A stretch of 64,000 nucleotides of DNA from Membranipora membranacea (lineage: Eukaryota; Bryozoa; Gymnolaemata; Cheilostomatida; Membraniporidae): the NCBI GenBank assembly GCA_914767715.1, contig OU612071.1, forward strand, positions 20,022,948-20,086,947, given 5' to 3'. Below, in pieces: positions 1 to 64,000 of this stretch; positions within the stretch are counted from its first letter, which is position 1; every line of letters begins with the position of its first letter. The notes beneath the pieces were generated by a model, which was not told the DNA's origin, did not search any database, and saw only the letters and a list, made by a program, of their open reading frames with translations. Position numbers and translations under genes: made by a program.

Positions 1-345
1 TGATAATGAAAAGGTACTTAAAATCTAGATGACGCATTGTCGAGACTCTGTTGCTGTGTATGTACACCAAAACCAACAAACAAATAGCTACGAGACTGTA
101 ATTATAATACATAACAAGAGGTATCTGCTGTAAAATCTGGTATGAGCTTAAATAAGAAGAGAGCTTTACAGCTGGATTTTACACTTGGCCGTTAACCTGG
201 AAATTTTAATTTACAATTGAGGCATGACCAAGAGATGATTGATGGTGTCAAACAGCGAAACTAGAATATCTTGCAAAGAACAGCTTGATCATAGGCAAAC
301 TCTAACCCGCTATAGCAGAAAATATCCCCATATTTACATCTGAAG

Positions 346-351
346 TTTATT
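346..351 (-). promoter_or_regulatory. Poly(A) signal AATAAA overlapping the gene A stop codon
   Basis: The minus strand reads TAATAAA, so the TAA stop (350-352) overlaps a canonical AATAAA hexamer. No better hexamer is seen in the next 300 bases. All four gene copies keep it. If used, the 3' UTR would be only about 10-30 nt. Confidence 0.5.
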
Positions 352-3300
352 AGGGTGCAGTTGCCAATCTGAGTCCATTTCTTTGTCTAGCCTTGTTATT
401 TATTTGAGTAATAGGCCTATTTGCAGTCTGGATTCTATTTCTTCGCTGTCTTTTGACGCTTCTGTTTCTATTCCTCCTGCCAACATTGTTTTGCCTTTGC
501 TGGTTATTTCTTCTGTTGCCACCCCTGACAGCGCCGTTGATCTTTCTTCTACAGCATTGAAGACCCAGACCACATACTATCTCACTATACTCACAGATAA
601 GAGGGGTTGTTAGCTGAACGGTTGACGACCCATCAACAACTGGACATATCTGCAACATACAAAAAAATCTTTTATATTGCTTGGTCATATTTGAGAAATG
701 GCTATTTTATATTAAGAAAATGGATTTAATTGTGAATGTAAATATTGTGCGTTTGTGCATTCATGAAGGAACACTGATTTGCCTCACTTTTTTTCCAATT
801 AGGAAGGAAGTTCACCCTTGAATTATATACTTAAAGAGTATAACAACGTCGACCAGTGGTGAGCATACTTACTGGAATTAAACAGCTTCTTGATTTCTCA
901 GCTTCTCCCAATCCACCATTGATGCAGTTAAGTCCCGAATTTGATGGAGGGGGATCGTTGCAAACTTTCACAGCTCTCTGAATTGCCTGTATTCCAGGTG
1001 TTTGACAAGTAACAGAACAAGATCCCCAGTTTGACCACGGTCCATAGCCCCCATTCTGGGCTGACACAGGAGGCCGAGTAGAGGGCAGTGGTGCTTGGTT
1101 TGGGCAAGCCTAAAAGATTATGAAAAAAAACCCAGTAAAAACTGTTCTGAAGGAGGAATACCCATTATTGTGCCCTTTGATTATGGAGATATCAATACCT
1201 TGTGTAGTGTAGTCCGAGATATAAGAACCAAGGTCAGGGAGCTTTAGACAGTGACTACCTGCAGGATAGAGGAAGGGGGACTTCTGGGATGCGCAGGGGA
1301 GATGCGCAAGAGCCACGAGGGTGACAAGGAACCACGGCGAGACTAAGCTGAGCTAGACATACTAGAGAGGGCCAAAAGGCTACAGAACTGGTGAGTACCA
1401 TACACTATACCTTGTAAGCGCTTAATTTGCTATCAGCTGGATTTCCCAGCTAGAGAATAATTGTTGCAATAAATCTGATTCATTTGCAAATCAAACTTTA
1501 CATTCTAACTCAGCAACTCACCGGTAAATTGCATGGTACACTTGTAGTTGAAAGTGTTCCACCACATATTTTTTTAATTATCCGAGAACCTGGACCGCAA
1601 GTTACTGTACATCTCCCTGAGGTTTCCCTGCAGCGGCCACCACCAGTTCCTGATGATCTTTGTGTACCAACACAAGCCTGTTTTTAAAAAGGTTTAAGGC
1701 ATTAGTTATCTGATGCTTCCAAAACATAACTGTTCGACTTAGCCAATTGACTCGCCAGGCTTAAGTGAATAGCCTCCATCGAGAGCCTTCACTTCAAAAT
1801 AATTCACATTTGACGGTAAAAGAGAAAACTCATAAGGTTCGACAATGCCTTCATCAAACAAACTGATGATTATATAAAAAGTCATGCCACTGTCAACTAA
1901 AAGCAGCTCTTGCCTGAGACTGACATCATATATGAAATACTTTGCAGGATATGTGTGCAAGTCACTGTTCTTTTTCATATTCACAAGTGAATTCATTGTC
2001 ATTCTTACAAATTCTTATCAATAAAGGGTCTCTAGTGCAGATGTGTTGAAAAAACATTTCTGAAGCTAGCTGATTATGGTGTGATTGATTTGCCTTTATT
2101 ATTTTGATGCAGAACACACTGCTGCTCTCTACCTGAGTGTTGCAGGCTCTGCTCTTTGTGGAACTTCCTGGGCAATTTTGTCCATTTCCTGCTGGTTCTG
2201 GGTTAGTGCATGTACGGGATTTTGTTTGTGTACCAGCGCCGCAAGGTCTCGAGCACACATCATACTTTCCAAAATCACTCCAGCCTCCATCACACTACAA
2301 TATAAGACAGTGGTTAGGGTCTTACGATATTCTATAGGGATACAGTATCACAGTATCTCGTATATTTGCATATTACTTGACCTTATCTCTTACCGTGGTG
2401 ATCTACGCAATTTTCAGTGACCATTATTTATAATTATTCCCCAACAACATCGGTAAAAACACAAAACAAGAGAAAAACATCTTTTAACATGGTTTACTCA
2501 CATCCATAGTGCATTGAAATCCTGTCTGTGTAGTGATTCCTGTACAATCTTGACCATTCCTTGCCTGTGGTGGGTTGGTACATGATCTTGTTCTGGTCTG
2601 TGTCCCAGTACCACATGTAACAGAACAGGTACCACTCTGCCATTCGGTAAATCCTCCATTAACGTCACACTGCAAACGAAGTACCAATAACTATAGATAA
2701 GCAAAAGCGGGCACTAGGAATTATTTTTTAATCATTTATTTGAATTTAATACAGGTGGCTGGAATATTAGGGAGCTGAAGCTCAAGGCACTTCAAGTGTT
2801 GTTTTCAAAGAGCCATTTCACCAGTTCCCATATGTTGTAACTGAGTATGTTTTGTCTCTCATCCTAACTTCAGATCAGTTTCAAAGTTCAACGCAAAATT
2901 CCAAATGTTTAGGATCAAAACCGTGTCTTTGTCAAATGAGCGATGAACTTACTATTCTGGGATTGCAGGTTGCAATTCTGGTTGAGTCTCCAGGGCATGT
3001 CTGACCAGCTGCTACAGGAGTCGGGTTATTACACATTCTTGTGTCTGTTTGTGATCCTGTGCCACAAGTAACTGAGCAAGTACCAAGCTGCCAATCTCCC
3101 CAATTTCCATTTACATCACACTGTAATCAATAAAATATACATTAAATATTACCATAGGTGCCTTGAAGCATAGCGAACAGAGGAACATTTTTAAGTAAAA
3201 GCAATATAACCAAAAAATGATTTGTATGTTTAATTTGCTTGTGTCCAGTAAAAGGGCCTATATAAGCTTTCAATGAAATATGAATCGGTAATCGAGGCAT

Positions 3301-6300
3301 ACAAGACAATTTTAGTTACTTTGTGACAAGAAGCTAATTTACAATATGTTCCTAAATCTTAATGGAAATGGTGTTTGGACACCATTCCTGATATTGGGTT
3401 GATACAGTATCTACAGGATTACATGCACATTTACTCGAGATATTTTCCTTTTTGGAAGTACTTTGGTGTTCTTTATATTATCCGAGAAAGAACAAGTTAA
3501 ACTATTTGGTAAGAGATAGAACCGATTTACCACCGAGACATTTTATGCTTGGCATAGTATTGACCCACCATCACAGATTGGGTGTTATTTCACCATTGAG
3601 CAGATAAATTAGTCCCACAGTATCAGGAAAAGGAAGTGACAAGATTATTGGGCATTGTTATTCTCCCCAGGCTGGAATTCGGTTATATACAAAACAAACT
3701 CTCTGACTACCTGAAGTTAGGAGGCAGTGACTCAGGCAATACCATTTATATTTTTTGTTTAGTTCTTAAATATAAAAAAATGTGAGTCTTCAGCACTTCT
3801 TACAACAGAATGTATGAACTTGAAGGGCAACCAAGGTTTCGAAGGGAAGCATAAATGGGTAGTAAAGAATGTGCTTAGCAGCATAAGTTTCATGCATGAC
3901 GCCATGCAAAACTCAAAGTAGTTGCTGACTCTTAGCTGAGCAACACTAAAGCTTCGGGGAGGTTGAAAGATGTTGCTGTAGCCTAATAATTATAAAGCAC
4001 AGGCTAAATATAACAGGAACAGGAAAGTGCTCTGTGAGGTTCGATATTATTTGAGTTTGGGTCGCAATTAAGCACCTAATGGATGAAATGTTTCAAGAGA
4101 ATTCCCACTGAAAAATTATCCGATTTATATTTGGCCTTTTTCCCTATGCATAAGGTGCAATCTGCTATCAATCGATGAGTTCTTGTTTGAAACCCTCATT
4201 TGAAAGTCTTCAGCACTTCTTAAAACAGAATTTATGAACCTAACTTACTGGTTTTATGAAGCATAATCTAGAGTCCGAGGCCGGTCCTTGACAAGCTGTG
4301 CCATCATCCATAGGAGCTGGCATTGTACATGTCCGGGTTCTTTCCATACTTCCAAGTCCGCAAGTTGCGGAACAACTTCCCCACTGTGACCACTCTGTGA
4401 AGCCCCCTTCAGTAGGACACTGGATAAAGCATGAAAATATTATTCTTTACCACAGGATAACTGATAATACTGCAAGCCTCTTGTGAAGTTGCGTTGCCCA
4501 CATTCAGCTTAGTCTTGTATTTGTGAGTTAAGAAAATCCGCATGTTGCTAGCTATTCAGCAGAACAGCAATTATGATATTCTTAGAACAGATGTTAATAT
4601 GTTCACGGGTAGTACTCCAAAACTTTCAGCATAGGTTACCCATAGTCAATTTCTTCATGCTAGCTCTGAAGTGTTTTGGTATATACTCACAACATTATTA
4701 GACTCGCATACAAATTCTGTTTGTATGTCAGCGCCTGATGATGAACAGTCAGATCCACCAAACTGAGGTACCGGGTTATTACAAATCCTCTGCCTGGTCT
4801 GTCTGCCTGATCCGCATGTCGCAGAACAATCTCCAACAGTCATCCAGTCGGAGTAACCTCCGTTCACTGGGCACTGGAAATGATGATTGAGACGATTGCA
4901 AGCCACATTTAATGCTGATCAGAGGATGACTATTTAAAAGTCCGTCCATTTCAACATCAAAACACTACCGATGTATAATCAGTTCGATGCAAACTAATAT
5001 GAATCAATAGAAACAAGTCATTGGTGTCTAAAAAGTGTTCACTTAAGCCAACAGATTTCCTTTACAATACATTACCCAACTCTACTTACATTTGGTACAG
5101 GTTGGATACATTGTGACTCCTTCGTGTCTACCCCTGAACAACCGAGGCCTGAACCTGCTTGGCCGGTACATTGCCTGGTGAAGATGGCAGTTGCATCCTC
5201 CCCACAGGTAGCTGCGCATTCTCCCGTTTGCACCCAATTGGACCAGAACCCATCCACTGGACACTAAAGTAAGACAAGGACATGTTCAACTCGCAATTAT
5301 TGATGCAATAAATAGAAGTTTGCAAATGTATAGACATCAAATATGGCTCAATCCATTGTTCAATCGAGTAGTGGTTATGATAATAAAACATTTGTAAAGC
5401 AAAAATATAGTACACATTGGCTACAAGGACAAGTGATTACTCACAACTACTATTGGAGTACAGGCGACAGTAGAAGGTTGTTCCATGTCACCTCTGCAGT
5501 CTGATCCACCAAAAAAGGGTAGCGGATTTGTACACTCCCTTGTTTGGATAAATGTCCCAGCTCCACAGGTAACTGAACACCGACTTGTTATGGCCCATTC
5601 AGTAAATCCTCCATCGACCGGACACTGCAATCAAAAATTTATAATCATCAAATAAACATGAAATTAAAATGATGACCATCGAACCCATACCACAACACAG
5701 CACAACTGCCTTGGATCACTCCACTTAAAGCTTGAAGTGAAGGGCCAAATATATGGAAGGAAAAATAATCTAATATAATCCTATATATATATATTAGGAA
5801 TGTCTGAATATGTCCTCAGATATTTTGCACTTAGAGTTTTGAATAATGTTGGAAATTGAATCTGCCTAATAACCTTATTAAGATGCGCATTTTTCTTCGC
5901 TAGTTAAAAATCCGAGGGTACTTGGGGATCATATAGTAAGACTACTTACTGGTCCAAGATTACATGGTGATATTGCTGTCTCTGTGTCAGCACCGTATTG
6001 AGTACAATCTTCTCCGCAGTATGCTGGTGCTGGATCAGTACAGATCCTTGTTCTAAAGCCAGTTCCCTCTCCACAAGTTGCAGAACAGGTTGCATGAGCC
6101 CAGTTTGTATAACGACCATTTACTGGACACTGATAAATCAATGTTACCATGTTAACTTTGATACGGCTGTTTTAATTTACAAACAGTTGATTTCAGTTGT
6201 ACGTGTACATACCTTAACTGTGAATCTCTATTTGTGAGCATATACAGGGTCATAATATATTCTAAAAACCATTCAGTCATTAAGATGCAACTAATTCATG

Positions 6301-8018
6301 TCATTAAACAACCCAATAAGGAAAAAGCTGTGATTAGCTGAACTTTGTTGTACTTACTGGTAGCGGTGTTACTGTAATAGTGAGATAAAGATCGGCAGGA
6401 CTCTCTAGTGGGTCACACTTATTGTTTGAACGGCGAGGCTCACATGTCACTGCTGCTCTCTCACCAGTTGGGCAAGGCAGGGTTCCACCATAATTATATC
6501 CGGCAGATGAGTGCAATAGAACTTCTAAGCTGCCAGGTCCATCTGAGCAAGCGGAAAAAATAAGTCATGTATTTAATTCGTTGTTGCGAAAGCATGTTTT
6601 TTACTTAGTTTATTCAAAGCTTTCCTTTGGTGGTCTCAACGAAAAATCCAAAATAAGAGTACCACTAAATGCTATCGCAGGTGTTCTTGAACTAACTTTA
6701 CTGAAATTGGCGTGTGTTTGAACGAATAAAAATAATGAAAACCCAGTTACTGTCTCACCCACCTCCAGCATCAAGCGTGATTGTTCTTGAGCCTCCGATA
6801 CTGAAGCTTACGGGAGTAGCTGATGTTGTCGGTACTGTTTTACAGACTGGGTCCAGGTTTGGTACTTGAACCAACCGACCACGATATTGTGCTAAAAATC
6901 CATAACATAGGAAACTGTAACATTGATGTGAAATTGAGAAGAAAAGTATTGTTCATTACTACCCTAAAAGCTAGGGGACACTCTGTTGTTGCTGCAAGAA
7001 AGTTACATATTTAGGCTGTACATGAGTAACAATGAGTTTTTGTGTTTTCAGATTTGATCCAGCTTGTAGCAAACTCAGGGGCCAGAGAGTTAAAAAGTTA
7101 AGTCCAATGAGCACTAGCGCCAAACTTCCATGGTAACTGGTTTGATGTGGTATGTAACTCAAGTACTGATTCTCAACCGAAAAAAATCAAAGTATTACTG
7201 ACTAACCTCAAAAACAAGGAGGCTGCTCTGAACTTGCTTCAACAGAGCTACGTCTCTAGGCTGTACATGAGTGAAGATTTGATTCCCAAAGCTGAGCTTG
7301 CGAATTTAAACCATCTTTTAACAATTTGGTGGCCATCTGGAAATGAAGTCCAAGGAGAAATATCATCAAGCTTACCTGGTTCGCCAGTCACGCACAGGCT
7401 GAAACCTCCGTTTGGACCAGATTGCGCAATATTCTCGTCGTAACACTCAGATACAGGTAATATACAGATCAAACGACTCCCAGAGGCATCACACTCCCTC
7501 TGTTCAACTTTTAAACAAGTTTCTAAATGCGTGCATGAATCGACTGCAACAACATAAACAAAGACTTTTTCTGTTATGTTAATTCTGAGTATATACATAA
7601 TATTGAGTAATTAATGTAGATATATAGCCATCACATAAGACAGGTTATAACCATGAGGTATGACCTAGACTAAGAATACTGATATGTTGACGACATGACA
7701 TATTGACCCGTAGACAAAATTGATATATTTTATCACACAATGAACAACTACATGAGTTTCAATCATGAAATCTGAGGAGACATTTTTGTGTTTCTGCAAG
7801 TCTAATGAAATCTATATTTATCATAAAGTTTAACTTACATTGACAATGTGCAGATGCTGTAAGGTATACCACTGCTAGACCTACAACAGATAATTGAGTG
7901 AGTTATATCATATGCCATATGCCAACATAGGAGTGATGTGGTTAAATTGCAGCCAATTGAGATCTCACAATTGAATGAACTTACCGACAATCACCAACAT
8001 ATTCCCTAATTGTTCCAT
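350..8018 (-). CDS. Secreted multi-TSP1-module protein, paralog A (16 exons, 878 codons)
   Basis: Exons, 5' to 3' on the minus strand: 7985-8018, 7839-7880, 7376-7543, 6763-6891, 6358-6542, 5950-6129, 5445-5624, 5090-5263, 4691-4873, 4249-4419, 2953-3120, 2502-2669, 2133-2294, 1522-1677, 873-1109, 350-649. All junctions are GT-AG and the phases agree throughout. Residues 1-25 are a signal peptide starting [12 protein letters not shown] with an ASA cleavage motif. Residues 26-81 hold six cysteines, 82-124 include the paralog-variable segment, and 125-186 form a beta-rich linker. Ten TSP1-type modules, one per phase 0-0 exon, span 187-779; WxxW is seen in the modules of exons 8, 10, 11 and 15, and CSVTCG in exons 7, 11 and 12. 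Residues 780-878 form an Arg/Asn-rich tail with an RQRR furin-type site. An in-frame ATG at 8063 is an alternative start but would bury the signal peptide. TSP1 modules bind glycosaminoglycans and receptors outside cells; the specific role is unknown. Confidence 0.87.
1756..1939 (-). other. Conserved open segment in intron 13 of gene A (dead or cryptic exon)
   Basis: A 61-codon open segment reading [14 protein letters not shown] near its start lies between exons 13 and 14. The equivalents in genes B and C are also open and have a consensus AG acceptor and GTGAGT donor; here the donor is GCGAGT. At 184 nt it would shift the frame of exon 14, so it is not part of the main reading frame. No domain family recognised. 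Confidence 0.4.
3121..4248 (-). other. Intron 10 of gene A, no gene seen
   Basis: This 1.1-kb intron separates the TSP1 exons 10 and 11. I find no exon-like or RNA-like sequence. The site near 3767-3775 (gttcttaaatat) is the empty target of the small inverted-repeat element present in genes B and C. Confidence 0.6.
6856..6878 (-). other. Paralog-variable segment of exon 4, gene A
   Basis: This 23-base stretch lies between a conserved downstream edge (gtcca on the plus strand) and a conserved upstream edge (ccacgat). It encodes roughly RLVQVPN and has no cysteine. The corresponding stretches in genes B and C are 38 and 35 bases with unrelated residues and two cysteines each. The surrounding exon and intron are almost identical in the three genes. 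Confidence 0.85.
7147..7345 (+). pseudogene. Non-LTR retrotransposon ORF1-like fragment in intron 3 of gene A
   Basis: A plus-strand open segment inside the intron encodes [14 protein letters not shown] and, further on, [12 protein letters not shown]. This resembles the C-terminal part of LINE ORF1 proteins, where a run of basic and hydrophobic residues is followed by an (I/Y)xxEDLxP motif. It is antisense to the host gene and present at the same site in genes B and C, so it predates the duplications. Family assignment is by motif only. Confidence 0.45.
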
Positions 8019-8399
8019 GATGCTCTCTGCAGAGCTGTCCAGTAAGAAATGACAACCGGTCATCCTCGGCCTCTTTACTATCTGAACTCGGCAGACACTT
8101 ATGGTCAGGTATAAATGGAGGGCAAACCCAGCCATAATGAGCGCAATCTCACGTCCAATTGGTTTAATGGTTCGGCTAAGCTGTTTGAAGCCAGGTGACA
8201 GAAATAACACATACCTGACATTCCATGTTTATAAAGTATAAAATCAAGGCAATTTGTTTTTACCTGTGCTGTGTTGGCCAGAGAGAATTAATTATGATCT
8301 AGCTGGAGCAGCATCTTGTCAATTAATCCATCGCTACATCCTATGTCGTAAAAGACCTTTTTTTGCAGGATAATTCATTATCTAAGCTATAGTGGTTTT

Positions 8400-10840
8400 T
8401 TAATGAATGTTTTCATGCATAAATAATTGTATTTATCTTTTGCTACCAGGTAGCGGATTGGTAAGAGGACATAATCTGATAGTAGCACACCTGGTATTAT
8501 CTGAAGTTAAATCTGACAAATAATGTCAGCTCATCATGACGCCCAGGCATTTAATTATGATGTAGCTGATACCAAAATTTTTGTTCATTACCGAATATTA
8601 AGGTTACATTACATACAAAATCTTTAATCCTATATGTAATGAGAAATATTACCATTGGCACAAACCCAAATTGGTCACACCCAGTCACAGAAGGAGCTAA
8701 ACTTTGAAACAGCAAAAAGTTTTAGGATGCTGATTTCACCACTCATAAGACATACAGACATAGACTACAATCGTAGTTGAGTTCAATGTGTCACTCCATC
8801 ACATATCACATCAACTTTTGAGAGGAGACTGACGCGTCAAATTTTGATTAATGGGTTCAGACTTTTCACACAAACTTTAGGTTTAGTGGTGTGTACCTCT
8901 GTCACTGCAAACAGTCCCTGATAATATTTTCTCTCGCCAAAGAACCAGAGGATAATAAAACCCCACCCAAAGCGAAAGATTTATTGATGAGTGTGTGTCA
9001 GAGTTAGTAAGCAATTTAGTTTTAAATATAAGCCTGTAAATTATATCACAGATACACAGATAATCTTGATCCGCCAGTGCTGGGCGTTGATATTGGGTGA
9101 CATATATTTAAGTCGCTCTTTTTATCCGCTGACTTTTCATTCAGTGCTATTCAGCTCGCCACAAAATTTCCGCCAAACATTAACTAAATGTCATGTTTAA
9201 GCTGATTGAAGATAGATGAACTGATTTAAGAGGTGAGAGGTGACTGACGCACCAAATTTTGACTAATGAGTTCAGATCTTGTTAAATATGAGATTAGTTA
9301 TATCACGCAGATAATCTTGATCTGCCAGTGCTGGGCGTTGATATCCAGTGACATCTGGGGGGGGGGGGGGGGGGGTTTAATGAATGTTTTTATGCATAAA
9401 TATTTGTATTTATCTTTTGCTACCAGGTAGGGATTGGTAAGAGGACATAATCTGATAGTAGCACACCTGGTATTATCTGAAGTTAAATCTGACAAATAAT
9501 GTCAGCTCATCATGACGCCCAGGCATTTAATTATGATGTAGCTGATACCAAAATTGTTGTTCATTACCGAATATTAAGGTTTCATTACATACAAAATCTT
9601 TAATCCTCTATGTAGTGAGAAAAATTACCATTGGCACAAACCCAAATTGATTGGTCACACCCAGTCACAGAAGGAGCTAAACTTTGAAACAGCAAAAAGT
9701 TTTAGGAAGCTGATTTCACCACTCATAAGACATACAGACATAGACTAGAATAGTAGTTGAGTTCAATGTGCCACTCCATCACATATCACTTCAACTTTTG
9801 AGAGGAGATTGACGCATTGAATTTTGATTAATGGGTTCAGACTTTTCACACAAACTTTAGGTTTAGTGGTGTGTACCTCTGTCACTGAAAACAGTCCCTG
9901 ATAATATTTTCTCTCGCCAAAGAACCTGAGGATAATAAAACCCCACCCAAAGCAAAAGATTTATTGATGGGTGTGTGTCAGAGTTAGTAAGCAATATAAT
10001 TTTATATATAAGCCTGTAAATTATATCACAGATACACAGATAATCTTGATCCGCCAGTGCTGGGCGTTGATATCGGGTGACATATATTTAAGTCGTTCTT
10101 TTTATCTGGTGACTTTTCATTCAGTGCTATTCAGCTGCCACAAAATTTCCCTCAAACATTAACTTAATGTCATGTTTAAGCTGATTGAAGATAGATGAAC
10201 TGAATTAAGAGGTGAGAGGTGACTGACTCACCAAATTTAGATTAATGAGTTCAGATCTTTTTAAATATGAGATTAGTTATATCACACAGATAATCTTGAT
10301 CTGCCAGTGCTGGGCATTGATATCCAGTGACATCTGGGGGGGGGGGGGGGTTAATGAATGTTTTTATGCATAAATAATTGTATTTATCTTTTGCTACCAG
10401 GTAGCGGATTGGTAAGAGGACATAATCTGATAGTAGCACACCTGGTATTATCTGAAGTTAAACCTGACAAATAATGTCAGCTCATCATGACGCCCAGGCA
10501 TTTAATTATGATGTAGCTGATACAAAAATTGTTGTTCATTACCGAATATTAAGGTTACATTACATACAAAATATTTAATCCTATATGAAGATAGATGAAC
10601 TGAATTAAGAGGTGAGAGGTGACTGACACACCAAATTTTGATTAATGAGTTCAGATCTTTTTAAATATGAGCTTAGTTATATCACGCAGATAATCTTGAT
10701 CCGCCAGTGCTGGGCGTTGATATCGGGTGACATATATTTGAGTCGTTCTTTTTGTCTGGTGACTTTTCATTCAGTGATATTCAGCTCGCCAAAAAACAAT
10801 CTTGATCAGTGTAGGCGTGTGCATCGGGTGATATATATTT
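8400..10840. repeat. Tandem triplication of about 0.97 kb in the unit 1 spacer
   Basis: The block beginning ttaatgaatgtttt..atgcataaat starts near 8398, 9378 and 10352, and the third copy is truncated near 10840. Copies 2 and 3 start right after poly-G runs at 9357-9375 (19 G) and 10336-10350 (15 G). Inside each block a sub-motif (ccgccagtgctgggcgttga) recurs. No coding potential; short ORFs here are by chance. Confidence 0.85.
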
Positions 10841-11079
10841 AACAGTCCCTGATAATATTTTCTCTCGCCGAAGAACCTGAGGATAATAAAACCCCACCCA
10901 AAGCAAAAGATTTATTGATGGGTGTGTCTCAGAGTAAGTAAGCAATATAATTTTAAATATAAGCCTGTAAATTATATCACAGATACACAGATAATCTTGA
11001 TCCGCCAGTGCTGGGCGTTGGTATCGGGTGATATATATTTTAAGTTGCTCTTTTTGTCTGGGGATCTTTTATTCAGTGC

Positions 11080-11320
11080 TATTCAGCTCAGCACACAATT
11101 TTCCTCCGAACATTAACTACAAGCATAAATTGCCTCAATGTCATGGCTAAGCTGATTGAAGCCAGGTGAACCGGAATAATACCTACCTCCCGAAGCCCCA
11201 TGGTAAAACAGTGTAAAACTAAGCCAATTTTTATTGCTGTATTAGGCATGCTGCCTGCTGAATGGCGAATGTCGAATGAGCTGTCCACTCCCAAATTGAA
11301 TGGAGAACGCTTTCAATTTC
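11080..11320. repeat. Spacer segment related to the region upstream of the genes
   Basis: Sequence around 11140-11250 (ggctaagctgattgaagccaggtgaacc, then taaaactaagccaattt) matches, with divergence, the region at 8170-8270 just upstream of gene A exon 1. Equivalent segments lie near 25260, 39690 and 44985, and a weaker one near 46090. Either a duplicated promoter-proximal block or a dispersed repeat. Confidence 0.55.
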
Positions 11321-11809
11321 CATGATGACAACACTTCAAAAAAGATCAGCTGCGGCCGATTTGAACCTGCATTCAAGTCTTCAAATTCATGCCACATAGA
11401 CACTTGAAACGTAGCAGCAGAATGTTAGCAGCAGACATAATCTAATCGGAGCATACCACATACTTCTGGAGTAAAATCATATTGATCATGTCAGCTCATC
11501 ATAATGCCCTGGCAATTAATTATAATGCAGCTGATACACATCTTGTTGTCCCTTACCGGAGATTAACTTTACATACTCACTAAATCTGTAATCCTACAGG
11601 TAGTGGGAAAAACTACCATTGAAACAAGCATGACTTGATCGCAATCAGTGACAGGAGGACCTTAGCTTTAGAAGAGTAAAGAGTTTGGGGGAAGGTTTAC
11701 CTCACCACCCAATAGACATATAGGCATAGACTACAATTCTACTCAGGCTCGTTGTGAGACACTAGCAATAGTATTTAAACATTTGAGTAGTGACTGAGGG
11801 AAAGAAAAT

Positions 11810-12110
11810 TTAATCTGAGAACAGAGATTTTAGTTTTGTTAGGATACAAGACACTGATTTTTTCCTTAATTTAATCTTGGTGTGACGGTAGAGCACATAA
11901 ATCAAGGATTTTGGAGAGAGATTCAACTAGGAGAGCTATTCCAGGTGATCAAGAGGTGCTGTTCATCTTTGGGAGATCAAGAGGCAAAACCCCAAGATTT
12001 AATTCTGTGGTCCGTCAGGGCCTGTTTTAACGAGGATCACTCTTGTACTGAAACATACCAAGGGTCGGTATCACGTTTTCTTCAAACCTACCTAATAAGG
12101 AGAAGCAACT
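11810..12110 (+). repeat. Retrotransposon 3' fragment fused to a partial 150-bp satellite unit
   Basis: 11810-12010 matches 47616-47820, the left part of a non-LTR retrotransposon 3' fragment. At about 12012 it jumps into cgtcagggcctgttttaacgagg, which is 150-bp satellite sequence ending near 12110. The rest of the element is deleted. Units 1 and 2 share the identical junction. Confidence 0.7.
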
Positions 12111-12128
12111 CACCATATCAATAACAAT

Positions 12129-12153
12129 ATGTATGTATGTATGTATGTATGTA
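12129..12153. repeat. (GTAT)n microsatellite
   Basis: About six repeats of gtat directly after the partial satellite unit. The unit 2 copy at 26249-26273 has the same length. Confidence 0.9.
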
Positions 12154-12159
12154 CCTTTA

Positions 12160-13198
12160 TTATATCACTACTGATAAATAGAATTGCTGGACTGCTGATA
12201 AAACTGTAAAATGAGCTCATAAAATGCAACTATAAATAGAAAAAAATAAAAGTGGGAAAAGCATAGACTAAGATTTATTTGTTCAATGTATTAATTACAA
12301 TGGCACGGAAACAGTTACGCCTCAGATTTATACGTGCTTTATATGTGAAACACCAATAATCTAATTCTAAACAAACAAGTGATGCAACATCAGGCATTAA
12401 GCATTTGGCAATATTAATCGGGTCCACTGCTGAGTTTTTTAACTTAGCTACACTGCATATTACATGTACATCGACGGGGCATACTCGTCTTACTATAGCC
12501 TACTGAGTTGTATTGACTTTTATCCCCGATGGGCTGTCAAAGCATTGCAATGCTGAGTAGTAAATAACAGGAGGCGGTAATATTCTTCACATTTGAACAG
12601 ACCTTATTACATACTGCTAAAGAGAACAAAAGGATATATACAACGAAATAACAATGGCAGCGGCAGCAAAGTGGATTCCAAAAGAGCATTTGATTTCAGA
12701 TTGACTCTCAGTTTGTTTCCTAAGCTTTATTGGGTGTAGTGTGCTCAGATGTCTGCACTCTGCATTGGGATATAGAATGAGCCACAAACACAATAATATA
12801 TATTGAAATTGAATATGGGTTATCTTCTCTTTTTGAACGGGGAGGCAATATCTTCAATTCCTCAATTTGTTTTTATTTAACTTCTGGATACAAAACATAT
12901 ATCTACGCCTGCATGCTAGGAATTAAATCAGCCCTTGATTAGCAATAACTTTCTGATTTTCTCTTATTTGCTCCATTCATATCGTATCTCAAATCAGTTC
13001 ACTGGGAAGCAAAACCTTCAAAAACCTTTTACAAGATTTGCGAATCAATTGTTTTGTGATTCTGGTTAAATTGTCCAACATTGTGGCTGTATATAATAAC
13101 AAACAAACTAATAAAAGCTGAGGATTCTATTTTGATAATCAATTATATAACCTAAATTGGATGTAGGGAAGTGTCATAACAGATCTCCATGCACCCTT
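12160..13198. other. Unit 1 spacer, no gene recognised
   Basis: AT-rich, with no open frame of note, no RNA gene and no recognised transposon. It is nearly identical to 26280-27318 in unit 2 and absent from unit 3. Confidence 0.6.
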
Positions 13199-13712
13199 AA
13201 CCTTCGATCAACCACTAGTTGCTAGGCAGTGCACATAAATCAATGATTCTGGTTTGGGATTATAAAGACAAACTAACAAACAGGGAAGAGCATGTGCTAA
13301 TTCTCAACGTCGACGTGCAAACATTGCCATTTCAAACAGAAGGAGTTACCTCAGTGGTTTTTTGTCCCTTAACCTTCCATCAACCACTAGTTGCTAGGCA
13401 GTGCACATAAATCAATGATTCTGGTTTGGGATTATAGTGACAAACTAACAAACAGGGAAGAGCATGTGCTAATTCTCAACGTCGACGTGCAAACATTGCC
13501 ATTTCAAACAGAAGGAGTTACCTCAGTGGTTTTTTGTCCCTTAACCTTCCATCAACCACTAGTTGCTAGGCAGTGCACATAAATCAATGATTCTGGTTTG
13601 GGATTATAAAGACAAACTAACAAACAGGGAAGATCATATACTAATTCTCGACGTGCAAACCCTCGCATTTCAAAGAGAAGGAGTTACCTCAGTGGTTTTT
13701 TGTCTCTCTTAG
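13199..13712. repeat. 172-bp tandem repeat, three units
   Basis: Units start at 13199, 13371 and 13543 (aaccttc[cg]atcaaccactag). The third has internal deletions. Unit 2 has only two copies. The 63-aa open frames within it are periodic shadows and not genes. Confidence 0.92.
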
Positions 13713-14328
13713 CGGCTGCTGCAGATCTCGTTCATAGGAGAGGCACATACATGCTCTCCATCGCATTAACACTGTCACATCCAATTGAAAATATTACTTG
13801 TTTTGTCTAGATATGTGACTTTGTAATGTATCACAGTTTGAATGGTACCCATTTCCTCCAGATGCATATGAAAGAGACATAAATCAAAGGGCTTATTATA
13901 TAAAGGTTATGAACTTAACATCAACACCAATATATCACTGCAGGTCGATAATTACAAAAATGTTCACCTCAATCAATCATGAACACATCACCAAATTTGA
14001 TCACACTTGGAAATACAAATTGGTTTCTGTACACACCCACAATCTCAGATCCGCAATATATCAATGTCTGATGTGTAAACAAAAAGTCTCCTCGTAAAGG
14101 GGCGCAGGCACGGTCACTCAAATTATATTAATATTTTATCAAATTGGACTGCATTTCAAGTGCCATTTGTCCTACTGCTGGCTACTGCTAACAAACTGGA
14201 CCAATATCAATACCAATATGTTCTTTCCTGTACTCTAAGACACTTTTAGCATTGTATGTTCACTCTGGTAACTGAATAGTGCCACTGCAATATTTTGTCA
14301 ATGTATATCTTAGCTTTATATTCTCATT
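13713..14328. other. Unit 1 spacer end, no gene recognised
   Basis: AT-rich sequence leading into the next unit. A 62-codon plus-strand frame at 13909-14097 is shared with unit 2 (27847-28035) only because the two spacers are nearly identical; no known motif. Confidence 0.5.
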
Positions 14329-14673
14329 TGATAATGAAAAGGTACTTAAAATTTAGATGACGCATTGTCGAGACTCTGTTGCTGTGTATGTACACCAAAA
14401 CTAACAAACAAATAGCTATGAGACTGTAATTATAATACATAACAAGAGGTATCTGCTGTAAAATCTGGTATGAGCTTAAATAAGAAGAGAGCTTTACAGC
14501 TGGATTTTACACTTGGCCGTTAACCTGGAATTTTTAATTTACAATTGAGGCATGACCAAGAGATGATTGATGGTGTCAAACAGTGAAACTAGAATATCTT
14601 GCAAAGAACAGCTTGATCATAGGCAAACTCTAACCCGCTATAGCAGAAAATATCCCCATAATTACATCTGAAG

Positions 14674-14679
14674 TTTATT
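14674..14679 (-). promoter_or_regulatory. Poly(A) signal AATAAA overlapping the gene B stop codon
   Basis: Same TAATAAA arrangement as gene A, with the stop at 14678-14680. Confidence 0.5.
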
Positions 14680-17600
14680 AGGGTGCAGTTGCCAATCTGA
14701 GTCCATTTCTTTGTCTAGCCTTGTTATTTATTTGAGTAATAGGCCTATTTGCAGTCTGGATTCTATTTCTTCGCTGTCTTTTGACGCTTCTGTTTCTATT
14801 CCTCCTGCCAACATTGTTTTGCCTTTGCTGCTTATTTCTTCTGTTGCCACCCCTGACAGCGCCGTTGTTCTTTCTTCTACAGCATTGAAGACCCAGACCA
14901 CATACTCTCTCATTATACTCACAGATAAGAGGGGTTGTTAGCTGAACGGTTGACGACCCATCAACAACTGGACATATCTGCAACACACAAAAAAATCTTT
15001 TATATTGCTTGGTCATATTTGAGAAATGGCTATTTTATATTAAGAAAATGGATTTAATTGTGAATGTAAATATTGTGCGTTTGTGCATTCAAGAAGGAAC
15101 ACTGATTTGCCTCACTTTTTTTCCAATTAGGAAGGAAGTTCACCCTTGAATTATATACTTAAAGAGTATAACAACGTCGACCAGTGGTGAGCATACTTAC
15201 TGGAATTAAACAGTTTCTTGATTTCTCAGCTTCTCCCAATCCACCATTGATGCAGTTAAGTCCAGAATTTGATGGAGGGGGATCGTTGCAAACTCTCACA
15301 GCTCTCTGAATTGCCTGTATTCCAGGTGTTTGACAAGTAACAGAACAAGATCCCCAGTTTGACCACGGTCCATAGCCCCCATTCTGGGCTGACACAGGAG
15401 GCCGAGTAGAGGGCAGTGGTGCTTGGTTTGGGCAAGCCTAAAAGATTATGAAAAAAAAACCAGTAAAAACTGTTCTGAAGGAGGAATACCCATTATTGTG
15501 CCCTTTGATTATGGAGATATCAATACCTTGTGTAGTGTAGTCCGAGATATAAGAACCAAGGTCAGGGAGCTTTAGACAGTGACTACCTGCAGGATAGAGG
15601 AAGGGGAACTTCTGGGATGCGCAGGGGAGATGCGCAAGAGCCACGAGGGTGACAAGGAACCACGGCGAGACTAAGCTGAGCTAGACATACTAGAGAGGGC
15701 CAAAGGGCTACAGAACTGGTGAGAACCATACACTATACCTTGTAAGCGCTTTATTTGCTATCAGCTGAATTTCCCAGCTAGAGAATAATTGTTGCAATAA
15801 ATCTGACTCATTTGCAAATCAAACTTTACATCCTAACTCAGCAACTCACCGGTAAATTGCATGGTACACTTGTAGTTGAAAGTGTTCCACCGCATATTTT
15901 TTTAATTATCCGAGAACCTGAACCGCAAGTTACTGTACATCTCCCTGAGGTTTCCCTGCAGCGGCCACCACCAGTTCCTGATGATCTTTGTGTACCAACA
16001 CAAGCCTGTTTTTAAAAAGGTATAAGGCATTAGTTATCTGATGCTTCCAAAACATAACTGCTCGACTTAGCCAATTAACTCACCAGGCTTATGTGAATAG
16101 CCTCTATCGAGAGCCTTCACTCCAAAATAATTCACATTTGACGGTAGAAGAGAAAAGTCATAAGGTTCGACAATGCCTTCATCAAACAAACTGACGATGA
16201 TATAAAAAATCGTGCCACTCTCAACTAAAAGCAGCTCTTGCCTGAGACTTACATCATATATGAAACACTATGCAGGACCATGTGTGCAAGTCACTGTTCT
16301 TTTTCATATTCATAAGTGATTTCATTGTCATTCTTACAAATTCTTATCAATAAAGGGTCTCTAGTGAATATGTGTTGAAAAAACATTTCTAAAGCTAGCG
16401 GATTATGGTGTGATTGATTTGCCTTTACTATTTTGATGCAGAACACACTGCTGCTCTTTACCTGAGTGTTGCAGGCTCTGCTCTCTGTGGAACTTCCTGG
16501 GCAATTTTGTCCATTTCCTGCTGGTTCTGGGTTAGTGCAAGTACGGGATTTTGTTTGTGTACCACCGCCGCAAGGTCTCGAGCACACATCATACTTTCCA
16601 AAATCACTCCAGCCTCCATCGCACTACAATATAAGACAGTGGTTAGGGTCTTACGATATTCTATAGGGATACAGTATCACAGTATCTCGTATATTTGCAT
16701 ATTACTTGACCTTATCTCTTACCGTGGTGATCTACGCAACTTTCAGTGACCATTATTTATAATTATTCCCCAACAACATCGGTAAAAACACAAAACAAGA
16801 GAAAAACATCTTTTAACATGGTTTACTCACATCCTTAGTGCATTGAAATCCTGTCTGTGTAGTGATTCCTGTACAATCTTGACCATTCCCTGCCTGTGGT
16901 GGGTTGGTACATGATCTTGTTCTGGTCAGTGTCCCAGTACCACATGTAACAGAACAGGTACCACTCTGCCATTCGGTAAATCCTCCATTAACGTCACACT
17001 GCAAACGAAATACCAATATTTATAGATAAGCAAAAGTGGGCACTAGGAATTATTTTTTAATCATTTATTTGAATTTAATACAGGTGGCTGGAATATTGGG
17101 GAGCTGAAGCTTAACGCACTTCAAGCGTTGTTTTCAAAGAGCCAGTTCACCTGAGAAAGTCTAAATTGTTCCCCATATGTTTTAACTGAGTATGTTTTGT
17201 CTCTCATCCTAATTTCAGATCAGTTTCAAAGATCAACGCAAAATTCCAAATGTTTAGGATTAAAACCGTGTCTTTGTCAAATGAGCGATGAACTTACTAT
17301 TCTGGGATTGCAGGTTGCAATTCTGGTTGAGTCTCCAGGGCATGTCTGACCAGCTGCTACAGGAGTCGGGTTATTACACATTCTTGTGTCTGTTTGTGAT
17401 CCTGTGCCACAAGTAACTGAGCAAGTACCAAGCTGCCAATCTCCCCAATTTCCACTTACATCACACTGTAATCAATAAAATATACATTAAATATTACCAT
17501 AGGAGTCTTGAAACATAGCAAACAGGGGAACATTTTTAAGTAAAAACAATATAAACAAAAATATGATTTGTATGTTTAATTTGCTTGTGTCCAGTAAAAG

Positions 17601-20600
17601 GGCCTATATAAGCTTACAATGAAATATGAATCGGTAATCGAGGCATACAAGACAATTTTAGTTACTTTGTGACAAGAAGCTAATTTACAATACGTTCCTA
17701 AATCTTAATGGGAATGGTGTTTGGACACCATTCCTGATATTGGGTTGATACAGTATCTACAGGATTGCATGCACATCTACTCGAGATATTTTCCTTTTTG
17801 GAAGTACTTTGGTGTTCTTTATATTATCAGAGAAAGAACAAGACCGATTTACCACCGAGACATTTTATGCAGGGCATAGTATTGAGCCACCATAACAGAT
17901 TGGGTGTTATTTCACCATTGAGCAGATAAATTAGTCCCACAGTATCAGGAAAAGGAAGTGACAAGATTATTGGGCATTGTTATTCTCCCCAGGCTGGAAT
18001 TCGGTTATATACAATACAAACTCTCTGACTACCTGAAGTTAGGAGGCAGTGAGTGTGGCAATACCATTTATACTTTTTGTTTAGTTCTTAAAGACTTTGT
18101 TTGAGGCTGCTCTTTTGTATCACATATTATTCTCCATATTTTATTCTATCATGTTGGCGATTTTCAGCTTTTCAGATTTTCCGAGAATAAGATGCAAATA
18201 CAAAAGAGCAGCCTCAAACAAAGTCTCCAGATATAACAAAATGTGAGTCTTCAGCACTTCTTACAACAGAATGTATGAACTTGAAGGGCAACCAAGGTTT
18301 CGAAGGGAAGCATAAATGGGAGTAATGAATGTGTTTAGCAGCATAAGTTTCATGCATGACGCCATGCAAAACTCAAAGTAGTTGCTGACTCTTAGCTGAG
18401 CACACTAAAGCTTCGGGGAGGTTGAAAGATGTTGCTGTAATAATTATAAAGCACAGGCTAAATATAACAGGAACAGGAAAGTGCTCTGTGAGGTTCGATA
18501 TTATTTGAGTTTGGGTAGCAATTAAGCACCTAATGGATGAAATGTTTCAAGAGAATTCCCACTGAAAAATTATCCGATTTATATTTGGCCTTTTTCCCTA
18601 TGCATAAGGTTCAATCTGCTATCAATCAATGAGTACTTGTTTGAAACCCTCATTTGAAAGTCTTCAGCACTTGTTAAAACAGAATTTATGAACCTAACTT
18701 ACTGATTTTATGAAGCATACTCTAGAGTCGGAGGCCGGTCCTTGACAAGCTGTGCCATCATCCATAGGAGCTGGCATTGTACATGTCCGGGTTCTTTCCA
18801 TACTTCCGAGTCCGCAAGTTGCAGAACAACTTCCCCACTGTGACCACTCTGTGAAGCCCCCTTCAGTAGGACACTGGATAAAGCATGAAAATATTATTCT
18901 TTACCACAGGACAACTGATAATACTGCGAGCCTCTTGTGAAGTTGCGTTGCCCACATTCAGCTTAGTCTTGTATTTGTGAGTTAAGAAAATCCGCACGTT
19001 GCTAGCTATTCAGCAGAACAGCAATTATGATATTCTTAGAACAGATGTTAATATGTTCACGGGTAGTACTCCAAAACTTTCAGCATAGGTTACCCATAGT
19101 CAATTTCTTCATGCTAGCTCTGAAGTGTTTTGGTACATACTCACAACATTATTAGACTCGCATACAAATTCTGTTTGTATGTCAGCGCCTGATGATGAAC
19201 AGTCAGATCCACCAAACTGAGGTACCGGGTTATTACAAATCCTCTGCCTGGTCTGCCTGCCTGATCCGCATGTCGCAGAACAATCTCCAACAGTCATCCA
19301 GTCGGAGTAACCTCCGTTCACTGGGCACTGGAAATGATGATTGAGACGATTGCAAGCCACATTTAATGCTGATCAGAGGATGACTATTTAAAAGTCCGTC
19401 CATTTCAACATCAAAACACTACCGATGTATAATCAGTTCGATGCAAACTAATATGAATCAATAGAAACAAGTCATTGGTGTCTAAATAGTGTTCACTTAA
19501 GCCAACAGATTTCCTTTACAATACATTACCCAACTCTTCTTACATTTGGTACAGGTTGGATACATTGTGACTCCTTCGTGTCTACCCCTGAACAACCGAG
19601 GCCTGAACCTGCTTGGCCAGTACATTGCCTGGTGAAGATGGCAGTTGCATCCTCCCCACAGGTAGCTGCGCATTCTCCTGTTTGCACCCAATTGGACCAG
19701 AACCCATCCACTGGACACTAAAGTAAGACAAGGACATGTTCAACTCGCAATCACTTATGCAATAAATAGAAGTTGGCAAATGTATAGACATCAAATATGG
19801 CTCAATCCATTGTTCAATCGAGTAGTGGTTATGATAATAAAACATTTGTGAAGCAAAAATATAGTACACATTGGCTACAAGGACAAGTGATTACTCACAA
19901 CTACTATTGGAGTACAGGCGACAGTAGAAGGTTGTTCCATGTCACCTCTGCAGTCTGATCCACCAAACAAGGGTAGAGGATTTGTACACTCCCTTGTTTG
20001 GATAAATGTCCCAGCTCCACAGGTAACTGAACACCGACTTGTTATGGCCCATTCAGTAAATCCTCCATCGACCGGACACTGCAATCAAAAATTTATAATT
20101 ACCAAATAAACATGAAATTAAAATGATGACCATCGAACCCATACCACAGCACAGCACATCTGCCTGGGATTACTCCACTTAAAGCTTGAAGTAAAGGGCC
20201 AAATATATGGAAGAAAGAATAATCTAATAAAATCCTATATATATATATATATATATAATTATTAGGAATGTCTGAATATAGTTTGTCCTCAGCTATATTG
20301 TACTTAGAGTTTTGAATAATGTTGGAAATTGAATCTGCCTAATAACCTTATTAAGATGCGCTTATTCTTCGCTAGTTAAAAATCGGAGGGTACTTGGGGA
20401 TCATATAGTAAAACTACTTACTGGTCCAAGATTACATGGTGATATTGCTGTCTCTGTGTCAGCACCGTATTGAGTACAATCTTCTCCGCAGTATGCTGGT
20501 GCTGGATCAGTACAGGTCCTTGTTCTAAAGCCAGTTCCCTCTCCACAAGTTGCAGAACAGGTTGCATGAGCCCAGTTTGTATAACGACCATTTACTGGAC

Positions 20601-22505
20601 ACTGATAAATCAATGTTACCATGTTAACTTTGATACGGCTGTTTTAATTTACAAACAGGTGATTTCAGTTGTACGTGTACATACATTAACTGTGAATCTC
20701 TATTTGTGAGCATATACAGGGTCAATTATTCTAAAAACCATTCAGTCATTAAGATGCAACTAATTCATGTCATTAAACAACCCAATAAGAAAAAAGCTGT
20801 GATTAGCTGAACTTTGTTGTACTTACTGGTAGCGGTGTTACTGTAATAGTGAGATAAAGATCGGCAGGACTCTCTAGTGGGTCACACTTATTGTTTGAAC
20901 GGCGAGGCTCACATGTCACTGCTGCTCTCTCACCAGTTGGGCAAGGCAGAGTTACACCATAAGTATATGAGGCAGATGAGTGCAATAGAACTTCTAAGCT
21001 GCCAGGTCCATCTGAGCAAGCGGAAAAGATAAGTCATGCATTTAATTCATTGTTGCGAAAGCATATTTTTTACTTAGTTTATTTAAAGCTTTTCTTTGGT
21101 GGTCTCAACGAAAAATCCAAAATAAGAGTACCACTAAATGCTATCGCAGGTGTTCTTGAACTAACTTTACTGAAATTGGCGTGTGTTTGAACGAATAATA
21201 ATAATGAAAACCCAGTTACTGTCTCACCCACCTCCAGCATCAAGTGTGATTGTTCTTGAGCCTCCGATACTGAAGCTTACGGGAGTAGCTGATGTTGTCG
21301 GTACTGTTTTACAGACTGAGTCCAGATTTACCTGGATTCCACAACCTGGACCACATATATTACCACGATTCTGCGCTAAAAATCCATAACATAGGAAACT
21401 GTAACATTGATGTGAAATTGAGAAGAAAAGTATTGTTCATTACTACCCTAAAAGCTAGGGGACACTCTGTTGTTGCTGCAAGAAAGTTACATATTTAGGC
21501 TGTACATGAGTAACAATGAGTTTTTGTGTTTTCAGGTTTGATCCAGCTTGTAGGAAACTCAGGGGCCAGAGAGTTTAAAAGTTAAGTCCAATGAGCACTA
21601 GCGCCAAACTTCCATGGTAACTGGTTTGATGTGGTATGTAACTCAAGTACTGATGCTCAACTGAAAACAATCACAGTATTACTGACTAACCTCAAAAACA
21701 AGGAGGCTGCTCTGAACTTGCTTCAACAGAGCTACGTCTCTAGGCTGTACATGAGTGAAGATTTGATTCCCAAAGCTGAGCTTGCGAGTTTAAACCATCT
21801 TTTAACAATTTGGTGGCCATCTGAAAATGAAGTCCAATGAGAAAGATCATCAAGCTTACCTGGTTCGCCAGTCACGCACAGGCTGAAACCTCCGTTTGGA
21901 CCAGATTGCGCAATATTCTTGTCGTAACACTCAGATACAGGTAATATACAGATCAAACGACTCCCAGAGGCATCACACTCCCTTTGTTCAACTTTTAAAC
22001 AAGTTTCTAAATGCGTGCATGAATCAACTGCAACAACATAAACAAAGACTTTTCCTGTTATGTTAATTCTGAGTATATATATAATATTGAATAATTAATG
22101 TAGATATATAGCTATCACATAAGACAGGTTATAACCATGAGGTATGACCTAGACTAAGAATACTGACATGTTGACAACATGACATATTGACCCTTAGACA
22201 AAATTGATATTATATTTTATCACACAATGAACAACTACATGAGTTTCAATCAAGAAATCTGAGGAGACATCTTTGTGTTTCTGCAAGTCTAATGAATTCT
22301 ATATTTATCATAAAGTTTAACTTACATTGACAATGCGCAGATGCTGTAAGGTATACCACTGCTAGACCTACAACAGATAAATAAGTGAGTTATATCATAG
22401 GCCATATGCCAACATAGGAGTGATGTGGTTAAATTGTAGCCAATTGAGTTCTCACAATTGAATGGACTTACCGACAATCACCAACATATTCCCTGATTGT
22501 TCCAT
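14678..22505 (-). CDS. Secreted multi-TSP1-module protein, paralog B (16 exons, 883 codons)
   Basis: Exons: 22472-22505, 22326-22367, 21860-22027, 21232-21375, 20827-21011, 20422-20601, 19899-20078, 19544-19717, 19145-19327, 18703-18873, 17298-17465, 16831-16998, 16462-16623, 15850-16005, 15201-15437, 14678-14977. Every exon matches gene A in length except exon 4, which is 15 nt longer. No stop or frameshift was found, so it should be functional if transcribed. Domain order is as in A: signal peptide (starts [12 protein letters not shown]), six-Cys segment, variable segment, linker, ten TSP1-type modules, basic tail. Differences from A are scattered single substitutions outside exon 4, such as N to S in the WGDW module and an ERVC change in the final exon. 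The exon 8 donor is GTAAGA. Intron 10 carries a 135-bp inverted-repeat element that A lacks. Confidence 0.87.
16084..16267 (-). other. Conserved open segment in intron 13 of gene B (cryptic exon)
   Basis: 61 open codons ([18 protein letters not shown] at the start) bounded by an AG acceptor at 16268-16269 and a GTGAGT donor. The length of 184 nt would shift exon 14 out of frame and give an early stop. It could be an NMD-type switch exon or a fossil. Confidence 0.4.
18092..18226. mobile_element. 135-bp inverted-repeat element (MITE) in intron 10 of gene B
   Basis: Ends are agactttgtttgaggctgct and its complement; the arms are about 35 bp. It is flanked by TTAA on the left and a diverged CCAG on the right. 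The empty site is intact in gene A near 3770. An ortholog is at 32060-32193, and a longer relative with the same ends is at 46228-46810. Confidence 0.85.
20237..20260. repeat. (AT)n microsatellite in intron 6 of gene B
   Basis: The run is short in gene A (about 5786-5796), medium here and long in gene C (34202-34249). Confidence 0.85.
21325..21362 (-). other. Paralog-variable segment of exon 4, gene B
   Basis: 38 bases, encoding about NICGPGCGIQ with two cysteines. Flanks match genes A and C. It is 15 nt longer than A and 3 nt longer than C, so the frame is kept. Confidence 0.85.
21631..21840 (+). pseudogene. Non-LTR retrotransposon ORF1-like fragment in intron 3 of gene B
   Basis: Ortholog of the gene A insertion, encoding the same [12 protein letters not shown] motif. 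It is inherited from before the duplication. Confidence 0.45.
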
Positions 22506-22865
22506 GATGCTCTCTGCAGAGCTTTCCAGTAAGAAATGACAACCGGTCATCCTTGTCCTCTTTAATATACGAACTGGGCAACCTCATTAATCATTTTAAG
22601 CCTCCTCGTTCTCTGCAACCATAAATGGGTTTAATGGCTTGGCTAAGCTGTTTGAAGCCAGGTGACAGAAATAACACTACCTGATATTCCATGTTTACAA
22701 AGTATATAATCAAGGCAATTTATTTTTTTCCTGTGCTGTGTTGGTCAGAGAGAATTAATTATGATCTAGCTGTAGCAGCATCCTGTCAATTAGTCAGTCG
22801 CTACATCCTATGTCGTAATAGACCTTTTTTGCGGGGATAATTCATTATCTAAGCACACCTGGTAT

Positions 22866-24565
22866 TAGGCCAGAAGCAGCTATAGCATAAGTTGTTATGG
22901 CACGGACGATATTTGATGGCAGGATACTGATCACATTTGATACTTCATTGGTGTATGTTCTGTGAAATTCACTGGGTGTACCCAGTGTTGTAGTGGTCAT
23001 ATTTAGAAATTAAAAGGTGTTTTGTTTTGGCATTATATGATAACACATGAGCAAAGAGTTCAATGTGTGCCTCACTTTTCAGAAAGAAACCAAACTGTCA
23101 AAAAACTGAAAAACTTAGATATGCCAGTTTCGCATACTTTCCTAACACGCTAATGACATGATATGGGGATATGCGGTAGCACTGTCTCATATCAACCATC
23201 TCATGCAATGATAAAACATATACAATGTAGAACCCAGTACTATAGTCTTGACTTGTGCCAAGTGCATCAAACTCTTGCCTTCCCGCTAAGCACATATCGA
23301 TAGTGTGAATATTTGGGATATGCAGTAGTGCTGCGGCTGACCACTTCAACTGGGTACACACTTTTTTCCTACATCAAATTTGTCTCACGCCATCATGTTT
23401 TGAGCAGTCTTATGTCTAGGCCGCTTTTTGTCTTATTCTCGTTGAGATGTAGTGCTGTCGCTGACCACCTTTTAAAATGATGTGATATAATATCTTGTTA
23501 AAATCATACATATAGTCGTGTTTCCTGCTGACCATATTAATCACTTAACATTTCACTTACCTAACCGATTGTGAAGAAAATTTCAGGTATGCTGCCGCGC
23601 TGCCGCTGACATGATTGCTACAACCGGGTACACTCTCAGTTTTGGATTCAGCACGTTGTTCTACCCTAGATATTCCCTTCTTTTAAACTCGTAACTTTTT
23701 ACATATTATTAGCGATTTTGAGAAAAATTGCAATATGCTGCGGCGCTGCCGATCTTCTGCTGACATGATTGCTACGACTGGGTACACTAGACCAAGTTTG
23801 ATCCTTTTTCCTGCATTCCGAGCTGTGGCTCCCGATCCACTGGTCACGCCGCGGCGTGACCAGTAGATTGGGAGCAATGGGCATGCAGGCAATTGGATAA
23901 AACTTGTTCTAGGTTACACCCTATTTCTTTATATTCAGCACGTTGTTATACCCTTGAAACACCTTGTATTTAAACCTTTAATATTTCACTCATTAAAAGC
24001 AATTTTTAGAAGAAATGGGGATATGCTGCCGCGCTGCCGTTGACATGATCGCTACAACTGCGTACAACCTTAATTTTAGATTCACCACAGTGCTCCACCC
24101 TGGAAACACCTTTTATTGAATTCTTGACATTTCACTTATTATATGCAATTTTGAGAAATATTGCGGATATGCTGCTGCAAGACAGTATCATACTAACCTC
24201 ATAAAGATCTGACATACTTATTGAAAATTTTAAATTTGTCCTGATCTAACACGAGCAGACTTCTGCAAGTTTACTTGGTAAATAAATTGGCAAGTCAACA
24301 AAATCCCCACAATGCAGTTTCAACCTGGAATTCCCTGAAGATTAGATTAGTAAGATTACACAGAATAGGAGTTATGACCCCACACATATAATGCAAAAAC
24401 AAAACACCTTTTAATTTCTAAATATGACCACTACAACTGGGTTCACCCGGTGAATTTTACAGAAGAAACATCAATGAAGTATAATATGTGATCAGTTTCC
24501 TGCCATCAAAAATTGTCCGTGCCATTATTTTATAGAGCAGTTACAGCTAGGCTGCTTCTGGCCTA
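22866..24565. mobile_element. Large terminal-inverted-repeat element, unit 2 copy (1.7 kb, non-autonomous)
   Basis: The left end taggccagaagcagc mirrors the right end gctgcttctggccta. Unit 1 shows the empty site (cctggtattatctgaag near 8490), so this is an insertion. The right flank has extra TA repeats, which leaves the target duplication unclear. The left arm is truncated at about 23040 compared with unit 3. The interior has diverged direct repeats (atgctgccgcgctgccg.., then tgacatgattgctac) and a 48-bp near-palindrome, with no transposase. The superfamily is not determined. Confidence 0.8.
23828..23875. repeat. 48-bp near-palindrome with a 24-bp perfect core
   Basis: The core at 23840-23863 (ctggtcacgccg and its exact complement) is perfect, and the outer gctccc/gggagc arms match. 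It lies in the interior of the inverted-repeat element. The unit 3 copy is also perfect; the unit 4 copy is decayed. Confidence 0.9.
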
Positions 24566-25999
24566 TATATCTGAAGTTAAATCTGACAAATAATGTCAGC
24601 TCATCATGACGCCCAGGCATTTAATTATGATGTAGCTGATACCAAAATTGTTCTTCATTACCGAATATTAAGGTTACATTACATACAAAATATTTAATCC
24701 TATATGAAGATAGATGAACTGAATTAAGAGGTGAGAGGTGACTGACACACCAAATTTTGATTAATGAGTTCAGATCTTTTTAAATATGAGCTTAGTTATA
24801 TCACGCAGATAATCTTGATCCGCCAGTGCTGGGCGTTGATATCGGGTGACATATATTTGAGTCGTTCTTTTTGTCTGGTCACTTTTCATTCAGTGATATT
24901 CAGCTCGCCAAAAAACAATCTTGATCAGTGTAGGCGTGTGCATCGGGTGATATATATTTAACAGTCCCTGATAATATTTTCTCTCGCCGAAGAACCTGAG
25001 GATAATAAAACCCCACCCAAAGCAAAAGATTTATTGATGGGTGTGTCTCAGAGTAAGTAAGCAATATAATTTTAAATATAAGCCTGTAAATTATATCACA
25101 GATACACAGATAATCTTGATCCGCCAGTGCTGGGCGTTGATATCGGGTGATATATATTTTAAGTTGCTCTTTTTGTCTGGTGATCTTTTATTCAGTGCTA
25201 TTCAGCTCAGCACACAATTTTCCTCCGAACATTAACTACAAGCATAAATTGCCTCAATGTCATGGCTAAGCTGATTGAAGCCAGGTGAACCGGAATAATA
25301 CCTACCTCCCGAAGCCCCATGGTAAAACAGTGTAAAACTAAGCCAATTTTTATTGCTGTATTAGGCATGCTGCCTGCTGAATGGCGAATGTCGAATGAGC
25401 TGTCCACTCCCAAATTGAATGGAGAACGCTTTCAATTTCCATGATGACAACACTTCAAAAAAGATCAGCTGCGGCCGATTTGAACCTGCATTCAAGTCTT
25501 CAAATTCATGCCACATAGACACTTGAAACGTAGCAGCAGAATGTTAGCAGCAGACATAATCTAATCGGAGCATACCACATACTTCTGGAGTAAAATCATA
25601 TTGATCATGTCAGCTCATCATAATGCCCTGGCAATTAATTATAATGCAGCTGATACACATCTTGTTGTCCCTTACCGGAGATTAACTTTACATACTCACT
25701 AAATCTGTAATCCTACAGGTAGTGGGAAAAACTACCATTGAAACAAGCATGACTTGATCGCAATCAGTGACAGGAGGACCTTAGCTTTAGAAGAGTAAAG
25801 AGTTTGGGGGAAGGTTTACCTCACCACCCAATAGACATATAGGCATAGACTACAATTCTACTCAGGCTCGTTGTGAGACACTAGCAATAGTATTTAAACA
25901 TTTGAGTAGTGACTGAGGGAAAGAAAATTTAATCTGAGAACAGAGATTTTAGTTTTGTTAGGATACAAGACACTGATTTTTTCCTTAATTTAATCTTGG

Positions 26000-26230
26000 T
26001 GTGACGGTAGAGCACATAAATCAAGGATTTTGGAGAGAGATTCAACTAGGAGAGCTATTCCAGGTGATCAAGAGGTGCTGTTCATCTTTGGGAGATCAAG
26101 AGGCAAAACCCCAAGATTTAATTCTGTGGTCCGTCAGGGCCTGTTTTAACGAGGATCACTCTTGTACTGAAACATACCAAGGGTCGGTATCACGTTTTCT
26201 TCAAACCTACCTAATAAAGGAGAAGCAACT
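26000..26230 (+). repeat. Retrotransposon fragment fused to a partial 150-bp satellite unit, unit 2
   Basis: Near-identical to 11880-12110 in unit 1, with the same internal deletion junction. Confidence 0.7.
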
Positions 26231-26248
26231 CACCATATCAATCACAAT

Positions 26249-26273
26249 ATGTATGTATGTATGTATGTATGTA
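26249..26273. repeat. (GTAT)n microsatellite
   Basis: Ortholog of 12129-12153. Confidence 0.9.
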
Positions 26274-26279
26274 CCTTTA

Positions 26280-27318
26280 TTATATCACTACTGATAAATA
26301 GAATTGCTGGACTGCTGATAAAACTGTAAAATGAGCTCATAAAATGCAACTATAAATAGAAAAAAATAAAAGTGGGAAAAGCATAGACTAAGATTTATTT
26401 GTTCAATGTATTAATTACAATGGCACGGAAACAGTTACGCCTCAGATTTATACGTGCTTTATATGTGAAACACCAATAATCTAATTCTAAACAAACAAGT
26501 GATGCAACATCAGGCATTAAGCATTTGGCAATATTAATCGGGTCCACTGCTGAGTTTTTTAACTTAGCTACACTGCATATTACATGTACATCGACGGGGC
26601 ATACTCGTCTTACTATAGCCTACTGAGTTGTATTGACTTTTATCCCCGATGGGCTGTCAAAGCATTGCAATGCTGAGTAGTAAATAACAGGAGGCGGTAA
26701 TATTCTTCACATTTGAACAGACCTTATTACATACTGCTAAAGAGAACAAAAGGATATATACAACGAAATAACAATGGCAGCGGCAGCAAAGTGGATTCCA
26801 AAAGAGCATTTGATTTCAGATTGACTCTCAGTTTGTTTCCTAAGCTTTATTGGGTGTAGTGTGCTCAGATGTCTGCACTCTGCATTGGGATATAGAATGA
26901 GCCACAAACACAATAATATATATTGAAATTGAATATGGGTTATCTTCTCTTTTTGAACGGGGAGGCAATATCTTCAATTCCTCAATTTGTTTTTATTTAA
27001 CTTCCGGATACAAAACATATATCTACGCCTGCATGCTAGGAATTAAATCAGCCCTTGATTAGCAATAACTTTCTGATTTTCTCTTATTTGCTCCATTCAT
27101 ATCGTATCTCAAATCAGTTCACTGGGAAGCAAAACCTTCAAAAACCTTTTACAAGATTTGCGAATCAATTGTTTTGTCATTCTGGTTAAATTGTCCAACA
27201 TTGTGGCTGTATATAATAACAAACAAACTAATAAAAGCTGAGGATTCTATTTTGATAATCAATTATATAACCTAAATTGGATGTAGGGAAGTGTCATAAC
27301 AGATCTCCATGCACCCTT
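26280..27318. other. Unit 2 spacer, no gene recognised
   Basis: AT-rich and nearly identical to 12160-13198; nothing coding seen. Confidence 0.6.
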
Positions 27319-27658
27319 AACCTTCGATCAACCACTAGTTGCTAGGCAGTGCACATAAATCAATGATTCTGGTTTGGGATTATAAAGACAAACTAACAAA
27401 CAGGGAAGAGCATGTGCTAATTCTCAACGTCGACGTGCAAACATTGCCATTTCAAACAGAAGGAGTTACCTCAGTGGTTTTTTGTCCCTTAACCTTCCAT
27501 CAACCACTAGTTGCTAGGCAGTGCACATAAATCAATGATTCTGGTTTGGGATTATAAAGACAAACTAACAAACAGGGAAGATCATATGCTAATTCTCGAC
27601 GTGCAAACCCTCGCATTTCAAAGAGAAGGAGTTACCTCAGTGGTTTTTTGTCTCTCTT
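27319..27658. repeat. 172-bp tandem repeat, two units
   Basis: Units start at 27319 and 27491. This is one unit fewer than the unit 1 array, a copy-number change by slippage or unequal exchange. Confidence 0.92.
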
Positions 27659-28611
27659 AGCGGCTGCTGCAGATCTCGTTCATAGGAGAGGCACATACAT
27701 GCTCTCCATCGCATTAACACTGTCACATCCAATTGAAAATATTACTTGTTTTGTCTAGATATGTGACTTTGTGATGTATCACAGTTTGAATGGTACCCAT
27801 TTCCTCCAGATGAGACATAAATCAAAGGGCTTATTATATAAAGGTTATGAACTTAACATCAACACCAATATATCACTGCAGGTCGATAATTACAAAAATG
27901 TTCACCTCAATCAATCATGAACACATCACCAAATTTGATCACACTTGGAAATACAAATTGGTTTCTGTACACACCCACAATCTCAGATCCGCAATATATC
28001 AATGTCTGATGTGTAAACAAAAAGTCTCCTCGTAAAGGGGCGCAGGCACGGTCACTCAAATTATATTAATATTTTATCAAATTGGACTGCATTTCAAGTG
28101 CCATTTGTCCTACTGCTGGCTACTGCTAACAAACTGGACCAATATCAATACCAATATGTTCTTTCCTGTACTCTAAGACACTTTTAGCATTGTATGTTCA
28201 CTCTGGTAACTGAATAGTGCCACTGCAATATTTTGTCAATGTATATCTTAGCTTTATATTCTCATTTGATAATGAAAAGGTACTTAAAATTTAGATGACG
28301 CATTGTCGAGACTCTGTTGCTGTGTATGTACACCAAAACTAACAAACAAATAGCTATGAGACTGTAATTATAATACATAACAAGAGGTATCTGCTGTAAA
28401 ATCTGGTATGAGCTTAAATAAGAAGAGAGCTTTACAGCTGGATTTTACACTTGGCCGTTAACCTGGAAATTTTAATTTACAATTGAGGCATGACCAAGAG
28501 ATGATTGATGGTGTCAAACAGCGAAACTAGAATATCTTGCAAAGAACAGCTTGATCATAGGCAAACTCTAAGCCGCTATAGCAGAAAATATCCCCATATT
28601 TACATCTGAAG

Positions 28612-28617
28612 TTTATT
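28612..28617 (-). promoter_or_regulatory. Poly(A) signal AATAAA overlapping the gene C stop codon
   Basis: TAATAAA as in genes A and B; the stop is at 28616-28618. Confidence 0.5.
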
Positions 28618-31600
28618 AGGGTGCAGTTGCCGATCTGAGTCCATTTCTTTGTCTAGCCTTGTTATTTATTTGAGTAATAGGCCTATTTGCAGTCTGGATT
28701 CTATTTCTTCGCTGTCTTTTGACGCTTCTGTTTCTATTCCTCCTGCCAACACTGTTTTGCCTTTGCTGGTTATTTCTTCTGTTACCACCCCTGACAGCGC
28801 CGTTGATCTTTCTTCTACAGCATTGAAGACCCAGACCACATACTCTCTCATTATACTCACAGATAAGAGGGGTTGTTAGCTGAACGGTTGACGACCCATC
28901 AACAACTGGACATATCTGCAACATACAAAAAAATCTTTTATATTGCTTGGTCATATTTGAGAAATCGCTATTTTATATTAAGAAAATGGATTAAAATGTG
29001 AATGTAAATATTGTGCGTTTGTGCATTCATGAAGGAACACTGATTTGCCTCACTTTTTTTCCAATTAGGAAGGAAGTTCACCCTTGAATTATATACTTAA
29101 AGAGTATAACAACGTCGACCAGTGGTGAGCATACTTACTGGAATTAAACAGTTTCTTGATTTCTCAGCTTCTCCCAATCCACCATTGATGCAGTTAAGTC
29201 CAGAATTTGATGGAGGGGGATCGTTGCAAACTCTCACAGCTCTCTGAATTGCCTGTATTCCAGGTGTTTGACAAGTAACAGAACAAGATCCCCAGTTTGA
29301 CCACGGTCCATAGCCCCCATTCTGGGCTGACACAGGAGGCCGAGTAGAGGGCAGTGGTGCTTGGTTTGGGCAAGCCTAAAAGATTATGAAAAAAAAACCA
29401 GTAAAAACTGTTCTGAAGGAGGAATACCCATTATTGTGCCCTTTGATTATGGAGATATCAATACCTTGTGTAGTGTAGTCCGAGATATAAGAACCAAGGT
29501 CAGGGAGCTTTAGATAGTGACTACCTGCAGGATAGAGGAAGGGGGACTTCTGGGATGCGCAGGGGAGATGCGCAAGAGCCACGAGGGTGACAAGGAACCA
29601 CGGCGAGACTAAGCTGAGCTAGACATACTAGAGAGGGCCAAAGGGCTACAGAACTGGTGAGAACCATACACTATACCTTGTAAGCGCTTTATTTGCTATC
29701 AGCTGAATTTCCCAGCTTGAGAATAATTGTTGCAATAAATCTGACTCATTTGCAAATCAAACTTTACATCCTAACTCAGCAACTCACCGGTAAATTGCAT
29801 GGTACACTTGTAGTTGAAAGTGTTCCACCGCATATTTTTTTAATTATCCGAGAACCTGAACCGCAAGTTACTGTACATCTCCCTGAGGTTTCCCTGCAGC
29901 GGCCACCACCAGTTCCTGATGATCTTTGTGTACCAACACAAGCCTGTTTTTAAAAAGGTATAAGGCATTAGTTATCTGATGCTTCCAAAACATAACTGCT
30001 CGACTTAGCCAATTAACTCACCAGGCTTATGTGAATAGCCTCTATCGAGAGCCTTCACTCCAAAATAATTCACATTTGACGGTAGAAGAGAAAAGTCATA
30101 AGGTTCGACAATGCCTTCATCAAACAAACTGACGATGATATAAAAAATCGTGCCACTCTCAACTAAAAGCAGCTCTTGCCTGAGACTGACATCATATATG
30201 AAACACTATGCAGGACCATGTGTGCAAGTCACTGTTCTTTTTCATATTCATAAGTGATTTCATTGTCATTCTTACAAATTCTTATCAATAAAGGGTCTCT
30301 AGTGAATATGTGTTGAAAATACATTTCTAAAGCTAGCGGATTATGGTGTGATTGATTTGCCTTTACTATTTTGATGCAGAACACACTGCTGCTCTTTACC
30401 TGAGTGTTGCAGGCTCTGCTCTCTGTGGAACTTCCTGGGCAATTTTGTCCATTTCCAGTTGGTTCTGGGTTAGTGCAAGTACGGGATTTTGTTTGTGTAC
30501 CACCGCCGCAAGGTCTCGAGCACACATCATACTTTCCAAAATCACTCCAGCCTCCATCGCACTACAATATAAGACAGTGGTTAGGGTCTTACGATATTCT
30601 ATAGGGATACAGTATCACAGTATCTCGTATATTTGCATATTACTTGACCTTATCTCTTACCGTGGTGATCTACGCAATTTTCAGTGACCATTATTTATAA
30701 TTATTCCCCAACAACATCGGTAAAAACACAAAACAAGAGAAAAACATCTTTTAACATGGTTTACTCACATCCTTAGTGCATTGAAATCCTGTCTGTGTAG
30801 TGATTCCTGTACAATCTTGACCATTCCCTGCCTGTGGTGGGTTGGTACATGATCTTGTTCTGGTCAGTGTCCCAGTACCACATGTAACAGAACAGGTACC
30901 ACTCTGCCATTCGGTAAATCCTCCATTAACGTCACACTGCAAACGAAATACCAATATTTATAGATAAGCAAAAGTGGGCACTAGGAATTATATTTTAATC
31001 ATTTATTTGAATTTAATACAGGTGGCTGGAATATTGGGGAGCTGAAGCTTAACGCACTTCAAGTGTTGTTTTCAAAGGGCCAGTTCACCTGAGAAAGTCT
31101 AAATTTTTCCCCATATGTTTTAACTGAGTATGTTTTGTCTCTCATCCTAATTTCAGATCAGTTTCAAAGATCAACGCAAAATTCCAAATGTTTAGGATTA
31201 AAACCGTGTCTTTGTCAAATGAGCGATGAACTTACTATTCTGGGATTGCAGGTTGCAATTCTGGTTGAGTCTCCAGGGCATGTCTGACCAGCTGCTACAG
31301 GAGTCGGGTTATTACACATTCTTGTGTCTGTTTGTGATCCTGTGCCACAAGTAACTGAGCAAGTACCAAGCTGCCAATCCCCCCAATTTCCACTTACATC
31401 ACACTGTAATCAATAAAATATACATTAAATATTACCATAGGAGTCTTGAAGCATAGCAAACAGGGGAACATTTTTAAGTAAAAACAATATAAACAAAAAT
31501 ATGAATTGTATGTTTAATTTGCTTGTGTCCAGTAAAAGGGCCTATATAAGCTTTCAATGAAATATGAATCGGTAATCGAGGCATACAAGACAATTTTAGT

Positions 31601-34202
31601 TACTTTGTGACAAGAAGCTAATTTACAATACGTTCCTAAATCTTAATGGAAATGGTGTTTGGACACCAATCCTCATATTGGGTTGATACAGTATCTACAG
31701 GATTGCATGCACATCTACTTGAGATATTTTCCTTTTTGGAAGTACTTTGGTGTTCTTTATATTATCAGAGAAAGAACAAGCAAATTTTAAACTATTTGGT
31801 AAGAGATAGAACAGATTTACCACTGAGACATTTTATGCTGGGCATAGTATTGAGCCACCATAACAGATTGGGTGTTATTTCACCATTGAGCAGATAAATT
31901 AGTTCCACAGTATCAGGAAAAGGAAGTGACAAGATTATTGAGCATTGTTATTCTCCCCAGGCTGGAATTCGGTTATATACAATACAAACTCTCTGACTAC
32001 CAGAAGTTAGGAGGCAGTGAGTCAGGCAATACCATTTATATTTTTTGTTTAGTTCTTAAAGACATTGTTTGAGGCTGCTCTTTTGTATCACATCTTATTC
32101 TCCATATTTTATTCTATTATGTTGGCGATTTTCAGCTTTTCAGATTTTCCGAGAATAAGATGTGATACAAAAGAGCAGCCTCAAACAAAGTCTCTAAATA
32201 TAACAAAATGTGAGTCTTCAGCACTTCTTACAACAGAATGTATGAACTTGAAGGGCAACCAAGGTTTCGAAGGGAAGCATAAATGGGAGTAATGAATGTG
32301 TTTAGCAGCATAAGTTTCATGCATGACGCCATGCAAAACTCAAAGTAGTTGCTGACTCTTAGCTGAGCACACTAAAGCTTCGGGGAGGTTGAAAGATGTT
32401 GCTGTAATAATTATAAAGCACAGGCTAAATATAACAGGAACAGGAAAGTGCTCTGTGAGGTTCGATTTTATTTGAGTTTGCGTAGCAATTAAGCACCTAA
32501 TGGATGAAATGTTTCAAGAGAATTCCCACTGAAAAATTATCCGATTTATATTTGGCCTTTTTCCCTATGCATAAGGTGCAATCTGCTATCAATCAATGAG
32601 TACTTGTTTGAAACCCTCATTTGAAAGTCTTCAGCACTTCTTAAAACAGAATTTATGAACCTAACTTACTGATTTTATGAAGCATAATCTAGAGTCCGAG
32701 GCTGGTCCTTGACAAGCTGTGCCATCATCCATAGGAGCTGGCATTGTACATGTCCGGGTTCTTTCCATACTTCCGAGTCCGCAAGTTGCGGAACAACTTC
32801 CCCACTGTGACCACTCTGTGAAGCCCCCTTCAGTAGGACACTGGATAAAGCATGAAAATATTATTCTTTACCACAGGACAACTGATAATACTGCGAGCCT
32901 CTTGTGAAGTTGCGTTGCCCACATTCAGCTTAGTCTTGTATTTGTGAGTTGAGAAAATCCGCATGTTGCTAGCTATTCACCAGAACAGCAATTATGATAT
33001 TCTTAGAACAGATGTTAATATGTTCACGGGTAGTACTCCAAAACTTTCAGCATAGGTTACCCATAGTCAATTTCTTCATGCTAGCTCTGAAGTGTTTTGG
33101 TATATACTCACAACATTATTAGACTCGCATACAAATTCTGTTTGTATGTCAGCGCCTGATGATGAACAGTCAGATCCACCAAACTGAGGTACCGGGTTAT
33201 TACAAATCCTCTGCCTGGTCTGTCTGCCTGATCCGCATGTCGCAGAACAATCTCCAACAGTCATCCAGTCGGAGTAACCTCCGTTCACTGGGCACTGGAA
33301 ATGATGATTGAGATGATTGCAAGCCAATTTTAATGCTGATCAGAGGATGACTATTTAAAAGTCCGTCCATTTCAACATCAAAACACTACCGATGTATAAT
33401 CAGTTCGATGCAAACTAATATGAATCAATAGAAACAAGTCATTGGTGTCTAAAAAGTGTTCACTTAAGCCAACAGATTTCCTTTACAATACATTACCCAA
33501 CTCTACTTACATTGGGTACAGGTTGGATACATTGTGACTCCTTCGTGTCTACCCCTGAACAACCGAGGCCTGAACCTGCTTGGCCAGTACATTGCCTGGT
33601 GAAGATGGCAGTTGCATCCTCCCCACAGGTAGTTGCGCATTCTCCCGTTTGCACCCAATTGGACCAGAACCCATCCACCGGACACTAAAGTAAGACAAGG
33701 ACATGTTCAACTCGCAATTATTGATGCAATAAATAGAAGTTTGCAAATGTATAGACATCAAATATGGCTCAATCCATCGTTCAATCGAGTAGTGGTTATG
33801 ATAATAAAACATTTGTGAAGCAAAAATATAGTACACATTGGCTACAAGGACAAGTGATTACTCACAACTACTATTGGAGTACAGGTGACAGTAGAAGGTT
33901 GTTCCATGTCACCTCTGCAGTCTGATCCACCAAACAAGGGTAGAGGATTTGAACACTCCCTTGTTTGGATAAATGTCCCAGCTCCACAGGTAACTGAACA
34001 CCGACTTGTTATGGCCCATTCAGTAAATCCTCCATCGACCGGACACTGCAATCAAAAATTTATAATTACCAAATAAACATGAAATTAAAATGATGACCAT
34101 CGAACCCATACCACAGCACAGCACATCTGCCTGGGATTACTCCACTTAAAGCTTGAAGTGAAGGGCCAAATATATGGAAGAAAGAATAATCTAATAAAAT
34201 CC

Positions 34203-34252
<50 letters not shown>

Positions 34253-36493
34253 TTAGGAATGTCTGAATATAGTTTGTCCTCAGATATATTGTACTTAGAG
34301 TTTTGAATAATGCTGGAAATTGAATCTGCCTAATAACCTTATTAAGATGCGCTTATTCTTCGCTAGTTAAAAATCGGAGGGTACTTGGGGATCATATAGT
34401 AAGACTACTTACTGGTCCAAGATTACATGGTGATATTGCTGTCTCTGTGTCAGCACCGTATTGAGTACAATCTTCTCCGCAGTATGCTGGTGCTGGATCA
34501 GTACAGGTCCTTGTTCTAAAGCCAGTTCCCTCTCCACAAGTTGCAGAACAGGTTGCATGAGCCCAGTTTGTATAACGACCATTTACTGGACACTGATAAA
34601 TCAATGTTACCATGTTAACTTTGATACGGCTGTTTTAATTTACAAACAGGTGATTTCAGTTGTACGTGTACATACATTAACTGTGAATCTCTATTTGTGA
34701 GCATATACAGGGTCAATTATTCTAAAAACCATTCAGTCATTAAGATGCAACTAATTCATGTCATTAAACAACCCAATAAGAAAAAAGCTGTGATTAGCTG
34801 AACTTTGTTGTACTTACTGGTAGCGGTGTTACTGTAATAGTGAGATAAAGATCGGCAGGACTTTCTAGTGGGTCACACCTATTATTTGAACGGCGAGGCT
34901 CACATGTCACTGCTGCTCTCTCACCAGTTGGGCAAGGCAGAGTTCCACCATAAGTATATCCGGCAGATGAGTGCAATAGAACTTCTAAGCTGCCAGGTCC
35001 ATCTGAGCAAGCGGAAAAAATAAGTCATGTATTTAATTCGTTGTTGCGAAAGCAAGTTTTTTACTTAGTTTATTCAAAGCTTTTCTTTGGTGGTCTCAAA
35101 GAAAAGTCCTAAATAAGAGTACCACTAAATGCTATCGCAGGTGTTCTTGAACTAACTTTACTGAAATTGGCGTGTGTTTGAACGAATAAAAATAATGAAA
35201 ACCCAGTTACTGTCTCACCCACCTCCAGCATCAAGTGTGATTGTTCTTGAGCCTCCAATACTGAAGCTTACGGGAGTAGCTGATGTTGTCGGTACTGTTT
35301 TACAGACTGCGTCCAGGTTTACTCCACAAGGCTCCTGCTCCGCAGGACATCCACGATACTGTGCTAAAAATCCATAACATAGGAAACTGTAACATTGATG
35401 TGAAATTGAGAAGAAAAGTATTGTTCATTACTACCCTAAAAGCTAGGGGACACTCTGTTGTTGCTGCAAGAAAGTTACATATTTAGGCTGTACATGAGTA
35501 ACAATGAGTTTTTGTGTTTTCAGATTTGATCCAGCTTATAGGAAACTCAGGGGCCAGAGAGTTTAAAAGTTAAGTCCAATGAGCACTAGCGCCAAACTTC
35601 CATGGTAACTGGTTTGATGTGGTATGTAACTCAAGTACTGATTCTCAACCGAAAAAAATCAAAGTATTACTGACTAACCTCAAAAACAAGGAGGCTGCTC
35701 TGAACTTGCTTCAACAGAGCTACGTCTCTAGGCTGTACATGAGTGAAGATTTGATTCCCAAAGCTGAGCTTGCGAATTTAAACCATCTTTTAACAATTTG
35801 GTGGCCATCTGGAAATGAAGTCCAATGAGAAATATCATCAAGCTTACCTGGTTCGCCAGTCACGCACAGGCTGAAACCTCCGTTTGGACCAGATTGCGCA
35901 ATATTCTCGCCGTAACACTCAGATACAGGTAATATACAGATCAAACGACTCCCAGAGGCATCACACTCCCTTTGTTCAACTTTTAAACAAGTTTCTAAAT
36001 GCGTGCATGAATCGACTGCAACAACATAAACAAAGACTTTTCCTGTTATGTTAATTCTGAGTATATATATAATATTGAATAATTAATGTAGATATATAGC
36101 TATCACATAAGACAGGTTATAACCATGAGGTATGACCTAGACTAAGAATACTGACATGTCGACAACATGACATATTGACCCTTAGACAAAATTGATATTA
36201 TATTTTATCACACAATGAACAACTACATGAGTTTCAGTCAAGAAATCTGAGGAGACATCTTTGTGTTTCTGCAAGTCTAATGAATTCTATATTTATCATA
36301 AAGTTTAACTTACATTGACAATGCGCAGATGCTGTAAGGTATACCACTGCTAGACCTACAACAGATAAATAAGTGAGTTATATCATATGCCATATGCCAA
36401 CATAGGAGTGATGTGGTTAAATTGCAGCCAATTGAGATCTCACAATTGAATGGACTTACCGACAATCACCAACATATTCCCTGATTGTTCCAT
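28616..36493 (-). CDS. Secreted multi-TSP1-module protein, paralog C (16 exons, 882 codons)
   Basis: Exons: 36460-36493, 36314-36355, 35848-36015, 35223-35363, 34818-35002, 34413-34592, 33866-34045, 33511-33684, 33112-33294, 32670-32840, 31236-31403, 30769-30936, 30400-30561, 29788-29943, 29139-29375, 28616-28915. Same architecture as A and B, with exon 4 12 nt longer than in A. All splice sites are canonical and no lesion was found. The module in exon 14 (29788-29943), as in its paralogs, keeps the CTVTCG core but has lost the WxxW tryptophans. The exon 15 module carries a proline-rich lead and [11 protein letters not shown]. Intron 6 holds a long AT microsatellite and intron 10 a MITE. Function is inferred only from the TSP1 family: extracellular adhesion or recognition. 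Confidence 0.87.
30022..30205 (-). other. Conserved open segment in intron 13 of gene C (cryptic exon)
   Basis: Open like the B copy, with AG and GTGAGT borders intact, 184 nt. Confidence 0.4.
32060..32193. mobile_element. 134-bp inverted-repeat element (MITE) in intron 10 of gene C
   Basis: Ortholog of 18092-18226, with better preserved arms (gaataagatgtgatacaaaagagcag pairs with the left arm). Flanks are TTAA on the left and CTAA on the right, consistent with a TTAA-type target duplication. Confidence 0.85.
34202..34249. repeat. (AT)n microsatellite in intron 6 of gene C
   Basis: The longest of the three orthologous AT runs. Confidence 0.92.
35316..35350 (-). other. Paralog-variable segment of exon 4, gene C
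   Basis: 35 bases encoding about CPAEQEPCG with two cysteines, flanked by sequence conserved in genes A and B. The length differs from both by a multiple of three. Confidence 0.85.
35619..35828 (+). pseudogene. Non-LTR retrotransposon ORF1-like fragment in intron 3 of gene C
   Basis: Third copy of the same ancestral intronic insertion, open over 69 codons. Confidence 0.45.
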
Positions 36494-36929
36494 GATGCTC
36501 TCTGCAGAGCTTTCCAGTAAGAAATGACAACCGGTCATCCTTGTCCTCTTAAATATCCGAACTGGGCAGACACTTATGGTCAGGTAAATGGAGGGTTATC
36601 CCAGCCATAATGAGCGCAATCCCAATAGTTTAATCTTACAGTAAACCTCATTAATTATTTTAAGCCTCCTCGTTCTCTGCAACCATAAATGGGTTTAATG
36701 GCTTGGCTAAGCTGTTTGAAGCCAGGTGACAGAAATAACACTACCTGATATTCCATGTTTACAAAGTATAAAATCAAGGCAATTTATTTTTTTCCTGTGC
36801 TGTGTTGGTCAGAGAGAATTAATTATGATCTAGCTGTAGCAGCATCTTGTCAATTAGTCAGTCGCTACATCCTATGTCGTAATAGACCTTTTTTGCGGGG
36901 ATAATTCATTATCTAAGCACACCTGGTAT

Positions 36930-38969
36930 TAGGCCAGAAGCAGCTATAGCATAAGTTGTTATGGCACGGACGATATTTGATGGCAGGATAGTGATCACAT
37001 TTGATACTTCATTGGTGTATGTTCTGTGAAATTCACTGGGTGTACCCAGTGTTGTAGTGGTCATATTTAGAAATTAAAAGGTGTTTTGTTTTGGCATTAT
37101 ATGTGTGGGAAATAACTCCTATTCTGTGTAATCTAAGTAATCTAATCACCAGGGAATTACAGGTTGAAATTGCATTGTGGGATTTTGTTGAAATGGCAAT
37201 TAATTCACCAAGTAAACTTGGAGAGAAGGCTGCTCGTATCAGACCAGCACAAATTGAAAAATTTCAACTGAATTATGTCATATTTCTTATGGGACTAGTA
37301 TCAAAGTTTATAAATGATGCCAGGATACTTGATGCTAGTATGATATTGTATGGTCTTAAGACCACTGTCTATGGGCAATTACAAACAACATTTTTGACGT
37401 TTCAATTGCCTGTTATGTCATTTTTTGGCTGGATATCTTTTGGATAACACATGAGCAAAGAGTTCAATGTGTGCCTCACTTTTCAGAAAGAAACCAAACT
37501 GTCAGAGTCTGAAAAACTTAGATATGCCAGCTTCGCATACTTTCCTAACACGCTAATGACATGATATGGGGATATGCGGTAGCACTGTCTCATATCAACC
37601 ATCTCATGCAATGATAAAACATATACTATGTAGAACCCAGTACTATAGTCTTGACTTGTGCCAAGTGCATCAAACTCTTGCCTTCCCGCTAAGCACATAT
37701 CGATAGTGTGAATATTTGGGATATGCAGTAGTGCTGCGGCTGACCACTTCAACTGGGTACACACTTTTTTCCTACATCAAATTTGTCTCACGCTATCATG
37801 TTTTGAGCAGTCTTATGTCTAGGCTGCTTTTTGTCTTGTTCTCGTTGAGATGTAGTGCTGTCGCTGACCACCTTTTAAAATGATGTGATATAATATCTTG
37901 TTAAAATCATACATATAGTCGTGTTTCCTGCTGACCATATTAATCACTTAACATTTCACTTACCTAACCGATTGTGAAGAAAATTTCAGGTATGCTGCCG
38001 CGCTGCCGCTGACATGATTGCTACAACCGGGTACACTCTCAGTTTTGGATTCAGCACGTTGTTCTACCCTAGATAGTCCCTTGTTTTAAACTCGTAACTT
38101 TTTACATATTATTAGCGATTTTGAGAAAAATTGCAATATGCTGCGGCGCTGCCGATCTTCTGCTGACATGATTGCTACGACTGGGTACACTAGACCAAGT
38201 TTGGTCCATTTTCCTGCATTCCGAGCTGTGGCTCCCGATCCACTGGTCACGCCGCGGCGTGACCAGTAGATTGGGAGCAATAGGCATGCAGGCAATTGGA
38301 TAAAACTTGTTCTAGGTTACACCCTATTTCTTTATATTCAACACGTTGTTATACCCTTGAAACACCTTGTATTTAAACTCTTAATATTTCACTCATTAAA
38401 AGCAATTTTTAGAAGAAATGAGGATATGCTGCCGCGCTGCCGTTGACATGATCGCTACAACTGCGTACAACCTTAATTTTAGATTCACCACAGTGCTCCA
38501 CCCTAGAAACACCTTTTATTGAATTCTTGACATTTCACTTATTATATGCAATTTTGAGAAATATTGCGGATATGCTGCTGCAAACCAGTATCATACTAAC
38601 CTCATAAAGATCTGACATACTTATTGAAAATTTTAAATTTGTCCTGATCTAACACGAGCAGACTTCTGCAAGTTTACTTGGTAAATAAATTGGCAAGTCA
38701 ACAAAATCCCCACAATGCAGTTTCAACCTGGAATGCCCTGAAGATTAGATTAGTATGATTACACAGAATAGGAGTTATGTCCCCACACATATAATGCAAA
38801 AACAAAACACCTTTTAATTTCTAAATATGACCACTACAACTGGGTACACCCGGTGAATTTTACAGAAGAAAAATCAATGAAGTATAATATGTGATCAGTT
38901 TTCTGCCATCAAAAATTGTCCGTGCCATTATTTTATAGAGCAGTTACAGCTAGGCTGCTTCTTGGCCTA
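36930..38969. mobile_element. Large terminal-inverted-repeat element, unit 3 copy (2.04 kb)
   Basis: The most complete copy. Diverged inverted arms run about 400 bp: 36930 to about 37330, and about 38590 to 38969 (taggccagaagcagc versus taggccaagaagcagcc). The 118-codon frame at 37091-37447 lies mainly in the left arm and is not a recognisable protein. The interior has GCTGCCGCGCTGCCG-type direct repeats and the same palindrome (38232-38279). Non-autonomous; class not determined. Confidence 0.8.
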
Positions 38970-40154
38970 TATATCTGAAGTTAAATCTGACGAATAATGT
39001 CAGCTCATCATGACGCCAAGGCATTTAATTATGATGTAGCTGATACCAAAATTGTTGTTCATTACCGAATATTAAGGTTACATTACATACAAAATCTTTA
39101 ATCCTATATGCAGTGAGAAAAATTACAATTGGCACAAACCCGAATTGGTCACACCCAGTCACAGAAGGCGCTAAACTTAGAAACAGCAAAAAGTTTTAGG
39201 AAGCTGATTTCACCACTCATAAGACATACAGACATAGACTAGAATCGTAGTTGAGTTCAAGGTGTCACTCCATCATATATCACTTCAACTTTTGAGAGGA
39301 GACTGATGCGTCAAATTTTGATCAATGGGTTCAGACTTTTCACACAACTTTAGGTTTAGTGGTGTGTACCTCTGTCACTGATAGTCCCTGATAATATTTT
39401 CTCTCACCAAAGAACCTGAGGATAATAAAACTCCACCCAAAGCAAAAGATTTATTGATGGGTGTGTGTCAGAGTTAGTAAGCAATATAATTTTAAATATA
39501 AGCCTGTAAATTATATCACAGATACACAGATAATTTTGATCCGCCAGTGCTGGGCGTTGATATCGTCGGGTGATATATATTTTAAGTTGCTCTTTTTGTC
39601 TGGTGATCTTTTATTCAGTGCTATTCAGCTCACCACACAATTTTCCTCCGAACATTAACTACAAGCATAAATTGCCTCAATGTCATGGCTAAGCTGATTG
39701 AAGCCAGGTGAACCGGAATAATACCTACCTCCCGAAGCCCCATGGTAAAACAGTGTAAAACTAAGCCAATTTTTATTGCTGTGTTAGGCATGCTGCCTGC
39801 TGAATGGCGAATGTCGAATGAGCTGTCCACTCCCAAATTGAATGAAGAATGCTTTCAATTTCCATGATGACAACACTTCAAAAAAGATCAGCTGCGGCCA
39901 ATTTGAACCCGCATCCAAGTCTTCAAATTCATGCCACATAGACACTTGAAACGTAGAAGCAGAATGTTAGCAGCAGACATAATCTAATCAGAGCATACCA
40001 CATACTTCTGGAGTAAAATCATATTGATCATGTCAGCTCATCATAATGCCCTGACAATTAATTATAATGCAGCTGATACACATCTTGTTGTCCCTTACCG
40101 GAGATTAACTTTACATACTCACTAAATCTGTAATCCTACAGGTAGTGGGAAAAA

Positions 40155-40668
40155 TTGCCATTGAAACAATCAGTGTCAGCAGGAGCTGTGCTGTTCATCT
40201 TTGTGAGATCAAGAGGCAAAACCCCAAGATTTAATTCTGTGGTCGACCTGTCCAGCCTTGACTCAGAGTGCTTAACCCCTTTCATACTATACCACAATCT
40301 CCATTACAGACAGACTCTGCTGAATCTTGATAAGAACTCAGATCTCACTTTGTTCAGCCCTCCTCTCCTCTCTGCTACCCATCTCGGAGTATTGTTCTTC
40401 TCTGTTATTAAATACTTCTGATTACAACTCTAACTTCTTAGAACTTTGTCAAAACAGGGCCATCAGGATAATACTTGGTACCAACTCAACCACATAGAGT
40501 AAAAATTTTTCTCCAAACTGATTATCATTTCTGTCCATATCTGTAAATATTTTCCTTTCTTTTTTGTTCCGTTTATGTATTCTAAGAGTTGTTATTTTTC
40601 TTTGTTTATGACATACTTATACATATGAAAACCTCAATAAAAACATGATAATAATAATAATAATAATA
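40155..40668 (+). mobile_element. Non-LTR retrotransposon 3' fragment, unit 3
   Basis: Internally deleted relative of 47760-48513. It ends with the same 3' sequence (acctcaataaaaacatgataataat) and a longer (ATA)n tail at 40647-40669. Microsatellite 3' tails are typical of several LINE clades. Confidence 0.7.
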
Positions 40669-40669
40669 A

Positions 40670-41040
40670 GGATGAACAACTCCTGGTTATTTTAAATCTG
40701 AAATACGTTTGGCTTTGCATGCCTTTGTTCTCCGTCAGCGCCAGTTTTATTGAGGGTCACTGTTGCACTAAACCATACTAAGGGTAGGTATCATGGTTTT
40801 CTTTCAAACCTAAGTTATAGAGAGATGCAACTCCTGCACGTTTCAAATCTGAAATTCATTTGGGTCTGCGAGCCTTCGCTCTCAGTCAAGGCCAGTTTTA
40901 ACGACAGTCACTCTTGCACTGAAACATACCAAAGTTGTATTTCACTTTTTTTTTCAAACCTTCTTCATACGGAGTAGCAACTCCTGCTCGTTTTAAATCT
41001 GAAATTGTTTTGGCTCTGCGGGCCTTCGTTCTCCGTCAGG
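40670..41040 (+). repeat. 150-bp satellite, about 2.4 units
   Basis: Units of the same family as 48514-55195 begin immediately after the retrotransposon (ATA)n tail, the same arrangement as at 48514. Confidence 0.85.
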
Positions 41041-41690
41041 TCTGATAACTGGCGTCAGTCAAAGTAGCTAACACTCACAATTATATTATTTATATGGGTG
41101 CAGAGATGAGGCGCCTCTCTGTTTTGACAGTCTATCAATCAGGTTATTAGGTGCCATCTATCTCATGATACCGTAGCACCAACCATTAAAGAGCTTGACT
41201 GCCAGATAATCTGGTGTAACTGTTAATGTTTATCTGGATCCCCAATGCTCGTTGTGGTAATTTAGCTGTTTAATGCCGTTAATGCTTGAATCTGGTGAGC
41301 TTTACAGCGGTTTCAATAATATAGCCCAGCAAACATATTAACATCGTAAGCCTCAGAGAACATCAAATAAATCCGCAGTATATCTTATCTTATTAAATCT
41401 TGTGATTGAAATGTGCCTACTTCTTGTTTTGTTGGATTCAAAGTTAGAGTAGTGCAATCAAGGTAGTTTTCTTGCATTAGTCAGTCAACCGATTCCGATT
41501 CCTGGGATTGTTCATAATTAGACCAGAACTTTCTAATTCACATATTTTTAGCCTGTAATCAGGATATGGGAAACTTCTATCATTAAAAAGTGGTCAGGTA
41601 TTTTTATTGTTTTACAAACCAAAATCAGTGGACCCAGGCGTCAATAAAGAAATCAATATGTTTCTCTTATATAAGGTAACAATATTTTGT
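41041..41690. other. Unit 3 spacer end, no gene recognised
   Basis: Single-copy in this window. No coding or RNA signature. Homology to other units resumes near 41690 (caatattttgtcaatgtata). Confidence 0.5.
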
Positions 41691-42056
41691 CAATGTATAT
41701 CTTCGCTTTATATTCTCATTGGATAATGAAAAGGTACTTAAAATTTAGATGACTTGTCGAGACTCTGTTGCTGTGTATGTACACCAAAACTAACAAACAA
41801 ATAGCTACGAGACTGTAATTATAATACATAACAAGAGGTATCTGCTGTAAAATCTGGTATGAGCTTAAATAAGAAGAGAGCTTTACAGCTGGATTTTGGC
41901 CGTTAACCTGGAAATTTTAATTTACAATTGAGGCATGACCAAGAGATGATTGATGGTGTCAAACAGCGAAACTAGAATATCTTGCAAAGAACAGCTTGAT
42001 CATAGGCAAACTCTAACCCGCTATAGCAGAAAATATCCCCATATTTACATCTGAAG

Positions 42057-42062
42057 TTTATT
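42057..42062 (-). promoter_or_regulatory. Poly(A) signal AATAAA overlapping the copy D stop codon
   Basis: Retained TAATAAA arrangement in the remnant; stop at 42061-42063. Confidence 0.4.
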
Positions 42063-42820
42063 AGGGTGCAGTTGCCAATCTGAGTCCATTTCTTTGTCTA
42101 GCCTTGTTATTTATTTGAGTAATAGGCCTATTTGCAGTCTGGATTCTATTTCTTCGCTGTCTTTTGACGCTTCTGTTTCTATTCCTCCTGCCAACATGGT
42201 TTTGCCTTTGCTGGTTATTTCCTCTGTTGCCACCCCTGACAGCGCCGTTGATCTTTCTTCTACAGCATTGAAGACCCAGACCACATACTCTCTCATTATA
42301 CTCACAGATAAGAGGGGTCGTTAGCTGAACGGTTGACGACCCATCAACAACTGGACATATCTGCAACATACAAAAAAATCTTTTATATTGCTTGGTCATA
42401 TTTGAGAAATCGCTATTTTATATTAAGAAAATGGATTAAATTGTGAATGTAAATATTGTGCGTTTGTGCATTCATGAAGGAACACTGATTTGCCTCACTT
42501 TTTTTCCAATTAGGAAGGAAGTTCACCCTTGAATTAGATACTTAAAGAGTATAACAACGTCGACCAGTGGTGAGCATACTTACTGGAATTAAACAGTTTC
42601 TTGATTTCTCAGCTTCTCCCAATCCACCATTGATGCAGTTAAGTCCAGAATTTGATGGAGGGGGATCGTTGCAAACTCTCACAGCTCTCTGAATTGCCTG
42701 TATTCCAGGTGTTTGACAAGTAACAGAACAAGATCCCCAGTTTGACCACGGTCCATAGCCCCCATTCTGGGCTGACACAGGAGGCCGAGTAGAGGGCAGT
42801 GGTGCTTGGTTTGGGCAAGC
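42061..42820 (-). pseudogene. Truncated TSP1 gene copy D (last two exons only)
   Basis: Exons equivalent to 15 (42584-42820) and 16 (42061-42360) are open and correctly bordered, but everything upstream is lost. At about 43063 the sequence passes from gene sequence (gagactaagctgagcta) into the interior of the large inverted-repeat element (ttctgtgtaatctaag). There is no signal peptide and no other modules, so it is a remnant unless captured by another promoter. The tail has small changes (RGGNRGNN, QNHVG). Confidence 0.85.
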
Positions 42821-43065
42821 CTAAAAGATTATGAAAAAAAAACCAGTAAAAACTGTTCTGAAGGAGGAATACCCATTATTGTGCCCTTTGATTATGGAGA
42901 TATCAATACCTTGTGTAGTGTAGTCCGAGATATAGGAACCAAGGTCAGGGAGCTTTAGACAGTGACTACCTGCAGGATAGAGGAAGGGGGACTTCTGGGA
43001 TGTGCAGGGGAGATGCGCAAGAGCCACGAGGGTGACAAGGAACCACCGCGAGACTAAGCTGAGCT

Positions 43066-44258
43066 ATTCTGTGTAATCTAAGTAATCTAATTATCAGGGA
43101 ATTCCAGGTTGAAATTGCATTGTGGGACTTTGTTGAGATGGCAATTAATCCACCAAGTAAACTTGGAGAGAAGGCTGCTCGTATATAATATCTTGTTAAA
43201 ATCATACATATAGTCGTGTTTCCTGCTGACCATATTAATCACTTAACATTTCACTTACCTAACCGATTGTGAAGAAAATTTCAGGTATGCTGCCACGCTG
43301 CCGCTGACATGATTGCTACATACGGGCACACTCTTAGTTTAGGATTCAGCACGTTGTTCTACCCTAAATATTCCCTTGTTTTAAACTTGTAACATTTCAC
43401 ATATTATTAGCAATTTTGAGAAAAATTGCAATATGCTGCCGCGCTGCCGATCTTCTGCTGACATGATTGCTACGACTGGGTACACTAGACCAAGTTTGGT
43501 CCATTTTCCTGCATTCTGAGCTGTGGCTCCCGATCCACTGGTCACGCCGCAGCGTGAACAGTGGATTGGGAGCAATAGGCATGCAGGCAATTGGATAAAA
43601 CTTGTTCTAGGTTACACCCTATTTCTTTATATTCAACACGTTGTTATACCCTTGAAACTCCTTTTATTTAAACTCTTAATATTTCACTCATTAAAAGCAA
43701 TTTTTAGAAGAAATGATAATATGCTGCTGCGCTGCCGTTGAAATGATCGCTACAACTGCGTACAACCTTAATTTTTGATTCACCACATTGTTCCACCCTA
43801 GAAACACCTTTTATTGAATTCTTAACATTTCACTTATTGTATGCAATTTTGAGAAATATTGCGGATATGCTGCCGCAAGACAATATCATACTAACCTCAT
43901 AAAGATCTGACATTATACTTATTGAAAATTTTAAATTTGTCCTGATCTAACACTTCTGCAAGTTTACTTGGTAAATAAATTGGCAAGTCAACAAAATCCC
44001 CACAATGCAGTTTCAACCTAGAATTCCCTGAAGATTAGATTAGTAAGATTACACAGAATAGGAGTTATGTCCCCACACATATAATGCAAAAACAAAACAC
44101 CTTTTAATTTCTAAATATGACCACTACAACTGGGTTCACCCGGTGAATTTTACAGAAGAAACATCAATGAAGTATAATATGTGATCAGTTTCCTGCCATC
44201 AAAAATTGTCCGTGCCATTATTTTATAGAGCAGTTACAGCTAGGCTGCTTCTGGCCTA
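43066..44258. mobile_element. Large terminal-inverted-repeat element, 5'-truncated copy in unit 4
   Basis: It starts inside the left arm, jumps at about 43186 to the repeated interior, and ends with the intact right end gctgcttctggccta. The palindrome here (about 43530-43570) has lost symmetry. Confidence 0.75.
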
Positions 44259-45640
44259 TATATCTGAAGTTAAATCTGACAAATAATGTCAGCTCAACAT
44301 GCTGCCCAGGCATTTAATTCTGATGTAGCTGATACCAAAATTGTTGTTCATTACCGAATATTAAGGTTACATTACACACAAATTCTTTAATCCTATATGC
44401 AGTGAGAAAAATTACCGTTGGCACAAACCCAAATTGATTGGTCACACCCAGTCACAGAAGGAGCTAAACTTTGAAACAGCAAAAAGTTTTAGGAAGCTGA
44501 TTTCACCACTCATAAGACATACAGACATAGACTACAATCGTAGTTGAGTTCAATGTGTCACTCCATCACATATCACTTCAACTTTTGAGAGGAGATTGAC
44601 GCATCGAATTTTGGTTAATGGGTTCAGACTTTTCACACAAACTTTAGGTTTAGTGGTGTGTTCCTCTGTCATTGCAAACAGTCCCTGATAATATTTTCTC
44701 TCGCCAAAGAACCTGAGGATAATAAAACCCCACCCAAAGCAAAAGATTTATTGATGGGTGTGTGTCAGAGTTAGTAAGCAATATAATTTTAAATATAAGC
44801 CTGTAAATTATATCACAGATACACAGATAATTTTGATCCGCCAGTGCTGGGCGTTGATATCGGGTGATATTTATTTTAAGTTGCTCTTTTTGTCTGGTGA
44901 TCTTTTATTCAGTGCTATTCAGCTCACCACACAATTTTCCTCCGAACATTAACTACAAGCATAAATTGCCTCAATGTCATGGCTAAGCTGATTGAAGCCA
45001 GGTGAACCGGAATAATACCTACCTCCCGAAGCCCCATGGTAAAACAGTGTAAAACTAAGCCAATTTTTATTGCTGTGTTAGACATGCTGCCTGCTGAATG
45101 GCGAATGTCGAATGAGCTGTCAACTCCAAAATTGAATGAAGAACGCTTTCAATTTCCACGATGACAACACTTCAAAAAAGATCAGCTGCGGCCAATTTGA
45201 ACCCGCATCCAAGTCTTCAAATTCATGCCACATAGACACTTGAAACGTAGAAGCAGAATGTTAGCAGCAGACATAATCTAATCAGAGCATACCACATACT
45301 TCTGGAGTAAAATCTTATTGATCATGTCAGCTCATCATAATGCCCTGACAATTAATTATAATGCAGCTGATACACATCTTGTTGTCCCTTACCGGAGATT
45401 AACTTTACATACTCACTAAATCTGTAATCCTACAGGTAGTTGGAAAAATTACCATTGAAACAAGCATGACTTGATCGCAATCAGTGTCAGGAAGAGCTTA
45501 GCTTTAGAAGAGTAAAGAGTTTGGGGGAAGGTTTACCTCACAACCCAATAGACATATAAGCATAGACTACAATTCTACTTAGGCTCATTGTGAGACACTG
45601 GCAATAGCATTTAAACTTTCGAGTAGTGACTGAGGTTGAA

Positions 45641-46227
45641 CCTTGATTAATGAGCTCAGATCTTTTACACAAGTTTTAGATACAGTGTGTACTTCTGTCA
45701 CTGCAATCTGTCTGTGATGAAAATGGCGCACATGAGTGACACTGGTGATTCCTCTCATCTTGTGGGTTTTGTGTCAAAACTTTCCGGATAAATTTCAGTA
45801 CGGGCAGGACAAACATGCCCCCCCCCCCCCCCCGGCATAGTTTGAACGCTTAGACTAGAGGGGTATTAAAACTGCACCTGAACCGGAAGATTCTTCCATT
45901 GTTGGGTACTAACATTAGTAGACAATCTAGCTAAAATATGAGCCTGCATTACTTGTAATTGCAGATAATCTTGTGTAACCATACACTGATTATCTTAATC
46001 CCCCAGTGCACTGCATGGCATGAGCTTGTATAAAGCTGAGCTCATAACTTAGCATCCCCAAATTCTCTGCACCATAAATGGGTTCATTGACGTGGCTAAG
46101 CCGGATATAATACCTACCTGTTCCCTCATGGTTAAAGAGTGTACAACTAAGCCAATTATTAACTTCCTTGCTAGGCAGGTTGATCTTAACCTTTAGAAGC
46201 CTGCGAATGTATTAAGGCATGCTTTAA
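45641..46227. other. Intergenic, no gene recognised
   Basis: Contains a 16-bp poly-C run at 45818-45833 and, near 46090-46160, a weak copy of the promoter-proximal repeat. Confidence 0.5.
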
Positions 46228-46810
46228 GACTTATTTTGAGGCTGCTATTTTGTATCCAGCTTTAGAATCCAAATATTGAGGAAGCTATGGCCTCTCAAAC
46301 TTCCAAGGTGACGGCAGTCTATCGGCAGTAAGAGTCAGCTGGGACAACGTGTGGGACGTCACAATGTGTTATACTTATCATGATATACTAATAGATGAGA
46401 TGATGATCAGGGATGTAGAGGGTCTAGAACCCAGTTCCAAATTGCCAGCAGGCAACGCTGCTAACCCTGCCCTATATGTCTACAGGCTAACAGAGCTGGA
46501 CCTAGTGGTGCGATGGTAAGAGGCGTTGCCTGCTGAAATGAAAGACCCAGATTCTAGTCCCACCTTGGTCTGAATTTTGACGATTATAAGTGTAATGACT
46601 CATAATAAGTATGACGCTGTTGTGGCGCTGTTGTGACGTCCCACACAGTGTGCCCGCTGACTCCCAATGCCAAGTGAAGCGGATCACCTTGGAAGTATGA
46701 GAGGCCATAACTTCCTCACTATTTGGATTCTAAAGCTGGAAATCGCTGACATCATAGAGTATAATATGGAAAATAATATGTGATACAAAATAGGAGCCTC
46801 AAACTACGTC
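46228..46810. mobile_element. 583-bp inverted-repeat element flanked by TTTAA
   Basis: Arms of roughly 180 bp pair across the element (gcttta.gaatccaaatattgaggaag.. with its complement near 46715). The flanks are TTTAA at 46223-46227 and 46811-46815. The outer about 70 bp resemble the MITE in intron 10 of genes B and C. No transposase was found, and the 68-aa frame at 46502-46708 lies in the arm. Confidence 0.8.
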
Positions 46811-46815
46811 TTTAA

Positions 46816-47615
46816 TGAGAGTCCTCTTTGATTAACATTGATGTTACCTATCTTTGCCATCTGGGATTTGAGGGACAATTTAATTTTCACATGAAAGAGC
46901 TGCAGAAGGGAATCGCTATCAGCAAATGTTCCCTATCACAATAATGTGCTCTGTGCAAATTGCTCTTGTGACATTCGGCTCTAAGTGTGTCGGTATTTTT
47001 GTTGAAGCCATGCTGCTTTAATTGTAACTATAGTGTTGAAAAGGGTACCAGAAGGCCAATATTGAAAAAATTTGGTTCAAGCACACATGAAGGGGTGCTT
47101 AATAAAAATAGTGGGCTATACAGATGCACAGGCACACTCAGCTGTTGAACTGGCATGTGAAAAGTTAGTAAGCCCACTTGGGGAGTTTACATTTACAATT
47201 ACCTCCAGTGGAACCCACCAATTCCAGAAACACCAATCACCTGGCAATCACCAAGCGCGCGAACATATTGTTCAATCTCACCATCCCGATAAAACAATGG
47301 GTTGATGGCGCTTATTAGCAAGATCGCTTTTAACTACTTGGAGTTGTGTTCATTCATCGCAAGCACATTCCATTCAATAATATGATATTAGTATCATGAT
47401 AGCAGAGAAACACGGCTGAAGTTTAGAGGATTGATAAAGTAGGTAATAAAGAGGAGATCATGTGTTTATGCTCATTAATCGCACCAGCAGGGTTGATGAT
47501 GTATCTCCAGACGCTGCTACCGAAATGAGCAATCCCTAGACTAGACGGAGGAAAGTAAATCTCTATACAAACTGCTAGGAATAATATAAATATAGATCAT
47601 GAAAGAGGGAAAGAC
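46816..47615. other. Intergenic, no gene recognised
   Basis: A 77-codon plus frame at 47072-47305 has no recognised motif and no splice context that I trust. Confidence 0.45.
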
Positions 47616-48513
47616 ATTTTAATCTGAGAACAGAGATTTTAGTTTTGTTAGGATACAAGACACTGTTTTTTTCTTGATTTAATCTCGGTGTGACGGTAGA
47701 GCACATAAATCAAGGATTTTGGAGAGAGATTCAACTAGGAGAGCTATTCCAGGTGATAAAAAAGGTGCTGTTCATCTTAGGGAGATTAAGAGGCAAAACC
47801 CCAAGATTTAATTCTGTGGTCGACCTGTCCAGCTTTGACTCAGAGTGCTTAACCCCTTTCTTACTATACCACAATCTCCATTACAGACATACTCTGCTGT
47901 ATCTTGATAAGAACTCAGATCTCACATTGTTCAGCCCTCCTCTCCTCTCTCCTCCCCATCTTGGAGTATTGTTCTTCTCTGTTATTAAATACTTCTGATT
48001 ACAACTCTAACTTGTTAGAACTTTGCCAAAACAGGGCCATCAGGATAATATATGGTACCAACTTATTTTTTTCTATCTCAACTGGTCGTGAGATTTTGAA
48101 TCTGTCCACTCTGGGTGACAGGAGGAGGGCAACTTTTGATAGGTTTGTCAATAATGCCACTCTAGGCAAGAACACCTCATTTTTCATCCTTAAACTAATC
48201 AATTCCTGCAAAATGCACAATAGAGTCTAGCGGTCAGGATGTAGAATAATTAAACCCAAATATAGGACCAAATATGGTAAAACAAGAATTTTAAACCAAT
48301 TCATTTCATTTAGTAAAGCGTAATTATATATCAATCAATCACATACAGTAAAAAATTTTCTCCCAACTGATTATCATTTATGTCCATATCTATAAATATT
48401 TTTCTTTCTTTTTTGTTCCGTTTATGTATTTAAAAAGTTGTTATTTTTCTTTGTTTATGACATACTTATACATATGAAAACCTCAATAAAAACATGATAA
48501 TAATAATACTAAG
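47616..48513 (+). mobile_element. Non-LTR retrotransposon 3' fragment with post-RT domain
   Basis: The frame at 47904-48230 encodes LLPILEYCSSLL, then LELCQNRAIRIIYG, then LNLSTLGDRRRATFDRF. This is the usual order in the region after the reverse transcriptase palm of LINE ORF2 (PxLEY, QxRAxRxI, LxxLxxRRxxxD). The upstream coding part is frameshifted. It ends at the (ATA)n tail near 48500-48513. Confidence 0.7.
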
Positions 48514-51500
48514 GATGAACAACTCCTGGTTATTGTAAATCTGAAATACATTTGGCTTTGCATGCCTTAGTTCTCCGTCAGCGCCAGTTTTAATGAGGGT
48601 CACTCTTGCCCTAAACCATACTAAGGGTAGGTATCATGGTTTTCTTTCAAACCTAAGTTATAAAGAGATGCAACTCCTGCTCGTTTTAAATCTGAAATTC
48701 ATTTGGGTCTGCGAGCCTTCATTCTCAGTCAAGGCCAGTTTTAACGACAGTCACTCTTGCACTGAAAAATACCAAAGTTGTATTTCACGTTTTTTTTTTC
48801 AAACCTACTTCATAAGAAGTAGCAACTCCTGCTCGTTTTAAATCTGAAATCCGTTTGGCTCTGCGGGCCATTGTTCTCCGTCAGCGCCTGTTTGAACGAG
48901 GATCACTCTTGCACTGAAACATACCAAGGGCGAGCATCATGGTATTTTCTCAAGCCTACCTTATAAGGAGGAACAGCTCCTGCTCATTTTCAATCTGGAA
49001 TCCGTTTGGCTCTGCCGGACTTCGCTCTCAGTCACCACTAGTTTTGACGGGGGACACTCTTGCTGTAGACCATACCGAGCGTGGGTATCACGGATTCTTT
49101 ACAAACCAACCTTATAAGGGAGAGCAACTGCTGCTTATTTTAAGTCAGAAATCCGTTTGGGTTTGCAGGCCTTCATTCCCCGTCAGCGCCAGTTTTAACC
49201 AGGGTCACTCTTGCACTAAACGATACCAAGGTTGGATATCACATTTTTTTTCAACCCTACCCCATAAGGAGGAACAACTCCTGCTCGTTTTACATCTGAA
49301 ATCTGTTTGGCTCTGCCGGCCTTCGTTCTTTGTCAGTGCCAGTTTTTACGAGGTCATTCTTGCACTAAAACATACCAAGGGTGGGTATGACGGGTTTTTT
49401 TCAAACCTACCTCATAAGAAGGAGCAACTCCTACTCGTTTTAAATCTTATTCATTTGGCTCTGCGGGCCTATACCAAGGGTGGGTATCACTCTTTTTTTT
49501 TCAAATTCACCTCATAAGGGGAAGCAACTCCTGCTCGTATTAAATCTGAAAGCCGTTTGACTCTGCGTGCATTCGTTCTCATTCAGCGCCTGTTTTAACA
49601 AAGGTCACTCTTGCACCGAAACATACCAGGGGTCGGTATCACGCTTTTTTTTCAAACCAAGGTCATAAAGAGGAGCAACTCCTGCGGATTTTAAATCTAA
49701 TCTATTTGGCTCTGCGGGCCTTCGTTCTCCGTCAGCGTCAGTTTTAAAGCGGGTTACTCTTGCACTAAAACATACCAAGGTCGGGTATCCTGATTTTTTT
49801 TGCAAACCTACTTCATAAAGAGAAGCAACTCTTTCTCATTTGAAATATGAAATCCGTTTGGCTCTGCAGGCCTCGGTTCTCAATCAGCGCCAGTTTTAAC
49901 GAGAGTAACTCTTGCACTAAAACATACCAAAGGTTTGCATCACGGTTTTTTTTCAAACCTACCTCATATGGGGGAGGAACTCCTGCTCATTTTATATCTG
50001 AAATCCGCTTGGCTCTCCGGGCCTTCGTTCTCCGTAAGCGTCAGTTTTAACGCGGGTTACTCTTGCACATAAACATACCAAGGTCGGGTATCCTGGTTTT
50101 TTTCAAACCTACTTCATAAAGAGAAGCAACTCCTTCTCATTTGAAATCTGAAATCCGTTTGGCTCTGCGGGCCTCGGTTCTCCATCAGAGCCAGTTTTAA
50201 CGAGGGTAACTCTTGCACTAAAACATACCAAAGGTGAGTATAATGATTTTTTTAAACCTAAGTAATAAAGAGATACAACTCCTGCTCGTTTTAAATCTGA
50301 AATCCGTTTGGCTGTGCAGGCCTTTGTTCTCCGTCAGCGCCAGTTTTAACAATGGGCACTCTTGCGCTGAAACATACCAATGGTGGGTATCACGTTTTTC
50401 TTTCAAGCCTACCGCATAAAGAGAAGCAACTTCTGCTCATTTTAAATCTGAAATCCGTATGGCTCTGCAGGCCTTCGTGCTCCGTCAGAAATCTGTATGG
50501 CTCTGCGGGCCTTCGTTCTCTGTCAGCGCCAGTTTTAACGAGGGTCACTCTTGCACTGAGACATACCAACGATGGGTATCACTGTTTTTTTCAAACCTAC
50601 CTCAAAAGAAGGAGCAACTCCCGCTAATATTAAATTTGAAATCCGTTTGGCTCTGCGAACCTCCGTTTTCCGTCAGCGCCAGTTTTAACGAGGATCACTC
50701 TTGCACTACAACATACCAAAGGCGGGTATAACAGTTTTTTTTCAAACATATTTTATAAAGAGTACCAACTCCTGCTCATTTTAAATCTTAAATCCGTTTG
50801 ACTCTGCGGGCCTTCGTTCTCCGTCAGCGCCAGTTTTAACGGGGGTCACTCTTGCAATGAAACATATTACCGGTGGGTATCACTTGTTTCTTTCAAACCT
50901 ACCTCATAAGGAGGAGCAACTCCTTCTCTTTAGAAATCTGAAACCCGTTTGGGTCTGCAGGCCTTCGTTCTCAATCAGTGCCAGTTTTATCAGGGATCAC
51001 TTGTGCACTAAAAAATACCAACGGCGGGTATCACGGTTTTTTTCAAAGCTACCTCATATGGAGGGGCAACTCCTGCTCATTTTTAGTCTGAAATCCGTTT
51101 GGCTCTGCGGGCCTTCGTTCTCCGTCAGCGCCAGATTTAACGAAGATCACTCTTGCACTAAAACATACAAAGACCAGGTATCACAGTTTTCAAACCTACC
51201 TCATAAGGAGTAGGAGTTCCTGCTCGTTTAAATCTGAAATCCTTTCGGCTCTGCAGGCCTTCGTTCTCCGTCGGCGCAAGTTTGAACAAGGGTCACTCTT
51301 GCACTTAAACATACCAAGGGTGGGTATGACAGTTTTTTTTTAAACCTACCTCATAAGAAGAAGCAACTCCTGCTCATTTTAAATCTGAAATCCGTTTGGC
51401 TCTGCTGGCCTTTGTTCTCCGTCAGCGCCAGTTTTAACGAGGGTCACTTTTGCACTAAAACATGCAAAGGGTGGGTATCACGCTTTCTTTTCAAACTTAC

Positions 51501-51686
51501 ATCATAAGGAGGAGTGATTCATTGTCGTCTCAGGAGGAAGAACAACTCCCGCTTATTTTAAATCTGAAACCCGTTTCGCTCTGCAGGCAATCGATCTCAG
51601 TCAGCGCCAGTTTTAAAGAGGATCACTCTTGCACTGCAACATACCAACGGTGGTAATAAGGTTTTTATTTCAAATCTACTTCATAA
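48514..51686 (+). repeat. 150-bp satellite array, left part (about 21 units)
   Basis: The unit reads roughly cctcataaggaggagcaact, tttaaatctgaaatccgttt, ggctctgcgggccttcgttc, cgtcagcgccagttttaacg, ggtcactcttgcactaaaac, with a poly-T stretch. The period is near 150 with small indels. Because 150 is divisible by three, long periodic open frames occur (192 codons at 48939-49517), but stops and frameshifts vary from unit to unit. Confidence 0.92.
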
Positions 51687-53019
51687 GGTAATGTCAAAGA
51701 CCGATCCGAATATCAACATATCATATACCGTTGGAAAGCTGACGAGCTACTGAAAATGAATACCGGAACAAAAACTTGATTAGCTGACGTTGTGTCATTA
51801 AAGGGAGGAAATGAGGCAGAAAATGCTGTTTTTGTCAAAACAGATGGAGGAGTCGAATTAATTGCAATAAATTTCAAAACAGGTGGAATGTATACTAAGG
51901 GATTGAGTTCATAGTAAAATTTAATTTTCTTTGATATATGACTAGTCTAAGCTGACTTTTTATGTCACGCCATACAACGCATTTTTTTTTTTTTTCTGAA
52001 GCCGTGAAAATATGTGAAAAGCCAATCATTAATTCAGAACAGATCATAGGCTCAAAACAAAATTAATTATGATTTTCCCTTAGAGTACACTTCAAATGTC
52101 ATACATATTGACATTCACCAAATTAGCTTGCATATTGCGAAAACAGTAGACTCTCGAGTACACCTGATATTTTTCGCAACTTTTGCATAACGTCAAATGT
52201 GCTGTCCAAATGACCATTATTGTGGCCAAACAAAGATTTTTTGAAAGTTCTCACATACGAAGTCGCTTTTATTACCCATGGTGCACGCAGGAAATGCCAA
52301 CAGATTTTGTCACTGCATCTTCGTTTTTCTTGAATTTAACACAAAAGAATGGCCAAAAACACCTCAAAAGTCCCAAAAAATAGCTGTTTTTTGGCATTCT
52401 TTTGCGTTAAATTCAAGAAAAACAAAGATACAGGGAAAAAATCTTTTGGTATTTCCTGTGTGCACCATGGCTAATGAAAGCGGCTTCGTATGTGAGAACT
52501 TTCAAAAAAACATTTGATGTTATGCAAAAGTTGCAAAAAATATTAGCTGTATTCGAGAGTCTACTGTTTTCGCAATATGCAAGCTAATTTGTTGAAAGTT
52601 AATAGGTATGACATTTGAAGTGTACTCTTACGGAAAATCATAATTAATTTTGTTTCGAGCCTATGATCTGTTCTGAATTAATGATTGAAATTTCACATAT
52701 TTTCGCGGCTTCACAAAAAAAAAATGCATTGTATGGCGTGACGTAAAAAGTCAGTTTAGACTAGTCATATATCAAAGAAAATCAAATTTTACGATGAACG
52801 CAATCTCTAAGTATGCATTCCACCTGGTTTGAAATTCCTTGCATTTAATTTGACTCCTCCATCTGCTTTGACAAAAACAACGTTTTCTGCCTCATTTCCT
52901 CCCTTTAATGACACAACGTCAGCTAATCAATTTTTTGTTCAAGTATTCATTTTCAGTAGCTCGGCAGCTTTCCAACGGTATATGATATGTTGCTATTCGG
53001 ATCGGTCTTTGACATTACC
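51687..53019. mobile_element. 1333-bp foldback element with ATAA target duplication
   Basis: Near-perfect inverted repeats of about 650 bp meet at a short loop (about 52356-52387). The ends are ggtaatgtcaaagaccgatc and its complement. The element sits inside a satellite unit and is flanked by ATAA at 51683-51686 and 53020-53023; the uninterrupted unit reads cataaggagg. No protein-coding capacity. Confidence 0.9.
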
Positions 53020-55195
53020 ATAAGGAGGAGCAACTCCTTCTCGTTTTTATTCTGAAATCCATTTGGCTCTGCGGGCCTTCGTTCTCCGTCAGCGCCAGTT
53101 TTAACAAAGGTCACTCTTGCACTAAAACCTACCAAGGGCAGGTATCACGTTTTTTTGCAAACCTACCTCATAAGGAGAAGGAGTTCCTGCTTATTTTTAA
53201 TCTGAAATCTGTTTGGCTCTGCAGGCCTTCGTTCTCCGTCGGCGCCAGTTTGAACGAGGGTCACTCTTGCACTTAACCATACCCAGGGTGGGTATCACGG
53301 TTTTTTTTCAAATCTACCTCAGAAGGAAGAACAACTCCCGCTTATTTTAAATCTGAAATCCGTTTGGCTCTGCAGGCAATCATTCTCCGTCAGCACCAGT
53401 TTTAACAAGGATCACTCGTGTACTAAAACATACCAAGGGCTGGTATCACGTTTTTTTTCAAAGCTACCTCATAAGGAGGAGCAACTCCTGCTCATTTTAA
53501 ATCTGAAACCTGTTTCGCTCAGGGGCCTTAGGTCTTCGTCAGCGCCAGATTTAACGAGGACCACTCTTGCACTAAAACATACCAAGAGCAGGTATCACGG
53601 TTTCTTTTCGAACCTACCTGGGCTTAAAGAGGATCACTTTTGCACGGAAGCAAATCAAAGGTGGGTATCACGTTGTGTTTTCAAACCTACCTCATAAGCA
53701 GAAGCAACTCCTGCTCGCTTTTAAATCTAAAATCCGTTTGACTCTGCGGGCCTCCGTTCTCCGTCAGCGCCAGTTTTAACGAGGGTCACTCTTGCACTGG
53801 AACATACCAACGGTGGGTATCACGGTTTTTTCAAAGCTTCCTCATATGGAGGGGCAACTCCTGCTCATTTTCAGTCTGAAATCCGTTTGGCTCTGCGGGC
53901 CTTCGTTCTCCGTCAGCGCCAGATTTAACGAAGATCACTCTTGCACTAAAACATACCAAGAGCAGGTATCACGGTTTCTTTTCAAACTAAATTTCATAAG
54001 GAGTAGCAACTCCTGCTCATTTTAAATATGAAATCGTTTGGCTCTGGCAGCCTTCGTTCTCCGTCATCGCCAGTTTTAACATAGATCACTCTTGTACTAA
54101 AACATACCAATGACAGGTATCACAGTTTTTTTCAAAGCTACCTCATAAGGAGAAGAACCTCCTGCTTATTTTAAATCTGAAATCCGATTGGCTCTGCGGG
54201 CCTTCGTTCTCTGTCATCGCCAGTTTTAATGAAGATCACTCTTGCACTAAAACATACCAAGGGCAGGTATCACGGTTTCTTTCAAAGCTACCTCATAAGG
54301 AGTAGGAGTTTCTGCTTGTTTTAAATCTGAAATCTTTTCGGCTCTGCGGGGCTTCGTTCTCTGTCAGCGCCTGTTTTAATGAGGGTCACTCTTGCACTGA
54401 AACAAACCAAAACTTGTTATCAGGGGTTTGTTTCAAACCTACCTCATAAGGAGGAGCAACTCTTGCTCATTTGAAATCTGAAATCCGTTTGGCTCTACAG
54501 GCAATCGATCTCAGTCAGCGCCAGTTTTAAAGAGGATCACTCTTGCACTGCAACATACCAACGGTGGTAATCACGTTTTATTTCAAGTCTTCCTCATAAG
54601 GAGGAGCAACTCCTGATCATTTTAAATCTGAAACCATTTGACTCTGCGGGCCTCCGTTCTCCGTCAGCGCCAGTTTTAACGAGGGTCACTCTTGCTCGGA
54701 AGCAAATCAAAGGTGGGTATCACGGTTTTTTCCAAACCAACCTCATAAGGAGGAGCAACTCCTTCTCATTTGAAATCTAAAATCCGTTGGGCTCTGCAGG
54801 CCTTACTTCTCCATCAGCGCCGGCTTTAACGAGGGTCACTCTTGCACTGAAACATACCATGGGTGGGTATCACGTTTTGTTTTCAAACCTACCTCATAAG
54901 CAGAAGCAACTCCTGCTTGATTTAAATCTGAAATTCATCTGGCTCTGCGGGCCTTCGTTCGCAGTCAGCGCCTGCTTTACCGAGGGTCACACTTGCACTA
55001 AACCATCCCAAGGGTGGATATCACATTTTTTTCAAACCTACCTCATAAGGAGAAGCAACTCCTGCTCTTTTTAAATCTGAAATCTGTTTGGCTCTGCGGG
55101 CACTCAGTCTCCATCAGCGCCAATTCTAACATGGGTCACTATTGCACTAAAACATACCAAGGATGGGTATCACAATTTTTTTTCAAACCTCCTCA
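53020..55195 (+). repeat. 150-bp satellite array, right part (about 14 units)
   Basis: Continues the same orientation and family after the foldback element. It ends near 55195 at a shift into unrelated AT-rich sequence. Confidence 0.92.
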
Positions 55196-55499
55196 TAATC
55201 AAATCAGCAACTTCAATTAAACTTTTAGGCATGATCATGGACCAGCATCTGTTATTGAAAACCTGTGTTCCCTGGTATTAAAAAAGTTTTATTCTGTCTC
55301 ACTAAAATTCAAAATTTGTCAATCCTTCACATCTGCTCCAAGCTTATAAATCGTAATATATACTTTTATTGTCAGCAACAATTCATTATTACAAATGTTT
55401 TTCATGATGTGACATAAATGGCATAAAAAGAAAAATGATACAAACAAAGATTTAACAAAAAATAAGACTATGCCAATAAACTGAAAAAATGTTGCATAG
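55196..55499. other. AT-rich junction, probable 3' untranslated end of the adjacent retrotransposon
   Basis: No open frame. It lies between the satellite and the retrotransposon coding remnant. Confidence 0.35.
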
Positions 55500-57680
55500 C
55501 CTTTTCTTAAACATATTCAAAGTAAGATCATTCTCAATGAAGAGGGTAAAATATCAATGTTTGTTGCTACTTTTTGGTTTACGTTGTCTAATGGAGGTTT
55601 AAGTAAGTGTGTATCTCCTCTTGGAAATCGGTGTGGTGTGGTAACAAAAAAATCAGAGATGTATGGGAGTGATAAATTATTCAGAGCCTTAAATCCCGTA
55701 ATGCAAATAAAATAATTGCTCAGTATTGGAAGGGGTAAAATTTTAAGTGATGTACATAGGTCATTAGTAGGTGACAAATAAATAGGTATATGTTGAACAT
55801 TGGCCACAATTCTCAGGGCTCTTTTTTGCTGAGTGAAAATTGGGTTTGTGATATTTGATGCACATAAGTTGTAATATATATGGATACCATAAATGAGATA
55901 ACAGCGAATAAATTGAAAATAAAATTGTTTAGCAGAATGCTTGGTCAAGTAGGGTCTGCATAGCTTAAGTATTTTGTATTTTTTGACACCTTATCCAAAA
56001 CAGTCTCACAATGACCATTCAATGAAATTGAGACAGATATCTTAAAGCCAAGAAGTTCAGTTTCATGCCTTTGAAATATTTGGTTATTGTCAATTTTTAA
56101 ATTTAATGATGAATCCTCCCCAAAAGAACTTAAAAAGTGTGATTTTTTATAATTTATTGTCATGTGATTATTTTTGCACCACTTGTTGATTGAAACCAAA
56201 TCTCGATTACAAATTTAAACTAACGTAGAGGGAAAAGAATGGCTCGCTACAAAAACAGTGTCATCAGCACATGCATAAGAGTTCGAGGAGAGAGGTAGAT
56301 TTAGTAGGTCATTTATATAAATCTGAATCTGAATAAATCAAATGCCTTGCAGAAATCAATAAACAGAAAAATTCTCTTCCTTTGTTTGAGTTTCTAAGCA
56401 GGATAGTCAGAGATAATTTTGTGAACGGCGTCTCTGCATCAATGTGCAGTGCGAAAACCCGACTGCGATGAAGATATTAGATGGTTTTCATTTAAAAATA
56501 TCTGAATATTAATATTTAAATGTTTTTCAAATATCTTCGAAAGAACGGTTAAAACTGATATAGATCTATACTTTCCTGTGTCATCTTTAGACCCTGACTT
56601 AAAAATAGGGATTACACCAGCAATTCTCCAGACTTGGCTGGTTGGTTGGTGCATATGTGATCAATGATAGATTCAGAATGTTCTGCAATTCTTGTAAAAT
56701 CCTTTATTAGTTGTGTAAGTCCGAGTGGATTTATGACATTTCTTAACCCTGACCAATGTGCTGTTATGACTGAGGACAACATTAAAATCACCCAAAATGA
56801 TTACTTCCCTGCAAATTGATACAATGTTCTCAATGTAATGAGTGAAGACATGGTTCCAATCAACAAGTGCACTAGTTGGGCGATAAACGAAGCATGTTAA
56901 ATAAGATCGCGAGTGGGTTTGGGAGATGTAAGATCTTTTTAACTTCATCAATTTTGCTTGTAAGCCCTCTAATATTTAGATGAGCTATTTTCATGCCTTG
57001 AGTAAAATAGATATTTTCAGTTGAAATTTCTGATGGGTGGCAATATATGAATAAAGATTTGAGTGGTATACCATTGTTTATAGCGTTTTTCATGTCGGTT
57101 TGTGATGAGAATTTTACCTTCTCAGTGCGCAAGGCCTTACCACCTTTTGAGAGTCTCTCAATAGTGGCCTCCAGATAAACTGCTTTGACATCTCGCTTGA
57201 TATCATTGTTACTGCCTTCTTTAGGGACATTGTACATCATGGCACAGTTTAAATTCTGAGTTTTGGGGTCTTGTGGTCTCCTTGCAGTCGATCCACCAAA
57301 GAGGAGACAATTCCATTCCGTTACAATTTTTATAGCTGCAGCAGTATCTCTAAATTGAATCGCCAGTTTTCGATGATCTGACTTAAACTTATATGGCGTT
57401 ATTTTTTCTACAATCACTAGACCATAATGTTTACAGATCTCTTGTCGAGTAATATCTTGGTTGTAATTTAAATGGAAAGCTGAGTCTTTCTAAATATTAA
57501 CTATAATGTTTCTTTCAGGTGCAAATGGTTCTCTATGCGTTGACTGTGGATGGTCTGAGCTGCGTTGGTCCTTACTGGATGATTTGAGTTTTGACTTTCT
57601 GCTGTGAAGGGTATTATTGTTGTTTGGTGTTCCACTATGGTGTGGTGAATGGGAAGGCCGGCCGTATGATTTTGAATTTA
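55500..57680 (-). pseudogene. Decayed non-LTR (LINE-type) retrotransposon
   Basis: Pieces in order on the minus strand. ORF1 part (57680-57020): an Asn/Ser-rich stretch, a stop, then an RRM-like segment with AMMYNVPKEGSNNDIKRDV. Start of the endonuclease (MKIAHLNIRGLTSKIDEVKK) fused in frame after ORF1, then a deletion. Endonuclease piece with IILGDFNVVL near 56790. RT pieces: VIPIFKSGSKDDTGKYRSIS with SQSGFRTAH (56439-56654), FIDFCKAFDL (about 56350), and ACADDTVF (about 56260), where the catalytic YADD tyrosine is Cys. Then post-RT segments (55945-56199 and 55517-55948). Frameshifts, stops and deletions make it inactive. The clade is probably CR1/L2/Jockey-like. Confidence 0.85.
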
Positions 57681-59110
57681 ATCATTTACAATCATGACAG
57701 AACCATCATAATTGGTTTTCTGTCTACGCATCAAACTCTGTTATAATACATTTTCCTAACTTATACTCAGTGGTTTTGCTAGCCTTTGGTTGAATTTATC
57801 TGATTTGGGATTTGTGTGGTCTTGTTTGCTAGGAGTGACACAATCAGGAGTAAAAACATATAAAATTGTTTGCGTATTATCTCCGTGCAATATTATCTCT
57901 GTCGCATTTAATCGCCCAATGTGAAAAAAGAGAATAACTCCCAATAGATGTTTAGAAAAATCCGTCAGTGAAACCATTGGGCATACAGCAACGCAGAGTA
58001 CCAGCTGTAGTAAAATATATTCCTGAAAAGTGACAACTACAGTCATTGGGCTGAAAATTTAATGGATAAATAATCTATCACAGTGTTTGAATGTCAGAAT
58101 GTCAGAATATCAGTTTGCAAATTGTCTGAATACAAATCTTTTAAATGGAGCGCCGAACACAAAACCAAAACTGACAATATCTACATAGCAATAATTTACA
58201 TTATAACATTGTGGGGCCTTTATAAAAAACATTTTTGTCATCGCATCATGTGATATATATATATATATCTGTTCCCTAGTCCATCCATTTGAATTTATCC
58301 TTCTATTTTCGGTGTGGTTTTGTAAACTTGCATTTTTCTTGCGGCAGTGATTTATGACATGAAATCAACATATTCCGTTCTTATCCGTTATATATATATA
58401 TATTCTTTTTAACTGCAACAACCATCATCCGAAGATGTTCTCCCTGATGTGCAAAGAAACCAAAGAGAAACAATCAAAATTTATCAAGGGAATAAAACTC
58501 AATTCAATGAAAACAGATGTTTTGACAATGCAAATTTAAATGTACGTAGAGTTGTTGATGAACGAAGATGTTGATGAAGGTTGTTGAAAGGAGTAGTCAT
58601 ATGAATCAAAAAGAAGTTTTTGGGTCTAGGTAAGATGTGGGTATCACGAAAACAAAAGAGATGTCCAGTGCATGAAATAACTGTTACTTCCTTAATGGAT
58701 CTCGTCTGTGTTACGACGCTTGCAGTTTGTTCTGGTGAGCGCTATACAACCTGGAGGTCAGTTTGTACATCTGTTTAAACATCTACATGTATATTCTGGT
58801 ATCTGTGGAACCTGAATCACAGCATCACTTGATTTCCTTTTTTTGGATCTGACAGGTGACCTGACCCTTTCAATATGATCTAAAATAGATTTGTCCTTGA
58901 AACTCAACAGTCTGCTGTGGGGGACACATTACAATAGGGGGGGGGGCAGTTTACAATAGGCCTGTTGCTAATTCTTAACTAAAGTTGTAAAAAGTTGTTA
59001 TCAACGGTCAGACAAACCTGATATAAGTTCAGTGACAGGGGAAACCAGTAAAAAAACTCACAGTTTCCATTTATGGAGATTTTGAATTACTTGAACAGGA
59101 GCTAGACAAC
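57681..59110. other. Intergenic, no gene recognised
   Basis: Contains short (AT)n runs near 58254-58268 and 58388-58402 and a G run near 58938. A 96-codon minus frame at 57756-58046 has no recognised motif. Confidence 0.45.
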
Positions 59111-59211
59111 TCAAAGGACCATAAGCATTACCAGGAAAACGGTAACAGCTGTCAGCAGCTGCAGTGTGTGTCTCTCTCCATTATCATCACAGCTGGAAGA
59201 ATAGTCTGCTC
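59111..59211 (-). other. Candidate terminal exon with hydrophobic C-terminus
   Basis: After a tttcag acceptor, the minus strand reads ADYSSSCDDNGERH, then LQLLTAVTVFLVMLMVL and a TGA. A small-residue stretch, a spacer and a hydrophobic end is the layout of a GPI-anchor signal. No upstream exon was found among the repeats to the right, so this may be chance or part of a gene reaching beyond the window. Confidence 0.3.
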
Positions 59212-59284
59212 CTGAAATAAGGGTACAACATAAGAGATCCAGAAAAATCTGGCATACAGGAAAGTATTCATTGTTGCAAATTAA

Positions 59285-59640
59285 ACAGTTCTAGTTTCGA
59301 GCCCTGGGAAGCTGCAGGGTGCGCCTGAAGGGCTCCAGCCCTTCGGGGCATACCCTGGTTTCGAGCCCTGGGAAGTTAGGTGCACCAGAAGGGCACCAGC
59401 TCTTCAGGGCGTGCCCTGGTTTCGATTCGCGCAAAGCTGGGTTCGCCAGAAGTGCCCCAGCACTTCGGGGCATGCCTTGGATTTGAGGCGGAGACCTCCC
59501 CCTGCTGCTTCTTTAGTCCCTGGATTTTAGGCGGAGACTTTCCCCCTGCTGGTTCTTTAGTCCCTGGATTCGAGGCGGAGAATTTCCCCTTGGGGGGATT
59601 TGTCAATAGGGATGAACCCACATTGATAAACAGGCATATC
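59285..59640. repeat. Two adjacent GC-rich minisatellites
   Basis: Three units of about 60 bp (tttcgagccctgggaag, then cttcggggcataccctgg) are followed by three units of about 50 bp (ggcggagacctccccctgct, then ttctttagtccctggatt). Clearly richer in GC than the surroundings. Confidence 0.85.
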
Positions 59641-59649
59641 ATCTGATGG

Positions 59650-61270
59650 AGGAAGAAGGAACATTTTTAGCCCTTTAAAACTGATGCTGACGGAAAACGA
59701 AGGCCCGCTGAGCCAAAGGGATTTCACATTTGAGACCAGCAGGAGTTGCTCCTCTTTATGAAGTAGGTTTGAAAAGAGACCGTGATACCCACCCTTGGAA
59801 TGTTTCAGTGCAAAATTGACCCTCGTAAAAACTGGCGCTGACGGAGAACGAAGGCCCGCAGAGCCAAACATATTTCAGATTGGAGACGAGCAGGAGTTCC
59901 TCCTCCTTATGAGGTAAGTTTGAAAAGAAAGCGTGATACCCACCCTTGGTACATTTTAGTGCAAGAGTTACCCTCGTTAAAACTGGCGCTGACGAAGGAC
60001 GAAGGCCTGCAGAGCTAAAATGAGACCAGATTTGAGACGCCCATGAATCACTCCTTCTTATGATGTAAGTTTGAAAAGAAAGCGTGATACCCACCCTTTG
60101 TATGTTTTAGTGCAAAAGTGACCCTCGTTAAAACTGGCGCTGACGGAGAACAAAGGCCAGCAGAGCCAAACGGATTTCAGATTTAAAATGAGCAGGAGTT
60201 GCTCTTCTTATGAGGTAGGTTGGAAAATAAACCATGATACCCACCTTTGGTATATTTTAGTGCAATAGTTACCCTCGTTAAAACTGGCGCTGATGGAGAA
60301 GGAAAGCCTGCAGAGCCAAAAGGATTTCAGATTTCAAATGAGAAGGAGTGGTTTCTCCTTATGAGGTAGGTTTGAAAAAAAAACGTGATACCAGCCCTTG
60401 GTATGTTTTAGTACACGGTTGATCCTTGTTAAAACTGGTGCTGATGGAGATTGATTGCCTGCAGAGCCAAACAAATTCCAGATTTCAAATGAGCAAGAGT
60501 TGCTTCTCCGAATGAGGTAGGTTTGAAACAAACCCCTGATAACCAATTTTGGTATGTTTCAGTGCAAGAATGATTCTCGTTAAAACAGGCGCTGACGGAG
60601 AACGAAGGCCCGCAGAGCCGAAATGATTTCAGATTTTATTGAGCAGGAACTCCTACTCATTATGAGGTAGGTTTGAAAAAAAACCGTGATACCTGCCCTT
60701 GGTATATTTTAGTGCAAGAGTGATCATCGTTAAAACTGGCACTGACGGAGAACGAAGGTCCGCAGAACCATACGGATTTCAGATTTCAAATGAGCAGGAG
60801 TTGGTACTCCTTATGAGGTAGGCTTGAAAAAGAACCCTTATACCCGCCTTTGGTATGTAATAGTGCAAGAGTGATCCTTGTTATAACTGGCGTTGACTGA
60901 GAGCGAAGGCCCCAAGAGCAAAACGGATTTCAGATTTAAAATAAGCAGGAGTTGCGCTTCCTCATGAGGTAGGTTTGAAAAAATACCGTGATACCCTCCC
61001 TTGGTATGTTTTAGTGCACGAGTGATCTTTGTTAAAACTGGCGGTGACGGAGAAGGGAGGCCCGCAGAGACAAACAAATTTCTGATTTAAAACAAGCAGG
61101 AGTTGATCTCCCTTTGAGGTAGGTTTGAAAAAAAAAACATGATACCCAACCTTGGTAGGTTCCAGTGCAAGAGTGACCCTCGTTAAAACTGGCGCTGACT
61201 GAGATCGAAGGCCTGCAGAGCCAAACAGATTTAAAACAAGCATGAACTCCTACTCCCTATGAGGTAGCTT
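59650..61270 (-). repeat. 150-bp satellite array, inverted orientation (about 11 units)
   Basis: Reverse complement of the 48514-55195 family (aaaactggcgctgacggaga, then acgaaggcccgcagagccaa). With the retrotransposon between them, the two arrays form a large inverted arrangement. Confidence 0.92.
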
Positions 61271-62258
61271 TGAAAAATCTGAAGTCGAAAAAGTGACACC
61301 TGCCATCCTGGCTTCTCATTGGTCCAAAATCTGAAGTGACACCTGCAATCCTAGCTTCTCATTGGTCCAAATTCTTAAGTCGAAAAAAGTGACACCTGCC
61401 ATTCTGGCTCCTCTTTGGTAGAATATCTGAAGCCGAGAAAATGACACCTGCCATCCTGGCTTCTTATTGGTTGAAAATCTGAAGTCAAAAAAGTGACACC
61501 TGCCTTTCTGACTTCTCGTTCGTCGAAAATCTGAAGTTGAAAAGTGACACCTGTCACTCTAACTCCTTATTTGACCACAATCTGACGATGCAAAAGTGAC
61601 ACCTGCCATCCTGGCTTCTCATTGGTCCAAAATCTGAAGTCAAAAAAGTGACACCTGCCATCCTGGCTTCTCTCTGGTCGAAAAATTTAAAGTTGGAAAA
61701 GTGACACTTGCCACCCTGGCTTCTCATTGGTTAAAATTCTGAAGTGACACCCGCCATCCTAGCTCCTCATTGGACTAAAATCTGAAAAAGTGACACCTGC
61801 CATCCTGGCTTCTCATTTGTCATTAATCTCAATATGTTAAAGTGACATTTGCCTTTCAGACATCTCATTGGTCGAAGATCTGAAGTTGAAAAAGTGACAC
61901 ATGTCACTTTAACTACTTATTTGACCACAATCTGAGGACGCAAAACTGAAACCTGCCATCCCGGCTTCTCAGTGGTTACAAATCTGAAGTTTAAAAAGTG
62001 ACCCCTGCCATCCAGATTGTGGACAAATGAGAAGGTAGAGTGACAGGTGTCACTTTTTCAACATCAGATTTTCGACCAATGAGTACCCAGGATGGCAGGT
62101 GTCACTTTTCGGACTTCAGATTTTTGTCCGATGAGAAGCCAGGATGGCAGGTCTCACTTTATAGCCTTCACTTTTTTGACCAATGAGAAGCAAGGATGGT
62201 AGCTGTCACTTTATCGCCTTCACATTTTGGACCGGTGAGAAGCAAGGATGGCAGGTGT
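61271..62258. repeat. 52-bp satellite with an internal orientation switch
   Basis: The unit reads aatctgaagtcgaaaaagtg, then acacctgccatcctggcttctcattggtc. Plus-orientation units run to about 62015. From there to 62258 the units are reversed (ccaatgag.., aggatggcaggtgtcactt). Confidence 0.92.
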
Positions 62259-62261
62259 CAC

Positions 62262-62700
62262 TTTTCCTCTCTCAGTTTGCTAACTGTAAAATACCTGTAC
62301 GAGTTTTGATTAATAAGTATCACAACATCTTATATGGTATGGTGGTTAGAGTGTTGGGCACTTTGCCAGTTGATGGGTCCTCGGTTCAAGCCCAACCTGA
62401 TGTATTTCTTTTCTCTTCAAAATCGCTAACAGTTAAAAACCTGTCCAAGTTTTGAATGTGGGTTATCACAACATCTAATATGGTGTGGTGGTTAGAGTGT
62501 TGGACACTGTACCACACCTTGGGTGCTTGGTTCAAGCCCAACCTAACATATTACTATTCTCTCTTGAATCGCTAGAAGCTTCAAACCTGTCCAAGTTTCG
62601 AACCATGCTTATCACAAAGTCTGATATGGTGTGGTGGTTAGAGTGTTGGACACTTGGTTGGTAAAAATGTTTACCTGGGTTCAATCCCCGGCTGCGACAT
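62262..62700 (+). repeat. Three tandem tRNA-like (SINE-type) units of about 146 bp
   Basis: Each unit has an A-box-like tggttagagtgttgg (62343, 62488, 62635) and a B-box-like ggttcaa[gt]ccc (62383, 62529, 62678). Spacing and sequence fit tRNA-derived SINE heads. No pairing acceptor stem was seen, so these are not functional tRNA genes. Confidence 0.75.
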
Positions 62701-64000
62701 TATAGCAGTATTAGGCTCTGTAATACGGAATATTTTGTTGCAGAGTAATAGTTATACTTATACTAAAATTTGCAAAATTCTGGTTTTGTTTTGATTTTGT
62801 TTTTGAAGTCCCTGTTCCTACTTCACCTGCTCCCACTGCTGGTCGGGTCTTCTCTGCCTGCTCTACTGATTCCATCCGTTTCGGACTGCTGTTGGGTCTC
62901 GATCAAACGCTCTCCTGCTGCTTGTTGTCCATCCACAACTACCATCCGCCCATATGGCCGGTGTGTCCACCCATTCAGTTTTCTCCTTATTCATAGCTAA
63001 ATCCCTATCTTGTCAATTAGACTTAAAATAAATTTACTGAACACAACGAGCCCCCAACTCCTGTCGCTGACAACACCAGTCCAAGTTGCTAACCACCAGG
63101 CGTTTCAGACCGTCTTGAACATAGCAAGCATGATAGTCCATCTGATAACTGATATTTTCTACTCCAATAAAAGAACTAAGTGTTTTTTCGGTTGGGAGGT
63201 CTAGACTGACAAAGGACAGGTCATTTTCATCAAAAGAGCGGGTTGTGTTCACTCGGTTTTATGCCTGCTGAAACTTGGCAAAACATGTATGGTTTAACAA
63301 ATTAATTTCATTACGCAAGAGAGCCTCATTTCCACACTGCCATGTTTGGTGTTACAGCTGATGGACAGAAATTGGCGACTATCTTGCCTAAGATGGAATT
63401 CTTTTTGGCACGAAGAGCAGTCATCAATTATTTGTCATCTATATTGATTTGTTATCATTATTGTAATACAATATAGGATTAAATTGTTTGTTTAAAACTT
63501 CAATTACAATAATACATAATGATGAGACAATGCCATGCTATGTCTCACATAATGTTGCAGGCTTTAAAATGACATGAGAACAACATCAGATCAGATATAG
63601 ATTTAGGGAATCTCTCCAATATACAAGAGTTGCCTTCTCATTTTTGTAAAGAAGACAATCTCTCACAATTGCAGAAGTAATGGTCTCAATATTGTGCATC
63701 TTTGCTGAAGTGGGTTTCCTCTTTACAAGTATTCTCAATTTCTGCAAGCTCCTCTGTTCCTACCAAACATAAAAACATAGATTTTAAATGTGTGTAGTAC
63801 TACCACCCATGACTTCATATTTTTTACAAACACGTAACAGCTAAACCTAGAATAACATAATTTTCTGGTAAATACATCGTCGATGTTTAATTGTTACATA
63901 AGGCAAGAAGGATGGGATATACCGCTCTCCCTGCAGTAGGGGACAGCGGGACTTTACCAACATGGAGCAGAAGGAACCATTATGGACATAAAAATAGTTA
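62701..64000. other. Right end of window, no gene recognised
   Basis: Frames at 62770-63000 and 63034-63252 lack recognisable motifs. Could hold parts of a gene extending past the window, but I cannot support one. Confidence 0.4.

Follow-up and report, generated by a model that had tools for sequence, protein, structure and literature searches.

Hypervariable loops at matching protein positions in two tandem arrays of predicted secreted TSP1-repeat genes of the bryozoan Membranipora membranacea

Five intact, nearly identical tandem genes on chromosome 7 (C7) of Membranipora membranacea, three of which lie in the window analysed here (64,000 nucleotides, C7:20022948-20086947), carry four distinct versions of one short exon-4 loop, all in frame, and loops at homologous positions are hypervariable in a second array on chromosome 11 (C11). 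It is most likely, at a probability of roughly 0.6, that the loops are held apart by diversifying selection, whereas the remaining sequence of a secreted binding protein, with a probable role in recognition, is homogenised by gene conversion. The tandem family would encode a secreted protein whose cysteine-rich N-terminal domain precedes some nine TSP1 repeats and a basic tail. The binding face would consist of three or four N-terminal-domain loops, of which three are located immediately before conserved cysteines or between them, and the TSP1 chain and basic tail would probably anchor the protein in a matrix or on sugars. Diversifying selection would maintain the loop differences between the copies, and ongoing gene conversion would keep the introns, the TSP1 exons, and the remaining domain nearly identical, occasionally carrying a loop from one copy into another. 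Under these two effects of conversion, the loops should be older than their surroundings and should reassort like cassettes.

Gene copies, protein architecture, and the exon-4 loop

The genome searched comprises 339,339,785 bases in 18 contigs, with 28,508,536 bases in C7; the published assembly has 339.4 Mb, with 28.51 Mb for chromosome 7 and 14.7 kb for the mitochondrion (PMC10290214), in agreement with these sizes. The COX1 gene, located on a contig of 14,741 bases, shows 92% identity to that of Membranipora grandicella. Genes A (350-8018), B (14678-22505), and C (28616-36493), all on the minus strand, each consist of 16 exons, as judged from AG/GT borders and an uninterrupted reading frame, and encode 878, 883, and 882 residues, respectively, with protein A predicted to be secreted. 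The genome search yielded two more intact copies of 16 exons just upstream of the window, E (C7:20000689-20008515) and F (C7:20012747-20020610), and the distant pseudogene X at C7:25.12 Mb, the sixth place of the chromosome 7 family. In pseudogene X, exon 3 is interrupted by a stop and an insertion, exon 7 has suffered deletions, and the frame of exon 10 is broken; exons 12-16 gave no match at their place within the 20 kb examined. Exons 16 and 15 alone of a further copy form fragment D (42061-42820, minus strand), in which the homology ends at about 43066. Upstream of gene A, the region 8399-10587 contains a stretch recurring at ~980-base spacing with 95% identity and with G runs near its borders. 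Elsewhere in the window, a tandem repeat of ~151 bases forms large arrays at 48510-55198 and 59675-61232, the latter inverted, and a small one at 40677-41038; the open frames at 47853-48230 and 55517-55990 seem to resemble a non-LTR reverse transcriptase tail.

All five intact copies are predicted to contain a signal peptide (judged by eye), an N-terminal cysteine domain (exons 3-5), TSP1 repeats, and a basic tail. In the Pfam scan of protein A, PF00090 (TSP_1) matched nine stretches (E = 5.1e-53), and only TSP1-type domains were found apart from one DUF match below its cut-off. The TSP1 block spans exons 6-15 of gene A (873-6129, from the exon chain and Pfam) and, from the exon chain, 15201-20601 in gene B and 29139-34592 in gene C, all on the minus strand, and the last exon of A (350-649) encodes the arginine/asparagine-rich tail. 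The N-terminal cysteine domain begins with exon 3 (7376-7543 in A), whose C35-C52 interval is the counterpart of a hypervariable exon-3 loop in the chromosome 11 array, and ends with exon 5 (6358-6542 in A); it covers residues 25 to about 186, and loops precede its C74 and C124. Nine cysteines are common to the ten N-terminal domains aligned from both arrays. In exon 5 of copy E (C7:20006855-20007039), one cysteine that the remaining four chromosome 7 copies retain is lost (KYDP versus KCDP), and several amino-acid changes are private.

Exon 4 lies at 6763-6891 in gene A, on the minus strand between AG and GT borders and precisely where the earlier note had drawn it, and at 21232-21375 and 35223-35363 in genes B and C according to their exon chains. 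The variable stretch stands at its start, and after it come a conserved cysteine and, at some distance, PVSFSI. The reported segments of 23, 38, and 35 bases were recovered at 6856-6878 in A (RLVQVPN, the same in copy E), 21325-21362 in B (NICGPGCGIQ(V), the core of which occurs once in the genome), and 35316-35350 in C (CPAEQEPCG), all on the minus strand, whereas the supposedly invariant edges do vary, with Q/L, Y/N, and S/A/P beside the loop. Copy F has CGVGIDCGTPV, and the loop of pseudogene X is proline-rich. Cysteines had been described as absent or paired; they are absent in A and E and paired in B and C, and F adds another pair, the two cysteines being three to six residues apart. The variable segment had also been assigned to a loop of a secreted TSP1 protein. 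The protein does contain TSP1 repeats, but the loop is placed outside any of them, in the separate N-terminal cysteine domain ahead of the chain. Palindromes were noticed by eye in the loops and carry no argument.

Divergence of the loop and homogeneity of its surroundings

The introns, previously called almost identical, differ by 0.85-3.0% per pair among the five copies and are thus near-identical but short of identity. In the alignment of A, B, and C (A 3780 to 8069, 50-column bins), each pair shows 0-4 mismatches per bin outside the loop, compared with 10, 13, and 18 in one loop bin and with 5, 3, and 8 in the bin after it; a TA repeat near 5780 varies in length among the three genes. Exon gaps total 15, 12, and 3 for the three pairs, every one a multiple of three as had been noticed at first reading, the corresponding count for intron gaps being 27/101.

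For the measurement of the exon-4 block, 57 columns (14-19 codons) were taken, with the variable edges included. Copies F and C differ there in 17 of 54 aligned columns versus 0.46 expected (Poisson P = 2.9e-21), and elsewhere in 0/85 columns of the rest of exon 4, 0/220 of intron 4, 10/483 of intron 3, and 44/5207 of all introns. The nine pairs with different loops have 13-25 substitutions and 0-15 gap columns in the block, 10-37 times their own intron divergence. In the framework (~864 codons outside the exon-4 block), pN/pS ranges from 0.23 to 0.53, with pN below pS in 10/10 pairs; the chromosome 7 framework is under purifying selection. The proposal of diversifying selection between paralogs gains from this purifying framework, from the excess of loop over intron divergence, from the in-frame length changes, and from the second array described below. 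A neutral mutation hotspot or relaxed constraint, by which the loops tolerate anything, are prone to slippage, and vary without function, appears quite unlikely: relaxed constraint alone should leave the loops at or below intron divergence, which they exceed, and the length changes preserve the frame, although the loop of pseudogene X does look like a near-repeat.

The silent changes qualify this picture. Comparable variation in synonymous sites and adjacent introns had been named as grounds for giving up the selective reading; the introns proved low in divergence, whereas the codons next to the loop show an elevated number of silent changes. Among the 11 codons edging it, with edges drawn after the alignment had been seen and P values accordingly descriptive, three change the amino acid and four vary silently, versus 45 and 34 of 861 codons elsewhere. 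This silent excess points either to a greater age of the block compared with its surroundings or to a higher mutation rate, and is not what fast amino-acid selection alone would give. Our preferred reading is that old loop variants are held apart by selection within a locus homogenised by conversion. A local mutator, germline or somatic, would also raise the silent changes at the loop edges, and belongs to an explanation in which the loops are rewritten in a directed manner, by such a mutator or by cassette conversion from a hidden donor, and selection merely sorts the products. The height of the loop divergence over that of the introns in the nine different-loop pairs, within edges a few bases wide, would suit such targeted diversification; the identity tracts and donor searches below, together with the single exon 4 in every gene (the exon search gave no mutually exclusive exon-4 copies), make it very doubtful.

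The identical run of 703 nt between E and A spans the loop, which explains why their loops are the same, while the E-A introns differ by 2.5% overall; directed rewriting is hard to match with a loop left unchanged within so long a shared tract. Further identical runs extend over 1047 nt between F and C and over 132 nt between the chromosome 11 copies L037 and L038. These tracts, read directly from the identity runs, are shorter than the genes and incongruent between segments, as concerted evolution predicts. A second source for the loops of B and F was not found genome-wide at up to 3 mismatches, each loop matching its own gene alone (counts are lower bounds, and reversed control patterns gave no match). 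Likewise, none of the five loops had a donor in 213,947 bases comprising seven 10-kb segments from chromosome 11, pseudogene X, and the chromosome 7 array with its flanks, at an allowed mismatch of up to 22-26% (11% for A); each matched its own gene, and that of A also matched E. Both searches count against a hidden donor. Of the conversion put forward in the earlier note, exchange among paralogs is borne out by the E-A run and the donor cassette is disfavoured by the single occurrence of loops B and F.

A weaker hotspot is located in exon 5, at SAGYNYGG (6484-6507 in A, with equivalents at 20953-20976 in B and 34944-34967 in C, minus strand, coordinates by offset). Five of its eight codons change the amino acid among the five copies, a number reached by 78 of 10,000 shuffles; when copy E is removed, three codons remain, which 1169 of 2000 shuffles match. 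This exon-5 cluster of the chromosome 7 array therefore depends largely on copy E, and its position coincides with that of the exon-5 loop of the chromosome 11 array.

A second array on chromosome 11

When the N-terminal domain was compared with this genome, weak matches appeared on C11, where a second array of at least eight whole or partial copies was found at C11:18.88-18.99 Mb; five of these at least eight copies were used for the loop and domain comparisons, three others being read as partial exons. In L037, TSP1 exons follow in the same order as in the window genes. The N-terminal domain of this array shows 35-39% identity to its gene A counterpart, with the nine cysteines in common. Four loops vary among the five fully read copies, in exon 3, at the start and at the end of exon 4, and in exon 5; the loop at the start of exon 4 occupies the same place as the window loop, and the hypervariable loops in exons 3, 4, and 5 are at positions homologous to those of the window genes. 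The exon-3 loops read ILAL, VDMTSLGI, VDSTGIGI, IQGV, and VAGTTGNAQAI, and the exon-5 loops, each preceding a cysteine, read NPGNAEIT, TPTGGLEIS, TPPLAPEIQ, VPPSFSEIP, and DPNSLQIT.

The introns of L038 and L039 differ at 21/1093 sites, yet all four of their loops differ, two of them in length (4 and 11 residues in exon 3, and 10 and 9 in the exon-5 segments); the introns of the other chromosome 11 pairs differ by 3-9%. The loops are reassorted among the copies: the first exon-4 loop is common to L036 and L038, and nearly to L039, and the second to L037 and L038, inside their 132-nt identical run, while the exon-3 and exon-5 loops differ in both of these pairs (L036/L038 and L037/L038). A test of the loops against the framework gave 12 of 17 loop codons versus 20 of 132 framework codons, in a comparison that aligns unequal loops from the right, omits L3 and L4a, and has boundaries set post hoc, so that its P value is descriptive. 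In the domain framework of this array, pN exceeds pS in 7/10 pairs, by which relaxed constraint or a wider selection is possible there. The chromosome 11 loops thus exceed the introns in divergence, but within a framework that is unconstrained, and this weak constraint is the second point that a functionless hotspot has in its favour.

The longest stretch common to the loops of the two arrays is 8 bases. Since the loops share so little DNA and yet occupy the same places in the domain, their variability is unlike that caused by a mutation motif, which would not follow the protein, and from these alignments seems to be set by position in the protein. The same observation weakens both alternatives introduced above: a single motif is unlikely to be the target of directed rewriting, and a neutral hotspot would have to fall on the same protein positions in different DNA. 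The two arrays separate selection at the protein level from hypermutation at a DNA motif better than one array could, and provide a clean case of loops escaping homogenisation at the same protein positions. An assembly error between near-identical copies is scarcely credible: tandem copies this similar are hard to assemble, but the published assembly is a HiFi assembly at 66-fold (PMC10290214), the four distinct loops of the five intact genes are all in frame, and the pattern recurs in the second array.

Among L045 (C11:18889380-18889980), L046, and L047 (C11:18.959-18.961 Mb), a lost exon-5 cysteine, a shortened exon 3, and an apparent exon-5 frame break were observed. With two chromosome 11 copies in which a cysteine is lost or the frame seems broken, with pseudogene X, and with copy E short of one cysteine, some members of the family look broken, which speaks against the selective reading. 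Dispersed relatives of the N-terminal domain are located at C2:9527600-9528920 (L048), C11:11842001-11852000 (L040), and C11:22035001-22045000 (L041), with a further weak one on C3; one exon match at C11:22.04 Mb contains a stop. The relatives on C2, C3, and these two other C11 places stand outside every count.

Possible recognition role and relation to known families

Near-identical copies with rewritten short loops form the pattern expected of molecules that recognise many partners, and a candidate role of the family in the recognition of self and non-self or of microbes is thereby open to test. We infer that the loops lie on the surface of the domain and bind, and that they may serve to recognise non-self, either microbes or other colonies; the recognition role itself is a reasoned guess. 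Gamete proteins, too, typically change fast in their loops. The same selection could act on a different partner, in gamete recognition, in sexual conflict, or in a structural matrix protein that has to fit partners which vary; nothing in the data points to a tissue, which leaves room for this alternative, and we rate it as fairly unlikely. Going further than the preferred reading of selected loops in a converted locus, it is tentatively conceivable, though against the odds, that the genes form a bryozoan recognition system, namely a new cysteine-domain family in which the cassette-like combination and rewriting of loops among paralogs would equip every colony with a repertoire of allorecognition or immune receptors of its own. 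If true, bryozoan self/non-self recognition would gain a first well-defined molecular entry point.

Diversified recognition families of invertebrates include the snail FREPs, the sea urchin 185/333 proteins, the amphioxus VCBPs, Hydractinia Alr, and Botryllus fester, in which variability is likewise concentrated within extracellular proteins that are duplicated or polymorphic; protein A is set apart from them by its Pfam content of TSP1-type domains and the one sub-cut-off DUF. Bryozoan colonies may fuse with close relatives only (PMC11686985). In the titles and abstract beginnings surveyed, no bryozoan gene for the control of fusion is named, save for the remark on Bugula neritina, where one paper mentions 'weak similarities' to Alr1 and names no TSP1 protein (PMC7576161). 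The present family offers concrete recognition candidates whose loops have been mapped. Besides its chromosome-level assembly, of which one haplotype is covered here, the species has a public second haplotype (GCA_914767555.1), HiFi reads (ERR6406215), and RNA-seq data (ERR6464929) (PMC10290214).

The nearest architecture met is that of the rhamnospondins of Hydractinia, a putative immune recognition family combining TSP1 repeats with a lectin domain (PMC3269628). Rhamnospondins are described as secreted proteins of a colonial animal, diversified by duplication, with a signal peptide, eight TSP1 repeats, and a non-TSP1 domain (PMC3269628, PMC4820225); the bryozoan proteins resemble them in having a hydrophobic N-terminus, judged by eye, and nine TSP_1 stretches, and by this analogy may work in a similar manner. 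In contrast, the N-terminal serine-rich part described for rhamnospondin is replaced by the cysteine domain, and its C-terminal rhamnose-binding lectin domain by the basic tail. The lectin domain (PF02140) was absent from the Pfam scan to E 10, in which the HMMER filters drop most weak matches, of protein A, of its N-terminal domain, and of its last exon, and the bryozoan family is therefore not a member of the rhamnospondins. Rewritten loops go unmentioned in the rhamnospondin descriptions compared (PMC3269628, PMC4820225).

The N-terminal domain alone gave no Pfam match to E 10, no relative among PDB sequences to E 10 with either a single sequence or the ten-domain profile, and 0 relatives at E <= 0.001 among 482 candidates in the protein database by a word-based search that can miss distant kin. 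The whole protein, in contrast, matched 1070 proteins at E <= 0.001, the best being SCO-spondin-like, coadhesin-like, and other TSP1-rich proteins, with 30-45% identity over 52-86% of the query among the 120 matches listed.
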